DNA of 64,000 bases from an uncultured Paracoccaceae bacterium (lineage in GTDB: Bacteria; Pseudomonadota; Alphaproteobacteria; Rhodobacterales; Rhodobacteraceae): the NCBI GenBank assembly GCA_947488605.1, contig CANKZJ010000004.1:310001-374000 (forward strand). Reading direction: 5' to 3'. Positions 1 to 64,000 of this stretch are shown one piece after another. The notes beneath the pieces are model-generated. The model was given only the letters and a program-made list of their open reading frames with translations, did not search any database and was not told where the DNA came from. A program made the position numbers and the translations under genes. Positions within the stretch are counted from its first letter, which is position 1; each line of letters starts with the position of its first letter.

Positions 1-888
1 TCGATACATATCGACCACACGCATCTCTGTCCGACCACCTGTCGGCATACCCAGATAGCCGCCAGCATTTGTCACACTTAGGTTTGCCCAGCCAAAGAAC
101 CCGCCAAAGTTTCCTTCGGCCAAGCGACAGACGTGACCGTTGTAAACGCGATCCTTGATCTGGGTGCGGAAAGGCCGCTGATGCTGCTCCACATAGCGAT
201 CAATTGTATATGTCGCGCCAATGCCATCCGGACCCCACCACAGCATGTCATCATGCCAGCACCGGGCCAGTTCTTCTTGCGGGGTCGCATATTTTTGATG
301 GGCGTTGATGTCACCGATCATCGCATTGATGTTAGCCAGCGTTTTGTCGCTCTCGGCCGGATCAGCATCGTCAAACAGCAATCCATCATGGGTCGCGGGT
401 CCCGGCTGGACCAAATGCATGCCGGTTTGTGGGGGTAGGGGGTATTGGCCCGCCTGGTTCATCAGGTGGATCAGATCGCAGAACATCGCCGTTTCAACGA
501 TCTTACCGTCCACGACTTTGTTGAATTCGGCATAGCGCAGCATTGCGATGCGGCGGTTGGGTTTGATGCCAAGGAATGGCGCATCGAAAAGCCCCAGCAG
601 ATGACCCATAGAGATGACCCAGACCGACTGAAAATCATCAATCTCATTGCGACCTGCGATAAAGATGTCTTGCCTGCGCTGCACCTTCGTCATGGATGTC
701 AGGAGCGGTGCCCAAAAGCTTTCCGCTACAGCAGCGGCCCCGCGCTGTTCATAAAACGGATGCATGCCGCGCCAATGCCAATCGGGGCTTGTGCGTTCGG
801 CCAGAACACTTGCCACCGTCGCAGGAGTGGCTTTGGCCAATGCATCATAATGGGCGCGCACCAGCGCTTTTTCAGATTGAAAACTCAA
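1..888 (-). CDS. Tandem SnoaL-like (NTF2-fold) protein, 3' part outside window
   Basis: An uninterrupted reading frame of 296 codons runs off the left edge of the window, so the C-terminus is missing. It starts with TTG (886-888) three bases after the stop of the upstream permease; GAAAGG lies about eight bases before this TTG. The protein appears to be two SnoaL/NTF2-fold units: an N-terminal one with WHWRGMHPF, and a second one starting around CWHDDMLWWGPDGIG and containing FFGWANLSVTN. SnoaL-fold proteins are small barrel enzymes or binding proteins (cyclases, hydrolases, isomerases) acting on small molecules. It is the last seen gene of the leftward ABC-importer transcript and resembles the tandem SnoaL protein at 9790-10773. 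The fold assignment is from sequence pattern; the reaction is unknown. Confidence 0.72.
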   Translation of the reverse strand, partial: MSFQSEKALVRAHYDALAKATPATVASVLAERTSPDWHWRGMHPFYEQRGAAAVAESFWAPLLTSMTKVQRRQDIFIAGRNEIDDFQSVWVISMGHLLGLFDAPFLGIKPNRRIAMLRYAEFNKVVDGKIVETAMFCDLIHLMNQAGQYPLPPQTGMHLVQPGPATHDGLLFDDADPAESDKTLANINAMIGDINAHQKYATPQEELARCWHDDMLWWGPDGIGATYTIDRYVEQHQRPFRTQIKDRVYNGHVCRLAEGNFGGFFGWANLSVTNAGGYLGMPTGGRTEMRVVDMYR

Positions 889-891
889 GTA

Positions 892-1770
892 TTAGCCTTT
901 CACAGCACCAGCGGTCAGACCGGATACGATCTGTTTTTGGAAGAAAATAATCATCACGAAAAGCGGCGCTGTGACAGAGACAACAGCCGCAACTGCAAAC
1001 ATCACGTTACCCTTAGTTTGGGTGGTTCCAAGGAAGCTGACAAGTTTTGGTACCATCGTTTGATTTTCCTTGCTCAGTAGCAGCGTGGTTACCGCAAAGT
1101 CGTTGTAGGCCAGCAGAAAGCTAAACAGCCCCGTCGTAATCACACCCGGCCACATGACGGGAATAATGACATGCCGGAAGGCCTGAAAGCGGGTACAGCC
1201 GTCAACCATGGCGCTTTCGTCCAGATCCTTGGGGATGTTCTTGAAGAAAGCGTGCAGCATCCACAGCGTGAAGGGTTGGTTGATAGCAACCAGCACGATG
1301 ATCGTGGTGCTGAGATGCCCCCAAAGGTTCCATTCAAAGAATGGCAGCAAGTAGCCAGAGACTAGCGTGATTGGCGGCATTGCACGGAACATCAGCGCGA
1401 ACAGCAAGAACCAAAACGCATAGCGGTAAGTGGATCGCGACAGCGCGTAGCCGCCAAGCGTGCCGCAGGTCAGCGAAATTGTCACGACACAGACACACAC
1501 GATTAAGGTGTTCAGGGCCGCTCGCCAGAACTCTTCTTGGATCCATGCACCATAGTACCCGTCACCGGTAAAGCTCCCGCCGGTTTCAATGGTGGTCAGC
1601 GTGCCAAAGATGGAATTTGCCCAGTCGGCCTTGGAAAAGAAATCGCCTTCAACTTTGAACGATCCCCAAAGGGTCCAAATGAACGGAAAAGCTGCCATGA
1701 TCAGCCAGATCGCCAAGAAACTATAGGCGACGACTTGGGCGGGGGGTGAAAGGCGCGTGGCTTTTGACAT
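892..1770 (-). CDS. ABC sugar-type permease, MalG family
   Basis: A 292-residue inner-membrane permease of the carbohydrate uptake family (CUT1, MalG-like). The start at 1768-1770 is preceded by GAGGTAG and lies four bases after the upstream permease stop; an earlier ATG at 1842 would extend deep into that gene and was rejected. About six hydrophobic segments are visible, and the cytoplasmic coupling (EAA) loop reads ESAMVDGCTRFQAFRHVIIP, which contacts the ATPase. It pairs with the MalF-like permease at 1775-2800 to form the membrane channel of the importer whose binding protein is at 2865-4094 and whose ATPase is at 4325-5371. The substrate cannot be read from the sequence. Confidence 0.9.
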   Translation of the reverse strand: MSKATRLSPPAQVVAYSFLAIWLIMAAFPFIWTLWGSFKVEGDFFSKADWANSIFGTLTTIETGGSFTGDGYYGAWIQEEFWRAALNTLIVCVCVVTISLTCGTLGGYALSRSTYRYAFWFLLFALMFRAMPPITLVSGYLLPFFEWNLWGHLSTTIIVLVAINQPFTLWMLHAFFKNIPKDLDESAMVDGCTRFQAFRHVIIPVMWPGVITTGLFSFLLAYNDFAVTTLLLSKENQTMVPKLVSFLGTTQTKGNVMFAVAAVVSVTAPLFVMIIFFQKQIVSGLTAGAVKG

Positions 1771-1774
1771 GTGA

Positions 1775-2800
1775 CTACCTCGGTGCGCCAAAGTCGCGCC
1801 AAGTGCGCACAAGGACGGGGGACAACAGGATCGCAACGCCAATGATCGTCAAGACAGACGTGGCCGCAGCAGAGGACAACAAGCGCGTCTCACCACCAAG
1901 ATCGTTAAAGATCGCATAAGACAATGAGGTCGCATGCGCCTGTGCGCTAAAGCTGACGATGGGTTCAAAGACGCGGAAATTGTCCATCAGCTGGATCAGA
2001 GCGATAAACGTAGTCAGCGGCACCAGATGCGGGATGATCACATAGCGAATGCGCTGGGCACGGGTGGCACCGTCGATCATGGCCGCTTCAAGCGTGTCAG
2101 TGTTCACGGTCTGCAAGCCAGCGTAATAGACGATGAATGCAAATGGCGCGGACGACCAGATGCCGTAAACCATCAACATAATCCACATCAGCGGGGTCGA
2201 AGCTTTGACCGACAGGTTCGGATCATCAGCCAGCCATTGCAGAGCGGTGCCAAGCACCCCACGGGCATCAACCATCCAGAACAGGACGAGCGCGCCTACG
2301 ATCGGCGTGACGATCATCGGCAAAAGCGACAGGAAGATTGTCGGACCGCGCATCGCACGCGCCACCGCATTGACGCCGATTGCAATGAAAAAGCCAAGGA
2401 TGATCGTCAGCGGCGTGACGACAGCGGTGTAGGTCAGGGTAAATGCCATCGCGTCGTAGAAGGGCAGGTTCATCAACGATCCTGCAAAGTCGCGCATACT
2501 GACGGAACTGGCCCAGGCCTCGCCGACTTCGGAAAAGGCAAGGTGGTTGCGATCTTTGTAGATATCCAGACCGGCGAACTGGCCCAGCGGTTCGGCCTCG
2601 CGCAAGGCGACCGTGGCTTCGCTATCGACAGAGGTATCGGTGGTGCAACCAAAGGGGCCGCAATTCTCTACTTCGATAATGACTTGATCATGGGCCTGAT
2701 ACAGCGATTGGGTCACCACCGACACAATCGGAAAGGCGATAAAAAGCAGCATCATCAATGACGAGGGTAGGACAAACCAAAAGAAAGATGAGTGTTTCAT
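1775..2800 (-). CDS. ABC sugar-type permease, MalF family, with periplasmic insertion
   Basis: A 341-residue MalF-type permease. An N-terminal membrane segment (about residues 8-30) is followed by a polar insertion (about residues 35-105) before the remaining membrane segments. The insertion carries two close cysteines (NCGPFGC, residues 47 and 52) that could form a periplasmic disulfide. The EAA loop is EAAMIDGATRAQRIRYVIIP. The gene lies between the binding protein and the second permease on the leftward transcript, with an 11-bp stem hairpin upstream (2828-2855) that may lower its expression relative to the binding protein. Assignment to the CUT1 family is secure; the meaning of the insertion is inference. 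Confidence 0.9.
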   Translation of the reverse strand: MKHSSFFWFVLPSSLMMLLFIAFPIVSVVTQSLYQAHDQVIIEVENCGPFGCTTDTSVDSEATVALREAEPLGQFAGLDIYKDRNHLAFSEVGEAWASSVSMRDFAGSLMNLPFYDAMAFTLTYTAVVTPLTIILGFFIAIGVNAVARAMRGPTIFLSLLPMIVTPIVGALVLFWMVDARGVLGTALQWLADDPNLSVKASTPLMWIMLMVYGIWSSAPFAFIVYYAGLQTVNTDTLEAAMIDGATRAQRIRYVIIPHLVPLTTFIALIQLMDNFRVFEPIVSFSAQAHATSLSYAIFNDLGGETRLLSSAAATSVLTIIGVAILLSPVLVRTWRDFGAPR

Positions 2801-2827
2801 GTGCTTTGCCCCAAGATCGAAAAACCG

Positions 2828-2855
2828 GGAAGGCGCGGATGAGCGCGCCTTCCCT
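2828..2855 (-). terminator. Intercistronic hairpin with T-run (attenuator)
   Basis: A perfect 11-bp inverted repeat, GGGAAGGCGCG (2828-2838) with its complement at 2845-2855 and a 6-base loop. On the minus strand it is followed by GGTTTTTC, the layout of an intrinsic terminator. It sits between the binding-protein stop (2865) and the permease start (2800), so partial termination here would leave more binding protein than permease, as is usual for such importers. Confidence 0.75.
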
Positions 2856-2864
2856 CATTGCTTC

Positions 2865-4094
2865 TTACTGAAGGAAGCCTTTTTCAGTCGCAGCAGCCGT
2901 ATATGCGGCCTCAATATCTGCTAAAGTCTGCTCGGCACTCTCGTTGCCTTGCAAAAAGTCTGCGATGTTATCGCCCAGCGCTGTGTGCAGCAGGCCCTGG
3001 AATGGACGCATTGGGTAAGGCTGGGATCTGGCCGCAACAGACGCCAGAACGCCTTCGTTGACCGGGGCCGCCTCGAAACCGTCCATCAACCAAACGGCTT
3101 GGCTCATGGTCTCGTCATTCAAGATGTCGGACGATACACCTGCAGCCATCGCTTGGAATGTTGCTGCGGCATCTGCGTCGCTGACGTTCTTGGCCACGGT
3201 CCAGCCGTCCCACCACAATGTGGTTGCCGGTGTGCCGCTGCCGCCAACGGTCAACGGGCCAGAAACCATTGTGTTTTCATAGACTTCAGGTGCAGCACCT
3301 TCATCGTCCATCAAAACACCGGTGCGGCTGCCCCACATATTCATCAATGCGACGTTGCCCGCTTCCCACTCAGCAGATGTTGCGTTGCTGTCGTGGGTCA
3401 GGAAGTCAGGGTTCATATAAGCAGTCAACGCCTTCATCATTTCGAGCGCTTCAACACCTTGGGCGTTATTGATGCTAACCTCGGCTGTGCCGGGCTTAAA
3501 GAACTCGCCGCCTGTACCGATGTACATGTTGGTGAATTCCTGCGCGAGGTTCCATCCAGCCGCATAGGCACCGCCCACGGGGTTTTCCATGATACCAGCG
3601 GCACGAATTGCTTCGGCTGCTGCAAGCACTTCTTCGTAGGACGTCGGTACATCCAGACCGACCTGCTCAAGCACATCGCGACGATAGACGAGGTGCTGTG
3701 CGTTCGCCATGAAGGCAACAGCCATGACCTGCCCATCAACAGTAATCAATTGCTGTTGTGGGATGTCCTGACCGTATTCAGCAACCAGGTCATCCAGCGG
3801 ACGGATCACGTCTTCGTTGATCAGCGCAACGATAGAAGAGTTCGCAACAATCGCGGTTGTGTACTCGGCGGGGTTGCCGGACATGCCCGCGACGTTCAGC
3901 GTCTGGTGGTCTGCCGTCAGGTTGGACGAGAAATCGATGCCTTTACATGCGCCAGCTGCTGCGGCGACAGTTTGGATTGCGGGGAATTCGTTGCCGATGA
4001 TGCTGACACGACCGTCAGCTTCACATGCCAAAGCGCCAGTTGCAGTAAGCGCCGCAACTGCGGTGCCGAGCATAACATTTTTCCAAATTTTCAT
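2865..4094 (-). CDS. ABC transporter substrate-binding protein (family 1, sugar type)
   Basis: A 409-residue periplasmic binding protein. The start at 4092-4094 is chosen because GGGAGA lies just upstream and a clear signal peptide follows (MKIWKNVM... ATGALA), with cleavage probably before the cysteine of ACEADG. An upstream in-frame ATG at 4304 would add 70 non-signal residues across the operator region and was rejected. Two early cysteines in the mature protein (CEADG and GACKGID) may pair. It is the first gene of the leftward transcript. The ligand is unknown; neighbours suggest a small hydroxylated molecule rather than a polysaccharide. Expression is probably controlled by the LacI protein at 8789-9793 through the operator at 4173-4188. 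Confidence 0.9.
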   Translation of the reverse strand: MKIWKNVMLGTAVAALTATGALACEADGRVSIIGNEFPAIQTVAAAAGACKGIDFSSNLTADHQTLNVAGMSGNPAEYTTAIVANSSIVALINEDVIRPLDDLVAEYGQDIPQQQLITVDGQVMAVAFMANAQHLVYRRDVLEQVGLDVPTSYEEVLAAAEAIRAAGIMENPVGGAYAAGWNLAQEFTNMYIGTGGEFFKPGTAEVSINNAQGVEALEMMKALTAYMNPDFLTHDSNATSAEWEAGNVALMNMWGSRTGVLMDDEGAAPEVYENTMVSGPLTVGGSGTPATTLWWDGWTVAKNVSDADAAATFQAMAAGVSSDILNDETMSQAVWLMDGFEAAPVNEGVLASVAARSQPYPMRPFQGLLHTALGDNIADFLQGNESAEQTLADIEAAYTAAATEKGFLQ

Positions 4095-4172
4095 TTTGAT
4101 AAGAATCTCCCAGTTGTTCCCTTGTCCCGGATTTGTCCGGATTTTCGATTTTGTGCGCGAATCGTTTTCGCT

Positions 4173-4188
4173 TTGCATACGTTTGCAA
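4173..4188. promoter_or_regulatory. LacI-type operator, site 1
   Basis: TTGCATACGTTTGCAA is a 16-bp near-palindrome with a central CG, as in LacI/PurR-family operators. It lies 79-94 bases upstream of the binding-protein start and is the exact reverse complement of site 2 (4299-4314). Centre-to-centre distance to site 2 is 126 bp. The likely ligand is the LacI-family regulator encoded at 8789-9793; binding is inferred, not shown. Confidence 0.85.
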
Positions 4189-4298
4189 GTTAACCTGCAA
4201 AGGCCATGTTCACGCAAGCATTTTGCGTGGCAAAAGAACAAGAAGTTAACATCTTTCGGATTAGGTCTTGCCAGATTTCCGGAATCGCTCCAGTGTTT

Positions 4299-4314
4299 TT
4301 GCAAACGTATGCAA
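4299..4314. promoter_or_regulatory. LacI-type operator, site 2
   Basis: TTGCAAACGTATGCAA, the exact reverse complement of the site at 4173-4188. It ends ten bases before the ATPase start (4325) and abuts the AGGGG ribosome-binding sequence, so a bound repressor would block elongation or initiation of the rightward transcript. The 126-bp spacing between centres is close to twelve helical turns at 10.5 bp, which would put both sites on the same face of the helix and favour looping. Confidence 0.85.
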
Positions 4315-4324
4315 GGGGCGCATC

Positions 4325-5371
4325 ATGGCCGAAATTCAGCTTCGCAGTGTATCCAAACGGTGGGGATCGTTTGTTGGCGTTCAAAGCTTTGATCTGACAA
4401 TTGCCGATCAAGAGTTTCTCGTTTTGTTGGGACCATCTGGCTGCGGCAAGACCACGACCATGCGGATGATCGCAGGTCTTGAGGATGTCACGGACGGCGA
4501 TATCTTGGTGGACGGCAAACGGATCAACGACCTCGAACCCAAAGATCGTGACGTGGCGATGGTGTTTCAAAGCTACGCGCTTTACCCAAACCTTAACGTC
4601 TACGAGAACATCCGCTTTCCATTAAAAGTCCGCGGAATTCCACAAGCTGAACATGATGAGCGCGTCATGCGTGCCTCTGCCATGGTGGAGTTAGATGAAT
4701 TTCTGCACCGCAAACCTGCCGAACTCTCGGGCGGGCAACGCCAGCGTGTGGCACTTGCCCGCGCGATCGTCCGCGAGCCCAATGTGTTCTTGATGGACGA
4801 GCCGCTGTCGAACCTTGATGCCAAGTTGCGCGTGTCCACCCGCGCACAGATCAAAAACCTGAGCCACGAACTCAAGGTTACAACGATCTACGTCACCCAC
4901 GACCAGATTGAGGCGATGACACTTGCCGACCGTGTCGTTGTCATGAGCAAAGGTGTGGTCCAGCAGGTTGGAACGCCCACAGAAATTTACGATAATCCGG
5001 CTAATACTTTTGTCGCGGGTTTCATCGGCTCCCCGGCCATGAACCTTGTTGACGGTGAAATCGCAGACGGCACGTTTACCGCAAAAGATCTGTCAATCAG
5101 TGGCCTTCCAACATCGCATAATGGCCCCGTCACGCTGGGTTTTCGCGCCGAAGATGCCAGCGTTGCCGCAGGGCATGCCGAACTGAACTCAACCGTCTAT
5201 TCGCTCGAACTCTTGGGTGAGGCGACAATGGTTACGATGCGCGTAGGCGGCACAATCGTGTCGGTCAAATCCAGCAAAGAGTACCGGGTTGAAATAGGCG
5301 ATCCGGTCCACGCCAGTATCCCCGCCAGCATCTGCCATCTGTTCGATCTCAAAACAGGCGAGCGCATCTAA
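4325..5371 (+). CDS. ABC importer ATPase, MalK/UgpC type
   Basis: A 348-residue ATP-binding subunit that powers the importer encoded on the divergent strand. The start at 4325 is preceded by AGGGG; an upstream ATG at 4268 would run through the operator. Visible motifs are Walker A (GPSGCGKTT, residues 36-44), signature LSGGQRQRVALARA, Walker B VFLMDEPLSNLDA and the H-loop in YVTHDQ. A C-terminal MalK-type regulatory (TOBE/OB) domain follows after about residue 235, with the typical LGFRAEDA segment. It is the first gene of the rightward transcript, so the importer is only complete when both divergent transcripts are made. Confidence 0.92.
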   Translation: MAEIQLRSVSKRWGSFVGVQSFDLTIADQEFLVLLGPSGCGKTTTMRMIAGLEDVTDGDILVDGKRINDLEPKDRDVAMVFQSYALYPNLNVYENIRFPLKVRGIPQAEHDERVMRASAMVELDEFLHRKPAELSGGQRQRVALARAIVREPNVFLMDEPLSNLDAKLRVSTRAQIKNLSHELKVTTIYVTHDQIEAMTLADRVVVMSKGVVQQVGTPTEIYDNPANTFVAGFIGSPAMNLVDGEIADGTFTAKDLSISGLPTSHNGPVTLGFRAEDASVAAGHAELNSTVYSLELLGEATMVTMRVGGTIVSVKSSKEYRVEIGDPVHASIPASICHLFDLKTGERI

Positions 5372-5374
5372 AAC

Positions 5375-5473
5375 ATGGCCAGCAGCGCAACATATGAACC
5401 CACCCACGCCAACGCGCCCTTCATGATGATCGTTCATCTTGCCGGGCGAAGCATCGCAAAGGACGCCGCATGA
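5375..5473 (+). CDS. Candidate 32-residue small ORF, translationally coupled
   Basis: An ATG-started frame (MASSATYEPTHANAPFMMIV...) of 32 residues begins three bases after the ATPase stop and ends in an ATGA overlap with the next gene at 5470. It therefore fills the only gap between these two genes. There is no strong ribosome-binding site and no recognisable domain. It may be a real microprotein, a coupling leader, or chance. Confidence 0.35.
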   Translation: MASSATYEPTHANAPFMMIVHLAGRSIAKDAA

Positions 5474-5961
5474 CGCGCGACGCAACATCACAAGCCTCTC
5501 TGGACGCCGTTAAGGCAATGGAGCAAGGCCTGGCCAACAACGAAATGGATATGCTGAAGTATTTCACCGAAAGCTTCACATGGCGCGGCAATCAAGGCTG
5601 CGGCACCAAAAACGGCGTTCAGGCTTTTCAACGTAACTGGCAATGGCCCTTGCGCGCGGCCTTTACCGACCGGGACTACAAAACAGATCAGTTTCTCGCG
5701 GACGGTGAATGGGCCGCCTGTTTCGGTCACATCGAAGGCACGCACAGCGGTACTTTCATGGGCATCGCCGCCACCGGAAAGCGGGTCAAAATCCCCTATA
5801 TGGATTTTTGGCGTATTGAGGACGGACGTATCGCAGACAACCCTGTCTCGGTCGATTTCGCATCTGTCATGATGCAACTGGGCGTCGATGTGTTCGGTGG
5901 CGAAGGCTGGGAAAAATACGATAGCGGCGAGGCCGAACCGCCCAAACCGGAAGGGTACTGA
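5470..5961 (+). CDS. SnoaL-like (NTF2-fold) ester-cyclase family protein
   Basis: A 163-residue single-domain SnoaL-like protein. It has the fold's usual pattern: an N-terminal helix (MEQGLANNEMDMLKYF), a TWRG strand region, and a late strand pair containing IPYMDFWRIEDGRI, where the last part matches the common W-x-x-x-x-G-K/R-I signature of ester-cyclase/SnoaL proteins. Length fits the family. It lies between the ATPase and the HpsN-like dehydrogenase, three bases before the latter, and belongs to the same transcript. Together with the proteins at 1-888 and 9790-10773 it gives five SnoaL-like units in one regulon. The substrate and reaction are unknown. Confidence 0.82.
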   Translation: MTRDATSQASLDAVKAMEQGLANNEMDMLKYFTESFTWRGNQGCGTKNGVQAFQRNWQWPLRAAFTDRDYKTDQFLADGEWAACFGHIEGTHSGTFMGIAATGKRVKIPYMDFWRIEDGRIADNPVSVDFASVMMQLGVDVFGGEGWEKYDSGEAEPPKPEGY

Positions 5962-5964
5962 AGA

Positions 5965-7275
5965 ATGGCAATCACGTACCTCAAATCCGGCAAGCCCGAA
6001 GCGGAACGCGCCCAAGACGACGCCAAAGTCCGGGGCATTGTTGAAGCCACGTTGGGCGATATCGAAAAGCGCGGCGACGCAGCGGTTCGTGATCTGTCCG
6101 AAAAGTTCGACAAGTATTCGCCGCCAAATTTCCGTCTAAGCCCGTCCGAGATCGAAGCAGCCATGTCCAAAGTCGCACCCCGCGACATGGAAGACATCAA
6201 ATTCGCCCAAGACCAAATCCGCAATTTCGCCCAGGCGCAGCGCGCATCAATGACGGATATCGAAGTCGAAACCATGCCTGGCGTCATCTTGGGGCACAAA
6301 AACATCCCCGTACAATCGGTCGGTTGCTACGTGCCAGGCGGCAAGTTTCCAATGGTCGCCTCCGCGCATATGTCAGTTCTCACTGCGTCGGTCGCCAAAG
6401 TCCCCCGCATCGTGGCCTCTGCGCCGCCGCAAAACGGCGCACCACATCCGGCCATTGTGGCCGCAATGCACATGGGCGGCGCACATGAAATCTATGTCCT
6501 TGGCGGTATGCAGGCAGTGGGCGCGATGGCACTGGGTACCCAAACGGTCGACCCCGTGCATATGATCGTCGGCCCCGGCAACGCTTTTGTCGCTGAAGCG
6601 AAGCGACAGCTTTTCGGGCGCGTCGGGATCGACCTTTTCGCAGGGCCGACCGAGACGATGGTGATTGCTGATAACACAGTCGACGCTGAACTCTGCGCCA
6701 CCGACCTGCTGGGTCAGGCTGAACATGGCTACAACTCCCCGGCTGTTCTGCTCACCAACTCCGAAAAACTTGCCAAAGAAACGCTGGCTGAAATCGACCG
6801 CATCCTCGAAATCTTGCCTACCGCTGAAACCGCGCGGACCTCATGGCAGGACTACGGCGAAGTCATTCTCTGCGACACCTACGATGAAATGCTCGCTGTC
6901 GCAGACGACATCGCGTCCGAGCACGTCCAAGTTATGACCGACCGTGACGACTGGTTTTTGGAAAACATGACCTGCTACGGCGCGCTCTTCCTTGGACCAC
7001 GCACGAACGTAGCAAACGGCGATAAAGTCATCGGAACGAACCATACCCTGCCCACCAAAAAGGCTGGACGCTACACTGGCGGCCTTTGGGTTGGTAAATT
7101 CCTTAAAACCCACAGCTACCAAAAGATTCTCACAAACGAAGCGGCAACATTGGTTGGCGAATACGGCTCGCGCCTTTGCATGCTCGAAGGCTTTGTCGGA
7201 CATGCTGAGCAATGTAACATCCGTGTCCGGCGTTACGGTGGCAAAAACGTGGGCTACGGCACAGCAGCTGAATGA
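5965..7275 (+). CDS. Histidinol-dehydrogenase-family polyol dehydrogenase, HpsN-like
   Basis: A 436-residue NAD-dependent dehydrogenase of the HisD superfamily. The residues that bind zinc and act in catalysis in HisD are all present: Q251 and H254 (LGQAEHG), E319-H320 (ASEHVQV), D353 (NGDKVIG) and H413 (EGFVGHAEQ). HisD and the sulfopropanediol dehydrogenase HpsN both oxidise a primary alcohol to a carboxylate in two steps. The context of a sugar-type ABC importer, an SDR and a LacI regulator, with no histidine genes, argues for a catabolic HpsN-like enzyme on an imported alcohol rather than histidine synthesis. A GGAAGGG sequence lies about ten bases before the start. The substrate is not established. 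Confidence 0.85.
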
Positions 7276-7349
7276 CCCGCACAAGCATCATCTTGCCCAA
7301 TAAACTGCCGCCGGAGGCTCCCCAATTCTCTGGCGTAGGCGCCGTCTGA
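7272..7349 (+). CDS. Candidate 25-residue small ORF filling an intergenic gap
   Basis: The ATG overlaps the HpsN-like stop (ATGA), and the frame ([20 protein letters not shown]...) ends one base before the ATG of the next gene at 7351. Like the small frame at 5375-5473, it exactly fills the gap between two enzymes of the operon. No domain is visible. It may mainly serve to carry ribosomes to the next gene, which lacks an obvious binding site, or may be chance. Confidence 0.3.
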
Positions 7350-7350
7350 T

Positions 7351-8028
7351 ATGCAAACCACCCGCCCAAAAAGACGCAAACCACAAAGCTACAGTGGCCT
7401 CGAAGACCTTGGGCGGATCCGTCTGTCGCAGCATTTCTTCATGCGGGATTTCCTCTATTCCGAGATCGGCAATTTCCACGGCATCCCAAATATTCCCGAA
7501 GACCCGACTTTGGCGATCATGGCTGGCGAAAAACTCTGTCAGGAACTGCTGGATCCATTGACCGAAACCTTCGGTCCCGTCGCTGTACGCTCCGCCTACC
7601 GCTCACCATCGCTGAACCACTTTGGTGCCACACAAGCAAAACCCCAACGCTGCGCGCGCAATGAGGCGAACTATGCAGGCCATATCTGGGACATTCGTGA
7701 CAGCAAGGGTCGCATGGGTGCTTGCGCCAGCATCGTCGTGCCATGGTTCGCTGATCAGTTCGATCAGGGCCGCGACTGGCGCGATCTGGCATGGTGGATC
7801 CACGATCATCTGCCGTACCACGCAATGTATTTCTTTCCCAAACTCGCAGCCTTCAACCTGACATGGCGCGAAGACCCGGACCGCACCATCCACAGCTATG
7901 TAGCCCCGAAAGGTACACTCCAGGGTGTGGGCGAAAATCCGGCAGAGGATGACACAGCGCGCGCTGCCCGTTATGCAGACTTTCCACCCTTTCGGGGCAT
8001 CACTTATCCAGCTGGGCGCAGACTATGA
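7351..8028 (+). CDS. Peptidase M15-like (D,D-carboxypeptidase fold) protein
   Basis: A 225-residue protein with the pattern of peptidase M15-type zinc enzymes: FGPVAVRSAYRSPSLN matches the GxxxVxSxYRSxxxN strand, followed by the expected metal region (NYAGHIWD) and a late WWIHDHLPYH segment. In canonical members a S-x-H-x-x-G-x-A-x-D motif supplies His and Asp; here the aligned His position appears to be Asn, so metal binding may be altered or lost. No signal peptide is visible, so it should be cytoplasmic, which is odd for a cell-wall enzyme. It overlaps the next gene by four bases, so it belongs to the catabolic operon. It may hydrolyse an amide or peptide-like bond in the substrate, or may not be an enzyme. 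Confidence 0.6.
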   Translation: MQTTRPKRRKPQSYSGLEDLGRIRLSQHFFMRDFLYSEIGNFHGIPNIPEDPTLAIMAGEKLCQELLDPLTETFGPVAVRSAYRSPSLNHFGATQAKPQRCARNEANYAGHIWDIRDSKGRMGACASIVVPWFADQFDQGRDWRDLAWWIHDHLPYHAMYFFPKLAAFNLTWREDPDRTIHSYVAPKGTLQGVGENPAEDDTARAARYADFPPFRGITYPAGRRL

Positions 8029-8789
8029 CACTTCCAAAAACCCCTTCCTTCCGCCTTGACGGCAAACGGGCGCTTATCGCTGGTGGTTCATCGGGGATCG
8101 GACTGGCGTGTGCGGTCGCATTGGCCGAAGCCGGGGCCGACGTCACACTCTCTGCCCGCAACGCCGCCAAACTAGAGGCCGTTGTGCAAGACATGCGCGC
8201 CGCGGGCTTCCGCGCCAATGCCATCCAAATGGACGTCACCAACATTGCTGCAACGGAAACCATCGTCGCCGAACACGGCCCCTTCGACGTGCTTGTCAAC
8301 TCTGCGGGCCTTGCCATCCATGCGCCAGCAATCGAGACGCAAGAAGCCGATTTCGATGCGGTCTCGGACATCAATTTCAAAGGCGCGTATTTCCTCACGC
8401 GTGCTGTCGCCAAGGGTTTGCTCGCCGCCAATAAACCCGGCAGTCTGATCAACATTACCAGCCAAATGGCCCATGTCGGCGGCATTGATCGTGCGGTCTA
8501 TTGTGGCACGAAATTCGCCGTCGAAGGCTTTACCAAAGCGATGGCAATCGAATGGGGCAAGCAGGCTATCCGGGTTAATACGATCTGCCCCACCTTCATC
8601 CGCACGCCGCTTACCGAACAAACCTTCAACAATCCTAAGCGGGTCGCGTGGATCATGGATAAGATCAAACTGGGCCGCGTCGGCGAAGTGACCGACATGA
8701 TGGGCCCCGTGGTTTACCTCGCCTCCGACGCATCCGCCTTGATGACCGGTACGCATATGATCATCGACGGAGGCTGGACAGCAGACTGA
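8025..8789 (+). CDS. Short-chain dehydrogenase/reductase (SDR)
   Basis: A 254-residue classical SDR. The cofactor motif is GGSSGIGLA near the N-terminus, NSAGLA follows at the expected place, and the catalytic Ser-Tyr-Lys set is in NITSQMAHVGG ... AVYCGTKFAVEG. The Arg after the second strand (LSARN) suggests NADP preference. It overlaps the M15-like gene by four bases and the LacI gene by one base. With the HpsN-like enzyme it probably provides a second alcohol/ketone oxidation in the same pathway. The exact substrate is unknown. Confidence 0.9.
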   Translation: MTLPKTPSFRLDGKRALIAGGSSGIGLACAVALAEAGADVTLSARNAAKLEAVVQDMRAAGFRANAIQMDVTNIAATETIVAEHGPFDVLVNSAGLAIHAPAIETQEADFDAVSDINFKGAYFLTRAVAKGLLAANKPGSLINITSQMAHVGGIDRAVYCGTKFAVEGFTKAMAIEWGKQAIRVNTICPTFIRTPLTEQTFNNPKRVAWIMDKIKLGRVGEVTDMMGPVVYLASDASALMTGTHMIIDGGWTAD

Positions 8790-9793
8790 TGGTCAAAATC
8801 ACTTCTCTCCAAGTCGCAGAACGTGCGGGCGTGAGCCAATCAGCGGTCAGCCGGGTGTTTACACCCGGTGCATCGGCCAGCGCCAAGACCATCGAAAAGG
8901 TGCGCAAAGCTGCGGCTGAGCTGGGCTATCGCCCCAATATGATGGCGCGCGCGATGATCACTGGCAAAAGCCGCATCATCGGGTTGGTCGTGGCCTATCT
9001 GGACAACCAATTCTACCCGCTGGCGCTGCAACTGCTATCCAATGCCTTGCAGGAAAAAGGCTATCATATCCTTGTCTTCACCGCCTCCAACAGCCAAGGC
9101 GCGTCCGAAGAGGTGATGCAGGAACTGCTCGACTACCAAGTCGACGGGATCATCACCGCCTCGGTGGGCATGACGAATGACCTGACCCAACGCTGCGCCG
9201 CCGCTGGCATCCCTGTCGTGATGTTCAACCGCGGACAAGAAGGCGAGGCCATCTCATCGGTCACGTCTGCCAACGTCAAAGGCGGGCGAGAGGTTGCGGA
9301 ATTCCTGTTGTCTTGCGGGCACACGTCCATCGGACATATCAGCGGCTGGACTGGATCTTCGACCGGGCGCGACCGGCAGGCAGGGTTCTGCGAGGTCCTC
9401 GCCCAGCATGGGATCACACCTCAGATCATCGATGGTATGTATGAACGCGAAACTGCCGCCGCCGCCGCGCAGTCCATGATGGATAGCAGCACACCACCCG
9501 ATGCTATCTTTGTTGGCAATGACCACATGGCCTTTGCCGTACTGGATACGCTGCGCCAGGAAATGGGGCTGAGCGTACCAGACGATGTGGCGATCGTGGG
9601 CTATGATGATGTCCCGCTCGCCGCATGGCCGGCTTACAACCTGACAACCATGCGTCAACCAGTCAACCGCATGGTCGAAGCGACGGTTGATGCGCTTGTC
9701 AGCCGCATCGACGACCCGACACTGCCCGCACAACTGATTGAAATAGACAGCCCGCTGATCCAGCGCGGCACCACCAAAGGACCAACGACATGA
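8789..9793 (+). CDS. LacI-family transcriptional regulator of the cluster
   Basis: A 334-residue repressor. The N-terminal helix-turn-helix reads SLQVAERAGVSQSAVSRVF, followed by the hinge helix YRPNMMARAM; the residue equivalent to the minor-groove leucine of LacI/PurR seems to be methionine. Residues from about 60 on form the periplasmic-binding-protein-like effector domain (IIGLVVAYLDNQFY ... DAIFVGNDHMAF). Its start overlaps the SDR stop by one base, and its end overlaps the following SnoaL gene by four. It most likely binds the two operators in the divergent spacer (4173-4188 and 4299-4314) and responds to the imported molecule or an early intermediate. Being inside the rightward operon it would regulate itself. 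Confidence 0.92.
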   Translation: MVKITSLQVAERAGVSQSAVSRVFTPGASASAKTIEKVRKAAAELGYRPNMMARAMITGKSRIIGLVVAYLDNQFYPLALQLLSNALQEKGYHILVFTASNSQGASEEVMQELLDYQVDGIITASVGMTNDLTQRCAAAGIPVVMFNRGQEGEAISSVTSANVKGGREVAEFLLSCGHTSIGHISGWTGSSTGRDRQAGFCEVLAQHGITPQIIDGMYERETAAAAAQSMMDSSTPPDAIFVGNDHMAFAVLDTLRQEMGLSVPDDVAIVGYDDVPLAAWPAYNLTTMRQPVNRMVEATVDALVSRIDDPTLPAQLIEIDSPLIQRGTTKGPTT

Positions 9794-10773
9794 AGGGCTT
9801 TTCCAACCGCTGGAAAGATTTCCCCGACTACATCATCGGGATTACCAAAGAGATTTGGGAGGACCGGGGCGTCGGCACGCTGAACCACTATTACGCACCA
9901 GACATCCCCGTGCGTTCGCCGATGGGGATCAGCATGGGCAATCAAGATGTGATCGCCGCGACCATGGCCACAATCAACGAATTCCCGGACCGTGAACTCT
10001 TGGGTGAAGATGTGATCTGGTCGGGTGATGAAAACACCGGGTACCTATCATCTCACCGCTTATTGACCAAAGCTACCCACACGCGTGACGGACAATTCGG
10101 GCCCGCGACAGGCAAACACTGGCAGGTCTACGTGATCGCTGATTGTGCTGCCAAGGAAGACACAATCTACGATGAATGGCTGGTCCGCGACTACGGCGGC
10201 ATTGTGCGGCAATTGGGGATGGACCCGCGCGATTACGCGGCCGACTTGATTGCACGCGAAGGCGGTCCCGAACAAGCGAACAAACCCTTCACGCCCGCGA
10301 TTGATGTCGACGGCGGCTATCATGGGACGGGAAATGACAACCCGTGGGGGCAACGCTACGCCGACACACTCACGCGCATTATGCACGACGATTTCACACA
10401 TATCCGCGACAGCTATGACCGGGCGTGCATCGGCGAATACGCTGGCGCGAAACGGGCAGTGGGTTGGGATGGTATCCTTGAATTCTGGGTGGGCCTGCGG
10501 TCATCCTTCCCGCACGCAGAGTTCAAGATCCACCACCAGATCGGCATGGACGCCGACATGCTGTCACCGCGTGCCGCGATCCGCTGGTCGCTGGATGGCA
10601 AGCACGAAGGCTGGGGCAGCTTCGGTGAACCGACCGGAGCTGATGTACACATCATGGGCATGTGCCACGCAGAGTTCGGACCCTACGGCCCTGACGGTGT
10701 CGGACTGCGCCGCGAATTCGCGCTCTACGATGAAATCGCGATCTGGAAACAGATTTTGATGGCGCAGGGCTAA
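9790..10773 (+). CDS. Tandem SnoaL-like (NTF2-fold) protein
   Basis: A 327-residue protein that seems to contain two SnoaL-like domains, about 1-150 (NHYYAPDIPVRSPMGISMGN) and about 180-327 (MHDDFTHIRDSYDRA ... GWDGILEFWVGLRSSFPHAEF). It overlaps the LacI gene by four bases and lies three bases before the RidA gene. Its two-domain layout matches the truncated protein at 1-888. SnoaL-fold enzymes catalyse aldol, cyclisation, hydration or hydrolysis steps without a cofactor, so a role on a pathway intermediate is plausible but unproven. Confidence 0.8.
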   Translation: MKGFSNRWKDFPDYIIGITKEIWEDRGVGTLNHYYAPDIPVRSPMGISMGNQDVIAATMATINEFPDRELLGEDVIWSGDENTGYLSSHRLLTKATHTRDGQFGPATGKHWQVYVIADCAAKEDTIYDEWLVRDYGGIVRQLGMDPRDYAADLIAREGGPEQANKPFTPAIDVDGGYHGTGNDNPWGQRYADTLTRIMHDDFTHIRDSYDRACIGEYAGAKRAVGWDGILEFWVGLRSSFPHAEFKIHHQIGMDADMLSPRAAIRWSLDGKHEGWGSFGEPTGADVHIMGMCHAEFGPYGPDGVGLRREFALYDEIAIWKQILMAQG

Positions 10774-10776
10774 CCC

Positions 10777-11172
10777 ATGAAAAATCGCGGCATCATACCG
10801 CCCGGCATGGAAAGCTACGTTGATGACTGGAAGATGTCGCCAGGGATCTTTTCCGGTGATTTTCTGTTCTTGACTGGCATGACCGGAGCAGGACCTGACG
10901 GCACAGTTGACCCTGACGCGGAAACCCAAATCAGGCTAGCCTTCAGCCGTGCGAACAGCGTCTTAGAACATGCTGGTTTAAGCTTTGCCGACGTCGTGGA
11001 AATGACCAGCTATCACGTTGGCATTCGCGATCATATTACCGAGTTTCGCCGAATTCGGGACGCGTTTGTAGGCGAACCTTATCCAGCATGGACGGCAATC
11101 GAAGTGGCGGGCTTCGTCACCCCCGGTACGATCTGCGAACTCCGCATCATTGCCAAAAGAGGAACGACTTGA
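10777..11172 (+). CDS. RidA/YjgF family protein (enamine/imine deaminase type)
   Basis: A 131-residue RidA-family protein. The family's key arginine is present in the C-terminal CELRIIAKR segment, and the core strand pattern (FLFLTGMTGAGPDGTVD) is typical. RidA proteins hydrolyse reactive enamines and imines to ketones and ammonia, so its place inside this operon suggests that the pathway substrate or an intermediate carries nitrogen. It overlaps the cupin start by one base (TGATG). Family members without deaminase activity exist, so the reaction is inference. Confidence 0.88.
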   Translation: MKNRGIIPPGMESYVDDWKMSPGIFSGDFLFLTGMTGAGPDGTVDPDAETQIRLAFSRANSVLEHAGLSFADVVEMTSYHVGIRDHITEFRRIRDAFVGEPYPAWTAIEVAGFVTPGTICELRIIAKRGTT

Positions 11173-12137
11173 TGACCCCACTTGAGATGGAAAACCGCAT
11201 CGTCCGCTATGGTAATCTGCAACCTTGCAAGACTGCGTTCATCGACGCCCACACACCCGGCTCCGATCAAAAGGAAAACTTTACGATCATCGGGGGCGGG
11301 GTCTCTGAAAGTCCCGACCAGCACGTCCATATCGCCATCCCGCATGGGTTCAACATCGGGGCCGCCGGGCAACCTCCGCGCGTGCGCAATTCTTTGCACG
11401 ATCATCACACAGCAGAGGTGTTTTTTGTCCTCTCCGGCACATGGCGGTTCTTTTGGGGGCGTTGGGGGGACGCCGGCGAAGTCGTGCTGCAAGAAGGCGA
11501 CATCATCAACATTCCAACAGGTATCTTCCGCGGGTTCGAGAACATTGGCACCGATTACGGGATGATCATGGCAGTGCTTGGTGGCGATGACGCAGGCGGC
11601 GGTGTGATGTGGGCACCTCAAGTCATTGAAGACGCGGCCGAGCATGGGTTGATCTTGGGCGAAGATGGCAAGCTTTACGACACAAAACGTCAGCAAGAAT
11701 TACCAGATGGCATAGCGCCCATGCCCTTGATGTCCGAAGCTGAACTGGCCAAGCGCCCGGAGCCAAGCACCGCCGAAGTTCTGCCCAATCACGTCGCGCG
11801 TTATTGGGACCTTTATGCACTGGCGGATAAGACGCCCGCCAAGGTGATCGGTGAAAATGGCATTCTGCGTGACAAACCGGGGTTCGAGGTGGATTTCGTC
11901 ACGCGTGGCTCGTCGACGGACAGCAAACACAGCCACCCAAACCCATCCGTCTTGATGCCCATGCGCGGGCATTGGAAAGTGACGTGGGAAGGCGGTGCTG
12001 CAACGCTGGCACCCGGTGACACAATGTCGGTTCCTGAAAATCTGGACCACAGCGTCGTGCCGTCGATGACGGGAGAAGCCAGCCTTTACCACATCGTCGC
12101 AACGGGTGATCCTGCAGGCGCTACCTGGAAAGGTTAA
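11172..12137 (+). CDS. Bicupin protein, gentisate-dioxygenase-like architecture
   Basis: A 321-residue two-cupin protein. The start at 11172 overlaps the RidA stop; the longer frame from 11088 would run inside RidA. Cupin 1 has H76, H78 and E82 (HDHHTAE), but the late His of the second motif is replaced (PTGIFRGFEN). Cupin 2 has H253 and H255 (HSH) and H293 (LDHS) but no Glu in the first motif. So one domain has a 2-His/1-Glu set and the other a 3-His set. Bicupins of this shape include ring-cleaving dioxygenases, decarboxylases and isomerases. A metal-dependent step on a pathway intermediate is likely; which one is open. Confidence 0.75.
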   Translation: MTPLEMENRIVRYGNLQPCKTAFIDAHTPGSDQKENFTIIGGGVSESPDQHVHIAIPHGFNIGAAGQPPRVRNSLHDHHTAEVFFVLSGTWRFFWGRWGDAGEVVLQEGDIINIPTGIFRGFENIGTDYGMIMAVLGGDDAGGGVMWAPQVIEDAAEHGLILGEDGKLYDTKRQQELPDGIAPMPLMSEAELAKRPEPSTAEVLPNHVARYWDLYALADKTPAKVIGENGILRDKPGFEVDFVTRGSSTDSKHSHPNPSVLMPMRGHWKVTWEGGAATLAPGDTMSVPENLDHSVVPSMTGEASLYHIVATGDPAGATWKG

Positions 12138-12216
12138 CCACACGACGTAAGACAGCCGTACATACAGCATGTGCACAGGGTGTGTACGCAAAGCATACGA
12201 AGAAAAGGAAGATGAA

Positions 12217-13341
12217 ATGTCGAAAGTCTTAACAACCCATGTGGGCTCTTTGCCACGCACACAAGAAGTCGTGGATTTCATCTTTGCCCGCGAAAACGGC
12301 ACGGCCTATGACGCGGATGCTTTTGATGCTGCGATGACAGCGGCGGTTTCAGAAACCGTGCGAAAACAAGTAGATGCAGGCATCGACATTGTCAGCGACG
12401 GCGAGACGTCCAAGATCAGCTACGCCACTTATGTCAAAGACCGCTACACTGGTTTCGACGGGGATAGCCCGCGCAATGCACCTGCTGACCTTAAGCAATT
12501 TCCCAGCTTTCTCAAACGCTTGGCGGATGACGGCGGCACGCCCCAATACGCCCGCCCGATGTGCGTAGGCGAGGTGAAGTCCAAAGGGCAGGGTGAGTTG
12601 GAAAAAGACATCGCGAACCTTAAGGCAGCAATGGCTGAACATGGCGCTGAACAGGGTTTCATGAATGCCGCCTCACCTGGCGTTATCTCGTTGTTTTTGC
12701 AGAACGATTACTACAAATCCCGCGAAGCGTATCTGGCCGCATTGGCCGATACCATGAAGACCGAATACGAGACAATTGTGGCCTCTGGCCTTGATCTCCA
12801 ACTTGATTGCCCAGACCTCGCGCTGTCGCGTCATATGTTGTTTAACGATTTGTCAGATGATGAATTCCTAAAAATCGCAGCGAGCCATGTCGAGGCGCTG
12901 AACCACGCGTTATCCGATGTGCCCGCCGAAAAAGTACGCGTCCATATCTGCTGGGGTAATTATGAGGGTCCACACGTCTGCGACATTCCGATGTCGAAGA
13001 TGTTTGATACATTAATGTCCACCAAATCGCAGTATGTGTTGTTTGAAACATCAAACCCGCGTCATGGGCACGAATGGTCTGTTTTTCGTGACCGCGCGAA
13101 AGATATCCCTGATAACAAGGTGTTAGTACCCGGCGTTGTCGATACGACAACCAATTTCGTGGAACATCCTGATCTTGTTGCCGAACGGGTCGGGCGTTTT
13201 GTGAATATCGTTGGTGCAGACCGCGTCATTGCTGGATCTGATTGCGGATTTGGTACTTTCGCGGGCTTCGGCGCGGTTGATCCTGAAATCGCCTATGCGA
13301 AATTGGGTGCGCTGGCCGAAGGGGCTGCACGGGCCAGCTAA
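12217..13341 (+). CDS. MetE-core (cobalamin-independent methionine synthase C-domain) methyltransferase
   Basis: A 374-residue stand-alone protein equal to the C-terminal catalytic half of MetE. All four zinc ligands are visible: H243 and C245 (VHICWG), E277 (FETSN) and C343 (SDCGFGT). The N-terminal THVGSLPR segment is typical. The start at 12217 is preceded by AAGGA; the frame opening at 12169 lies in the spacer. Stand-alone core proteins can methylate thiols from donors other than methyl-folate, or act in alkyl transfer as in epoxyalkane:CoM transferase. As the last gene of the catabolic run, 79 bases after the cupin, it may remove a methyl or alkyl group from the substrate. It could also have its own promoter. 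Confidence 0.82.
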   Translation: MSKVLTTHVGSLPRTQEVVDFIFARENGTAYDADAFDAAMTAAVSETVRKQVDAGIDIVSDGETSKISYATYVKDRYTGFDGDSPRNAPADLKQFPSFLKRLADDGGTPQYARPMCVGEVKSKGQGELEKDIANLKAAMAEHGAEQGFMNAASPGVISLFLQNDYYKSREAYLAALADTMKTEYETIVASGLDLQLDCPDLALSRHMLFNDLSDDEFLKIAASHVEALNHALSDVPAEKVRVHICWGNYEGPHVCDIPMSKMFDTLMSTKSQYVLFETSNPRHGHEWSVFRDRAKDIPDNKVLVPGVVDTTTNFVEHPDLVAERVGRFVNIVGADRVIAGSDCGFGTFAGFGAVDPEIAYAKLGALAEGAARAS

Positions 13342-13399
13342 ACCAGTTGGACTCCGGGCTGATTTGAACCATGTAGCGTGGTGAGAAAAGGAATGCCTC

Positions 13400-14815
13400 A
13401 TGCTCAACTCTGTGACGCCTGCTTTTGAAGAAAAACTGCGGCAGTTATTGCCTGAAGCGGCATTCAAAGACGACACTGTACCTTATCTGTCTGAACCGCG
13501 TGGGCGCTGGGCAGGACAGGGACTTGTAGTTGCTCCGGGTAGCACTGAAGAGGTCGCAGAAGTGGTGAAGGCTTGTGCCGATGCATCTGTTGGAATTGTG
13601 CCATATAGCGGCGGCACGGGTCTTGTCGGTGGCCAACTCATGCAAGAAGGGCCAACTCCTGTTGTGCTCTCGCTGGAGCGGATGAACAAAATCCGCGCTG
13701 TCTATGCGTCCGAAAACGTATTGGTCTGCGACGCAGGCGTGATCCTTGCCGATATTCATAAGGCGGCCGAAGACGTGGGCCGATTGTTCCCGTTATCGCT
13801 TGCCTCGGAAGGGTCGGCGCGGATCGGTGGGCTGCTGTCAACGAACGCGGGTGGCGTGAACGTGCTGCGCTATGGCAACGCGCGGGCACAGTGTTTGGGG
13901 CTGGAGGTCGTGCGACCTGACGGATCAATCTGGCATGGGCTGACGCGGTTGCGCAAAGATAATACAGGATACGATCTGCGCAATCTGATGATTGGAGCGG
14001 AAGGGACTTTGGGCATTATCACAGCGGCTGCGCTGAAACTTGCACCGCGCCCTGTTGGCATCGGGGCGGCAATGATGGCGGTGAGTTCACCATCGGCTGC
14101 ATTGAAATTGCTTGCTATGGCAGGTGAACGTGTCGGCGAAAGCATTTCTGCATTCGAGATCATGCATCGCGCGGGTTTCGATTTTCTGGCCGAAGTTGGG
14201 CCAGACATAAAACAACCATTTGGCGAGATACCAGAATGGTGTGTCTTGATTGATGTGGGGCTTCCCGCCGGACTGGACCCTCAGAACGCCTTGGAGGGCC
14301 TCTTTGAAGCGGCATTCGATGCGGGTCTCGTGACAGACGGTGTCATCGCGCAAAGCCACGCCCAAAGGGATGCGTTTTGGCATATCCGGGAAAGCATCCC
14401 CGAGGCCAACCGCCGGATCGGATCAATCAGCTCACATGATATCTCGGTGCCGCTGAGCGCCGCCGCTGCGTTTATCGCCCGTGGCAAACAGGCGTTAGCC
14501 GAAGTAGGTGAATTTAGGATCAATTGCTTTGGCCACCTGGGCGACGGGAACCTGCATTACAATGTTTTTCCCATGCAAGGCCACAATCGTGCGGACTATG
14601 AGGTGGAACGCCCGCAGGTTAAACGCGTTGTCCATGATTTGGTTCATGAGATGGAAGGGTCCGTCAGTGCGGAACATGGGATTGGGCGTTTGAAAGTGGC
14701 CGATCTGGAAAAATACGGCGATCCAGCAAAGCTCGCAATGCTGCGCGCCATTAAGGATGCACTTGACCCCAAGGGTATTATGAACCCCGGGGCTGTTTTG
14801 TCACAACGCCCATAA
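13400..14815 (+). CDS. FAD-linked oxidase, GlcD / D-2-hydroxyacid dehydrogenase type
   Basis: A 471-residue flavoprotein of the VAO/PCMH family. The FAD-binding PYSGGTGLVGGQ motif lies near residue 73, and the C-terminal FAD-oxidase domain has GHLGDGNLHYNVF and SAEHGIGRLK, typical of D-2-hydroxyglutarate and D-lactate/glycolate dehydrogenases. AAGGA lies ten bases before the start. It oxidises a D-2-hydroxyacid to the 2-oxoacid and passes electrons to a carrier. It follows the MetE-like gene by 58 bases in the same direction and could be read with the catabolic operon, but it is also a common stand-alone housekeeping gene. Confidence 0.88.
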   Translation: MLNSVTPAFEEKLRQLLPEAAFKDDTVPYLSEPRGRWAGQGLVVAPGSTEEVAEVVKACADASVGIVPYSGGTGLVGGQLMQEGPTPVVLSLERMNKIRAVYASENVLVCDAGVILADIHKAAEDVGRLFPLSLASEGSARIGGLLSTNAGGVNVLRYGNARAQCLGLEVVRPDGSIWHGLTRLRKDNTGYDLRNLMIGAEGTLGIITAAALKLAPRPVGIGAAMMAVSSPSAALKLLAMAGERVGESISAFEIMHRAGFDFLAEVGPDIKQPFGEIPEWCVLIDVGLPAGLDPQNALEGLFEAAFDAGLVTDGVIAQSHAQRDAFWHIRESIPEANRRIGSISSHDISVPLSAAAAFIARGKQALAEVGEFRINCFGHLGDGNLHYNVFPMQGHNRADYEVERPQVKRVVHDLVHEMEGSVSAEHGIGRLKVADLEKYGDPAKLAMLRAIKDALDPKGIMNPGAVLSQRP

Positions 14816-14846
14816 CCTGAGAAGCTTCGCCTATCTTTTTAGGCCC

Positions 14847-14875
14847 TTGAATTGTATCCTGAAGGTCATTTTAGA
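14847..14875 (+). promoter_or_regulatory. Possible sigma-70 promoter
   Basis: TTGAAT (14847-14852), a 17-base spacer, and TTTAGA (14870-14875) lie just upstream of the membrane protein at 14890. The start would then be very close to the transcription start and to the AAGGGGG ribosome-binding site, so this is tentative. Confidence 0.3.
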
Positions 14876-14889
14876 AGGGGGCTCAACCA

Positions 14890-15906
14890 GTGGAAACGCG
14901 GTTTGTTCCGGCGCGGTTTTTTCTCATCGCGATCGTGCCGATTATTATTTTTGCGCAAGAGGCCGTAATTTCGGGTCAATTCCTGTCTGCTGATTTGCAG
15001 GTGCCTGTCGGCATCCTGCAAGAAGATCGCATCATACTCGAAACTGCGGGGCGGTTCCGTTTCTTAGGTGCGACATGGTTTTTTGCGGCCCTCGCGGGAT
15101 TGGTTTTCGCGCTTGCCGTGCGTGATCTTTGCCAGCCTTTGCGCAAAGAAACCCGGCTGGCGGGTGCGCTTGTTTTGCTCGTGATCTTCCTGCTCGCGAT
15201 TTCACCAACCATTAATTACATGCAAGAACCCGACGCGCTGCGCAATTATCACAAACTAGGTGGGGATCTTTTTGAGGCGGCATTGGGTCAAGGAACATTG
15301 CCCGGCTGCACTGTGCCAACAGATCGTTGGCTATTGGGGGTTTGCGGTGATGTGCCTGTGATTTCGCTTTTGAACAGGATGATGGATGTCACCAATGTCT
15401 TTGCGGGTCTTGGTGTTGGCGGGCTGATCGTCGGTATGATCCTTTGTTTGCAAGAGTGCGCTGACACAAAACTGGAGGCCAAGGCCGTGCAGCTTGAGCG
15501 CAATGTTTTGCGCATGCGCCGGCAACTTTATTTGTCAGGTTTGGTTCTGTCAGTGGGTATTTTCTTTGCCACCACCTGGATGCGCTGGCCTTTGCCGATG
15601 GTCGTGGGGGATGCAAGTGATGCTTACGACGCTGTCATAGCGGCGTCGCTGCTCTATACGGGGCTGTATTTCTCTCTTCTCATACTCAGCTTTTACCTGC
15701 CTGTTGCCATCATTCTTGATAGTCGCAAGAAAGCCTTGGCTGAAATGGCGGCTGGGCATGACACGCTCACGGAACACAAAGACCGCGAAGAATGGTTGAA
15801 ATCCCGTGGCCTGCACGCTGACCCTACCGATTTCTTGAAAGCGGGCTTCGCTTTGGTTGCGCCAATCCTTGCGGCTTACGCGGGCAGCTTTCCGACCCTT
15901 TTCTAG
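14890..15906 (+). CDS. Multi-pass membrane protein of unknown function
   Basis: A 338-residue hydrophobic protein starting with GTG, preceded by AAGGGGG. About seven membrane segments can be seen, roughly at residues 8-28, 59-78, 88-108, 165-190, 212-230, 248-275 and 317-336. There is a polar loop with a cysteine pair ([15 protein letters not shown], about residues 137-151) and a cytoplasmic charged stretch near residue 190 ([20 protein letters not shown]) that could form a short coiled coil. No known family is recognised. It is convergent with apt and shares four bases (CTAG) with its stop. Confidence 0.75.
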
Positions 15907-16433
15907 TCTCCCTCAAAGCTGCACAGCGCATGCACATTCATGCCCAACGCCTCAAGCTTGGTGCGTCCGCCGATATCGGGCAGGTCAATGACAAATGCGC
16001 AACCGATGACTTCTGCGCCCATACGTTCGATCAGTTTGATCCCGGCTTCGGCGGTGCCCCCCGTTGCGAGCAAATCATCCACAAGCAAGACCTTTTCGCC
16101 GGGTTGCAGTGCATCATCATGCACTTCCATCGTGGCGGTGCCGTATTCCAGCGTGTAATCCTGCTCGATCGTTTTGCCGGGCAGTTTGCCTTTCTTACGG
16201 ATTGGCACAAAGCCCAAGGAAAGCTGATGGGCAATGGCACCGCCCAAGATGAAACCGCGCGCCTCTAGCCCCACGACCTTATCAATCGCGAGCCCCGCGT
16301 AGGGATGCAAAAGCTGATCAATCGCCATGCGAAATCCGCGCGCATCGGTAAAGAGGGTCGTGACATCGCGGAACATGATCCCTTCATGCGGAAAATCAGG
16401 GATCGTGCGGATGTAGTCTTGGACAGTTTTCAT
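15903..16433 (-). CDS. apt: Adenine phosphoribosyltransferase
   Basis: A 176-residue cytoplasmic enzyme converting adenine and PRPP to AMP. The PRPP-binding loop [17 protein letters not shown] and the N-terminal [19 protein letters not shown], which is highly characteristic of Apt, are both present; length is usual. It lies 12 bases downstream of mtnP on the same strand, which makes functional sense: MtnP releases adenine from methylthioadenosine and Apt recycles it. Its stop overlaps the stop of the convergent membrane-protein gene by four bases. Confidence 0.96.
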
Positions 16434-16445
16434 TCGGGGGGCTTT

Positions 16446-17312
16446 CTAAAGGACACGGCCAGCAACGGCGTCGAGTTTTGCGACCAATGCAGGATCGCGT
16501 TGGTCGGGGGCTGTCATGACCGCATATTCAAGTGCACGGTCGCAGCCATGTGGGCAAGGTTGCCGGTCAATGCCTAATAAAGCGGGCAGGCGGCTGACAA
16601 GGTCTTGGGCCTTGGTCCCATTGCCTTGCAGTGTCTTGATCACGTCGCTGACATCAACCGCACCGTGGTCGGGGTGCCAGCTGTCATAATCGGTGACCAT
16701 CGCGATGGAGGCGTAGCAAATCTCAGCTTCACGGGCGAGTTTCGCTTCTGGCATGTTGGTCATTCCGATGACGTGACAGCCCCATGCGCGGTAAAGCTTA
16801 CTTTCGGCCATCGATGAGAACTGCGGCCCTTCCATTGCAAGATAGGTGCCGCCGCGATGTACCGTGATACCCGCAGCTTGTCCCGCTGTTTCGCAGGCAT
16901 CAGAAAGGCGCGCGCAGGTTGGATGTGCGACACTGACATGCGCGACACAGCCGGTCCCGAAAAATGATTTCTCGCGTGCAAAGGTCCGGTCGATGAACTG
17001 GTCAACGATAACGAAATCGCCCGGCGCCATCTCCTCGCGGAATGACCCGCAGGCGCTGACGCTGTTTACGTCGGTAACGCCCATGCGTTTAAGTGCGTCT
17101 ATGTTCGCACGGTAGGGTACCGTCGTCGGGGAATGTCTGTGGCCGCGACCATGACGCGGCAGAAACGCCATCTCGACCCCATCTAGGCGTCCGGTCAGAA
17201 TGTCATCCGACGGTTCGCCCCACGGGCTTTCAACTGAAACCCAAGCGGGGTTTTCCAACCCATCCATATTATAAATGCCGGATCCGCCGATGATCCCAAT
17301 CTTTGTATGCAT
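16446..17312 (-). CDS. mtnP: S-methyl-5'-thioadenosine phosphorylase
   Basis: A 288-residue phosphorylase cleaving methylthioadenosine to adenine and methylthioribose-1-phosphate. The N-terminus KIGIIGGSGIYNMDGLE, the phosphate-binding PRHGRGHRHSP and the substrate segment MEGPQFSSMAESKLYRAWG are typical of MtnP, and the NMPEAKLAREAE stretch is in place. The start at 17310-17312 was chosen because the family begins here; the longer frame from 17429 adds 39 unrelated residues. It is upstream of apt in a two-gene purine/methionine salvage operon. Confidence 0.95.
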   Translation of the reverse strand: MHTKIGIIGGSGIYNMDGLENPAWVSVESPWGEPSDDILTGRLDGVEMAFLPRHGRGHRHSPTTVPYRANIDALKRMGVTDVNSVSACGSFREEMAPGDFVIVDQFIDRTFAREKSFFGTGCVAHVSVAHPTCARLSDACETAGQAAGITVHRGGTYLAMEGPQFSSMAESKLYRAWGCHVIGMTNMPEAKLAREAEICYASIAMVTDYDSWHPDHGAVDVSDVIKTLQGNGTKAQDLVSRLPALLGIDRQPCPHGCDRALEYAVMTAPDQRDPALVAKLDAVAGRVL

Positions 17313-17483
17313 GGTCTGCCTCGTCAAATCTCCAACGCCGACACTGAAACGGTTTCTTGTAAAAGTGAAGGCTTCGTTCAGTGCCAATGCGGCAACATCG
17401 CCAATTCGGGCAATCAAGAGGGGTGACAAGCGGCAGATGCTCGGTTAGTGGGCGTTCAAGTTCCCCTTAGACAGGATATCTCT

Positions 17484-19106
17484 ATGGCCCGCGCCCTCTT
17501 GGCGAGTTTCGCTGACAGCCTTTCGCTTCGTGACCCCGATGCGCCACTGAACCCGCGCCAATTGCGGATTGAAATCCTGTCGGGATTGACCGTAGCGCTG
17601 GCTTTGGTGCCAGAGGCGGTTGCGTTCGCGTTTGTTGCGGGTGTCGAGCCGCTTGTCGGTCTTTATGCGGCTTTCATCGTAGGCATTATCACGGCTGTGT
17701 TTGGTGGCCGCCCGGGGATGATTTCAGGTGCGACGGGTGCGCTAGCTGTTGTTATGGTCAGCCTTGTCGCGTTGCACGGCGTTGAATATCTGTTCGCGAC
17801 GGTCGTTTTGATGGGGTTGATCCAGATTTTCGTGGGCATCATGCGATGGGGTAAGTTCATTCGCCTTGTCCCACATCCCGTGATGCTTGGCTTTGTGAAC
17901 GGTCTGGCGATTGTGATTTTCCTCGCACAACTAGGCCAATTCCAAGTGCCGGGCTCCGCAGAGGGCGGTGGTCACGGTATGGCCAACGGTGAATGGCTTT
18001 CCGGCGCACCAATGTATCTGATGTTGGGCCTTGTTGCCCTGACGATGGCGATCATTTGGGTGATGCCTAAGATCACGATGGCTGTGCCTGCACCACTTGC
18101 CGGCATCGGTATTGTCGCGGCCATCGTCATCGGGTTTGGCCTTGATGTGCCTTTGGTTGGTGATTTGGCCAGTATCGAAGGTGGATTGCCGCCTTTCCAT
18201 ATTCCGATGGTGCCGCTGACGTGGGAAACGTTTGAGATTATTCTGCCCTACGCGCTGATCCTTGCGGCTATTGGTCTGATCGAAAGCTTGCTGACACTGA
18301 ACCTCGTGGGCGAAATGACCGGCAAGCGCGGCGGTGCGAGCCAAGAATGTTTGGCCCAAGGTGCAGCAAACACAGTCACCGGTTTCTTTGGCGGCATGGG
18401 CGGTTGTGCGATGATCGGTCAGTCGATGATCAACGTAAAATCAGGCGGCCGGACGCGCATTGCAGGCATTGCTGCGGCCTTGTTCTTGCTGGCGTTTATC
18501 TTGTTCGCCAGCGGTCTGATCGAACAAATCCCACTGGCTGCTTTGGTCGGCGTGATGTTCATGGTCGTGATCGGCACCTTTGCGTGGAACTCCTTGCGGA
18601 TCTTGCGCAAAGTGCCGCGCACAGATGCATTCGTGACGATCCTTGTAACAATCGTGACAGTCGCGACTGATCTTGCGACGGCTGTTGTCGTTGGCGTGAT
18701 CGTCTCGGCGCTTGCCTATGCTTGGAGCAACGCAACCCGTATTCACGCCATCAAGCGCGAAAGCCGTACCGAGGCTGGCGCGCAGGTCTATGAAATCCAA
18801 GGGCCGCTGTTCTTTGGCTCTGCCGATGGGTTCATGGAGATCTTCGATATCGACAACGATCCTGACGTTGTGATTGTCGACTTTGCTGGTAGCCGCGTCG
18901 CGGACCAGTCGGCTTTGCAGGCCATTGAGGCATTGGCGCAGAAATACGTCGACGCAGGCAAGGTCATTCAGTTACGCCACCTCAGCCGTGATTGTCATGA
19001 ACTGTTGTCAAAGGCCGGCCACTTGATGGTCGATAGTGATGATGATCCTGACTATGCTCTGGCGGTCGATTACAGCGTCAAGACAGGGATCATTGGCGGT
19101 CATTAG
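17484..19106 (+). CDS. SulP-family anion transporter with STAS domain
   Basis: A 540-residue membrane protein of the SulP (SLC26) family. The N-terminal part has about 12 hydrophobic segments and the conserved early stretch (EILSGLTVALALVPEAVAFAFVAG) and GATGALAVV segment; the C-terminal 110 residues form a STAS domain (VYEIQGPLFFGSADGF, VIVDFAGSRVADQSALQAIE). SulP proteins carry sulfate, bicarbonate or dicarboxylates. The ATG at 17484 places the protein start where the family begins; a GTG at 17448 would add 12 residues. The last four bases are shared with the stop of the convergent gene. The transported anion is unknown. Confidence 0.92.
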   Translation: MARALLASFADSLSLRDPDAPLNPRQLRIEILSGLTVALALVPEAVAFAFVAGVEPLVGLYAAFIVGIITAVFGGRPGMISGATGALAVVMVSLVALHGVEYLFATVVLMGLIQIFVGIMRWGKFIRLVPHPVMLGFVNGLAIVIFLAQLGQFQVPGSAEGGGHGMANGEWLSGAPMYLMLGLVALTMAIIWVMPKITMAVPAPLAGIGIVAAIVIGFGLDVPLVGDLASIEGGLPPFHIPMVPLTWETFEIILPYALILAAIGLIESLLTLNLVGEMTGKRGGASQECLAQGAANTVTGFFGGMGGCAMIGQSMINVKSGGRTRIAGIAAALFLLAFILFASGLIEQIPLAALVGVMFMVVIGTFAWNSLRILRKVPRTDAFVTILVTIVTVATDLATAVVVGVIVSALAYAWSNATRIHAIKRESRTEAGAQVYEIQGPLFFGSADGFMEIFDIDNDPDVVIVDFAGSRVADQSALQAIEALAQKYVDAGKVIQLRHLSRDCHELLSKAGHLMVDSDDDPDYALAVDYSVKTGIIGGH

Positions 19107-19708
19107 TCGTCTGGACGCTCAAGGCTGAAGACTTCGCGGATAACAGAATAATCGCGGTAGCCGAGGCGTGTGAGCGGGTTGAACCTGCGCACATCAAACA
19201 TGCCATCGACAAGACAATTGTCGCGCATATGCACGCCTGTCACTTCGCCAAAGACGGCAAAGTTTGCCTCACCGGGCAACTCTACTATTTTGGTCAATGT
19301 ACATTCCAGCGTCGCGGGCGCGTTGGCGACGCGGGCACAGGCAATCGTCTCGCACTGCGCTTTTTCGATATCTGCGAGCGCGAATTCATCAATCTCGCGG
19401 TCCCACGTACCTGATGTTTTGTTCATGATATCGCGGGCTGCAAATTCAACGATGTTCACGGCAAACACGCCAGTTTCTCTGATGTTCGCAACTGAATCTT
19501 TCGTGCCGTCGCGATCAGCTTTGGTGCTCGTTGATGAAAACATCACCTGTGGCGGCACGTAAGCGACTGCGTTGAAGAAGGAATAGGGCGCGAGGTTATC
19601 ACGCCCATCGGCACCCCGCGTCGCGATCCAGCCGATCGGCCGGGGCGATACGATGGCGTTAAAGGGGTTATGTGGCAGGCCGTGGCCATTTTTGGGCTCG
19701 TAGAACAT
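19103..19708 (-). CDS. Flavin-reductase-like domain protein
   Basis: A 201-residue protein with the split-barrel flavin reductase-like fold: NAIVSPRPIGWIATRGADGRDNLAPYSFFNAV matches the family's FMN-binding N-terminus, and TGVFAVNIV follows. AAAGGT lies just before the chosen start at 19706-19708; the frame opening at 20611 runs antisense through the GNAT gene and was rejected. Members bind FMN and reduce it with NAD(P)H or act as oxidoreductases. Its partner enzyme is not evident. It is divergent from the GNAT gene and convergent with the SulP gene. Confidence 0.88.
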   Translation of the reverse strand: MFYEPKNGHGLPHNPFNAIVSPRPIGWIATRGADGRDNLAPYSFFNAVAYVPPQVMFSSTSTKADRDGTKDSVANIRETGVFAVNIVEFAARDIMNKTSGTWDREIDEFALADIEKAQCETIACARVANAPATLECTLTKIVELPGEANFAVFGEVTGVHMRDNCLVDGMFDVRRFNPLTRLGYRDYSVIREVFSLERPDD

Positions 19709-19777
19709 CTTGCGACCTTTTCGTTCAGTTTTCCAACAGGTAGCTTGCGGCAAAGACCTTGGCCAGATGAAAGACAC

Positions 19778-20278
19778 ATGCAGCAAACGGCGATCACACT
19801 GGCCCAGGAAACCCCAGATGATTGGTGGGAGGTAGAGGCGCTTTATGACCTTTGCTTTGCGCCGGGGCGTTCTGCGCTGTCGTCCTACCGCCTGCGCGAA
19901 GGTGTTGCCCCCTTGGCCGATCTTTGCATCACGGCGCGCGATAACGACGGTATTCTGGCGGGTGCAGTGCGGAACTGGCCAGTGCGTATCGGTGATGCTG
20001 CTGCCGTATTGTTGGGGCCGATTGCTGTGCATCCGACACGGCAGGGCGAGGGGGCTGCGGCCCTTATGATGCAAGACTGCATTCGCTTGGCCCGGGAGGC
20101 CGGTTGGGCGCGCATGATGCTGGTGGGCGATGCGCCTTACTACAAACGGTTTGGGTTTGTCCCGTTGGTCGATGTCCATATGCCACCGCCCACAAATCCC
20201 GAACGCGTCCTTGGTTTGGCGCTGCAACAGGGCAGTTGGGACAAGGTCAAAGGCGATGTGAGACCTGCGCGCGATTGA
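19778..20278 (+). CDS. GNAT-family N-acetyltransferase, YhbS-like
   Basis: A 166-residue acetyltransferase. Motif A is visible in LGPIAVHPTRQGEGAAALMM (acetyl-CoA binding), followed by the typical YKRFGFVPL turn used by YhbS-like members. The start at 19778 is preceded only by a weak purine stretch; the longer frame from 19670 would overlap the divergent neighbour. The acetyl acceptor is unknown. It is 31 bases upstream of the EcsC gene in the same direction. Confidence 0.85.
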   Translation: MQQTAITLAQETPDDWWEVEALYDLCFAPGRSALSSYRLREGVAPLADLCITARDNDGILAGAVRNWPVRIGDAAAVLLGPIAVHPTRQGEGAAALMMQDCIRLAREAGWARMMLVGDAPYYKRFGFVPLVDVHMPPPTNPERVLGLALQQGSWDKVKGDVRPARD

Positions 20279-20309
20279 AATCCTTGGGAAAGGCCCCCAC
20301 TTCAAGCAT

Positions 20310-21113
20310 ATGACGGAACCAGATATCACCATGAAAGAGATCAACCCGGCAAATCCGCCCGCGCCGCTCACCGACGACGCACGTGACCGGATTGCCGCCC
20401 TTGCGATACGCCAACGCAAAGCAAATGGTGTGTTGATGTCAGCGATTAATTTTGTTGGCGGGCAGGTCGAAGATGGGCTCAAACTATTGCCCGCCGGGAC
20501 ACGCGAGCAGATTGACGAGATCGCGCGCGTAGCACTGCGCCAAAGCTTTGATGTGGCGAGTAAGTCGCGCACTGGCATGGGGCGCAATATCGGATCAGAT
20601 CGCATCCACAAACTGTTGGGAACGTTATCAGGTGCTGTCGGCGGGTTAGGTGGACTGCCGACCGCGATAGCAGAATTGCCCGTTGCGACGACAGTGATCT
20701 TTCGGGCCGTGCATCACGTTGCAGTCGAGTGCGGCGAAGACCCGGATGCCGAGGAAACCAAACTAGAGTGTTTGGCCGTCTTTGGTGCGGGTGGTCCCGG
20801 AACGCAGGATGACGGCGTCGATACGGCCTTCATCGGGGCGCGGTTGAGTATTTCGGGTGCTGCGGTGAATGGCTTGATCAGCAAAGTAGCCCCACGATTT
20901 GCAGCCGTGTTGTCGCAGAAACTTGCGTCTCAGGCCGTACCTGTTTTGGGTGCAGCAGCTGGAGCTGGCACCAATTACGCCTTTGTTGATTACTATGTCC
21001 AAATGGCGCATGTGCATTTTGGGCTACGCCAGTTGGCACGGATCTACGGCGAAGATGCTGTTACGGCACATTTCCACAAAGTTCTGGCGGGCGCTCTGAC
21101 GCCTCAGACCTGA
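20310..21113 (+). CDS. EcsC-family protein
   Basis: A 267-residue EcsC-domain protein. The glycine-rich hydrophobic stretch LSGAVGGLGGLPTAIAELPVATTVIFRAV and the later SKVAPRFAAVLSQKLASQAVPVLGAAAGAGTNYAF are the marks of this family, whose molecular role is not settled. No signal peptide is seen; the hydrophobic segments may touch the membrane. An alternative start is seven codons downstream (20331). Its end overlaps the end of convergent ptsP by ten bases. Confidence 0.85.
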   Translation: MTEPDITMKEINPANPPAPLTDDARDRIAALAIRQRKANGVLMSAINFVGGQVEDGLKLLPAGTREQIDEIARVALRQSFDVASKSRTGMGRNIGSDRIHKLLGTLSGAVGGLGGLPTAIAELPVATTVIFRAVHHVAVECGEDPDAEETKLECLAVFGAGGPGTQDDGVDTAFIGARLSISGAAVNGLISKVAPRFAAVLSQKLASQAVPVLGAAAGAGTNYAFVDYYVQMAHVHFGLRQLARIYGEDAVTAHFHKVLAGALTPQT

Positions 21114-23347
21114 TAAACCAACCAATCAGCGACAGCCCGGCGGACGGATTGATCGCCTTTGGCAATCGCTGCATCCATCACGTCTCTGACCTCGTTCAGA
21201 TCGACGCGCCTCAAAAGGTGCTTCACCGGGCCGACAGAGGCAGGGCGCATCGACAATGTCCGCAGTCCCAAGGCCGCAAAACAAAGCGCTTCGACAGGGC
21301 GCCCGGCATCCTCGCCGCAGAATGAAACGGGCGTGCCTGTCGCTTCGCAACGTGCAATGACATGTTTGAGGAACGCCAGAAAGCTGGTGTCGAGCGTATC
21401 ATAACGTTTGCGTACGCGTTCATTTTCACGGTCAGCGGCAAAAAAGAACTGTTTGAGATCGTTACCGCCGATGGAAATGAAATCGACCTCCTCAAAGAAC
21501 GTGTCAGGCGCATAGGCCAGCGACGGCGTTTCCAACATTGCACCGACTTCAAGCTTTTCGGGCAATGCATGACCAAGCTTGGTTTCGCGCGCGATGGCTT
21601 TGTCCATCTCGTTGCGCGCCGCACGGAATTCGCCGATTTGAGTAACGAAAGGGAACATGACGGCAAGCGGTCGCCCGTTCGCTGCCCGCAAAAGTGCCTG
21701 CAACTGCATCCGCAAGACACCGGGTTTATCAAGGCCCACGCGAATTGCACGCCAACCCATTGCTGGGTTGGGTTCATCGTTTGGCTTCATATAGGTCAGA
21801 ACTTTGTCGGACCCGATGTCGAGCGTTCTGAAAGCGACGCGCCGGCCGTTTGCGGCATTCAGGACGCGCGAATAAAGCGCGGAAAGCTCTGCGCGGCGTG
21901 GCATTTGGTTGCGAATGAGGAATTGCAGTTCGGTCCGGAACAAGCCTACGCCTTCAGCGCCAGAGCCTTCGAGTGACGGCAGGTCTGCGATTAATCCAGC
22001 ATTCATTTGTAAGGAAATCAAGTTACCACATTTTGTGGCGGCAGGTAGATCGCGGATCGATGCGTAGCGTTCTTGCGCGCGCGTTTGCATCTCGATCTTG
22101 TCACGAAACGCAGCCTGAACAGTTTCATCGGGCCGCAGGTGGGCGATGCCCTGTTCGCCATCGACCAGGATTGGATCGCCGTTCAAAGCTTCGCGGGTTA
22201 CGCCTTTGGCATTGATGATCAAGGGGATCGCCCAAGCGCGCGCCACGATCGTCGCGTGGCTGCCGACAGAGCCTTCTTCAAGCACGATACCTTTGATTTT
22301 TTTGCCATATTCCAGCAATTCGCCTGGCCCGATATTGCGGGCTACAAGGATCGGGTTGTCGGGCATGTCGGCACGGGCTTCTGCCCCTTGACCGGTAAGA
22401 ATGCGCAAAAGGCGGTTCGATAGATCATCAAGATCATGCAACCGTTCGCGCAAGTATGGATCGGTCGCCTTGGACATCCGGGCGCGCGAAAAGGATTGTT
22501 CTTTTTCGACAGCGGCCTCGGCAGATAGGCCGTTTTTCACATCTTCTTCCATCCGTTTGAGCCAGCTGCTTGAGTTGGCAAACATCCGGTATGCCTCAAT
22601 GACCTGCATCTGATCGGCATCTGCCGAGTTGGCGCTGATAAGCATGTCATCGACGCCAGCGCGCAATTCATCGATACTTTCACGCAAGCGGGTCAATTCG
22701 GTTTCGGGGTCTTCGGAGATTGGATTTGTGACAACGACCCGCGGCTCGTGCAGGTAAACGACGCCTTCTGTCGCGCCCTCTTGGGCGACGGAACCACGCA
22801 GCATGACAGGCTGCTGGTGGCGTGCTGATAGCGCTGCACCTTCGCCAACAAACGCGCCCAATTCAGTCATCTCGGCGATGACCATTGCAACGATTTCCAA
22901 CGCGTATATTTCGTCAGGCGTATACTCGCGCGCGTCTTTCGATTGCACGACAAGCACACCTGATACATCACCCAAACGCTGGATCGGAACGCCGCAGAAG
23001 GACGAGAACCGCTCCTCGCCTGTCTCTGGCATGTACCGAAATCCTTTGGAGGATGGCGCATCGGCGGTATTGATCACCGACCGGCTTTTGGCTGTGCGGC
23101 CTACAAGACCTTCGCCCAGTCGCATACGGGTCTGGTGGACAGCCTCTTCCTGCAAGCCCTTGGTCGCGCAAAGTTCCAGCGTTTCTGCATCGCGGAACAG
23201 GTAAATCGAGCATACTTCTGTGCGCATCGAATCCGCGATCAATGTCACAACGGAATCGAGCCGTGCCTGACCTTCGTTGTCAGCAGCCAAAGCCTCGCGC
23301 AGACGCCCAAGGAGCTTTCGACTTTCGCTTTCTAGCCGATGTGGCAT
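21104..23347 (-). CDS. ptsP: Phosphoenolpyruvate-protein phosphotransferase of the nitrogen PTS (EI-Ntr)
   Basis: A 747-residue cytoplasmic kinase. A GAF domain occupies about residues 1-160 (VCSIYLFRDAETLELCATKG), followed by the EI domain with the phosphorylated histidine in GSVGSHATIVARAW (about residue 362) and the PEP-binding barrel (EGVGLFRTELQFL, GAMLETPSLAY, SIGGNDLKQFFF). It phosphorylates NPr, which then acts on EIIA-Ntr, linking nitrogen and carbon state to regulation. NPr and EIIA are not in the window. It follows lysC on the same strand, 35 bases apart, and may share its transcript. Confidence 0.95.
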   Translation of the reverse strand: MPHRLESESRKLLGRLREALAADNEGQARLDSVVTLIADSMRTEVCSIYLFRDAETLELCATKGLQEEAVHQTRMRLGEGLVGRTAKSRSVINTADAPSSKGFRYMPETGEERFSSFCGVPIQRLGDVSGVLVVQSKDAREYTPDEIYALEIVAMVIAEMTELGAFVGEGAALSARHQQPVMLRGSVAQEGATEGVVYLHEPRVVVTNPISEDPETELTRLRESIDELRAGVDDMLISANSADADQMQVIEAYRMFANSSSWLKRMEEDVKNGLSAEAAVEKEQSFSRARMSKATDPYLRERLHDLDDLSNRLLRILTGQGAEARADMPDNPILVARNIGPGELLEYGKKIKGIVLEEGSVGSHATIVARAWAIPLIINAKGVTREALNGDPILVDGEQGIAHLRPDETVQAAFRDKIEMQTRAQERYASIRDLPAATKCGNLISLQMNAGLIADLPSLEGSGAEGVGLFRTELQFLIRNQMPRRAELSALYSRVLNAANGRRVAFRTLDIGSDKVLTYMKPNDEPNPAMGWRAIRVGLDKPGVLRMQLQALLRAANGRPLAVMFPFVTQIGEFRAARNEMDKAIARETKLGHALPEKLEVGAMLETPSLAYAPDTFFEEVDFISIGGNDLKQFFFAADRENERVRKRYDTLDTSFLAFLKHVIARCEATGTPVSFCGEDAGRPVEALCFAALGLRTLSMRPASVGPVKHLLRRVDLNEVRDVMDAAIAKGDQSVRRAVADWLVYQV

Positions 23348-23382
23348 GGACCCCCGCTATAGCAGGCGATCGTCAGTCACGA

Positions 23383-24621
23383 TCAGCCTGCTTCTTCCAA
23401 TTCAAAGGCATCATGCAGGGCCTGAACGGCAAGTTCCATGTATTTTCTGTCAATCAACACGGAAATCTTGATCTCTGAGGTTGTGATGACCTTAATGTTC
23501 ACACCTTCAGCGGAAAGAACACGGAACATTTTTGCGGCAACACCTGTGTGGCTGCGCATGCCGATCCCGACAACACTGACCTTTGCGACGCCTTCGTCGG
23601 CTACCAGATCGTGATAGTTGATGTCGCCGCTGTCTTTGGCTGCCTGCATCGCCTTCTCGGCACGCATCACCTGATCTGTCGGGCAAGAGAACGTCATGTC
23701 GGTGCGTCCTTCCTCCGAGATGTTCTGCACGATCATATCCACGTTCACGCCCGCATCAGACAAGGGACCAAATATTGCCGCAGCAATACCCGGACGGTCC
23801 GCAACCGAGATGAGGGTCATTTTCGCTTCGTCGCGGGAATAGGCCACTCCGGCCACAACATTGGATTCCATGATTTCCTCCTCATCGCAGACCAGTGTTC
23901 CAGCGCTGGTCGATGGTTCTTCAAATGATGAAAGCACGCGCAGACGTACTTTGTACCGCATTGCCAATTCGACAGAACGGGTTTGCAAGACCTTTGCACC
24001 AAGTGATGCGAGTTCAAGCATTTCTTCGTACGAAATTTTGTCGAGTTTACGTGCTTTGTTCGTAATGCGGGGATCGGTTGTATAGACACCGTCAACGTCG
24101 GTATAAATATCGCAGCGTTCCGCCTCAAAAGCTGCGGCAAAAGCGACCGCTGTGGTGTCTGACCCACCACGTCCCAGCGTTGTGATGCGTCCCTCCGGGC
24201 TGACACCCTGAAAGCCTGCGACAACCGCGACCTTCATGCCCTCGCCGAATTTAGCGGTGATGTTGGCGGAAGGAATTTCCTCAATCCGCGCGCTGGAATG
24301 CGCTGATGTTGTCATGACGGGGACTTGCCAGCCTTGCCAACTGCGCGCCGGAATATCCATTTCCTGTAGACGCAGTGCCATCAGACCCGCCGTGACATTC
24401 TCGCCCGAGGACACAATCGCATCGTATTCGCGCGCATCATAAAGAGGTGATGTCTCATTCACCCAGCCAACCAGTTCGTTGGTTTTCCCTGACATGGCCG
24501 ACACAATGACGATCACATCGTAGCCATTGGCAACCTCTAAGGCGACGCGCTTTGCGGCGCGCGCAATGCGGTCGAGATTGGCCACGGACGTGCCGCCAAA
24601 TTTCATCACGAGCGTTGGCAT
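23383..24621 (-). CDS. lysC: Aspartate kinase
   Basis: A 412-residue enzyme phosphorylating aspartate, the first step to lysine, threonine and methionine. KFGGTSVANLDRI opens the kinase domain, TLGRGGSDTTAVAFA and the DGVYTTDPRI segment follow, and two ACT domains (from about residue 265) carry the feedback site (ISVADRPGIAAAIFGPLSDAG, VSVVGIGMRSHTGVAAKMF). The start at 24621 is preceded by GGAAGA; the longer frame from 24729 adds 36 unrelated residues. Regulation by lysine or threonine through the ACT domains is known for the family. Confidence 0.96.
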   Translation of the reverse strand: MPTLVMKFGGTSVANLDRIARAAKRVALEVANGYDVIVIVSAMSGKTNELVGWVNETSPLYDAREYDAIVSSGENVTAGLMALRLQEMDIPARSWQGWQVPVMTTSAHSSARIEEIPSANITAKFGEGMKVAVVAGFQGVSPEGRITTLGRGGSDTTAVAFAAAFEAERCDIYTDVDGVYTTDPRITNKARKLDKISYEEMLELASLGAKVLQTRSVELAMRYKVRLRVLSSFEEPSTSAGTLVCDEEEIMESNVVAGVAYSRDEAKMTLISVADRPGIAAAIFGPLSDAGVNVDMIVQNISEEGRTDMTFSCPTDQVMRAEKAMQAAKDSGDINYHDLVADEGVAKVSVVGIGMRSHTGVAAKMFRVLSAEGVNIKVITTSEIKISVLIDRKYMELAVQALHDAFELEEAG

Positions 24622-24689
24622 GGGTCTTCCTACAGATGCATCTTTGATTAGCGCTTCCTTTAAGGCCCACGTAGAGGAAGGGCAAACAT

Positions 24690-25340
24690 TTAGTAGGCGT
24701 GCGCCCGCCCGTCCCATGTCTCGAAACAACCAGTTGTTTCAAGGTTGAGGGCGGTAAAGCGATCAATCAGGCCCGCGGCGCTCTCTTCGACGCTTAAGCT
24801 AGCGCTTCCGCCGCCCATGTCCGTGCGGACCCAGCCGGGATGATAAATGCCCACTGCAATGCCTTCGGGTTTCAGGTCGGTCGCAAGGTTACGGCCCAAG
24901 TTGAGGGCTGCGGCCTTGCTGGCACGGTAGATATAGCTGTGACCCGATGCATGGGTGTGGGACGCCATCTGTGACGAGACAATCGCAATTTTTGCGTGGC
25001 GCGCGCGCCTAAGCAGCGGCAGCATGTTCTGGATTGTTAGAAACACACCAGTGACATTGGCAGCGAACGTGTCGGCCCACATCTGCGCAGGATAGCCGTC
25101 GTTTAGGTTTTCACCGCGGTCAAGAAAAACGCCAGCGTTGCACACCAGAAGGTCTAGCGCAGTATCGCCAAGCCTGCCAGCGAGCGCTTCTTGTGATGCA
25201 GGATCGGTCACATCCAACTGACGCATGTTCCCCGCATCCGCCGCACGATGGGTCCCTAAGACGGTGTGCCCCTTAGTGGTGTAACTTTCAAAAAGCGCAT
25301 TGCCGATGCCGCGATTGGCACCAGTGATCAGAATCGTCAT
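24690..25340 (-). CDS. Short-chain dehydrogenase, CsgA-like
   Basis: A 216-residue SDR with cofactor motif TGANRGIGNA, NAGVF, and catalytic SSQMASH ... YRASKAAALN (YxxxK intact). It is short for the family, as in CsgA-like SDRs. It lies upstream of lysC on the same strand with a 68-base gap and nine bases downstream of the DUF1178 gene. The substrate is unknown. Confidence 0.88.
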   Translation of the reverse strand: MTILITGANRGIGNALFESYTTKGHTVLGTHRAADAGNMRQLDVTDPASQEALAGRLGDTALDLLVCNAGVFLDRGENLNDGYPAQMWADTFAANVTGVFLTIQNMLPLLRRARHAKIAIVSSQMASHTHASGHSYIYRASKAAALNLGRNLATDLKPEGIAVGIYHPGWVRTDMGGGSASLSVEESAAGLIDRFTALNLETTGCFETWDGRAHAY

Positions 25341-25349
25341 TTGGAACCC

Positions 25350-25754
25350 CTAATTTGTTTTTTTGCGCGGCATGAAGGGCAGGGGCACCACCGGGATACC
25401 GTCATCTACCAGCTTTTTAGCCTCGGCCAGATTGGCTTGACCGTAAATCGACCGCTCCGGGACGACACCGTCGTGCATATCACGCGCTTCCTTTGCAAAA
25501 GCGTCACCGACATAATCGGATTCCTTCTCAACCTTGTCCCGCATGGCGGCAAGTGCCGCTTCTGCTGGTTTTGGGACGCTGATCGCATTGGATGTGCTGA
25601 CCGCGGGCGCCATAACGGTTTTCTTCACATCAGGCGAACCGCAGGCCGTGCAGCTGATCATCTTGGCCGCGACCAGCTTGTCAAACGCATCACCAGATTG
25701 AAACCAGCTTTCAAACTCGTGGTCTTGCGCACATTTGAGGTGAAATTTGATCAT
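25350..25754 (-). CDS. DUF1178 family protein
   Basis: A 134-residue protein. The N-terminus (MIKFHLKCAQDHEFESWFQS) and a CTACGSPDVKKTVMAPAVS segment are typical of DUF1178. With the first Cys (KC) and the CxxC pair it may bind a metal such as zinc. The family is common in alpha- and betaproteobacteria, and its function is not known. It is followed on the same strand by the SDR and preceded by the Nudix gene. Confidence 0.88.
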   Translation of the reverse strand: MIKFHLKCAQDHEFESWFQSGDAFDKLVAAKMISCTACGSPDVKKTVMAPAVSTSNAISVPKPAEAALAAMRDKVEKESDYVGDAFAKEARDMHDGVVPERSIYGQANLAEAKKLVDDGIPVVPLPFMPRKKTN

Positions 25755-25816
25755 CTTTGCCCGTCATTATTGGATGTACCGGAAGTAAGCTTTCTATGGT
25801 GGCTTGCAAGTGCAGG

Positions 25817-26290
25817 TTACCTGCCGATCCTTTTGGGATTGAAGTTTGCGACGATCTGCTTCAGTTCCGGCTCGCTTAGTTTCTTGGCTGCTTTACGCAG
25901 GCTGAACCATTTGCGCCGGCGCTCTTTCTTTTCGGGCCATTTGCTATGGATATGCGTGACCTGAAGCGGATAAACCATCGTAATGATCGGCGCATTGTCG
26001 ACCTTTTGTGGTTTGGCATAGCTGTAAACGCCAAGGCAGATGTCGACCGCTTCGCCACTGACACCGGCTTCTTCGAAGGCTTCTGTTGCTGCGGCATCGG
26101 CGGGTGTTTGTTTATGCATCGGCCAGCCCTTGGGAATGATCCAGCGCTTGCGGGCACGGCTAGTGACAAGGCAAACTTGCACCTTATTGTTCTTCACCCG
26201 CCAACAAAGTGCCGCAAACTGTGCGCGCACATCAGTTTTTCCGCCGGTGCGCAGCTTGAGTGGAAGCTGTCTTGCGACTAGTTTCGTCAT
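25817..26290 (-). CDS. Nudix hydrolase, diphosphoinositol-polyphosphate-type
   Basis: A 157-residue Nudix protein. The Nudix box lies in GWPMHKQTPADAAATEAFEE; the core EExG is intact, while the first Glu and the Arg of the consensus are replaced by Gln and Thr, as seen in relatives annotated near human NUDT3. Members hydrolyse a nucleoside diphosphate linked to another group, or diphosphate bonds; the substrate here is unknown. It is divergent from the HDAC-family gene with a spacer of about 33 bases and leads the leftward run Nudix-DUF1178-SDR. Confidence 0.88.
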   Translation of the reverse strand: MTKLVARQLPLKLRTGGKTDVRAQFAALCWRVKNNKVQVCLVTSRARKRWIIPKGWPMHKQTPADAAATEAFEEAGVSGEAVDICLGVYSYAKPQKVDNAPIITMVYPLQVTHIHSKWPEKKERRRKWFSLRKAAKKLSEPELKQIVANFNPKRIGR

Positions 26291-26323
26291 GGTCCCGATC
26301 TGATTTTGGGTTACATCCGGCCT

Positions 26324-27481
26324 ATGGCAAACGTTACGCAGAGCAAGGTTGGACGGGCAACCCCTTTCCCCCGATTTATCGGATCAGAGATTTATCGCCA
26401 TTCCAGCTACGGGTCGTGGCATCCGTTGCGTGTCCCGCGTGTTTCAACGGTGATGGACCTTTCGCGTGCGCTGGGTTGGTTGACACCAGCTCAATTCATC
26501 AACAGTCCGCGGGCAAAACCATCTGCCCTGACAAGTTACCACACGCCGCAATATTTGGCAGCTTTGCAAGCTGCTGAGGCTGCGCAGTCAGTCAGCGATG
26601 CGGTGCGAGAACGTCACGGACTTGGCACGCCATCCAATCCTGTCTTCGCGGAAATGTACCGCCGCCCCGCAACGTCGGCAGGAGCATCCTTGCTGGCGGG
26701 AGAGCTGCTCAAACACGGTGGGATCATTTACACACCTGCGGGCGGCACCCATCACGGCATGCCGGACCGCGCCAATGGGTTTTGTTATCTCAACGATCCG
26801 GTCCTCGCCATTCAGTCCCTTCGTCGCAACGGTGCGACCCGCATCGCCTATATCGATATTGATGCGCACCACCCCGACGGGGTTGAACATGCCTTTGCCG
26901 ATGACCCTGATACGCTGCAAATCTCTGTACATGAGGAAAACCGCTGGCCGCGCACGGGCCAGATCACGAATGTGGGCATTGGGCAGGTCTATAACCTGCC
27001 TGTGCCAGCAGGGCTGAATGATGATGATATGGCCTTGATCCGCGACCAGTTGATTTTACCACTTGTTGCGCATTTCAAACCTGATGCGATTGTCTTGCAG
27101 TGTGGTGCTGATGCCGTCACCGAAGACCCGCAATCACGGTTGACGCTTTCAAATAATGCACATTGGGCGATTGTTGCCGCACTTAAACCATTGGCGCCCC
27201 GTTACCTAGTTCTTGGTGGTGGGGGCTATAACCCTTGGTCTGTTGGTAGGCTTTGGACAGGTGTTTGGGCTGCGTTGAATGACTATGAAATTCCAGATCA
27301 CTTGCCGCCTGCTGCGCAAAGTGTGCTTGGTGCTTTGTCCTGGCACGGCCTCGTGAAACAGCACCAACCCAAGCCGCATTGGATCAACACTTTGCGCGAC
27401 GCGCCACGGTATGGCCCGATCCATGCTGATGTGCGGGAACGCGCTGCTTTGCTGGCACGGCGAAGCGCTGTTTGGGTCTAA
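26324..27481 (+). CDS. Histone-deacetylase-family amidohydrolase (AcuC/AphA-like)
   Basis: A 385-residue zinc amidohydrolase of the arginase/deacetylase superfamily. GGTHHGMPDRANGFCYLND matches the catalytic His pair and following loop, YIDIDAHHPDGVEHAF supplies Asp and His zinc ligands, and LQCGADAVTEDP and LGGGGYNP complete the site. Bacterial members remove acetyl groups from proteins or from acetylpolyamines. ATG at 26324 was taken as start; a TTG at 26306 is possible. There is no acetoin or polyamine gene nearby, so the natural substrate is open. Confidence 0.9.
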   Translation: MANVTQSKVGRATPFPRFIGSEIYRHSSYGSWHPLRVPRVSTVMDLSRALGWLTPAQFINSPRAKPSALTSYHTPQYLAALQAAEAAQSVSDAVRERHGLGTPSNPVFAEMYRRPATSAGASLLAGELLKHGGIIYTPAGGTHHGMPDRANGFCYLNDPVLAIQSLRRNGATRIAYIDIDAHHPDGVEHAFADDPDTLQISVHEENRWPRTGQITNVGIGQVYNLPVPAGLNDDDMALIRDQLILPLVAHFKPDAIVLQCGADAVTEDPQSRLTLSNNAHWAIVAALKPLAPRYLVLGGGGYNPWSVGRLWTGVWAALNDYEIPDHLPPAAQSVLGALSWHGLVKQHQPKPHWINTLRDAPRYGPIHADVRERAALLARRSAVWV

Positions 27482-27518
27482 GCTTGCATGCCTGTGACAA
27501 CGCCCCGATAGTCCCCCC

Positions 27519-28262
27519 ATGTTGCGATGCGCCACCTTTCTTGCTGTCATTCTAGGCCTTGCCGCACCCGCGGTTCGCGCTGAAGTCTTGGTCTTTGCCG
27601 CAGCCAGCCTCAAAGAGCCGCTTGACCGTATGGCTGCGGAATTTGAGGGTGTTGTCGTTTCATACGGTGGCAGCGGTACGTTGGCGCGTCAGATCAGCCT
27701 TGGTGCACCTGCGGATGTTGTTCTTTTGGCCAATTTAACTTGGATGGACACTCTCGTTGAAGGCGCGCATGTGTCGCCTGAAACTGTTGCGGATTTTGCA
27801 AGCAACGCGCTTGTCCTTATCGGTGCCGATGGCACGGCGCCGCTCCAGCTTGAGCAGGATGCACTTGTTCGGGCGCTAGGCGATGGTCGCATGGCCGTCG
27901 GCCTGACCGAGGCTGTTCCCGCTGGCATCTACGCCAAAGCAGCCTTGCAATCTTTGGGGCTATGGGATGCAACCAAGGACCGATTGGCCGAGGTCGATAG
28001 TGTGCGGTCTGCGCTGGCTTTGGTCATTCGCCGGCAAACACCTCTCGGGATCGTCTATGCTACGGATGTACGGATCAGCGACGCGGTGGTGACGCTTGCG
28101 GCGTTCCCCGCAGAAAGCCATCTACCTATCAGGTATATTGGCGCGTTGACCGATCATGAAAAGACAAAAGCTGCCGCATTTTTGGATTACGTGACTGGGT
28201 CAGAGGGTCAGGCGATCCTGGCCGAAGCCGGGTTCTTACCGCCTGTCGAGATCGCGCAATGA
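27519..28262 (+). CDS. modA: Molybdate ABC transporter binding protein
   Basis: A 247-residue periplasmic protein. A signal peptide (MLRCATFLAVILGLAAPAVRA) is followed by VLVFAAASLKEPLDRMA, the start of ModA with its oxyanion-binding serine, then SYGGSGTLARQISLGAPADVV, typical of ModA. It captures molybdate and hands it to ModBC. It overlaps modB by four bases, so modABC form one operon. Molybdenum is needed by the CoxL-type hydroxylase at 49554 and by other cofactor enzymes. No ModE box was recognised in the 37-base upstream spacer. Confidence 0.95.
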   Translation: MLRCATFLAVILGLAAPAVRAEVLVFAAASLKEPLDRMAAEFEGVVVSYGGSGTLARQISLGAPADVVLLANLTWMDTLVEGAHVSPETVADFASNALVLIGADGTAPLQLEQDALVRALGDGRMAVGLTEAVPAGIYAKAALQSLGLWDATKDRLAEVDSVRSALALVIRRQTPLGIVYATDVRISDAVVTLAAFPAESHLPIRYIGALTDHEKTKAAAFLDYVTGSEGQAILAEAGFLPPVEIAQ

Positions 28263-28957
28263 CTGATGTTTTTGGCCCTCAGGAATGGACGGCAATTTTT
28301 CTGTCTCTACGCGTCGCACTGGTTGCGACGATTGCCGCGTTACCGGTCGCAATTTGGATCGCCTACATTCTTGCGCGCAAAACATTTCCCGGCAGGCAAA
28401 TTTTGAATGGTCTGGTGCACCTTCCATTGGTCTTGCCGCCCGTTGTAACCGGATATCTGCTCTTGGTGCTGTTCGGACAACAGGGGCCGATCGGTGGATT
28501 CCTGCAACAGACGTTTGGCATATCACTCGCGTTTCGGTGGACCGGGGCTGCACTTGCCGCTGCGATCATGGCCTTTCCATTGATGGTGCGGGCGATCCGG
28601 CTTGGTTTTGAAGCGGTCGACCCGGGGTTAGAGGATGCCGCCGCGACGTTGGGCGCGCCGCGATGGCGGATTTGGTGCACGGTAACATTGCCTCTCATTG
28701 CTCCGGGTGTTTTGGCAGGTGCCGTTTTGGGTTTCGCCAAAGCACTGGGCGAATTTGGTGCCACCATCACGTTTGTTGCAGCAATCCCCGGCGAGACGCA
28801 GACGATCCCAACGGCGATTTACGGCTTGCTCCAAGTACCGGGCAGTGAACCGGCGGTGTTGGGCCTTGTGATCGTTTCAGTTGTTCTTGCGATGGGTGCC
28901 TTACTGGTGTCTGAATGGTTGGCCCGCCGTATGGCAAAACGATTGGGGCGCGCATGA
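28259..28957 (+). CDS. modB: Molybdate ABC transporter permease
   Basis: A 232-residue permease with about five membrane segments. The EAA loop is EDAAATLGAPRWRIWCTVTLPL, and LGEFGATITFVAAIPGETQTIPTAIY is the hallmark of ModB. It overlaps modA and modC by four bases each (ATGA), which points to coupled translation. Length is usual. Confidence 0.95.
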   Translation: MTDVFGPQEWTAIFLSLRVALVATIAALPVAIWIAYILARKTFPGRQILNGLVHLPLVLPPVVTGYLLLVLFGQQGPIGGFLQQTFGISLAFRWTGAALAAAIMAFPLMVRAIRLGFEAVDPGLEDAAATLGAPRWRIWCTVTLPLIAPGVLAGAVLGFAKALGEFGATITFVAAIPGETQTIPTAIYGLLQVPGSEPAVLGLVIVSVVLAMGALLVSEWLARRMAKRLGRA

Positions 28958-30015
28958 TCAGTGTCGCAATTCAGAAGCGCTTGGGTGATTTTCGCCTTGA
29001 TGTGGCCTTCGACGCTCCGGCTGGCGTGACAGCAATATTTGGCCCTTCCGGGTCAGGTAAGACATCTGTCGTAAATGCCTTCGCAGGATTAATGCGCCCC
29101 GATGCAGGACGCGTCAGCGTTGATGACACGGTGCTGTTTGACGCGGCAAATCGTGTCGATCTGGCACCGCAGCGCCGCCGCATTGGGTATGTGTTTCAAG
29201 ATGCGCGCCTGTTCCCGCATATGAGTGTCGAGCGCAATCTGCACTACGGTGGATCACATGATGCTGCGCGGATTATTGACTTGCTGGGTCTAGACGGGTT
29301 GCGCGACCGGATGCCCGCTGGCCTATCGGGGGGCGAACGGCAAAGGGTGGCGTTGGGCCGCGCGCTGATGTGTGATCCAAAAATGTTGTTGATGGATGAA
29401 CCCCTTGCGGCCCTTGATGCCCCGCGCAAGGCCGAGATTTTACCTTATATTGAGCGTCTCCGCGATGAGGTTCAGATCCCGATCCTCTACGTGACACATG
29501 ACGTGTCCGAAGTGGCCAGACTAGCCACAACATTGGTTATCATTGACGCAGGCAAGGTTGCGACTGCGGGCCCTGTTGGCAAAGTGTTGTCGCAGCCAGA
29601 GTTGGTGCCATTGTTGGGCGTGCGTGCCGCAGGTGCCGTATTGACGACGAAAGTCGCAGGCCGGTTACTTGATGATGGTCTGACTGAACTTGTATTCTCG
29701 GGCGGGCGTCTGATCCTGCCGGGAAATCTGGGCGTGCTGGGTCAAACGGTACGGATACGCATTCCAGCACAAGATGTCATCCTCGCACGCGAGGCCCCGA
29801 ACGGCATTAGCGCGCTAAATGTGCTCCCGGTCGAGATTACGCGACTTGAGCAGGGACGTGGACCGGGCGTGATTGTCGGGCTGAAAGCCGGAGAAGATCC
29901 CTTATTGGCGCGGGTCACACGGCGAAGTGCGGACCGCATGGCATTGGCTGTTGGGCAGAACATATTCGCTATCATCAAAGCAACCGCCGTTGGCCCGCAA
30001 GACGTCGGAAGCTAG
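28954..30015 (+). CDS. modC: Molybdate ABC transporter ATPase
   Basis: A 353-residue ATPase. Walker A is GPSGSGKTS, the signature is LSGGERQRVALGRAL, and Walker B is MLLMDEPLAALDAPRK; a C-terminal TOBE (molybdate-binding) domain follows from about residue 290 (PNGISALNVLPVEITRLEQ). The start at 28954 overlaps modB; the frame from 28915 was rejected. It is convergent with the GT30 gene at 30012, sharing a CTAG stop overlap. Confidence 0.94.
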   Translation: MISVAIQKRLGDFRLDVAFDAPAGVTAIFGPSGSGKTSVVNAFAGLMRPDAGRVSVDDTVLFDAANRVDLAPQRRRIGYVFQDARLFPHMSVERNLHYGGSHDAARIIDLLGLDGLRDRMPAGLSGGERQRVALGRALMCDPKMLLMDEPLAALDAPRKAEILPYIERLRDEVQIPILYVTHDVSEVARLATTLVIIDAGKVATAGPVGKVLSQPELVPLLGVRAAGAVLTTKVAGRLLDDGLTELVFSGGRLILPGNLGVLGQTVRIRIPAQDVILAREAPNGISALNVLPVEITRLEQGRGPGVIVGLKAGEDPLLARVTRRSADRMALAVGQNIFAIIKATAVGPQDVGS

Positions 30016-31304
30016 GCTTTTAGCGCGCGTGGTATCGCGGCCAGTGTGCGTTCGACGCCGCCCGCATGTTCGCCGTAGAACGCGGTGATCTGATCTGGTG
30101 CGACATCAACAGGTGTCATGATCGCAGCCAATAAATCTTCTGGCGTTTGCACATTCTGACACACACCCGCTGCAATGGCTTCGGTCGCAGGGTATTCAAT
30201 CGTCCAGATGTGCGGCCCGACAATGACCGGCTTTTTGAGCGCCAAAGGTTCGATGATGTTATGTGCTCCTTTTTTGACAAAGCCACCGCCGATAACTGCG
30301 CGATCACACAGGCCAAGATAGAAATACATCTCGCCCATGCTGTCGCCCAGTAAGACATCGATATCGGGTGCAGGGTCGTTGAGTTGCAGAGCGTCATCGA
30401 AAAGTTCAGAGCGCCGCGCAAAGCGTCGCCCCGCCATCGTCAGAATTTGCGCCACCTCATCGAAACGTTCAGGCGCGCGTGGGACATAGGTAAAGAACAC
30501 GCCATCAGTCTGACACATCATATCAATGTAGAGCGCATCCTCGCCTTCCACTACGCTTGTTAACGTAAAGCTTGGCCGCCCTTTGGTAAGTGCGTCACGG
30601 CAGTTTGCAGCGGCTTCCAAATGGTGCCGCGGGATTGGTTGATCGAACCGCAGTTCGCCGGTCACGTGAATATTGGGCAGGCCCGCTTGCGCAAATTTCT
30701 TCATTTGGCCGGACGATTTCACAAACCCGCCTGCAAAACCGCCGACCAACGCCGCTCGCAGGCCAAGCCCCTTTTGATCTTTGACAAAGCTTTTTTGAGG
30801 GTATTGGGCATTGCACATGAACAAAGGCACACCGTGTTTCCGGCAGGCCATGATCATGCGCGGCCAGATTTCGATTTCCATCACCAACCCGTATTTCGGC
30901 GCAAAGGTCTTTAGGAAACGGGCATAAGAAAAGCCGTATTCGAACGGCACCCAAATCGACTGCACTTGTCCCGCAGCGATCTCATCCGCGAATTCGCGTT
31001 CGGCTTCGCGTCTGCCAGCCGGCGTGAAATGTGTTGTGACGATCGTCTCACCTTCGGCCAGAAGCGCGCGGATCAACGGCGTAGCCGAGCGCATTTCGCC
31101 TAGCGACACGGCATGCACCCAAACGGGCTGATGCAGTGATCTGTTGTAGCGCCCAAATCGCTCGCCGATGTGTTTGCGGTAGAACGGGTCTTTCAGGCTT
31201 CGTTTGATCAGGTAGTACAGAACGACAGGCAGCATAACCCACCATAAGACGCTGTATGCGATCAGCGCGATGCGCAGCTTTCGGGGAGGGAAACTATCAA
31301 CCAT
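30012..31304 (-). CDS. Kdo transferase family (GT30), first copy
   Basis: A 430-residue membrane-anchored glycosyltransferase of the WaaA/KdtA family. An N-terminal membrane segment (about residues 10-32) is followed by WVHAVSLGEMRSATPLIRAL, where the Glu is the family's catalytic base, then TTHFTPAGRREAE, EIEIWPRM and GGGFVKKGAHNIIEPLALKKPV, the sugar-nucleotide region. WaaA adds Kdo from CMP-Kdo to lipid A. It lies directly downstream of a second GT30 gene, overlapping it by eight bases. Which of the two is the lipid-A Kdo transferase is not clear; this copy has the more canonical nucleotide-site sequence. Confidence 0.85.
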   Translation of the reverse strand: MVDSFPPRKLRIALIAYSVLWWVMLPVVLYYLIKRSLKDPFYRKHIGERFGRYNRSLHQPVWVHAVSLGEMRSATPLIRALLAEGETIVTTHFTPAGRREAEREFADEIAAGQVQSIWVPFEYGFSYARFLKTFAPKYGLVMEIEIWPRMIMACRKHGVPLFMCNAQYPQKSFVKDQKGLGLRAALVGGFAGGFVKSSGQMKKFAQAGLPNIHVTGELRFDQPIPRHHLEAAANCRDALTKGRPSFTLTSVVEGEDALYIDMMCQTDGVFFTYVPRAPERFDEVAQILTMAGRRFARRSELFDDALQLNDPAPDIDVLLGDSMGEMYFYLGLCDRAVIGGGFVKKGAHNIIEPLALKKPVIVGPHIWTIEYPATEAIAAGVCQNVQTPEDLLAAIMTPVDVAPDQITAFYGEHAGGVERTLAAIPRALKA

Positions 31305-32553
31305 TCGAGTTGTCTAGCAGGTCAATCAGCCTTGTCGCCAGCGTATTGGTACGCAGGCTTGCCGCATCGATACATTGGTTGGCGTTGTGCACGATCTTGG
31401 CCAGATCAGTCTGGGCCAATGCAGCGGTAACTTCAGCGTTATTTATCACTAAGATGCTAGCATTTGCATTGTCCAGCATTGAAAAATCGCTACGAAAATT
31501 TGCCGTGCGCGGGCCGTGCAGGGTGGCACATTTCAATACTGCGGCCTCCCACGGGTTGTGCCCCTCAATGTCATCGAAAGTACCGCCGATTAAGACTGCT
31601 TTTGCAGTGCGGTAAACCAGCCCCAAGTCGCCCAGCGTATCACATAGCCAGACAGTATCTGACGCGTGCGGCATTTGGGCTTTTGACCATCGAGGGCCGG
31701 ATAATTCCGCCAAGCTTTCGGGAAATCGCGGGGCGATGATCAGCAGCGCGGTTGGGTCAGTCATGCGCAAGGCCTGATGGGCGGCTTGCGCAATTGCAAT
31801 GTCATCAGGATGCGCGGGGGCCGCAGCCCAGACAAACCGACCGGCGGTTTGTTTCCGCAACTGGCTGACTAAGGCGGCATCTGCTGCAAGGGCGGGGGCT
31901 GCAGGCTTCAATGACCCGGTAACGTCTGTTTTCGCGCCCAATCGCGTCAAATGCTGTGCCGTGTCCGTATCTTGGGCGGTGACCAAAGCCATCGCTTGAT
32001 ACAGGTCGCGATAGAGGGATCGCGCACGTTGATGCGATTTTGCAGATTTTGCGTTCATCCGCGCGGCGACCATGCATTGTGGGATACCACGCGTGGCAAT
32101 ATCGCTGACGAAACCAGGCCATAGGTCTTGTTCGACCCATACGCACAAATCCGGCTGAAAATGATCAAGAAAACGCCTGCGGAACTGTGGCGCATCAATT
32201 GGCAAAAACTGATGAACCGTGCGTGGAGGCATATTTTTGGCAAAAACCTCTGCCGACGTGCGCGTGGTGGAGGTGACTAGAAATGACAGATCAGGGCGTT
32301 GCATGCTGAGCCTGTCAATCAAACCACGCAACGATAAGACCTCCCCTAACCCGACCGCATGGAGCCAAATGACGGTGCCTTGTGGACGACTGACAAGGGT
32401 CACACCGCATTTTTCCTGCCAGCGTTCTGGATCTTCTTTTCCGCGTGCAAGACGGCGACGCAGGATGGGCCGTGCGATCAACGCGAATAGATAGCTTAGC
32501 CCCAAATATGCGCGCAATGCGATCCCGCGGCGCATGTCAGTCGGCGTTGTCAT
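31297..32553 (-). CDS. Kdo transferase family (GT30), second divergent copy
   Basis: A 418-residue GT30-like protein. WLHAVGLGEVLSLRGLIDRL, TSTTRTSAEVF, VEQDLWPGF and GGTFDDIEGHNPWEAAVLKC mirror the first copy, but the overall sequence is quite different. Two starts are possible: 32553, inside the end of the epimerase gene, and 32535, one base after its stop; neither has a clear ribosome-binding site. It lies between the NeuC-like epimerase and the first GT30 gene. A transferase for Kdo or another ulosonic acid is likely; the acceptor is unknown. Confidence 0.8.
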   Translation of the reverse strand: MTTPTDMRRGIALRAYLGLSYLFALIARPILRRRLARGKEDPERWQEKCGVTLVSRPQGTVIWLHAVGLGEVLSLRGLIDRLSMQRPDLSFLVTSTTRTSAEVFAKNMPPRTVHQFLPIDAPQFRRRFLDHFQPDLCVWVEQDLWPGFVSDIATRGIPQCMVAARMNAKSAKSHQRARSLYRDLYQAMALVTAQDTDTAQHLTRLGAKTDVTGSLKPAAPALAADAALVSQLRKQTAGRFVWAAAPAHPDDIAIAQAAHQALRMTDPTALLIIAPRFPESLAELSGPRWSKAQMPHASDTVWLCDTLGDLGLVYRTAKAVLIGGTFDDIEGHNPWEAAVLKCATLHGPRTANFRSDFSMLDNANASILVINNAEVTAALAQTDLAKIVHNANQCIDAASLRTNTLATRLIDLLDNSNG

Positions 32554-33667
32554 GGAATGTTTTTTGTAGCGAGCTTTGCCAGAATGCGTCCGACTGCAGA
32601 ACCGTGGCAAACCTTTGTGATGCACTGCCGCCGCCAAAGGCATCATGGCGCGGATAGGTTTTGCCCCATTGCGCGTCCAAGAACTGTGCAATCGCGGTGT
32701 CGTCGGTGGCATCAGCAAAGAAAACGGAAGGCGATTTTGCGCGATTGGTTTGCCGTGTTCCAATATCCAATGACGGTAGCCCGATAAACGGTGCCTCGCG
32801 CACGCCAGCCGATGAATTCCCGATCATGGCGCTGGCGTTTTTCATCAACTCAGAAAAATGCGCAAAGCGCATTGAAGGCAACACGCGAAAGCGGGCTTCG
32901 GGCAGTTGCGCAATCGCGGCAAAGATCGCGGCAGAGCCAGGATCGTTGTTTGGCGCGATCACCACGTAATTCTTTCCGCTTTGGTTCAGCGCTGCAAAAA
33001 GCGTCTTCGCTTGCTCGGCCATTGTGTCTGCCTCGGACGTTACCGGGTGAAAAACGCAGATACCATACGCATCAAAAGCCAGATCATACCGCGATTTGAC
33101 CTCTTCAAGGCTCACACCCGAAGGCCCTGCATGAAAATCAAGCTCGGGTGAGCCGATCGCATAGATATTCTGGGCATCTTCACCCAATGCCATCACGCGC
33201 CGTCCTGCATCTTCAGAAGATACAAAATGATGGCTGGCCAACTTGCTATTACAATGACGGTAAATCTCGTCGATGGTGCCCGACACCTCACCACCTTCGA
33301 TATGCGCGCAGCGGATATAGTTGGTCGCACAGACCAAAGCGCAGGCTAGCGCTTCGACCCTGTCACCATGAATGACGACCAGATCAGGGCCATGTTCTTT
33401 AATGAAATCGGAAAAACCAGAGACTGTTTTCGCGAGAACCATGTCTTGTGGATCACCCGGCCGTTGATTGAGGAACTCATGAACCCCGACACCTGGCGTG
33501 CGGTGCACTTCCAGCTTGGTCAGACCATATCGGGCCAGCATGTGCATGCCTGTGACAAAGAACGAGACAACAAAACCAGCATCGCGTGCCGCCAGCGCAA
33601 GTGGTTCAAGCTTGCCAAAATCGGCGCGCGTTCCGGTAACAAAGAGAATTGAGCGCGACATGGCCAT
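32537..33667 (-). CDS. UDP-N-acetylglucosamine 2-epimerase, hydrolysing (NeuC-like)
   Basis: A 376-residue GT-B-fold epimerase. LFVTGTRADFGKLEPL opens the family's nucleotide-binding region; VVIHGDRVEALACALVC, AHIEGGEVSGTIDEIYRH and MIGNSSAGVREAPFIGLPSLDIGTRQTNR are the typical NeuC/LegG segments. NeuC converts UDP-GlcNAc to ManNAc for sialic acid; LegG acts on a bacillosamine derivative for legionaminic acid. No NeuB, NeuA or oxidase genes are nearby, so the product is open. Starts at 33667 and 33661 are both possible. It leads a three-gene leftward run with two GT30 genes. Confidence 0.85.
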   Translation of the reverse strand: MAMSRSILFVTGTRADFGKLEPLALAARDAGFVVSFFVTGMHMLARYGLTKLEVHRTPGVGVHEFLNQRPGDPQDMVLAKTVSGFSDFIKEHGPDLVVIHGDRVEALACALVCATNYIRCAHIEGGEVSGTIDEIYRHCNSKLASHHFVSSEDAGRRVMALGEDAQNIYAIGSPELDFHAGPSGVSLEEVKSRYDLAFDAYGICVFHPVTSEADTMAEQAKTLFAALNQSGKNYVVIAPNNDPGSAAIFAAIAQLPEARFRVLPSMRFAHFSELMKNASAMIGNSSAGVREAPFIGLPSLDIGTRQTNRAKSPSVFFADATDDTAIAQFLDAQWGKTYPRHDAFGGGSASQRFATVLQSDAFWQSSLQKTFHDNAD

Positions 33668-33817
33668 TCCAAAAGAAGAGAGGATCAGCTGCGCCGATCT
33701 TGATGTTGGCTGTCAGACTACCCCTCCCATTTGAGAAAGGGAACGGGCAGTGGATTTTTCGTCTTTGTGCAGTGTTGATAATTCGCGGTTCCTGCGAAAA
33801 GGAAGTCTGATATCGAC

Positions 33818-33846
33818 TTGACCTCCTCTCGGCTGCTCCTTACTTG
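33818..33846 (+). promoter_or_regulatory. Probable promoter of tRNA-Cys
   Basis: TTGACC (33818-33823), a 17-base spacer and TACTTG (33841-33846) lie 12 bases before the mature 5' end of tRNA-Cys. The -35 box is strong and the -10 box weak. Confidence 0.5.
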
Positions 33847-33858
33847 GTGTGCTCACGA

Positions 33859-33932
33859 GGCGAGTGGGCAGGTAGGTTATGCAGCGGATTGCAAATCCGT
33901 CTAGACCGGTTCGATTCCGGTACTCGCCTCCA
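33859..33932 (+). tRNA. tRNA-Cys (GCA)
   Basis: A 74-base cloverleaf with encoded CCA. The acceptor stem is GGCGAGT (33859-33865) with ACTCGCC (33922-33928). The anticodon stem GCGGA/TCCGT closes the loop TTGCAAA (anticodon GCA), the T arm is CCGGTTCGATTCCGG, and the discriminator base is T73, as in bacterial tRNA-Cys. The 197 bases after it, up to the next gene, hold no recognisable feature. Confidence 0.97.
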
Positions 33933-34129
33933 TTTCACGCGTTGCTCTCACTGCTGGCAAATGATGCGCTGCTTTCGTGAACGTCGCTGACGTGCGTTTC
34001 AGCGATTTGCGCATTTTGCCTTCGAAGATGCGCTGGCCAATGAGTTCTCAGAATTGCATGATGATTGTTGCCGCTTCATCGCATCTATGGCATCAAGCAG
34101 GAAAGCAACTGAACGAAAGAGTTTAGCGC

Positions 34130-34783
34130 GTGACTGACTACACTGCCCGCCGTACGATGATGGTCGACACACAGGTGCGTCCGTCTGACGTGACAAAGTT
34201 TCCGATCATTGATGCGATGCTTTCTGTACCGCGCGAAGCCTATGTGCCCGATGGTCTACGCGAAGCGGCCTATGTTGGCGAAAACCTCGACATTGGTGGT
34301 GGTCGCGTGATGCTAGAGCCGCGCACTTTGGCAAAAATGCTTGAGGTTTTGGATGTGCAGCCGTCACATGTCGCACTCGATGTGGCTTGTGGGCTTGGAT
34401 ATTCCACCGCAGTCCTTGCGCAGCTCTGCGACTTCGTCGTGGCTGTCGAAGATGACGAGGCGCGTTCGCAAGAGGCGCAGAGCATTCTTTCTGAACGTGG
34501 TGTCGACAATGCCGCCGTGATGACCGGACCGCTTGCCGCCGGATCAGAGAAATCGGGCCCTTACGACATTATCGCGGTGCAGGGTGGTGTGGAGCAAGTA
34601 CCTTCGGATTTGACGGATCAGTTGAACGAGGGCGGGCGCATCGCATGTCTTTTTCTTGAAGGAAGCCTTGGCGTGGTGCGCGTGGGGCACAAGATCGACG
34701 GCATTGTGAACTGGCGCTTCGCCTTTAACGCAAGTGCACCTGTGCTGAACGGCTTTGAAAAACCTGCTGTTTTTGCACTGTAG
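34130..34783 (+). CDS. Protein-L-isoaspartate O-methyltransferase family protein
   Basis: A 217-residue SAM-dependent methyltransferase of the PCMT family with a GTG start. The SAM-binding motif is LDVACGLGYSTAVLAQL, preceded by the family's RPSDVTKFPIIDAMLSVPREAYVP and GRVMLEPRTLAKMLE. PCMT repairs isoaspartyl residues, although this short alphaproteobacterial type is often uncharacterised. It is followed by a TolC gene and a PopZ-like gene, an order also seen in Brucella and Caulobacter relatives. Confidence 0.88.
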   Translation: MTDYTARRTMMVDTQVRPSDVTKFPIIDAMLSVPREAYVPDGLREAAYVGENLDIGGGRVMLEPRTLAKMLEVLDVQPSHVALDVACGLGYSTAVLAQLCDFVVAVEDDEARSQEAQSILSERGVDNAAVMTGPLAAGSEKSGPYDIIAVQGGVEQVPSDLTDQLNEGGRIACLFLEGSLGVVRVGHKIDGIVNWRFAFNASAPVLNGFEKPAVFAL

Positions 34784-34837
34784 GTGATCGACTACGCGGC
34801 GTGTCGCGTACCAAAGATAGGTAAGTAAGGGTATCGC

Positions 34838-36202
34838 ATGATCAAACGTAGTAAATTGGCTCTTGTTGCACTTTGTGTATCACTCGTCGCGGCACCCGCA
34901 GCGAAAGCAGACACTCTCGCAGAAGCGCTGGCATCGGCCTACAATAACTCAGGCCTGCTCGAGCAAAATCGGGCGTTGTTGCGTGCTGCGGACGAAGGCG
35001 TAGCGCAATCTGTTGCGGCAACACTGCCCGTGATCAATTGGTCTTTGTCCGCCGACCGTACCCGCGTAGAATCTCCCATCACCGCGACATCGAATTCGGC
35101 TTTGGCGCGTATCAGCGCGGATCTGGTACTTTATAGTGGTGGCGCGAACCAATTCGCTATTGATGCACAAAAAGAGGTTGTCTTGGGAACCCGGCAAGCG
35201 CTGCGTGGTGTCGAACAAAATATCTTGCTGCGCGCAGTGCAGGCCTACGTGAACGTGCGAAGTACCCGCGAATTTGTGCAGCTGCGCCAAAACAACGTGC
35301 GTGTGCTGACACAGGAATTTCGTGCAGCGCAAGAGCGGTTTAACGTCGGCGAAGTGACGCGGACCGATATTGCACTGGCAGAGGCACGATTGGCCTCTGC
35401 AAGGAGCCTGCTTGCGGTAGCGCAAGGTGATCTTGCGCGTGCGGTTGAGGAATATGCGGTGGCCGTGGGTCGCACGCCTTCAGGTGCTGTAACAGTCAGC
35501 GCTGCGCCTGTTTCACGCAGCATGAGCGATGCCAAGGCCTTTGCCGTGCGCAATCACCCCAGCATCCTAGAGGCGCAGCATTCGGTTGCCGCCGCCGAGT
35601 TGAACATCCTGCGTGCCGAGGCTTCAGTGCAGCCGCGTGTTTCGCTCAACGGTTTTGTCAGCACCGATCAGGACTCTAACGAAACCGCGCAACTTGGTGT
35701 GACCATTGGTGGGCCGATCTACAATGGTGGGCTGATTTCAAGCCAAGTGCGCCAAACCCGCGCAAACCGCGATGCTGCCCGTTCAGGCCTCCATTTGACA
35801 ATGCTGGGGGTTGAGCAAGAGGTCGGAAATGCCTTCGCTTCTTTGCAGGCAGCGCAAGCGCTACGACAGTCATCTAGCCAGCAAATTAGTGCTGCACGCG
35901 CTGCGTTTGACGGCGTTCGCCAGGAAGCAGCATTGGGGTCGCGTACAACACTGGATGTCTTGAACGCTGAACAAGAGCTGCTGGATGCGCAGGCTAATCG
36001 CATTGCCGCACAGTCAGATGAAGCCGTTGCGTCTTATGCACTCTTATCGGCTATGGGCCTGCTCACCGCGGATCATTTGAATTTGCCGGTGCAGCAGTAT
36101 GATCCTGCCGCGTATTACAACCTTGTCCAAAACGCCCCTGTCGCGATTTCACGACAAGGTCAGGCGCTTGATCGTGTGCTTGAGGCGATTGGGAAAGAAT
36201 AG
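34838..36202 (+). CDS. TolC-family outer-membrane channel protein
   Basis: A 454-residue outer-membrane efflux protein. A signal peptide (MIKRSKLALVALCVSLVAAP, cut after AKA) is followed by two repeated coiled-coil halves. Typical TolC segments are DTLAEALASAYNNSGLLEQN at the mature N-terminus, RFNVGEVTRTDIALAEARLA in the first half and QEAALGSRTTLDVLNAEQEL in the second. It forms the outer channel for type I secretion or tripartite efflux. No inner-membrane partner is adjacent. It is 54 bases after the PCMT gene, in the same direction. Confidence 0.93.
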   Translation: MIKRSKLALVALCVSLVAAPAAKADTLAEALASAYNNSGLLEQNRALLRAADEGVAQSVAATLPVINWSLSADRTRVESPITATSNSALARISADLVLYSGGANQFAIDAQKEVVLGTRQALRGVEQNILLRAVQAYVNVRSTREFVQLRQNNVRVLTQEFRAAQERFNVGEVTRTDIALAEARLASARSLLAVAQGDLARAVEEYAVAVGRTPSGAVTVSAAPVSRSMSDAKAFAVRNHPSILEAQHSVAAAELNILRAEASVQPRVSLNGFVSTDQDSNETAQLGVTIGGPIYNGGLISSQVRQTRANRDAARSGLHLTMLGVEQEVGNAFASLQAAQALRQSSSQQISAARAAFDGVRQEAALGSRTTLDVLNAEQELLDAQANRIAAQSDEAVASYALLSAMGLLTADHLNLPVQQYDPAAYYNLVQNAPVAISRQGQALDRVLEAIGKE

Positions 36203-36287
36203 CCCTTTAAGATTGTCGAATGAACACGTCCCAGTTGTTTGAACGTCCAACATCCGGTAAGCTACTGGTTGTGGGTGCAAAATTGGG

Positions 36288-36986
36288 ATGAGCAGGATGT
36301 CCAAGACAGCACAACCAGATGAGATAGATGAGCTCGTGTCATCTGTCCGGGATTTTGTGTCGCACAAAGAGCCGCAACGCTCGCGTAAAGCCAAAACTAC
36401 CGACCGTCTTGTCCTGACGGCGGAGCAGCTTATCGTGGAAGAAGAGCCGGTTGAGGAACCAGTCTTTATTGAGGAAAGTGACCCAATAGAGCCTAGCAAT
36501 GTCTTGGTATTGGACACAAAAAAGAAGCCTGAACCGGTCAATTTAGAAGCGACGATTGCTGAACTGGAAGCGGCTGTCACAGCACAATCAGACGATTGGG
36601 AACCTGACGAAGGCGAGACTTTTGAACAATCAGCCTGGGCTGAAAGCGCGTTCCCATCATCCGATATCGATTCGCCGAAAGAGGTTGAAACTGCGGACGT
36701 TGAGCGGCAAGAACTCGCCGAAGCAACGATCGAAACTGATCTGGACGCAGATGAGCCTCCCACCGTTTTTCATTCTGAACCCGAAGCCGACCCTGAACCA
36801 GAGACACTGGCCGCTGCGGATATCCAAGAAAGCTTAGACGAAGAAGCGATCCGCGCGCTTGTGCTTGCTATCGTTCAAGACGAACTCGGCGGTGAACTTG
36901 GTGAGCGGATCACACGCAATGTGCGCAAACTTGTGCGGCGCGAGATTAACCGGGTGCTTGCCAGCCGAGAGATGGGTCTAAGTTAG
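36288..36986 (+). CDS. PopZ-like (DUF2497-like) acidic protein
   Basis: A 232-residue protein with three parts: a short conserved N-terminus ([17 protein letters not shown]), a long acidic, Glu/Pro/Asp-rich low-complexity middle, and a C-terminal helical region ([17 protein letters not shown] ... [20 protein letters not shown]). This is the architecture of PopZ, the polar organiser that forms condensates through its acidic linker and C-terminal oligomerisation helices. The gene order PCMT-TolC-PopZ-valS is common in alphaproteobacteria; here valS lies about 9 kb away. Similarity of the C-terminus to known PopZ is only moderate, so this is a synteny-supported call. An alternative start is three codons downstream. 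Confidence 0.6.
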
Positions 36987-38428
36987 TCTGCCAACCGCAG
37001 CAGTTGGTCGATATCCATATGGCTCTCGAGGTGATCAGCCAGTGCATCTAAAGTGGTTTCGACGCCTGCGGCATAGTCATGCTGCGTGACGGTTTTGCCA
37101 AGATTGCGAAGAAATGCTGATCTAAAGGCGTCGGCGCTAAAGAGTCCGTGCAAATAACAGCCCATAACGCGCCCATCTGGTGAGGTCGCACCCTCACCAC
37201 GCCCGTCAAGTGACAACCAAGCCCTGTCGCAATCGGGCCCCTCGGTCTGTCCGATGTGAATCTCGTAGCCGGTGACCGCATCGTTTGTAGGGATATAAGT
37301 CGCGTTGGACAGCGCCAGTCGTTTTTGTGGCACCATGATAGTGCGTACATCTAGCAAGCCCAAACCGGCGACACGCGAAGGCGGGCCTTCTATGCCATCA
37401 TCATCAATGATCTCCGCGCCCAGCATCTGATAACCACCACAGATCCCCAAGACATGCCCGCCCCGCCGCAAATGCGCTTGCAGGTCGACGTCCCAACCCT
37501 GCGCCTTGAAGTGCGCAAGGTCTGCGATGGTAGATTTCGATCCCGGAATGATAATCAGGTCGGCATCGCCGGGCAGGGGGCGTCCGGCATCGATGATCTC
37601 GACGCTGACATCGGGCGTTGCGGTCAACGGATCAAGGTCGTCAAAATTCGCAATACGGTTCAGGCGGGGCACTGCGATTTTGATCGCACCGCCTTTACGA
37701 CTGGCAATGTCCATGACGTCTTCGGCCGGAAGTTTCCAAGCATCGGCAAACCACGGGATAATCCCAAGCGGCGCCCAGTTTGTGCGTGCGGCAATGATGT
37801 CCATACCGTCGGCAAAGAGCGTCGGATCACCGCGAAATTTGTTGATCGCAAACCCTTTGATCAAGCGCTCGTCCTCTGGCGGTAGCACGGCATGCGTACC
37901 AACAAGCTGTGCGATGACACCGCCCCGGTCGATATCACCGACCAAAATGACAGGCACATTGGCCGCGGCGGCAAAGCCCATGTTGGCTATATCACCCGCC
38001 CGAAGATTAACCTCTGCGGGGCTACCAGCGCCCTCGACAATCACCAGATCACGGTCCCTGCCGATGCGATCAAAGCTCTCCAACACTGGCGGCAACAGCT
38101 TAGCTTTTTGCTTGCCATAGTCGCGGGCCTTCATCGTGGCAAAGCGTTTGCCTTGCACGATCACTTGTGCGCCGATGTCTGTTTCTGGTTTCAGCAGCAC
38201 AGGGTTCATATCAACAACTGGGTCTAACCCACAGGCCAATGCCTGTAGCGCCTGCGCGCGGCCGATTTCCCCACCGTCTGTTGTGACGGCAGCATTATTC
38301 GACATGTTCTGTGGCTTGAATGGTGCAACCGAAAGGCCGCGTCTGACGCAAGCGCGCGCAATGCCTGCCACAAGCATCGATTTGCCCACGTTCGAGCCTG
38401 CGCCTTGGATCATGATGGCCTTGGTCAT
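36983..38428 (-). CDS. cobQ: Cobyric acid synthase
   Basis: A 481-residue glutamine-dependent amidotransferase. The N-terminal domain has [21 protein letters not shown] (ATP site) and [15 protein letters not shown]; the C-terminal class-I-like glutaminase domain has [10 protein letters not shown] with the nucleophilic Cys and a late His in [10 protein letters not shown]. It amidates four carboxyl groups of adenosylcobyrinic acid a,c-diamide in cobalamin synthesis. AAGGA lies before the start at 38428. No other cob genes are nearby and no cobalamin riboswitch was recognised upstream. It is convergent with the PopZ-like gene with a TTAG overlap. Confidence 0.96.
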
Positions 38429-38481
38429 TCCGCATCCTTTCAACTAGCTTGATAGGGGCGCAAGACGCGCGGGGAAAGACT

Positions 38482-39060
38482 ATGAACACACCGGCGCATC
38501 TTATTTTCGGTCTGGCTGCTTTTGGTAAAGTTGGACGACCGGCAATCACGGCTGCGGCTTTGGCGGGCGCATTGATCCCGGACCTGAGCCTTTATCTGCT
38601 TTCAGGATGGCATTTGTTGATCCTAGGCACATCGCCATCGGTTGTTTTTGGCGAACTCTATTTTTCCGACGCATGGCAAAGTATCTTTCGGATCGATAAC
38701 TCGATTATCTTATGGGGGATCGGATTTGCGATAGCGGCGATGTATAAAACCGCCATTGGTGTAGCACTATGTGGTGCCGCACTTATGCATCTTGGGCTGG
38801 ATTTTCTGTTTCATAATGACGATGGGCGTGCGCACTTCTGGCCGCTGACAAATTGGATTTTTCAAAGTCCGGTCAGCTATTGGGACCCTGATCACTATGG
38901 GACGATTGTTGGCGCGGCCGAGGTTACAGTCTCGATGCTGTGTTGCGGTATTCTTTGGGTGCGCTTCAAAGGCCCGTGGATGCGCGGATTGATTGTCGCC
39001 CTTGGTCTCGCGGAATTCGCGCCTTTTGTTCTCTTTGCATTCATGTTCGCAGGACCCTGA
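38482..39060 (+). CDS. Small membrane protein, DUF457/metal-dependent-hydrolase-like
   Basis: A 192-residue protein with four or five membrane segments. The early NTPAHLIFGLAAF and LAGALIPDLSLYL segments and a later ALMHLGLDFLFHNDD place His and Asp residues as in membrane-bound metal-dependent hydrolase-like (DUF457) proteins. It is divergent from cobQ. The start at 38482 lies after GGGGAAAG. Any link to cobalamin is unproven. A strong terminator follows at 39065-39093. Confidence 0.7.
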   Translation: MNTPAHLIFGLAAFGKVGRPAITAAALAGALIPDLSLYLLSGWHLLILGTSPSVVFGELYFSDAWQSIFRIDNSIILWGIGFAIAAMYKTAIGVALCGAALMHLGLDFLFHNDDGRAHFWPLTNWIFQSPVSYWDPDHYGTIVGAAEVTVSMLCCGILWVRFKGPWMRGLIVALGLAEFAPFVLFAFMFAGP

Positions 39061-39064
39061 AACG

Positions 39065-39093
39065 AAAAACGCGGCCCACCGGGCCGCGTTTTT
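39065..39093. terminator. Bidirectional intrinsic terminator
   Basis: A perfect 13-bp inverted repeat, AAAAACGCGGCCC (39065-39077) with its complement at 39081-39093, with a three-base loop and A/T tails on both sides. It lies between the convergent genes ending at 39060 and 39115 and can stop both transcripts. Confidence 0.92.
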
Positions 39094-39114
39094 AGCATAG
39101 CGTCGCGCTTTTAC

Positions 39115-39438
39115 TTAAGCAGCGCGCGCCTCTTGCTCTGCCGCATTGCGGCGTTCGCTTTCTTCGCGTGACAGTGCAACGGAAGTCCGCACACCCTTGC
39201 CCACAAACTCCATCAAGCCACCAACAACCCGTTCGTTCGGGTCGATACCAGCACAAGACAGAACTTCGCGGCCATCACGGGACCTTGCCCAACGTGCAAT
39301 CTGCTCTGGTCCGTTTCCGTATTTCTTGTCATCAGCAATCGCATCATCCAAGGCTGCCAATACGACAGCTGCGAAAAGCTTACGAGCACGGTTGCCTTGT
39401 TCATTGTTAAAGGCTGTACCGTCGACGAAATCTCTCAT
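39115..39438 (-). CDS. DUF6280-like conserved small protein
   Basis: A 107-residue hydrophilic protein, MRDFVDGTAFNNEQGNRARK at its N-terminus and ending in a charged helix (EESERRNAAEQEARAA). It resembles a short protein conserved in Rhodobacteraceae (DUF6280). The start at 39438 has AAGGA at good spacing; ATG at 39441 is adjacent and also possible, while the frame from 39564 is too long. No function is known. It is divergent from efp. Confidence 0.75.
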   Translation of the reverse strand: MRDFVDGTAFNNEQGNRARKLFAAVVLAALDDAIADDKKYGNGPEQIARWARSRDGREVLSCAGIDPNERVVGGLMEFVGKGVRTSVALSREESERRNAAEQEARAA

Positions 39439-39582
39439 CATGCTTCCTTCTTTTTGCTCTTGTAGTCCCCGCGTGCGGGCCTTTATGCCCGTTCTAACGC
39501 GATTCGGGGGCGCTCTTTTGGAATGGCAGCCATGCGTTTTGTGCATGGCTCTTCCGTCCGACATATCACTAGGCTGTTGATC

Positions 39583-39611
39583 TTGTCAGGCCCCCACCCG
39601 CCAGATATAGG
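39583..39611 (+). promoter_or_regulatory. Probable sigma-70 promoter of efp
   Basis: TTGTCA (39583-39588), a 17-base spacer and TATAGG (39606-39611) lie 51 bases before the efp start. Both boxes are near consensus. Confidence 0.6.
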
Positions 39612-39662
39612 CTGCGGTCGAAACCATTCAACCTTTGTTAATAACCTAAGGCGCTTTGTCAC

Positions 39663-40226
39663 ATGCCCAAAATCAACGGTAACGAAATTCGTCCCGGCAA
39701 TACTCTGGAACATGAAGGCGGGCTTTGGGCCGCTGTCAAAGTGGATCACGTCAAGCCCGGCAAGGGCGGCGCGTTTGCACAGGTTGAACTTAAGAACCTG
39801 CGCGATGGCCGCAAACTGAACGAGCGCTTCCGGTCTGCCGATAAGGTCGAGCGTGTGCGCCTTGATCAAAAAGACCAGCAGTTTCTGTTCGAGGATGGCG
39901 ACATGCTGACCTTTATGGATAGCGAAACCTACGAGCAAATTGCGTTGCCTGCCGATATCCTTGGTGATCGCCGGCCATTCTTGCAGGACGGCATGACAGT
40001 CAAAATCGAATACTACGGTGAAGAAGCGCTAAACGTCAGCTTGCCGCAAAAGGTCACCTGCAAAGTAGTCGAGACCGAACCCGTTGTGAAAGGTCAGACC
40101 GCGGCAAACAGCTTTAAGCCTGCGACGCTCGACAATGGTGTGCGTGTCATGATCCCGCCGTTCGTGGGGCAGGACGAAGATATCGTCGTGAACACTGAAA
40201 CATTCGAGTACGCCGAACGCGCCTAA
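39663..40226 (+). CDS. efp: Translation elongation factor P
   Basis: A 187-residue factor that helps ribosomes pass proline runs. The N-terminal KOW-like domain carries the loop [10 protein letters not shown] with Lys at position 34, the residue lysylated by EpmA in many bacteria. The middle and C-terminal OB domains are complete ([23 protein letters not shown]). Length is usual. It is convergent with ygfZ and shares CTAA as stop overlap. Confidence 0.96.
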
Positions 40227-40963
40227 GCGTCGTCTAATCTGGTCAATGTCGCGTCGCCTGCCTGCATCTCGCCTGTGGCGCGATCGAACCGTAAGAATGC
40301 GAGTGCCGTGTTTCCGGAAACCGTGTGTAGCGTGCCGACAGGTTTGCCGTTTGCTGTGATTGGGTCACCGGGAATTGCGTGTCCGTTGAGAGCCACTTTC
40401 GCCAAGCCTTTTTTCAGCACGGTCTTATGCTTCATCCGCGCGACGATCTCTTGGCCGACGAAGCATCCCTTTTTGAAGTCGACGCCGTTGATCGCTTCAA
40501 ACCCTGCCTCAAGAACGTAGGTGTCGTCGTTCAATTCAACACCCGTCTTAGGAATAACGTGGGCAACGCGGATGGCATCCCAATCCGTTTGATCGCTGAT
40601 ATCTGTTGGGCCGTAAGCGCGCCATCCCAGTGCGCTATGCCTTGGGTCGGGGAATGATCCGTCTGGCGCCTCTCCAGTGCCGCGCGATACGACTAGGTCA
40701 GTTTGTTCAATCGTGACCGCGGCCCTGAGGCGGTACATCATCAGGCGCTGTCCCAATAGTTGCGCATGCGACGTTGCCACATCGATCAGGAAGCGATCTG
40801 GCTCACCGATGACAAAGAAGTCTGCTATGAACTTGCCTTGTGGCGTCAATAGCGCCGTATAGATGATCCCGTCCCTGGCTTTTTCCACGTCATTTGTCAC
40901 CAAGCCTTGCAAGAACGACGTTCGGTCGTCGCCCGAGATGGCTATGACTGTCCGTTCAGGCAT
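40223..40963 (-). CDS. ygfZ: YgfZ/GcvT-domain folate-binding protein (Fe-S cluster maintenance)
   Basis: A 246-residue protein with the family signature [16 protein letters not shown], preceded by [16 protein letters not shown] near the N-terminus. YgfZ-like (IBA57) proteins bind folate and support maturation of some iron-sulfur enzymes. Starts at 40963 or 40966 overlap the upstream exporter gene by about ten bases; the frame from 41029 was rejected. It is translationally linked to the MsbA-like exporter. Confidence 0.88.
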
Positions 40964-42749
40964 CATCTTGGCTTTCTGATTGAGAGAATTGCAGCCGGTG
41001 TAGGTCTGCATAAATTCCACCTTTCGCAATCAGCGTCTCGTGATCACCTTGGTCAACGACACGCCCTTGGTCCATCACGACAATGCTGTCGGCATTGCGA
41101 ATGGTTGAAAGGCGGTGCGCAATCACCAGCGTCGTGCGTCCCGACGAAAGCTTCTCAAGGGCGGCCTGTACGACGGCTTCAGATTTGGTATCAAGCGCGC
41201 TGGTCGCTTCATCCAGCAATAGGATCGGCGTGTTGCGCAATAGCGCGCGGGCGATTGCGACACGTTGGCGCTGCCCGCCGGATAGATTGGTGCCGCGCGG
41301 TCCTGCAGGGCTATCAAGCCCGTTTGGTAGGGAAGGTAGAAAGTCGCTGACGTATGCTGCGTCCAGGACGGATTTGAGATGCTCTTCGCTGACATCTTCG
41401 CGCCCAAGCAGAATGTTGTCGCGTAGCGTTTCATCAAATAGAGCGGAATCCTGCGTCACAACCGAGAATAACCCACGCAGATCAGTCAATTGATACGCGT
41501 CAATGGCTTTGTCGCCAACACTTACCCGTCCATGGCTTGGTTCTATTAAGCGCGTGAGAACATTGAAAACGGTGCTTTTGCCAGCGCCCGATGCGCCGAC
41601 CAAAGCCGTCGTCTTACCAGCCTCAGCCACAAAACTTGCCCCGCGCAAGACAGGCAAATCATCATAGTGAAGATGCACGTCATCCATTGCGATCCTAGGG
41701 GAGCCGGAGGGTAGTGGTTGAACAATCGTAGGCGATAGTATGGTCGGTTTGAGGTTAAAAATGTACTGGAGCCGCTCGACACTGGCCGCAGCCATTTGCC
41801 ATTGACCGCTCATCAACCCAAGCCTACGCAGAGGGTCAAATGCCAGCGACATGGCAGTAAAGAAAGCCATGAATTCCCCGTTGGTCTTTTCGCCGGAAAT
41901 AATTTCGGAACCGCCATAAATCATGACGCCCAAGAAGCCGATGCCGGTCATGATATCGATCAAGGCTGGAACCGCGGCCTGTCCAACTGACGTACGCACG
42001 CCAGCGTCAACGCCCTCGCCGATGAGCTGGTCGTAACGACCGGCTTGATAGGATTCCAATGCATTTAGTTTGATCGGGTTGATCCCATGAAACACCTCGT
42101 CCAAACGGGTCGAGATACGTCCGGCAATTTCGCGCGAATTGCGCGAACGGCGGCGGATGTAGGCTTGCACCATAAGTGATGGCAGGATCAGCAAAGGGAT
42201 GCCGACGACGGCAATTAATGTCCATGCCCAATCGATCCAGATCGCGACCGCAAGAAGCCCGACTAACGATACAAGATCGCGCGCAACTGCTGTCAGTAAA
42301 CTACTCCAAACGCCGTTGATGACACTGACATCACCTTGAACGCGTTCAATCAACTGGCCGGGCGGATGCACCTGAAAGAACCCGCTATCCAATTGCATCA
42401 GATGCCGTAGCAAATGCTTGCGCATTGCTGCCGCGGTAAGTTGCTTGATCAGTGACATCAAGATGCGTTGACCAGAGGACGTGATCGCGCGGACAAAGAA
42501 GATCCCCATGATCACGAAGCCCACGAAATAAAGGGCGTCAGTATCGCCAGCACCAAATACATCATCAAACATAGGCTGAATCATGCGGCTGATAAGCGCC
42601 AGCATCGATCCTTCGACCATCATCAAAGCGATAGCCGCAACGAGGAGCCACTTGCGATGGCGCAGGTAATCACGCCACAGCCACCAGAACAAAGTGAATG
42701 CAGATTGCTGTTGCGATTTATCAGAAGGTGCGACGGGCGGGGGCATCAA
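40956..42749 (-). CDS. ABC exporter, MsbA-like (membrane and ATPase domains fused)
   Basis: A 597-residue half-transporter. Six membrane segments lie in residues 1-320, followed by an ATPase with Walker A GASGAGKST, signature LSGGQRQRVAIARAL, Walker B ILLLDEATSALD and the H-loop in VIAHRLS. MsbA flips lipid A-core across the inner membrane; related exporters move lipids, drugs or peptides. Several Rhodobacteraceae carry this gene next to ygfZ. The exact cargo is not determined. The GT30 genes lie about 8 kb away and do not decide it. Confidence 0.85.
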   Translation of the reverse strand: MMPPPVAPSDKSQQQSAFTLFWWLWRDYLRHRKWLLVAAIALMMVEGSMLALISRMIQPMFDDVFGAGDTDALYFVGFVIMGIFFVRAITSSGQRILMSLIKQLTAAAMRKHLLRHLMQLDSGFFQVHPPGQLIERVQGDVSVINGVWSSLLTAVARDLVSLVGLLAVAIWIDWAWTLIAVVGIPLLILPSLMVQAYIRRRSRNSREIAGRISTRLDEVFHGINPIKLNALESYQAGRYDQLIGEGVDAGVRTSVGQAAVPALIDIMTGIGFLGVMIYGGSEIISGEKTNGEFMAFFTAMSLAFDPLRRLGLMSGQWQMAAASVERLQYIFNLKPTILSPTIVQPLPSGSPRIAMDDVHLHYDDLPVLRGASFVAEAGKTTALVGASGAGKSTVFNVLTRLIEPSHGRVSVGDKAIDAYQLTDLRGLFSVVTQDSALFDETLRDNILLGREDVSEEHLKSVLDAAYVSDFLPSLPNGLDSPAGPRGTNLSGGQRQRVAIARALLRNTPILLLDEATSALDTKSEAVVQAALEKLSSGRTTLVIAHRLSTIRNADSIVVMDQGRVVDQGDHETLIAKGGIYADLHRLQFSQSESQDDA

Positions 42750-42875
42750 TGGCCTTTTGGTTTGAGTGCTTGCAACGGTCTAATCGTAAATGGGGTTGCA
42801 GGGCAAGCTGGGCAAGGTTGACGCCACATTCGCCAACGTTAGTGTCCACCTAAAAGCACAGATGAAAGTTAATCC

Positions 42876-44054
42876 ATGTCATTGTCACAAGGTCGTGCCT
42901 ATTTGGCGATCCCCGGCCCCTCGGTCATGCCTGATGCCGTTTTGCAGGCGATGCACCGCGCATCACCCAATATCTACGAAGGCGAATTGCACGATCTAAC
43001 CCATAGCCTTGTGCCAGACCTCAAGCATGTTGCGATGACAGATGCGGACGTGGCGATCTATATCGGAAATGGTCATGCGGCTTGGGAAGCAGCCCTGTCG
43101 AACGTCCTGTCCAAAGGGGACACAGTTCTGGTGCTGGCAACCGGGCGGTTCTGCGTTGGCTGGGGCGAAATGGCCGCCGGTATGGGCGCTTTGGTTGAGA
43201 CGATAGACTATGGCGACGAAGCACCCATCGATCTGGCAGAGGTAGAAGAGGTGTTGGCAAATGACAAAGACGGGCGGATCAAGGCGATCCTTGCCGTCCA
43301 TGTCGATACCTCTACCAGCGTGAAAAACGACATCGCAGGATTGCGCGGTGTCATTGATCAGGTCGGACACCCTGCGTTACTTATGGCAGATTGCATCGCG
43401 TCCTTGGGGTGTGACCGTTTTGAGATGGACGCTTGGGGTGTCGATGTGATGGTGTCTGGCTGCCAAAAAGGGCTGATGACACCAGCGGGCGTTAGTTTTG
43501 TCTGGTTCAATGACAAAGCGAACGCAGCACGCGGCGATTGCGTTACCAGCTATTGGGATTGGCGCCCAAGAGTGTCACCGGAGATATATTTTCAGTATTT
43601 TGATGGTACCGCTCCGACCCACCACCTTTATGGGTTACGTACCGCGCTCGATATGATCAAAGCAGAAGGTCTCGATCACGTGTTCGCGCGGCATGAGAAA
43701 CTTGCGCAAGTCATCTGGGCCGCGTTTGAGCAATGGTCGACGCATGGCCCGATGCGGCTGAACATTGCTGACCCGGCCGCCCGCAGTCATGCGGTTACGT
43801 CGGTTGAGATCGGATCACCGAACGGAGACGCCTTGCGCAAATGGTGCGAGCATCAATGTGGCTTGACGCTTGGCATTGGTTTGGGGCGTTCGCCTGCGGA
43901 TGCTTACTTTCGCATCGGTCATATGGGCCACGTCAACGCGCATATGATCATGGGGGCGTTGGGGACGATTGATGCTGGGTTGAAAGCGCTCGACATACCG
44001 CATGGCAACGGCGCACTTTCAGCGGCGGCTTCCGCGCTTGCGATGCGTGCTTAG
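42876..44054 (+). CDS. Class V aminotransferase (serine/alanine-glyoxylate type)
   Basis: A 392-residue PLP enzyme. The N-terminal YLAIPGPSVMPDAVLQAM and the PLP-binding Lys in SGCQKGLMTPAG are typical of the alanine- or serine-glyoxylate aminotransferase group; the DCIASLGCDRFEMDAW segment carries the cofactor Asp. It transfers an amino group between an amino acid and a glyoxylate-like oxoacid. Its substrate in this organism is uncertain. It is convergent with a small membrane protein, sharing TTAG. Confidence 0.85.
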   Translation: MSLSQGRAYLAIPGPSVMPDAVLQAMHRASPNIYEGELHDLTHSLVPDLKHVAMTDADVAIYIGNGHAAWEAALSNVLSKGDTVLVLATGRFCVGWGEMAAGMGALVETIDYGDEAPIDLAEVEEVLANDKDGRIKAILAVHVDTSTSVKNDIAGLRGVIDQVGHPALLMADCIASLGCDRFEMDAWGVDVMVSGCQKGLMTPAGVSFVWFNDKANAARGDCVTSYWDWRPRVSPEIYFQYFDGTAPTHHLYGLRTALDMIKAEGLDHVFARHEKLAQVIWAAFEQWSTHGPMRLNIADPAARSHAVTSVEIGSPNGDALRKWCEHQCGLTLGIGLGRSPADAYFRIGHMGHVNAHMIMGALGTIDAGLKALDIPHGNGALSAAASALAMRA

Positions 44055-44233
44055 GTGGACGTGAAATTGCCGATCCAGCGAAAGAAGCGGTGCAAACCAT
44101 AAGCCGTTGCCACAACCCATAAGTAGCCAAATGCTGCGGCGATCACCCAAAAACCCATGAACAGGAACACCCAAAGTGTACCTAAGAACGCGTCTGTATA
44201 GTCTTCTACGGCTTGGATCGGCTGGTTCGACAT
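44051..44233 (-). CDS. 60-residue two-segment membrane protein
   Basis: A small protein with one long or two short hydrophobic segments (AFLGTLWVFLFMGFWVIAAA and FGYLWVVATAYGLHRFF). AAAGGGA lies at good distance before its ATG, which supports translation. Its stop overlaps that of the convergent aminotransferase gene by four bases. No family is recognised. Confidence 0.7.
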   Translation of the reverse strand: MSNQPIQAVEDYTDAFLGTLWVFLFMGFWVIAAAFGYLWVVATAYGLHRFFRWIGNFTST

Positions 44234-44281
44234 GCAGTCCCTTTCGGCATCTTGGAAATGATACTCAGGTCTGCGTAAAAA

Positions 44282-45397
44282 TCACCCGAATTTTTCGTGC
44301 GCGTCGGTGATTGCAGCAGGTAGGGCCGCTTCAAAGGCGTCTAATTGTGCAGAAGTGCCGCAACTGACGCGAATACAGCGGTCTTGTGGTGCAACAAATG
44401 GCATCCGCACGAATATCCCGTTTGCAACAAGATGGGCCAAGACTGCGCGGGCAAAATCACCGGATTGCCCGCAATCGATGGTTACAAAGTTCGTCGCAGA
44501 GGGCAATGGTGTAAGCCCGTTGGCATGCGCTATCTTTCCAATTCGTTGTCGCGCGGCTTTAATTTCGCTCTGAATGTGGCTGAGCCAAGCGGTATCTTGC
44601 AAAGCAGCCAAGGCCCCTGTTTGCGCAATGCGTGACATGCCAAAATGATTGCGGACCTTGTTGAACGCACTGATGACGTCTGGGTGGCCTATGGCGTAGC
44701 CGACACGCGCGCCAGCCATGCCATGCGCCTTTGAAAACGTGCGCATGCGGATGACATTTGCCGCACCCGTATCGATCGCAGGCGCCGTGCCGTCGGGTGC
44801 GAGATCAATATAGGCTTCGTCAAGGACCAGCATGCAACCCTCAGGCAAGCGGTCAATCATGCTCTGGATGATGTCGGCTTGATGCCAGCTTCCCATCGGA
44901 TTGTCCGGATTTGCAAGATAGATCAGCTTTGCTGAAACCTCAGCCGCCTTTGCAATCAGCGCATCGGGATCTTCGTGATCACCCTGGTAAGGCACCATAT
45001 GAAGATCGCCACCAAAGCCCGCGACGTGATAGTTGAACGTTGGATAAGCGCCCGCTGATGTCACCACAGCATCGCCTTGGCCCACGTAAAGACGCACCAA
45101 AAGCCCCAATAGCGTGTCGATGCCTTCGCCAATCATGATGTTATCCGCGGAAACACCATGATGTAATGCCAAGGCGTGGCGCAGATCATAACTTTCAGGG
45201 TCACCGTACATCCAAACCTCGGATGCCGCCTTTTCCATGGCCGCAATCGCGTTGGGCGAGGGGCCAAAGGCGCTTTCATTCGCACCAAGGCGGGCTGCAA
45301 AGCCGTGGCCCATCTGGCGTTCTTGGGTCTCTGGGCCGACGAAAGGAACAGAGGCAGGCAATGATTGGGCGAGGGCGGTCAATTCAGGTTTTCTCAT
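44282..45397 (-). CDS. PLP-dependent aminotransferase, HisC-like
   Basis: A 371-residue fold-type-I aminotransferase. LGANESAFGPSPNAIAAM, YLANPDNPMGSW, VLDEAYIDLA and the PLP lysine region TFSKAHGMAGARVGYAIG are as in histidinol-phosphate and related aromatic aminotransferases. It may be histidinol-phosphate aminotransferase or an aromatic/arogenate-type enzyme; neighbours do not help. It is 48 bases upstream of the small membrane-protein gene on the same strand. Confidence 0.85.
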   Translation of the reverse strand: MRKPELTALAQSLPASVPFVGPETQERQMGHGFAARLGANESAFGPSPNAIAAMEKAASEVWMYGDPESYDLRHALALHHGVSADNIMIGEGIDTLLGLLVRLYVGQGDAVVTSAGAYPTFNYHVAGFGGDLHMVPYQGDHEDPDALIAKAAEVSAKLIYLANPDNPMGSWHQADIIQSMIDRLPEGCMLVLDEAYIDLAPDGTAPAIDTGAANVIRMRTFSKAHGMAGARVGYAIGHPDVISAFNKVRNHFGMSRIAQTGALAALQDTAWLSHIQSEIKAARQRIGKIAHANGLTPLPSATNFVTIDCGQSGDFARAVLAHLVANGIFVRMPFVAPQDRCIRVSCGTSAQLDAFEAALPAAITDAHEKFG

Positions 45398-45417
45398 GCG
45401 CCCAGATAACCGGGTGC

Positions 45418-45445
45418 TTGAATTTTGCGCAACCGTTCATATATG
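45418..45445 (+). promoter_or_regulatory. Probable promoter of the small Tat-signal gene
   Basis: TTGAAT (45418-45423), a 16-base spacer and TATATG (45440-45445) lie 30 bases before the start at 45475. Confidence 0.45.
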
Positions 45446-45474
45446 AGAATCGTTCGCAATAAAGGATGGCCCCG

Positions 45475-45636
45475 ATGAAAATGAGTAGACGCGGATTTTT
45501 AGCAAGTACCGGGGCCGCCCTTGCCGTGCGATCCGTGCCACAGGTTGCCAGCAAGGTCGGTGGACGACGGATATTAACGCTAGTCTATGACAAAGCGCTG
45601 GGCATGATGCGCGCGATTGACCGGGTTGTGCCTTAA
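45475..45636 (+). CDS. 53-residue protein with Tat-type signal
   Basis: A very short gene with AAAGGA before its ATG and a promoter-like pair upstream. The N-terminus MKMSRRGFLASTGAALAV has the twin-arginine pattern S-R-R-x-F-L followed by a hydrophobic stretch; the remainder (SKVGGRRILTLVYDKALGMM) is short and basic. If the signal is cut, only about 30 residues are exported. It is followed by a perfect 20-bp palindrome. It may be a real secreted microprotein or a remnant of a longer Tat substrate. Confidence 0.6.
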   Translation: MKMSRRGFLASTGAALAVRSVPQVASKVGGRRILTLVYDKALGMMRAIDRVVP

Positions 45637-45656
45637 GGGCGGTCCGCGGACCGCCC
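45637..45656. terminator. Perfect 20-bp palindrome between convergent genes
   Basis: GGGCGGTCCGCGGACCGCCC lies directly after the stop of the small gene and six bases before the valS stop. It can form a strong GC hairpin in both transcripts but has no T-run, so it may be a Rho-aided terminator or a 3'-end stabiliser rather than a classical terminator. Confidence 0.55.
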
Positions 45657-45661
45657 CAATA

Positions 45662-48600
45662 TCACCCAATCTCTTCCAACCGTGCGATTGCTGCCTTCAG
45701 CTGCGCCTCTTCGTTCTCACGTAGTGCAAGGTTTGCTTTCGCTTCCGCCACAACCTCATCTGGGGCAGACGCCACGAATTTGGGGTTGTTCAGGCGTCCG
45801 CGCAGACCACCAAGCTCTTTACCCAGCTTCTGCATGGTCTTTTCCAAACGCGCGATTTCTTCAGCGACGTCGATTAGGTCGGCCAATGGAATACCAAAGG
45901 TGCCACCCGACATCGGGATGGTGACGCAGCCTTTGGGGAAATCATCGACATGGGCAAGGCTTTCGATCCGCGCAAGGCGTTGGATCAGGACATGGTTGTT
46001 GTCCCATGCAGATTGTCCCTTGGCATCCAGACCACTGACCAACAGCGGCACTTTTGCCCCCGCGGGCACATGCACCTGAGCACGCGCCGAGCGGACGTTG
46101 TCAATCAGGTCAATGACCCAATTCATTTCGCGATCTGCGTCTGCGTCCACCAGTTCGCTGGCGGTGTAGGTCGGCCAATCGGCGTGGACGAGCATTTTGG
46201 CGCGGTTGGCAGCGAGCCCCCATAATTCTTCGGTAATGAATGGCATGATCGGGTGCAGCAGGATCAGGCATTGGTCCAGCACCCAGCGCAGGGTCTGCTC
46301 TGTCTCAGCCTTCGCCGCTGCATCATCGCCTTGCAGGATGGGTTTTGAAAACTCCAGATACCAGTCGCAGACCTTGCCCCATGTAAAGGCATAAAGCGCG
46401 TCGGCGGCGTCGTTGAAACGGTACGCCTCCATCGCCGCATCGACTGTTTCGCGGACCTTGCCTGTCTCGCCGATGATCCATTTATTCAGCGTCTGTGTTG
46501 CCTTTGGCCGCACCGCGTCGCCGGGGTAGGCGATTTCGTAATGTTCGGCAAAGCTGAACGCGTTCCACAGCTTCGTGCCGAAGTTGCGGTAGCCTTTGAT
46601 CCGATCCTCAGAGATTTTCAGCACACCACCCAAGGCCGCCATCTGCGCGTTGGAAAAGCGCAGGGCGTCAGCGCCGTAAGCGTCGATCATATCCAGCGGG
46701 TCGATGACGTTGCCCTTGGTCTTGGACATCTTTTCGCCTTTGGCGTCGCGGACCAATTGGTGCAGATAGACAGTGTGGAACGGGTCTTGTTCCAGCACGG
46801 CTTGGGACATCATCATCATGCGGGCGACCCAAAAGAACAGGATGTCTTGGCCGGTAACAAGGACGTCGCCGGGGAAGTATTTCATCGCCTCGTCCTCAGC
46901 AGGCCAGCCGAGAGTGCCGAACGGCCAGAGGCCAGAGGAGAACCATGTGTCGAGGACGTCAGGGTCGCGGGAAATAACAATTCTTTGCTTATCGCCAGTT
47001 AACCCAGCAGCAACGCCAATCGGGTGGGCCTCTTTTCGTTGTCCGGTGTTTGCTACAAACGAGTCACTGTCTATAGCCGACACAGCAAAAGCCGATCCAT
47101 AATACTCTGAAGCCAAAGTTTCAGCGGCGGCTTTATCCTCGGCGCAAAAGGCTTTCCTCTTTTCGAAGTTTAACTCTGAAAGGTTGTCGTCACTCAGGAG
47201 CAGGTCATTTGACTTTGAGGGCCCATACCAAACCGGAATCTGATGCCCCCACCACAGTTGGCGTGAGATACACCACGGCTCGATATTCTCCAGCCAGTGG
47301 TAATACACCTTCTCGCCGCTTTCCGGCATGATCTTTGTGCGGCCTTCCTTGACCGCATCCAGCGCGGGGCCAACGATCTGGGCCGTGTCGACGAACCATT
47401 GGTCGGTCAGCATCGGTTCGATGACGACCTTTGAGCGGTCGCCAAAAGGCTGCATGATCTTTTTGGCTTCGACGTAGGGCACGGTCGTTTCAACCTCTTC
47501 GCCCTCGTCGTCCTTGACCATCTGCGTGGTCATCACCGCGTTACCCTCAGCCGTGATATCCGCCACCACGCGTTTGCGCGCCTCGAACCGGTCCAGCCCG
47601 CGGTATTCCTCGGGGACCATGTTCATCGCGGCGATCATCGCCTCGTCGAAGTCTTGTTCGCCGTTCGCAATCGCTTGGGCCGTCGCGGCCTCTTCAACAT
47701 ATGGCTTCCCATCAGCGCGCATCGCCCCTTTGGTGTCCATCAGGTTGTACATCGGGATGCCGCCACGCTTGGCGACTTCGTAGTCGTTGAAGTCATGCGC
47801 GCCGGTGATTTTCACCGCACCAGACCCGAAGTCCATATCAGGGTAGGGGTCTGTAATAATCGGGATCAGACGACGCTGGTCTTTCGGCCCAACAGGAATT
47901 TCGCACAGCTTGCCGACGATAGGCGCATAGCGTTCGTCGTCTTTGTGCACGGCCACCGCACCGTCACCCAGCATGGTTTCGGGGCGGGTTGTCGCAATGG
48001 AAATGTAGTCACGTGTCTCGCGCAGCGTGACGTTGCCGTCTTCATCCTTCTCGACGTATTCATAGGTCTCGCCGCCCGCCAGCGGGTATTTGAAGTGCCA
48101 CATGTGGCCGTCGACTTCGATGTTTTCGACCTCGAGGTCGGAAATGGCAGTCTCAAAATGCGGGTCCCAGTTGACCAGACGCTTGCCGCGATAGATCAGA
48201 CCGTCGTTGTACATTTTGACGAAGACTTTAAGCACCGCGTCATGAAAATTGCCGGGCTTTTCGCCTTCAGGCGCGCTTTCCGCACCTGACATGGTAAAGG
48301 CCGAGCGGGACCAATCCATGCTGTCGCCCAAGCGTCGCGCCTGCTGTTCAATCGTGCCACCTTTGGCGGCTTTCCATTCCCAGACTTTTTCAAGAAACTT
48401 CTCACGTCCCAACTCAGTGCGCTTGGGCTGTTGGGTCTCGGCAAGATCTTTTTCGACCATCAGTTGGGTGGCGATGCCTGCGTGATCCAGCCCCGGCTGC
48501 CACAGCGTGTCATAGCCCTGCATCCGCTTCCAGCGGGTCAGCATGTCCATGATCGTATGGTTGAACGCGTGGCCGACGTGCAAAGAACCCGTCACATTGG

Positions 48601-48733
48601 GCGGCGGCAGCATGATGCAAAACGTCTCTTCGCGCGATGCGTTTGCACCTGCTTTGAACGCACCGCTTTCTTCCCACATCTCGTAAATGCGGGCTTCTGC
48701 TTCGCTTGCGTTAAATGTCTTTTCCATTGCCAT
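45662..48733 (-). CDS. valS: Valine-tRNA ligase
   Basis: A 1023-residue class I synthetase. The HIGH motif is LHVGHAF in [15 protein letters not shown], the KMSKS motif is KMSKTKGN, and the editing domain lies between them (about residues 195-420). The C-terminal coiled coil (from about residue 960) ends [19 protein letters not shown], as usual in ValRS. A variable stretch at about residues 503-585 is AT-richer than its surroundings (see findings). The start is preceded by GAGGA. It is upstream of nothing on its strand; its end faces the small Tat-signal gene. Confidence 0.96.
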
Positions 48734-48799
48734 CTTGCATATCCTCGGACCACTTGGCCTCTCTTTACGGATATGCGCGGGTAAGGAAAAGGGGCCAGT

Positions 48800-49399
48800 C
48801 TAGCCTTGCGCCGTCAAAGGCACGCGCACGCCCGTTTGGATCACATCACTATCATAGGGTGTGCGGGCAAAAACCTCTTCGACGCGGGGCGCGAAATGCG
48901 ACAGTGGCAGGGTGTCATAGGCCGGATCAAAAGAGCTTTGATCCCAGCGTTCACAAAAGACTGCACAGTCGTCAAAGTAAGGGCTATCGCGATAGGTTTC
49001 ACGCTTTTCGGGGTTCGCGCCGACATGTTCGCCGTAATAGATAAGTTGAAAATCACCGTGTTTTTCAACGACCCAAGTGACTTGCTCGCGCACAAACGGG
49101 CGCAGAATACTGGCTGCGTATTCGTCGTGATTATAAGGCGCGTAAATATCACCGATGTCATGCAACAAAGCCGCGACAATCCAATCAGTGTCAGCGCCAT
49201 CACGTTCGGCGCGTGTCGCGGACTGCAATGAATGTCCAAGGCGGGTGATCTGGTAGCCTGACAAACCTTCATCGAGGCTAACCATCGCTGAAAGAAGACG
49301 TCCGGCCGTGCCTTTGGTGTACGCCACCTCGTGTTCGGTCAGGAAATCGTAATCCTCTTTGTCGCCATCTTTCATGGCAGTGAATTTTACTTGGTCCAA
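48800..49399 (-). CDS. HD-domain protein, PhnZ/TmpB-like diiron oxygenase family
   Basis: A 199-residue HD-domain protein starting with TTG, chosen because GAGGGAGA lies eight bases before it; ATG at 49375 is the alternative. The segment LGHSLQSATRAERDGADTDW continuing to AALLHDIGD is very like PhnZ and TmpB, the mixed-valence diiron oxygenases that cleave C-P bonds of hydroxyphosphonates. Possible metal ligands are H56, H80-D81, H91 and H114. No phosphonate gene lies nearby, so it may act on another hydroxylated compound. Confidence 0.75.
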   Translation of the reverse strand: MDQVKFTAMKDGDKEDYDFLTEHEVAYTKGTAGRLLSAMVSLDEGLSGYQITRLGHSLQSATRAERDGADTDWIVAALLHDIGDIYAPYNHDEYAASILRPFVREQVTWVVEKHGDFQLIYYGEHVGANPEKRETYRDSPYFDDCAVFCERWDQSSFDPAYDTLPLSHFAPRVEEVFARTPYDSDVIQTGVRVPLTAQG

Positions 49400-49553
49400 A
49401 TGACTGATCTCCCTCAGCTGTTTTTCGCAGTTTGGGCAATGAATTGCGACATGTCTTGTTTGACACCGACCTTTGTCAGGGCCGTAGCGCGATCGTGCTG
49501 GACACGGGCAAAACGACCGCTAGGGTTTAGTCGGAAAAGACGATGAGGGAATG

Positions 49554-51854
49554 ATGGAAAAGTTTGGCAAAAGCCAGTCGGTGACACGTGTCGAAGACGT
49601 GCGCTTTCTAACTGGGCACGGGCGCTATGTTGATGACATTGCGCCCGAAGGCGCGTTTTACGCTTATTTTCTCCGCTCTACTGTCGCGCATGGTGAAATT
49701 ACCGAGCTTGATGTGGCCGATGCGCGCGAAATGCCGGGCGTGCATTTGATTGTCACAGCCGATGATCTGGTTGCCGCAGGTGTGAAACTTGGCTTGGCCG
49801 GGACAACGGTCAAGAACCGTGATGGCACACGCGGTGCCGCACCTTTGCGTCCGATGTTGGCAAAAGGACGCGTGCGCCATGTCGGTGAAGCTGTGGCAAT
49901 GATCGTTGCCGAAAGCATGACGGAGGCCAAAGACGCCGCTGAATCGATCCTTTTGGACATTGATGACCTACCAGTTCACGTGGACTTGGCCATTGGCGGC
50001 GAGGCCATCCACCCCGAGGCCCCGGAAAATCAGGCATTCGATTGGGGTTTGGGCAATGAGGCGGCAACCAAGGCCGAAATCGAAAAGGCCGCCCACGTCG
50101 TCACCGCCCAAGTCTTGGACAACCGTGTCATCGTAAACGCAATGGAGCCGCGCGGTTGCTATGCCGAGGTCGTTGACGGCCGGTTGCATGTTGCGTTCAA
50201 CGGCCAAGGTGTCTGGGTCACGAAAGCTGATCTTGCGCATCACTTCGATCTTGATGCCGCCGATATCCGCGTGACCAACCCCGATGTTGGGGGCGGCTTT
50301 GGCATGAAAGCCATGCGTTATCCTGAACCATTTTGTGCCGCCCATGCCGCGCGCGTTCTTGGACGCCCGATCCGTTGGATGTCTGAGCGGACAGAGGCAA
50401 TGTTGTCCGACACTGCCGGGCGTGATTTGACGACGGCTGCAACACTTGCCTTTGATGCTAACTATCGGATCACTGCGTATCATATTGATACAGTTGCAAA
50501 TATGGGCGCTTATAATTCGCAGTTTGCGCAACCGATCCAGACCGACCTTTTTTCAAAAGTGCTGATGGGCACCTATGACGTCCAGACTGCGTATATGCGG
50601 ACGCGCGGCATTTACACAAATACCACGCCCATTGACGCCTATCGCGGTGCAGGTCGCCCCGAAGCGATTTTTGTCTTGGAGCGGATCATGGATGAAGCGG
50701 CGCGACAGCTTGGCGTTGATCCGTGGGTCCTGCGGGAAAAGAACTTTATCGTGCCGGCCCAGTTTCCTTACACGACTGTGAGTGGCGTCACTTATGACGT
50801 TGGTGATTTTGCGATGGTTCTGGCAAGTGCGGGCCGCGAGGCTGATCGAGCGGGTTTTGCCGCGCGCAAGACAGCCTCAGCAGCGCAGGGTAAACTGCGC
50901 GGGCAGGGCCTGTGTTATTACATTGAGAGCATCCTAGGTAACCCGTCCGAGACGACTTCGGTTGCATTCACGGATGAAGGTGCCACGATATTTGTCGGTA
51001 CGCAGTCAAACGGGCAAGGCCATGAGACGGTCTATGCGCAGTTCTTATCGGATCAAACAGGTATCCCTGCCGATCAAGTCACAGTGGTGCAAGGCGACAG
51101 CGACCAGATCGCGACGGGTGGTGGTACAGGCGGGTCCCGATCTGTGACCGTGCAGAACACGGCGACCTTGGCGACCGTCGATGTTATGAAGGACAGCTTT
51201 GCGGCCTTTCTGGCGGACGCCGAAGGGGTCGATGCCAGTGCTGTCAGCTTTGATGATGAACGCTTTCGGATTGCAGGATCGAATTTGACGCCGACGATGC
51301 TTGAGGTGGCGGACATGGCGCGCGCGGCTGGGCGTGAGGACCTTCTGAGCCATACTGCGCGGATCACATTGGACAATCGCAGTTTCCCAAATGGCGCACA
51401 TGTTACAGAGGTCGAGATTGATCCAGAGACCGGCGTCGTCACGGTAGATCGCTACACGGTGGTGGATGATTTTGGCAATCTTATCAATCCGATGCTGGCC
51501 GAGGGACAAGTCCACGGTGGTGTTGCCCAAGGCATTGGGCAGGCCCTGACAGAGCGGGTTGTCTTTGATGAAGACGGCCAATTGCTCACGGCGAGTTTTA
51601 TGGACTACGGCATGCCGCGTGCGGATGATGTCCCCATGATTGGTTTTTCAACGGAATGCACACCATCGCTTTATAACCCGATGGGTATGAAAGGCTGTGG
51701 CGAGGCTGGTACTGTCGGTGCATTGGCCGCCGTCACGAACGCGGTCATCGATGCGCTTTGGGATGTCGGCGTGCGCGAAGTTGAAATGCCATTCACTCCG
51801 CATCGCATCTGGCAACTGATCGAGAAAGCAAAGGATGACAGTGCCGCTGCGTGA
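49554..51854 (+). CDS. Molybdenum hydroxylase large subunit, CoxL form II-like
   Basis: A 766-residue xanthine-dehydrogenase-family subunit that binds the molybdopterin cofactor. GGGFGMKAMRYPEP (about residue 245) and AYRGAGRPEA (about 361) are the form II motif; form I CO dehydrogenase would have AYRCSFR. A late MKGCGEAGTVG carries the catalytic Glu. The ATG at 49554 has GAGG at better spacing than that at 49551. No small [2Fe-2S] or FAD subunit gene is adjacent, so partners must be elsewhere. The substrate is unlikely to be CO and is unknown. It overlaps the next gene by 20 bases. Confidence 0.9.
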   Translation: MEKFGKSQSVTRVEDVRFLTGHGRYVDDIAPEGAFYAYFLRSTVAHGEITELDVADAREMPGVHLIVTADDLVAAGVKLGLAGTTVKNRDGTRGAAPLRPMLAKGRVRHVGEAVAMIVAESMTEAKDAAESILLDIDDLPVHVDLAIGGEAIHPEAPENQAFDWGLGNEAATKAEIEKAAHVVTAQVLDNRVIVNAMEPRGCYAEVVDGRLHVAFNGQGVWVTKADLAHHFDLDAADIRVTNPDVGGGFGMKAMRYPEPFCAAHAARVLGRPIRWMSERTEAMLSDTAGRDLTTAATLAFDANYRITAYHIDTVANMGAYNSQFAQPIQTDLFSKVLMGTYDVQTAYMRTRGIYTNTTPIDAYRGAGRPEAIFVLERIMDEAARQLGVDPWVLREKNFIVPAQFPYTTVSGVTYDVGDFAMVLASAGREADRAGFAARKTASAAQGKLRGQGLCYYIESILGNPSETTSVAFTDEGATIFVGTQSNGQGHETVYAQFLSDQTGIPADQVTVVQGDSDQIATGGGTGGSRSVTVQNTATLATVDVMKDSFAAFLADAEGVDASAVSFDDERFRIAGSNLTPTMLEVADMARAAGREDLLSHTARITLDNRSFPNGAHVTEVEIDPETGVVTVDRYTVVDDFGNLINPMLAEGQVHGGVAQGIGQALTERVVFDEDGQLLTASFMDYGMPRADDVPMIGFSTECTPSLYNPMGMKGCGEAGTVGALAAVTNAVIDALWDVGVREVEMPFTPHRIWQLIEKAKDDSAAA

Positions 51855-52908
51855 TTGGTTCTTTGGGCTATTTGGCCGCCGTGCCCGCACCGAAGAAGGT
51901 GGGATACGCAGGCGGGGGCCCGCCACGCATGTCGTTATTTTGGATGGCACGATGTCGTCGCTTCAGCCGGGATGCGAAACGAACGCAGGACTAACCTTCA
52001 AACTCCTTAGCGAAGTCAGTAAAACAGCCAACCTTACCGTCTACTACGAAGCAGGTATCCAATGGCGAGATTGGTCTGGCACATGGGGTGTGATGACCGG
52101 CAAAGGAATTAACCGCCAGATTGAACGTGCGTATGGTGTCCTTGCATCGCGCTACCGCGACGGTGACGAGATCATCTTGGTTGGCTATTCGCGCGGGGCC
52201 TATGCGGTCAGGTCCTTGGCGGGGGTTATCGATATGGTCGGGTTGGTGAAATCTGACTGCGCGACGGTGCGCATGGTCAGACAAGCCTACCGTCACTACA
52301 GGGTTGGCGCACGCAGCGAGGCCGCACAGGCGTTTCGCGACCATTACTGCCACCCGTCCGTCGATGTTGAAGCCGTCGCCGTTTGGGACACGGTCAAGGC
52401 ATTGGGGATGCGATTGCCTATCGTTTGGCGCTGGGCGCAACCACAGCATGATTATCACAACCATGCTTTAGGGGACCACATCCGTAACGGTTTTCATGCG
52501 CTTGCCCTTGACGAGCAACGCGAAGCTTATGCGCCTGTGATGTGGACACCGCCACCGGAATGGAAAGGCCATATTGAGCAGGTCTGGTTTCGTGGCACCC
52601 ATGGGGATGTCGGCGGGCAGATCCTTGATTTTCCACAAGCGCGGCCTTTGGCGAATATACCGCTGGTCTGGATGTTGGGACGGTTGTCGGCGTGTGGTGT
52701 TCCGCTTCCTGATGGTTGGCAAGCGCGTTTTCCGCAAGATGCCAATGCTCCATCGATGGGCCGTTGGTATGGATGGGCAAAGGTTTTCCTGTCTCGCCGC
52801 AAGCGGATCGTCGGCAAAGACCCGTCAGAACGTATTCACGAGAGCGTCACAGGTGAAGAACCCGACGTTTCAGTCGCCCCGCAGCTTCATAATCAGACAA
52901 GTGGCTGA
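51835..52908 (+). CDS. DUF2235 alpha/beta-hydrolase domain protein
   Basis: A 357-residue protein. VVILDGTMSSL at the start of the domain, IILVGYSRGAYAVRSLAG with the G-x-S-x-G nucleophile motif, and WFRGTHGDVGGQ with the late His are typical of DUF2235, a family that includes phospholipase-type effectors as well as housekeeping hydrolases. No signal peptide or secretion genes are seen. Its start lies 20 bases inside the end of the molybdenum hydroxylase gene, so the two are translated together. The substrate is unknown. Confidence 0.85.
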   Translation: MTVPLRDWFFGLFGRRARTEEGGIRRRGPATHVVILDGTMSSLQPGCETNAGLTFKLLSEVSKTANLTVYYEAGIQWRDWSGTWGVMTGKGINRQIERAYGVLASRYRDGDEIILVGYSRGAYAVRSLAGVIDMVGLVKSDCATVRMVRQAYRHYRVGARSEAAQAFRDHYCHPSVDVEAVAVWDTVKALGMRLPIVWRWAQPQHDYHNHALGDHIRNGFHALALDEQREAYAPVMWTPPPEWKGHIEQVWFRGTHGDVGGQILDFPQARPLANIPLVWMLGRLSACGVPLPDGWQARFPQDANAPSMGRWYGWAKVFLSRRKRIVGKDPSERIHESVTGEEPDVSVAPQLHNQTSG

Positions 52909-53355
52909 ACCCGTCGCATAAAGCTTGCCGCTCACAGCATCGGTGATCTTGCCGCGTGCGACACCGGTTGTGCGACCGGCATGATCAATTTCACCCGTTG
53001 CCAGAACGTCTGCGCCTACTGGGATCGTGCCCAGCAGGTTCACCTTGTACTCAAGTGTTGTGTAGACAGACCCCTTTGGGGTCATCGTCATAACAGCGCA
53101 TGACATGCAGCTGTCTAGCAATGTGCCGTACCATCCGCCATGCACGCCACCCGCTGGATTGGTGTGGTGGAATGTGGGTTTTCCGCGAAACACGACCTTG
53201 CCTGCTTCAAGTTCCTCAAGCGAATAATCCATGATCGCAGATATCGGCGGGCGCGAGACTTTGCCGTCTTGCATCGCTTGCATGAATTCCAGACCCGACA
53301 TTGACAGCGTTGTCTCAAGATCAGGCATTTGGTCGGGGGTTGTTGCAGTGAACAT
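52870..53355 (-). CDS. PaaI-type acyl-CoA thioesterase (hotdog fold)
   Basis: A 161-residue hotdog-fold protein. NPAGGVHGGWYGTLLDSCMSCAV is the catalytic-helix region (H-G-G-W-x-x-x-L-D) typical of PaaI/YigI-like thioesterases. It hydrolyses acyl-CoA; the acyl group is unknown. Its end overlaps the convergent DUF2235 gene by 39 bases, the longest convergent overlap in the window. Confidence 0.85.
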   Translation of the reverse strand: MFTATTPDQMPDLETTLSMSGLEFMQAMQDGKVSRPPISAIMDYSLEELEAGKVVFRGKPTFHHTNPAGGVHGGWYGTLLDSCMSCAVMTMTPKGSVYTTLEYKVNLLGTIPVGADVLATGEIDHAGRTTGVARGKITDAVSGKLYATGSATCLIMKLRGD

Positions 53356-53390
53356 AGGGCCTCGGGTGATGTTTGCCCAAGGCTGGCGGC

Positions 53391-54257
53391 TTAGGCTACT
53401 TTTTGCAACTGCCCTTTTGGCGATAAACCAAGAGCATGGCAGACATCGCGGGTCAGTTCAGGACGATTGAGCGTGTAGAAATGCAAATGCTCAACGCCGC
53501 CCTGCAACAGATCATCGCAAAGCTCAGTCGCAATCGCAGTGGCCAGCAGGTCAGTTGTGCCCTCGTGGGTCGCATGCCGAAAACCATCTGCAATCACTTG
53601 CGGGATATGGGCACCACACTGCTTGGCAATGCGCTGCGTCCCGGTCCAATTGGCAATGGGCAGGATGCCTGGGATGATGGGCGCGGTAATGCCAGCTTTG
53701 ACACAGTCATCACGAAACCGGAAAAACGTTTCTGCCTCAAAGAAGAACTGCGTGATGGCTGATGTCGCTCCGGCGTCGATCTTGCGTTTGAGGTATGTCA
53801 CATCTGCTGCATGATCTGCGGCCTCGGGATGCTTTTCAGGATAAGCGCCAACGCGTATATTGAATAAACCGGTTTCAGCCAAAGCAGCGATGAGGGCGAC
53901 TGAATTATCAAACCCCTGGGTGTGTGCTTTGAACTTGCCTGACCCTTTTGGGGGATCACCGCGCAGCGCTACGATGTCGCGAACGCCCGCGTCTGCGTAG
54001 CTTTGTGCAATGGCCAGCGTCTGGGGCTTTGTCGCGTCCACGCAAGTTAGATGCGCCGCGACTTTCAGACCGCTGGTGTTGTGGATGGCACACACTGCTT
54101 CGTGCGTCAGTTGCCGTGTCGTACCCCCGGCACCATAAGTGACAGAGACGAATGAGGGATCAAAATGCGCCAATGTGTTCACGCAGTCCCACAAACGGAA
54201 AGAGCCTTCAATCGACTTGGGCGGGAAGAATTCAAATGAAACGGATGGGGCGGTCAT
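53391..54257 (-). CDS. metF: Methylenetetrahydrofolate reductase
   Basis: A 288-residue flavoprotein making 5-methyl-THF for methionine synthesis. SFEFFPPKSIEGSFRLWDCV opens the barrel; FVSVTYGAGGTTRQLTHEAV, LTCVDATKPQ and VALRGDPP are family signatures, and AITQFFFEAETFFRFRDDC lies in the later half. AGAGGT precedes the start at 54257. It is divergent from the metR-like gene, and a perfect MetR box lies in the spacer, so homocysteine-linked activation is likely. Confidence 0.95.
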   Translation of the reverse strand: MTAPSVSFEFFPPKSIEGSFRLWDCVNTLAHFDPSFVSVTYGAGGTTRQLTHEAVCAIHNTSGLKVAAHLTCVDATKPQTLAIAQSYADAGVRDIVALRGDPPKGSGKFKAHTQGFDNSVALIAALAETGLFNIRVGAYPEKHPEAADHAADVTYLKRKIDAGATSAITQFFFEAETFFRFRDDCVKAGITAPIIPGILPIANWTGTQRIAKQCGAHIPQVIADGFRHATHEGTTDLLATAIATELCDDLLQGGVEHLHFYTLNRPELTRDVCHALGLSPKGQLQKVA

Positions 54258-54304
54258 GGTGCATACCTCTTGCTTGCCATGGATTTGTTCCATCTCTATT
54301 AAGC

Positions 54305-54317
54305 TGAAGCAAATTCA
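54305..54317. promoter_or_regulatory. MetR binding site
   Basis: TGAAGCAAATTCA fits the MetR consensus TGAA-N5-TTCA exactly. It lies in the 94-base spacer between metF and the metR-like gene, so one bound regulator can control both. A further TTCA follows at 54323-54326 as a possible second half-site. Confidence 0.85.
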
Positions 54318-54351
54318 TAAAGTTCACTAAATTAATGAAAGTGGCTCATAT

Positions 54352-55257
54352 ATGCATATCGAGTTTCGGCATCTGCGCACCATAAAAGCGATCCACGATA
54401 CGGGTGGCTTGGCGCGCGCGGCGGATCAATTGAATATCACACAGTCCGCATTGTCTCATCAGATCAAGGGGATTGAGGACCAGGCAGGCGTCGAACTTTT
54501 TGTGCGGCGGTCAAAGCCGCTAAAGCTCTCTGCGGCGGGTATGCGTATGTTGGCAGCGGCTGAAACCATCTTGCCGCAAGTCGCAGCGCTGGAACAGGAA
54601 TTTTCAGGTCTTGTTGCGGGGAAATCGGGGCGATTGCATATCGCGATTGAATGTCATGCATGTTTCGAATGGCTGTTCCCTGTGTTGGAGCAGTTTCGCA
54701 AAGCTTGGCCCGATGTCGATGTTGATATTCGACCGGGTCTTGCCTTTGATGCGCTGCCTGCATTGCGCAAAGAAGAGGTTGATCTGGTCGTGTCATCAGA
54801 CCCCGAAGAGATAACCGAGACTGATTTCACACCTTTGTTTGACTATGAGCCGGTCTTTGTCGCCGCTGCTTCGCACCCATTGGCACAAAAAGATGTGATT
54901 GAGGCCGAGGATTTTCGCGGTGAAACCTTGATCACCTACCCCGTTGATCGTGCGCGACTTGATGTCTTTTCACAGCTTCTGACCCCCGCGAAGGTGGAAC
55001 CCGCAAACGTGAGGCAGGTCGAGTTGACAGCTGTCATTTTGCTTTTGGTCGCATCAAATCGCGGTGTCGCGGTTTTGCCGGATTGGGTGGTTCAACAGGT
55101 GCGTTACAGCTCGGATTATATCACCCGCCCTTTGACCAAGGATGGTATCACGCGGCGGCTTTATGCTGCGACGCGCGCTGAGGATACCAGCCGCCCCTAC
55201 ATGGCGCATTTAATCCGCCTTGCGCGACAAGAGGCAGTGAAGCTGCAGCGCGCTTAG
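54352..55257 (+). CDS. metR: LysR-family regulator, MetR-like
   Basis: A 301-residue LysR regulator. The N-terminal helix-turn-helix is GGLARAADQLNITQSALSHQ; the effector domain starts near residue 90 (GRLHIAIECHACFEWLFPV), a region shared by MetR proteins. It is divergent from metF, with a perfect MetR box between the two, which is the strongest ground for the name. It probably activates methionine genes in response to homocysteine. Confidence 0.9.
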   Translation: MHIEFRHLRTIKAIHDTGGLARAADQLNITQSALSHQIKGIEDQAGVELFVRRSKPLKLSAAGMRMLAAAETILPQVAALEQEFSGLVAGKSGRLHIAIECHACFEWLFPVLEQFRKAWPDVDVDIRPGLAFDALPALRKEEVDLVVSSDPEEITETDFTPLFDYEPVFVAAASHPLAQKDVIEAEDFRGETLITYPVDRARLDVFSQLLTPAKVEPANVRQVELTAVILLLVASNRGVAVLPDWVVQQVRYSSDYITRPLTKDGITRRLYAATRAEDTSRPYMAHLIRLARQEAVKLQRA

Positions 55258-55270
55258 TCAGGGCTGCTGA

Positions 55271-57223
55271 CTATGCGATCGATCTGTTTTCGCGGTTTAG
55301 GAATTGAATGGGCTTTTCTGCAACAAGGCGGAGGCAGGTTTCTTCGAATGGAATTGCAGCACCATAGTAATAGCCTTGGACGTACTTGCAGCCCATTTCA
55401 CGCAGCATATCGCGTTGCTGTTCGGTTTCGACACCTTCGGCGATAAGATCGACCTGAAGACCTTTGCTGATGGTTACCAAACCTTCGACCAGCACCTTTG
55501 CTGCGGGATCAATGCCAAGATCACGGACGAAGCCGGTGTCGAGCTTCAGTTCATCGAATTCCAACTCCTTGAGATGCTGAAGCGACGCATAGCCCGTGCC
55601 GAAATCATCCAGCGAAATGCGCACACCTGCCCGGCGGAACATGGTGATAGAGCGGCGAATAAGTTCACTTGATCGGGCAATAAAGATGTCTTCTGTGATC
55701 TCAAAGGTTAGGTGGTGGCGCAACTTGGGATAACGGTCGATAATCTCAAAGAGCTCTTTGCGACCCAAGAGTGTGGCAAGTGTCACCTCTGACATGTTGA
55801 TTGAAACTTGGCCGGGATCCAGCCCATCATTTATCATCTCAGCAAGGTTCTGCATCACCATTTCAGCGGTGTGCGCCATGAAGACGCCCTGCAGTGCCAA
55901 CTCGTTAATCATTGGCAAAAAATGTGACGGCGACAGTAGTCCGCGGGATGGATGATGCCACCGCGAAAGGGCTTCAAACCCTATGATTTCACCGGTGTCG
56001 AGGCGAACTTTTGGTTGGTAGTGCGGCACGATTTGACCAGTTTCCATTGCGTCCAATAGCATTTTGCGATCTTCCAGTGTGGGTCGCACAGGAAAAGCGT
56101 TCTTGTCATAAATCTTCACCTTGGTTTCAGAGTCTTGCTTGGCCAAATACATGGCTTGATCAGCACCCGAGAGCAGTTCAGGCGGTGTAGATGCATCGGG
56201 ACCTTGCCTTGCAATGCCGACACTCACGCCGACATCGAGCTGCTTTTGCTCAAATGGGATCGTCTCTCTTAGATGTGTGATGATATTTTGCGCGAATGCG
56301 CGCGCGCGATCAGCCGAGGTTGCATTGGCTGTCAGCACTGCGAATTCATCACCTCCCACGCGAGCGACCCTATCACCGCCTGCTGCAAGTCTTTCGAGCC
56401 TTGCAGCAACTGCACATAGGACGGCGTCACCGGCTTCATGGCCGTAGCTGTCGTTAATCGGCTTGAAACCATCCAGATCAATCAAGAAGACTGTCACGCC
56501 CTGCTTGTTGGCATGTTGATGCATCATACTTTGCACGACTTCATCAAAGGCACGCCTGTTCATCAAACCCGTTAGACTGTCACTGCGCGACAAACGCTCA
56601 AGATCAACAAGCCTCGCATTGGACTCTTTTCGGGCGCGCTCTAGCGCCCGATGTGTGTCTTTTTGCAAATTCATGGTATCAAATGTGTTGAAAATATACA
56701 CAAATACCATGGTCATGGCGATGATCCATTCAATGGGCTTTGATACATAGGTCTGGTTTTGAGAAGCGCTCCATAACATAAGAAAAACGGTTCCAAACGC
56801 GAGCGTCATTTGGCTCCAGTTATAGAGCGGCAGCAAACCGAAGGTGTTGCTGACATGGACGGAAATTCCAAAGACAAGAAAAAACCCTGTCAGCAGAAAT
56901 GGTAAATTGTCGCTTTGAGCGAGAATGACCGCAAAGGCCAAGAACGGAAACATGGCGACCCAGTTGACGCCAAAAACGGCAACAGCCGCAGGAAACGTCA
57001 GAGGGTTTTCAAACCGTGATGCGCGCTGATTGAGCGGATAGGACACCAGTTCCAGTATGAGAATGCAGCAGCCAACAATGGCACCCTGCAAGGTGAATCC
57101 TGCCAAATGACACATGCCAACCATCAAGACGGCTGTCGCGACCCGTTTGGGGACATCACGTCCGGATATATGGCCTGCAATCTGTGATTGATGCAGAAAG
57201 TGGTCGATGAGGTGCCGCCGCAT
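55271..57223 (-). CDS. Membrane GGDEF-EAL cyclic-di-GMP protein
   Basis: A 650-residue protein with an N-terminal membrane region of about five or six hydrophobic segments (residues 30-185), a short coiled linker, a GGDEF domain with an intact RVGGDEFAV motif (about residue 289) and an EAL domain with intact FEALSRWHHP (about residue 416). Diguanylate cyclase and phosphodiesterase activities are both possible. No R-x-x-D inhibitory site is seen five residues before GGDEF. GGAGA precedes the start at 57223. The sensed signal is unknown. Confidence 0.92.
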   Translation of the reverse strand: MRRHLIDHFLHQSQIAGHISGRDVPKRVATAVLMVGMCHLAGFTLQGAIVGCCILILELVSYPLNQRASRFENPLTFPAAVAVFGVNWVAMFPFLAFAVILAQSDNLPFLLTGFFLVFGISVHVSNTFGLLPLYNWSQMTLAFGTVFLMLWSASQNQTYVSKPIEWIIAMTMVFVYIFNTFDTMNLQKDTHRALERARKESNARLVDLERLSRSDSLTGLMNRRAFDEVVQSMMHQHANKQGVTVFLIDLDGFKPINDSYGHEAGDAVLCAVAARLERLAAGGDRVARVGGDEFAVLTANATSADRARAFAQNIITHLRETIPFEQKQLDVGVSVGIARQGPDASTPPELLSGADQAMYLAKQDSETKVKIYDKNAFPVRPTLEDRKMLLDAMETGQIVPHYQPKVRLDTGEIIGFEALSRWHHPSRGLLSPSHFLPMINELALQGVFMAHTAEMVMQNLAEMINDGLDPGQVSINMSEVTLATLLGRKELFEIIDRYPKLRHHLTFEITEDIFIARSSELIRRSITMFRRAGVRISLDDFGTGYASLQHLKELEFDELKLDTGFVRDLGIDPAAKVLVEGLVTISKGLQVDLIAEGVETEQQRDMLREMGCKYVQGYYYGAAIPFEETCLRLVAEKPIQFLNRENRSIA

Positions 57224-57383
57224 GTCGTCTCCATTACCTGCGAACACGGTATGGGCGACGGAGGCAAACAAGCCGTTAAGCCAACTGAGAAATTGCTGAG
57301 TTGGTTAAGTCAGTCTTGCCTCTTGTTACGCGCATCGCTTGGGCCTATACGCCGCGCTTAATCCCCAACCAAGGACCGAGCAG

Positions 57384-58169
57384 ATGGCTGGTAGCGCAAA
57401 CCTGAACGTGATGATGAAAACCGCCCGCAAGGCGGGGCGTGGTTTGCTGAAAGACTTCGGTGAAGTTGAAAACCTTCAAGTCAGCACAAAGGGTCCTGGT
57501 GACTTCGTGAGCCGCGCTGACAAAGCCGCCGAGGCGATGATCAAAGAAGAGTTGATGCATGCGCGCCCAAGCTACGGCTTTTTCGGCGAAGAGGGTAAGG
57601 AGATCGATGGCGAAGACCCGACCCGTCGCTGGATCGTCGACCCACTTGATGGCACAACAAACTTTCTGCATGGACTGCCGCATTGGGCCGTATCAATCGC
57701 ATTGGAACACAAAGGTCAGATTGTAGCGGGCGTCATCTATGATCCGGTCAAGGACGAAATGTTCTACGCGGAAAAAGGTGGAGGCGCTTGGTTGAACGAA
57801 AGCCGTCTGCGTGTATCTGGCCGTCACCGGATGATTGAGAGCATCTTTGCGACAGGTTTGCCATTTGCTGGGCGGGCCGATTTGCCGGAAACGATCCAAG
57901 ATCTTGCGCGTATCCTGCCGGCCTGCGCAGGTGTCCGCAGGTTTGGTGCGGCGGCGCTTGATTTGGCTTATGTCGCGGCTGGCCGCTATGATGGATTTTG
58001 GGAGCGTGGTTTGCATGCTTGGGACATCGCAGCCGGTATCGTTATTGTGCGAGAAGCCGGTGGTATCCTTGAGCCTCTTACACCGAACGATGATATTCTT
58101 GATGGTCAGTTGATCTGCGCAAACGAGCCGATTTTCGAGACATTCGCGAAAGTTATTCGCAACACCTAG
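57384..58169 (+). CDS. Inositol-monophosphatase-family phosphatase, SuhB-like
   Basis: A 261-residue magnesium phosphatase. FFGEEGKEI supplies a metal-binding Glu, IVDPLDGTTNFLHGLPHWAVSIAL is the family's main signature, and GLHAWDIAAGIVIVREAGG holds the late Asp. AAGGA precedes the start at 57384; the frame from 57339 adds 15 residues. Substrates of this family include inositol phosphates, 3'-phosphoadenosine phosphate and fructose bisphosphate; SuhB also acts with ribosomal RNA transcription complexes. It is convergent with the rhomboid gene, sharing CTAG. Confidence 0.92.
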   Translation: MAGSANLNVMMKTARKAGRGLLKDFGEVENLQVSTKGPGDFVSRADKAAEAMIKEELMHARPSYGFFGEEGKEIDGEDPTRRWIVDPLDGTTNFLHGLPHWAVSIALEHKGQIVAGVIYDPVKDEMFYAEKGGGAWLNESRLRVSGRHRMIESIFATGLPFAGRADLPETIQDLARILPACAGVRRFGAAALDLAYVAAGRYDGFWERGLHAWDIAAGIVIVREAGGILEPLTPNDDILDGQLICANEPIFETFAKVIRNT

Positions 58170-58900
58170 CGTCGAACAATGGGGATACTGCTGCGGGTAT
58201 ATCGCGCCTCGGGGTGCGGAGGATGCCCGTGAGTTTGACGCCAAAACAAGGTGCCACCTCGCTTGAACCAAAGTGGTAGTGTGAATAAAAACCCGATGAT
58301 GAAACCGCCTGCATGTGCCCAATAGGCGACGCCGCCTGCGGATGTATCGACGCTGACGCCGCTAAAGAGTTGTAGTGCGAACCACAGACCCAGCATAATC
58401 CAAGCCGGGATCGGCAATATCCGAAAAAACACGATGAAGAAAATGAAGATATCCACCCGCGCTTTGGGATAAAGCAACAGATAACCGCCCATCACACCTG
58501 CAATCGCACCGGATGCACCGACCGTCGGGATTGTTGATGTGGGGTCGGTCACATACTGGGCAAGGCTCGCGCCAATGCCACATGCCAAGTAGAAGATCAG
58601 AAAGGGGATATGGCCCATTTCATCTTCGAGGTTGTCTCCGAAAATCCATAAAAACAGCATGTTACCGGCAAGGTGCATAAAGCCACCGTGCAGGAAAATC
58701 GATGTGACAAGCGCGACATGGTTTTCGCCGTCTGACAGACGTACAGGCAAGAGCGCGTAGTCGTAATACAATTGCGACAGCGCACGTTGGTCCTGAAACA
58801 AGGCCAATCCCGCCAGATAAATCGCGATGTTTAACGCGATCAGGCAAAGCGTCACGTAAGGCGTGCGTTCAGACGGGTTGTGATCGCGGATCGGTATCAT
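58166..58900 (-). CDS. Rhomboid-family intramembrane serine protease
   Basis: A 244-residue membrane protease with about six segments. The catalytic Ser is in GASGAIAGVMGGYL and the His in YWAHAGGFIIGFLF; the early loop SIFLHGGFMHLAGNMLFLWIFGDN is also typical. It cleaves membrane-spanning substrates; its targets are unknown. The start at 58900 begins MIPIRDHNPSERTPYVT, as usual for this subfamily. It is 31 bases after the putA stop on the same strand. Confidence 0.93.
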   Translation of the reverse strand: MIPIRDHNPSERTPYVTLCLIALNIAIYLAGLALFQDQRALSQLYYDYALLPVRLSDGENHVALVTSIFLHGGFMHLAGNMLFLWIFGDNLEDEMGHIPFLIFYLACGIGASLAQYVTDPTSTIPTVGASGAIAGVMGGYLLLYPKARVDIFIFFIVFFRILPIPAWIMLGLWFALQLFSGVSVDTSAGGVAYWAHAGGFIIGFLFTLPLWFKRGGTLFWRQTHGHPPHPEARYTRSSIPIVRR

Positions 58901-58931
58901 CTCGCGACCGTTCCCCAAGTTCTGCCACGGG

Positions 58932-61900
58932 TCAAGTGGAAGCTGGACCTGCGACCTCTGCCAGCAGTGCGGCGTTTCCGCCTGCCGCTGTCGTATCAAT
59001 GCAAACATGGCGTTCGTGCAAGACATGTGCTGCGTCCGGCAAACCGGTGATCAAAGCGATGATGGGGCCTGCGCGATTGCTCAGCGCGTTCTCAATAGCG
59101 CGGCCCGTTTCTGGGTCGCCCCACCAGATGACTGCCGCCAGATTTGGGAGCGATTGCAGCTGTTGCGGCCTAAGATCACCCTCTGTGCTGATCCCGACGC
59201 CGCCCAGTGCCCTGACGGCGGCGATCTGGTCTTGCGCAGCCTTAGCGCCCGGTCCCATGCATAATACCGGGCCGCGCGGATGCACGCTATGTCGATTGGA
59301 TTCGCCTGTTGGACCGGGCAGGTCGACGGGTGCCGGGGCGGTTGGCAAATCATGCACTGCCATGCGCCCTTCGAGCGCTTTGAGGTCAGCGGCACCGGCC
59401 CAAAACCCATCGTGTTGCGGGGCCGGATTGGACAGAAAGCGCGGCAGATAATGCGGCCCACCTGCCTTGGGGCCAGTGCCTGACAGCCCTTCACCACCAA
59501 AGGGTTGGCTACCGACCACTGCACCGATCTGGTCACGGTTGACGTAGATGTTGCCTGCTTTCACCGCCTCAATCATCGTTTGCACGCGGTCGTCGATACG
59601 CGTGTGCAGGCCGAACGTCAGACCGTAGCCGGTTGCATTGATGGCTTCGATCACGTCGTTCAATTCTGATGCCTTGAATGTTGCGATGTGCAGCACTGGC
59701 CCGAAGATTTCCTTCTGAAGGTCTGCTATGCCTTTTACCGCTATCGCCGTGGGCGCAATGAAATGACCCTCCGAAGGTGTCTTGGTTTCATGCAAGATAC
59801 GTCCATCTGCGCGCGCCATTTCAATATGATCCGCGATGCCTTTGTGCGCCAATTGATCAATGACCGGACCGATATCGGTGGACAGTTGCCACGGATCACC
59901 CAGCGTCAGTTCATCCATCGCACCTTTGAGCATGGCCAACAGTGCGTCAGCGATGTCTTCTTGCACGTAAAGACAGCGCAATGCCGAGCAGCGTTGTCCT
60001 GCCGACTGGAATGCTGCGTTCAATATATCACGGACCGCATGTTCAGGGAGAGCTGTGCTGTCGACGATCATTGCATTCAATCCGCCCGTTTCGGCGATCA
60101 GTGGTGTGCCGGGTGCGCAATGTGCCGCCATATTGGCGCGGATTTTCATGGCTGTTGCTGTCGAGCCAGTGAATGCCACACCATTGATCCGCGCGTCAGC
60201 CGTCAGAGCCGCACCGATTGCGCCACCACCGGGAAGAAGTTGCAGCGCCGCCACCGGCACACCCGCTGCATGCATCAAAGCGATGGCCCGGGTTGCGATC
60301 AAAGGTGTTTGTTCGGCGGGTTTTGCAAGGACCGCATTGCCGGCAGCAACGGCCGCTGCAATCTGACCTGTGAAAATTGCTAGAGGAAAGTTCCACGGGC
60401 TAATACACGTCCAAACGCCGCACGGCGTCTGATTGGGCCGGATTGTTGCCTGTGCTGCATAATAGCGCAGGAAATCAACGGCTTCGCGTAATTCGGCAAC
60501 GGCATCAGGTAGAGTTTTGCCTGCTTCACGTGCGAGGATCGCAAAGAGTTCTTCTGCATGCGCCTCATAGGCGTCAGCTGCGGCATCTAACGCTGCTGCC
60601 CTGACGTCGACAGGTGCTTGCCACGGTGCCGCATCACGCAAGGCGTTCGCAATGTCTGAAGGCGTGGCAGGTTGTACTTGCCCAACGGTATCATCGGCAT
60701 TTGCGGGATTGATGACAGGGACTGGATCTAACAGATCATTTCGTGGATATGTCGGGGCGGCAGCAGTCAAAGCGTGGGCGCGCCATTGTGCGTGTTGCCA
60801 CGGGGCGCGACCTTCTTCGATGGTCTTGATCGTGCCTGCATGCGTCAAATCCCAGCCTTTGGAATTGACCCGCTCTGGCTGAAAAAGATCGGGACCGGTG
60901 GCCAGTGCCGGACCTTGTCCGATGCTATGAAACGGGCAGGCGGCGACGACTTCAGCAGGAACGTCTTCATCAACGATCTGATTTACGAAACTTGAATTCG
61001 CGCCATTTTCCAGCAACCGACGGACCAAATAGGCCAGCAAGTCCTCATGTGCGCCTACGGGGGCATAAATCCGGCACCGCGTCTGATTTGCTTGCAGCAC
61101 GATGGTATGCAGCGTCTCACCCATGCCATGTAGCCGCTGGAATTCATAATCATCTGGCCCGCACCCAAGCTGAGAAGCGATATCCAAGACCGCAGCAACC
61201 GTATGTGCGTTATGCGTCGCAAACTGCGGGTAAATCCGGTCGCACATGCTCAGCAGTTTGCGCGCATTGCTGATGTAGCTGACATCGGTGTGTTGTTTGG
61301 CCGTGAAAACCGGAAAGCCGTCGATGCCTTCGACTTGGGCGCGTTTGATCTCCGCATCCCAATAGGCGCCTTTGACCAAACGCACCATGATCTTGCGATC
61401 AAGTCTGACGGCCAAATCATTCAAATAATCGATGACCAGCGGTGCGCGTTGCCCGTAAGCCTGAACCACGACGCCAAATCCATCCCAACCTGCCAGCGCA
61501 GGTTCGGACAAAACGGCCTCGATCACATCGAGCGAGAGCGAAAGGCGGTCCGCTTCTTCGGCGTCAATGTTGAAACCCATGCCAGCAGATTTCGCGAGCA
61601 TTGCCAACGCGCGCACGCGCGGCACCAATTCCGCCATGACGCGCGGGGCTTGTGCGACTTCATAACGAGGATGTAGCGCCGAAAGCTTGACTGAGATACC
61701 GGGGTTTTGTGCGACACTGTCGTGCGTACAATGATCAGCAATCACACTGATCGCGCGTGAATACGCAAGGTGGTAGCCGCGCGCATCAGCGTCCGTCCGT
61801 GCCGCTTCTCCAAGCATGTCGTAGCTGTAGGTAAACCCCTTTGCTTGCATGCCTTCGGCGCGTTTCATGGCTTTGCCAATATCTTCGCCCAACACGAACT

Positions 61901-62411
61901 GACGTCCCATTTCCCGCATCGCACGTGCAACCGCTGTGCGGATCACAGGTTCGCCCAGTCGTTTAACGGCACTGCGCAGGTGACGCGTAATGCCGGGTTT
62001 TTCATCGTCGAGAACGCGCCCGGTCAGCATCAACGCCCAAGTTGACGCATTCACAAGCGACGACGCTGAGTGCCCCAGATGCTTGCCCCAATCCGAAGGT
62101 GCGATCTTGTCCTCAATCAGTTCGTCCATCGTCTCTGCGTCAGGGACCCGCAGCAGTGCTTCGGCCAGACACATCAGCGCGATACCTTCATCCGTTGACA
62201 GGCCGTATTCTGCCAGAAAGACCTCCATCAATCCGGGTTCCGCACTATTGCGGATTTGGCGCACCAAGTCGGCGGCACCTGTGGATATCCGTCCGCGATC
62301 TTCACTTGTCAGACCTGCGGCAGCGACAAGTTGCGTCACGGCGTCAGCCTCATCCTGATACATCATAAGGTCAATTTGGCGGCGCAAGTCTTCTGCATCG
62401 TCGTAGGGCAT
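58932..62411 (-). CDS. putA: Bifunctional proline dehydrogenase / P5C dehydrogenase
   Basis: A 1159-residue enzyme oxidising proline to glutamate. The FAD-linked PRODH barrel lies at about residues 170-480 (NIDAEEADRLSLSLDVIEAV, VRLVKGAYWDAEIKRAQ), and the NAD-linked aldehyde dehydrogenase at about 550-1010 (WNFPLAIFTGQIAAA, AETGGLNAMIVDST, catalytic Cys in SAGQRCSALRC). The N-terminal DNA-binding domain of E. coli PutA is missing, as in other alphaproteobacteria that use PutR. It is divergent from the PutR gene with a perfect palindrome in the spacer. Confidence 0.96.
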   Translation of the reverse strand: MPYDDAEDLRRQIDLMMYQDEADAVTQLVAAAGLTSEDRGRISTGAADLVRQIRNSAEPGLMEVFLAEYGLSTDEGIALMCLAEALLRVPDAETMDELIEDKIAPSDWGKHLGHSASSLVNASTWALMLTGRVLDDEKPGITRHLRSAVKRLGEPVIRTAVARAMREMGRQFVLGEDIGKAMKRAEGMQAKGFTYSYDMLGEAARTDADARGYHLAYSRAISVIADHCTHDSVAQNPGISVKLSALHPRYEVAQAPRVMAELVPRVRALAMLAKSAGMGFNIDAEEADRLSLSLDVIEAVLSEPALAGWDGFGVVVQAYGQRAPLVIDYLNDLAVRLDRKIMVRLVKGAYWDAEIKRAQVEGIDGFPVFTAKQHTDVSYISNARKLLSMCDRIYPQFATHNAHTVAAVLDIASQLGCGPDDYEFQRLHGMGETLHTIVLQANQTRCRIYAPVGAHEDLLAYLVRRLLENGANSSFVNQIVDEDVPAEVVAACPFHSIGQGPALATGPDLFQPERVNSKGWDLTHAGTIKTIEEGRAPWQHAQWRAHALTAAAPTYPRNDLLDPVPVINPANADDTVGQVQPATPSDIANALRDAAPWQAPVDVRAAALDAAADAYEAHAEELFAILAREAGKTLPDAVAELREAVDFLRYYAAQATIRPNQTPCGVWTCISPWNFPLAIFTGQIAAAVAAGNAVLAKPAEQTPLIATRAIALMHAAGVPVAALQLLPGGGAIGAALTADARINGVAFTGSTATAMKIRANMAAHCAPGTPLIAETGGLNAMIVDSTALPEHAVRDILNAAFQSAGQRCSALRCLYVQEDIADALLAMLKGAMDELTLGDPWQLSTDIGPVIDQLAHKGIADHIEMARADGRILHETKTPSEGHFIAPTAIAVKGIADLQKEIFGPVLHIATFKASELNDVIEAINATGYGLTFGLHTRIDDRVQTMIEAVKAGNIYVNRDQIGAVVGSQPFGGEGLSGTGPKAGGPHYLPRFLSNPAPQHDGFWAGAADLKALEGRMAVHDLPTAPAPVDLPGPTGESNRHSVHPRGPVLCMGPGAKAAQDQIAAVRALGGVGISTEGDLRPQQLQSLPNLAAVIWWGDPETGRAIENALSNRAGPIIALITGLPDAAHVLHERHVCIDTTAAGGNAALLAEVAGPAST

Positions 62412-62421
62412 GGTGGACTCC

Positions 62422-62444
62422 GATATACTTTCGATTAGTATATC
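62422..62444. promoter_or_regulatory. Palindromic operator between putA and putR
   Basis: GATATACT (62422-62429), seven bases, then AGTATATC (62437-62444): a perfect 8-bp inverted repeat. It starts 11 bases upstream of the putA start codon. It is the obvious site for the divergently encoded Lrp-type regulator, which would activate putA when proline is present. Confidence 0.85.
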
Positions 62445-62516
62445 CTCAAAATGGAGGTCTGTTCGACTGCATTTAGGATCAAGAGCGGTCTAATTGACTA
62501 TTTATTGAGGGTAGGA

Positions 62517-63008
62517 ATGACAGAACAGTTTTCAGAGCTCGACCAGTTCGACCGTAAGATTCTTGACATTCTGGCAGTCGAAGGCCGCGTGAGTGTCACC
62601 GAACTCGCGCGGCGCATAGGGCTGTCCAAGTCCCCGACCCAAGCGCGGCTGAAACGGTTGGAAGAGACGGGCGTGATACGTGGATATCGCGCGTTGTACG
62701 ATCCCATCCGGCTGGGGCGGGACCATGTTGCGTTTGTCGAAGTAAAGCTATCGGACACACGTGAAGCGGCTTTGGCAGCTTTCAATGCCGCAGTGATCAG
62801 GGTGCCTGAAATCGAACAGTGTCATTTAATCGCAGGAGCATTTGATTATCTATTGAAAGTCCGTACAGCAGGTATGACTGGCTACCGCGCTGTTTTAGCT
62901 GAGAAAATATCGACATTGCCACATGTCTCGAACACGTCCACGTACGTGGCGATGCAGGCCGTCAAAGAAGAAGGGCTGTCGCCGGTCTCTCCCTCCGCTG
63001 GGATGTGA
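62517..63008 (+). CDS. putR: Lrp/AsnC-family regulator of proline use (PutR)
   Basis: A 163-residue Lrp-type regulator. The helix-turn-helix is SVTELARRIGLSKSPTQARL, and the C-terminal ligand-binding (RAM) domain follows from about residue 70 (VAFVEVKLSDTREAALAAFN). The start at 62517 has GAGGGTAGGA before it; the frame from 62451 adds 22 residues. Divergence from putA matches PutR in other alphaproteobacteria, where it activates putA with proline and represses itself. Confidence 0.92.
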   Translation: MTEQFSELDQFDRKILDILAVEGRVSVTELARRIGLSKSPTQARLKRLEETGVIRGYRALYDPIRLGRDHVAFVEVKLSDTREAALAAFNAAVIRVPEIEQCHLIAGAFDYLLKVRTAGMTGYRAVLAEKISTLPHVSNTSTYVAMQAVKEEGLSPVSPSAGM

Positions 63009-63044
63009 CTTGACCGTGAAGACATCTACCTCAAATAATGCATC

Positions 63045-63584
63045 ATGAAATGGATTTTTCCCCTTTGTATTATCGCGGCGCCAGCTATCGCGGATGTCTG
63101 CCCGCCCGTGACCGACCACACCGAACGATTGTCGGAAATCGTAACCGAACTTGGATTGGCGCGTGGTGAAGGCGACGCCCGCGTCTTGACGCAGGAACTC
63201 TGGTCGCTTTGGACGGATGCGCCGGACGATTTGGCGCAAGCGATGCTTGATGAAGGCATGTCCCGGCGTTCCAGCTTTGATTTTCTGGGCGCGCGCACTG
63301 TATTGGGTCGGTTGGTCGAATATTGCCCAGACTATGCCGAAGGTTATAATCAACGCGCCTTTGCCAGCTACCTGAGCCAGGATTTTGAGGCGGCACTGGT
63401 CGATCTTGATCGGACGCTGGAGCTGGTGCCTAATCATATCGCGGCACTTTCGGGACGCGCGCTGACACTAATGGGGCTGGGACGCCACGAAGAAGCGCAG
63501 GACGTGCTGCGTTCGGCAGTTGAAATGAACCCTTGGCTGCAAGAGCGTGCCTTGTTGATAGAACCGATTGGCACAGACCTCTGA
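63045..63584 (+). CDS. Exported TPR-repeat protein
   Basis: A 179-residue protein with a signal peptide (MKWIFPLCIIAAPAIA, cut before DVCPP). At least two TPR units are visible at about residues 98-165 (AEGYNQRAFASYLSQDFEAA, IAALSGRALTLMGLGRHEEA). It is probably periplasmic and binds a partner protein; the partner is unknown. A cysteine in the mature N-terminus and one in EYCPDY could pair. It stands alone between putR and tRNA-Leu. Confidence 0.82.
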   Translation: MKWIFPLCIIAAPAIADVCPPVTDHTERLSEIVTELGLARGEGDARVLTQELWSLWTDAPDDLAQAMLDEGMSRRSSFDFLGARTVLGRLVEYCPDYAEGYNQRAFASYLSQDFEAALVDLDRTLELVPNHIAALSGRALTLMGLGRHEEAQDVLRSAVEMNPWLQERALLIEPIGTDL

Positions 63585-63591
63585 TCACATC

Positions 63592-63620
63592 TTGCCGACG
63601 CGCGCGAGGACGCATAGGAA
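63592..63620 (+). promoter_or_regulatory. Possible promoter of tRNA-Leu
   Basis: TTGCCG (63592-63597), a 17-base spacer and TAGGAA (63615-63620) lie nine bases before the tRNA. The boxes are only moderate matches, but the distance is right. Confidence 0.4.
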
Positions 63621-63629
63621 TACTCTCGT

Positions 63630-63715
63630 GCCCGCGTGGTGGAATGGTAGACACTGGAGACTTAAAATCTCTTGGCCGTAAGGCCGTGCCGGTTCGAGTC
63701 CGGCCGCGGGCACCA
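63630..63715 (+). tRNA. tRNA-Leu (TAA)
   Basis: An 86-base tRNA with encoded CCA and a long variable arm (TTGGCCGTAAGGCCGT region), as in leucine tRNAs. The acceptor stem is GCCCGCG (63630-63636) with CGCGGGC (63705-63711), the anticodon is TAA in ACTTAAAAT, and the T arm is CCGGTTCGAGTCCGG. Confidence 0.96.
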
Positions 63716-63734
63716 CAATCAACTTAGTCGTTTG

Positions 63735-63986
63735 CTAAGTGCCTTCTTGCTTTGACTTCGCCACTAACGCTTCTTCAAGTGCTTCAGCGGCGGCATCTGT
63801 TCCGACATTTTCAAGAATTTTCAACGTCGTCTTAGAGGCGACATCGGCCCAAACAACTGGGGATTTTTTCAGAAATGGGTGTTTGCGCTCTAAAACGAGG
63901 TAGTAAGCCAGAGAGTATCCCGCGCCTTTCCGGTCAACGATAGTTCTGATGTATCTCAGCAGATCGCTTTTGGATACTTGGGTCAT
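63735..63986 (-). CDS. Small hypothetical protein near tRNA-Leu
   Basis: An 83-residue frame (MTQVSKSDLLRYIRTIVDRK at its start) with AGGAC before the ATG. The sequence is lysine- and leucine-rich and looks helical; no family is recognised. Its DNA seems AT-richer than the genes before the tRNA. It may be a real small gene, possibly part of DNA inserted next to tRNA-Leu, but the window ends before this can be judged. Confidence 0.5.
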   Translation of the reverse strand: MTQVSKSDLLRYIRTIVDRKGAGYSLAYYLVLERKHPFLKKSPVVWADVASKTTLKILENVGTDAAAEALEEALVAKSKQEGT

Positions 63987-64000
63987 GTCCTGATCGATTG

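Follow-up and report, generated by a model that had tools for sequence, protein, structure and literature searches.

A stand-alone MetE-like protein with a predicted zinc site, encoded in a LacI-containing catabolic operon of the Rhodobacterales

Introduction

The methionine synthase MetE of E. coli holds homocysteine through S433, E484 and D599, as described in PMC7857596, a source that also gives the hosts of MesA, MesB and MesC as methanogens or Wood-Ljungdahl pathway users. The C-terminal half of MetE (E. coli, T. maritima) has the same fold, zinc ligands and homocysteine triad as the MetE-like protein described here. MesD, which works with MesX (structure 3rpd), is likewise a single barrel with the same zinc ligands and triad. 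The two are about 26% identical and form separate clades, and compared with MesD the MetE-like protein has four extra invariant histidines, a CWGNY segment and a catabolic operon with a LacI gene. Epoxyalkane:CoM transferase (EaCoMT; XecA/EtnE) shares with it the single zinc barrel, the catabolic cluster and the HxCWGN(Y/W) motif, but, unlike in EaCoMT systems, no alkene monooxygenase was recognised in the MetE-like operon. BHMT, Bmt and MtgD, in which demethylation is coupled to methionine formation, would be functional parallels; BHMT belongs to another sequence family, PF02574, which has five matches in the genome analysed here.

Marine core-MetE homologs with the four zinc-site residues have been reported from several cosmopolitan bacteria, their function being called “questionable” (PNAS 2025, PMC12478193). 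As presented there, the doubt rests on P. inhibens, which has a homolog and yet becomes auxotrophic for methionine once its split synthase is mutated; the auxotrophy of the mtgCDE mutant is cited, and methionine synthesis under cobalamin limitation is deemed plausible for these homologs. The P. inhibens gene PGA1_c27430, termed “Mes-like”, has been studied for its effects on the DMSP lag phase (FEBS J 2025, PMC12366255). According to that report, DMSP lag shortening persists in the Mes-like deletion, and a bmt deletion with Mes-like intact is nearly methionine-dependent, growing weakly without methionine. A second synthase is given as one possible source of this residual growth, with Mes-like as the candidate; the accessible portion of the paper mentions neither the operon of PGA1_c27430 nor a substrate.

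We describe a related gene in 64,000 nucleotides of an uncultured Paracoccaceae bacterium, the whole stretch of DNA analysed being referred to as the window.

Results and discussion

Gene, zinc site and fold

The frame at 12217-13341 on the plus strand is open over 374 amino acids, and the opposite strand contains several stops in frame 1. Mechanical ORF calling starts the gene at 12169; the ATG at 12217 was preferred, with AAGGA immediately 5' of it and with the earliest possible start of 15 homologs corresponding to it. Pfam recognises Meth_synt_2 (PF01717) as the sole domain (47.5 bits, cut-off 21), and NCBIfam methionine-synthase models score far under their cut-offs (best 92.4 vs 406 bits). 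The folate-binding N-terminal half of canonical MetE is absent from the protein, which by Pfam consists of the catalytic domain alone, in agreement with the stand-alone MetE core described in an earlier, sequence-only reading of this DNA.

The zinc ligands named in that reading, H243, C245, E277 and C343, were all found at these positions, and they align with H641, C643, E665 and C726 of E. coli MetE in an alignment of 112 rows. All four are kept in 85/85 close rows, while in the 14 distant rows the histidine and both cysteines are kept in 14/14 and the glutamate in 10/14. The zinc site is thus not due to chance, as its ligands are kept across close and distant rows. The glutamate is kept in 95 of 99 relatives (98 loci, as rows L030 and L154 are one gene), and the exceptions, L146-L149, group together in the tree. 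These four distant homologs have proline or alanine instead; three of them are paralogs in one genome (G084), and L147 adjoins a luciferase-like monooxygenase gene.

An AlphaFold2 model built from 48 sequences has a pLDDT of 88.3 and a pTM of 0.90, with residues 347-351, beside C343, below a pLDDT of 50. Its best structural match is MesD 3rpd (Z 35.4, rmsd 2.2, 316 aligned), followed by zinc- and homocysteine-bound T. maritima MetE, matched in its C-terminal half (1xdj; Z 33.1, rmsd 2.4, 324 aligned), to which it is 17% identical over the 324 superposed residues. Uroporphyrinogen decarboxylase, which has a related fold and different chemistry, is matched with a Z of about 21. That the protein is a stand-alone MetE-fold core with a predicted zinc site, in a clade of its own, can be stated with high confidence.

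Homocysteine site and family placement

In the alignment, the homocysteine-binding S433, E484 and D599 of E. coli MetE correspond to S11, E63 and D197, and this triad is kept in 85/85 relatives at 70% identity or above and in 14/14 at 36-56%, haloarchaea included. In EaCoMT, represented by the proteins of Nocardioides JS614, Xanthobacter Py2 and Mycolicibacterium NBB4, the serine is asparagine in all three and the glutamate is K, R and K, respectively, with the aspartate kept. A cation at the glutamate position of EaCoMT would suit the sulfonate of coenzyme M, and a glutamate would suit the amino group of homocysteine. From these three invariant residues, at the first two of which EaCoMT has N and K/R, we consider with fair confidence that the thiol acceptor would be homocysteine rather than coenzyme M.

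Four further histidines, H253, H283, H285 and H317, are invariant in 99/99 relatives and absent from the three EaCoMT, two MesD and E. coli MetE rows, which suggests that part of the conserved chemistry of the MetE-like protein is its own. The segment CWGN(Y/W) after the zinc motif is common to the MetE-like protein and 3/3 EaCoMT, where MesD has CYG and E. coli MetE has CYC. On the Nocardioides plasmid pNOCA01, a second, shortened EtnE-like copy (L045, 6611-7237) lies by a second set of CoA-transferase and CoA-ligase genes.

Phylogenetic placement, which the sequence-only reading had proposed as a check, puts the protein in its own clade outside the sampled MetE, MesD and EaCoMT sequences. 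In a careful tree of 50 rows, whose long branches make the deep order unsure, the 38-row family is one clade at 100/99 support, and in a 33-row tree with the longest rows removed the 24-row family stands at 100/100. The references in these trees were MetE, MesD and EaCoMT sequences. The AU test rejects one clade of the near orthologs with EaCoMT (p 5.4e-7) and one with six MesD-like rows (p 1.9e-6). ComA (PF02679, coenzyme M biosynthesis) has no match in the window's genome and matches 2/14 control genomes; MesX (PF08908) has no match in the window's genome and matches 2/2 positive-control plasmids and 0/14 standard controls. Membership in EaCoMT was rejected on the N/(K or R) residues, the AU test and the absence of ComA, and membership in MesD on the AU test and the absence of MesX. 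The EaCoMT-type alkyl transferase considered in the sequence-only reading is accordingly weakened, with the S/E/D triad kept and no ComA match in the genome. The MetE-like protein is real and conserved, is neither an ordinary methionine synthase nor an EaCoMT, and is a variant of the core-MetE kind.

The operon in the window

All genes from 4325 to 14815 lie on the plus strand with gaps of less than 100 bases, and no plus-strand terminator-like sites were found among them. The features are as follows; locus counts refer to the best 80 of at least 576 relatives.

892..1842, minus strand: sugar ABC permease (profile match)
1775..2800, minus strand: sugar ABC permease by its homologs in related loci, the annotated ones being sugar ABC permeases; no Pfam match at 1e-10
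2865..4094, minus strand: solute-binding protein, SBP_bac_1 (start chosen by reading)
4173..4188, no strand: LacI-type operator-like palindrome TTGCATACGTTTGCAA, divergent promoter region
4299..4314, no strand: LacI-type operator-like palindrome TTGCAAACGTATGCAA, divergent promoter region
4325..5371, plus strand: ABC transporter ATPase, UgpC/MalK type (start chosen by reading; counterpart in Ruegeria annotated ugpC)
5470..5961, plus strand: single-domain SnoaL-like protein; 49/80 loci
5965..7275, plus strand: HpsN-like dehydrogenase (HDH), histidinol dehydrogenase family; 66/80 loci
7351..8028, plus strand: 225-aa protein, no Pfam match at E up to 1; 6/80 loci
8025..8789, plus strand: SDR dehydrogenase; 70/80 loci
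8789..9793, plus strand: LacI-family regulator; 67/80 loci
9790..10773, plus strand: double SnoaL-like protein; 71/80 loci
10777..11172, plus strand: RidA-family protein; 0/80 loci
11166..12137, plus strand: bicupin (Cupin_2) directly upstream of the MetE-like gene (start chosen by reading); 69/80 loci
12217..13341, plus strand: MetE-like stand-alone zinc methyltransferase (predicted), 374 aa; Zn ligands H243, C245, E277, C343
13400..14815, plus strand: GlcD-like FAD-linked oxidase; 3/80 loci, one at only 25% identity
53391-54293, minus strand: metF
54352-55257, plus strand: MetR-like LysR gene, missing the MetR model's own cut-off (257 vs 382 bits)

With an importer, LacI regulator, HpsN-like dehydrogenase, SDR, SnoaL proteins and bicupin as neighbours, the catabolic-operon setting proposed from the sequence holds, and metF and metR, 40 kb away, are indeed not linked to the gene. 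About 2.5 kb downstream on the minus strand (15903-17318) lie phosphoribosyltransferase and MTA phosphorylase genes of methionine salvage, which show no sign of belonging to the MetE-like operon. Judged by its counterparts in related loci, the RidA, 225-aa and GlcD genes of the operon are local additions.

Conservation and dispensability of the gene

The operon counts come from a contig search, are biased to close orthologs, since they cover the best 80 of at least 576 relatives, and include 27/80 loci shorter than 21 kb where contigs end. Each neighbour took the label of its best BLAST hit (E up to 1e-10); among those labelled SDR, LacI or ATPase, a few with 20-35% identity are probably other genes. 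Further neighbours among these best 80 of at least 576 are a second double SnoaL protein (58/80), an a/b hydrolase (51/80) and RraA (46/80). Within the Rhodobacterales the MetE-like gene is nearly confined to one catabolic operon, which contains a LacI gene and also encodes a sugar-type ABC importer, an HpsN-like dehydrogenase, an SDR, SnoaL proteins, a bicupin, a PcaD-like hydrolase and an RraA aldolase. Hosts beyond the Rhodobacteraceae among the best 80 of at least 576 include SAR116, SUP05/Thioglobus, Granulosicoccus and Porticoccaceae, all of them MAGs.

The window's operon carries two of four SnoaL protein types. Operons of the L032 (1641-13228) and L174 type encode one single-domain and three double-domain SnoaL proteins, seven domains in all, an unusual load for one pathway. 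In Ruegeria AD91A a class I SAM-dependent methyltransferase gene (L032, 14382-14984) directly precedes the MetE-like gene, placing a methyl-donor user beside a putative demethylase; this gene is found in 8/80 loci (best 80 of at least 576).

In a phylum-wide sample the MetE-like gene (E up to 1e-60) was present in 26/398 genomes, 14 of them from the window's own family. The window's order was sampled with 390 genomes. The MetE-like gene is present in 161 of them at E up to 1e-40 and the HpsN-like gene in 192 at E up to 1e-180; both genes occur in 156, the MetE-like gene alone in 5, HDH alone in 36 and neither in 193. Fisher's p for this co-occurrence ignores kinship. Where coordinates were listed for both genes, they lie within 15 kb of each other in 117/125 genomes (median 6.4 kb) and further apart or on other contigs in 8/125. 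Four of the five MetE-like-only genomes were opened, and one has a shortened HDH at 88% and three have the operon at a contig end.

Loci were fetched for 20 of the 36 HDH-only genomes. Twelve are bicupin-type operons without the MetE-like gene and eight have HDH without the bicupin; tblastn (E up to 1) found no MetE-like remnant in the 20. A replacement gene in the operons lacking it was considered and rejected, as the bicupin adjoins the a/b hydrolase in 10/12 loci, the other two being L161, without a labelled hydrolase, and L165, which is cut within the bicupin. As some operons are cleanly without the gene, it is a separable module and not obligatory for the pathway. Two Litoreibacter loci have the MetE-like gene with SDR and a/b hydrolase and lack HDH, SnoaL proteins, bicupin and RraA. 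One of them (L131) has the 225-aa protein (7804-8592) with SDR, a SAM methyltransferase, the MetE-like gene and the a/b hydrolase, the rest of the operon missing.

Promoter palindromes

Two copies of one palindrome (4173 and 4299) lie between the divergent solute-binding and ATPase genes. With 1.95 LacI-type palindromes expected from shuffled sequence, the two found are unremarkable in number; what stands out is the sequence they share. Allowing two mismatches, the palindrome recurs in 15/73 related loci of at least 13 kb, mostly beside transporter or HDH starts, compared with an average of 0.5 and a maximum of 6 for shuffled palindromes, the maximum coming from a near copy of the motif. It is also found in 8/20 loci from genomes with HDH and without the MetE-like gene. 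The LacI protein of the operon may bind these palindromes and thereby regulate the operon. Neither the window nor six related loci have a cobalamin or SAM riboswitch that reaches the gathering threshold, and control by such elements was rejected.

Pathway type and substrate

The best PDB match of the HDH is (R)-DHPS dehydrogenase (382 bits vs 260 for the best histidinol dehydrogenase). The operon hydrolase resembles 3-oxoadipate enol-lactonase and an amidohydrolase of the Ruegeria operon resembles L-fuconolactonase, both below model cut-offs, and RraA has weak matches, also below cut-offs, to CHA aldolase models. The bicupin is of the quercetinase / salicylate dioxygenase / oxalate decarboxylase fold type, and a fold search returned generic bicupins only (TM about 0.5). 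The operon may encode oxidative breakdown through a sugar acid or lactone, with aldol cleavage as the last step and the SnoaL and bicupin steps unexplained; what favours such a route is the importer, the LacI regulator, the lactonase-like hydrolases and the RraA or HpcH/HpaI aldolases. Given the HpsN-like dehydrogenase, DHPS would be a guess at the substrate, although the operon shows no recognisable gene for sulfonate processing. Mycosporine-like amino acids seemed to fit at first, with a vinylogous-ester methyl and a CH2OH to oxidise, but their methyl is constant and the MetE-like gene optional; a limited literature search on this link gave nothing on point. A limited search likewise found no paper on the MetE-like operon.

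Homologs in other settings

Homologs outside this operon have mixed neighbourhoods. A GcvT-type protein and folate C1 genes lie near the homologs of the sphingomonads L033 and L034 and of L216, L217 and L219 (one alphaproteobacterial family, f13); L220 has PurU nearby, L213 an NTF2-like neighbour only, and no clear methyl-related link was seen near L214, L218 and L221-L225. As a general member of the marine operon the GcvT-type gene was rejected, a close one being present in only 2/80 loci (L111, L085; best 80 of at least 576). A Dietzia plasmid homolog occurs with two annotated 2-oxoglutarate/phytanoyl-CoA-type dioxygenases and an HD protein, none of these neighbour types was seen by three haloarchaeal plasmid homologs, and several distant homologs have nothing recognisable around them. 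The family is therefore found in several settings.

Three loci from families other than the window's (L154, L212, L215) have HDH, LacI and MetE-like genes, with an HpcH/HpaI-type aldolase in L154 and L212 and, by reading, candidate TonB-type receptors. NTF2/SnoaL-like genes adjoin MetE-like genes in the absence of the marine operon in Pseudoroseomonas (L144, 2582-4014), whose MetE-like protein groups near MesD, Sphingobium (L033, 9995-11508) and Novosphingobium (L034, 10004-11529), and the two could possibly be a functional pair.

Host methionine synthesis and the P. inhibens gene

The MetE-like protein is the only PF01717 match in the window's genome. The genome also has a split MetH with homocysteine (C1:180408), cobalamin (C1:182605) and pterin (C1:206016) domains, none of which reaches the cut-off of the full-length MetH model.

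PGA1_c27430 of P. inhibens is very probably the ortholog of the window's gene in the same operon, as judged from primer fit. Tried on 53 loci, the four outer published primers fit the layout bicupin-MetE-hydrolase-RraA, the best locus showing 14 mismatches over 83 nt; the best of 300 shuffles had 27. Primers 12 and 13, at the gene borders, matched poorly at the expected places and were excluded from the test, and primer 11 has no exact match in 394 genomes of the family. The likely ortholog in P. inhibens does not replace the split synthase, and the MetE-like gene is likely not the methionine synthase of its host.

Proposed function and alternatives

In the mechanism that we propose, the stand-alone MetE-type catalytic barrel would act as a zinc methyltransferase, its zinc holding homocysteine as the thiolate. 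A methylated substrate, activated by the family-specific histidines, would yield its methyl group to homocysteine, and methionine would leave. The methyl source would be a methylated form of the imported compound or a pathway intermediate, making the enzyme an optional entry or side step of the pathway and not the methionine synthase of the cell. Plain alkyl methyl ethers are poor methyl donors to a thiolate, and good donors would be sulfonium, quaternary ammonium, methyl ester and enol-ether methyl groups. We have moderate confidence that a methyl group would be taken from a catabolic substrate, and put at about even the chance that the protein is a zinc-thiolate demethylase that makes methionine by moving a methyl group onto homocysteine from the substrate of the operon or from an intermediate. 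More tentatively, the family may be a distinct MetE-type lineage of folate- and cobalamin-free substrate:homocysteine demethylases, the MetE-fold counterpart of BHMT, acting on a methylated sugar-like marine algal compound with the four histidines activating the donor.

Methionine, unlike an S-alkyl product, would call for no extra operon genes, which favours demethylation. Against it stand the 12/20 fetched HDH-only loci with a bicupin-type operon that lacks the gene, by which the pathway does not always need it, the two Litoreibacter loci that have the gene and lack most of the operon, the DMSP lag shortening that persists in the Mes-like deletion, the mixed neighbourhoods of distant homologs, and the four distant homologs without the glutamate ligand. 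The folate C1 genes near some homologs provide a methyl link, but would also fit a user of methyl-folate.

A thiol alkyltransferase like EaCoMT, opening an epoxide or another pathway electrophile with a thiol other than coenzyme M, is unlikely. The shared CWGN(Y/W) segment and the catabolic operon point in this direction, as does the inclusion of epoxide hydrolases among SnoaL/NTF2-fold proteins, but the serine and glutamate of the homocysteine site are kept where EaCoMT has N and K/R, the protein is only about 25% identical to EtnE, no C-S cleavage gene was recognised in the operon, and both the missing ComA match and the AU test on near orthologs argue against it. Somewhat less probable is a role as a reserve methionine synthase that is made under B12 shortage and takes its methyl from methyl-folate, methylcobalamin or a methylated carrier protein. 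It would agree with the folate C1 neighbours, with the cobalamin-limitation proposal of PMC12478193, with the residual growth of delta-bmt and its candidate second synthase (PMC12366255), and with PMC11507031, where methanotroph homologs that share less than 35% identity with EtnE are taken, untested, for probable methionine synthases. It sits poorly with LacI-type sites at the divergent promoter and the lack of a cobalamin or SAM riboswitch at gathering threshold in the window and six related loci, with the lack of a folate domain in the protein and of MesX in a genome that has a split MetH, and with P. inhibens, whose bmt mutant nearly needs methionine with the likely ortholog intact (PMC12366255) and whose mtgCDE mutant is auxotrophic (cited in PMC12478193). 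Least probable of these is that the zinc-thiolate barrel serves another substrate step, such as a thiol-assisted lyase or isomerase, with no net methyl transfer; the four family-only histidines, invariant in 99/99 relatives, and the structural match to uroporphyrinogen decarboxylase at Z about 21 would suit such chemistry, but the conserved homocysteine triad and the C1-folate genes near some homologs would not.

Conclusion

The probable demethylase role would account for the fact that such a gene does not serve as an ordinary methionine synthase. For the “questionable” marine core-MetE homologs, the operon context offers a concrete alternative in which the gene would serve a substrate-controlled catabolic pathway. 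As a P. inhibens deletion strain has been published (PMC12366255), the idea is directly testable given an inducing compound. The gene is present in 161/390 sampled genomes of the window's order.
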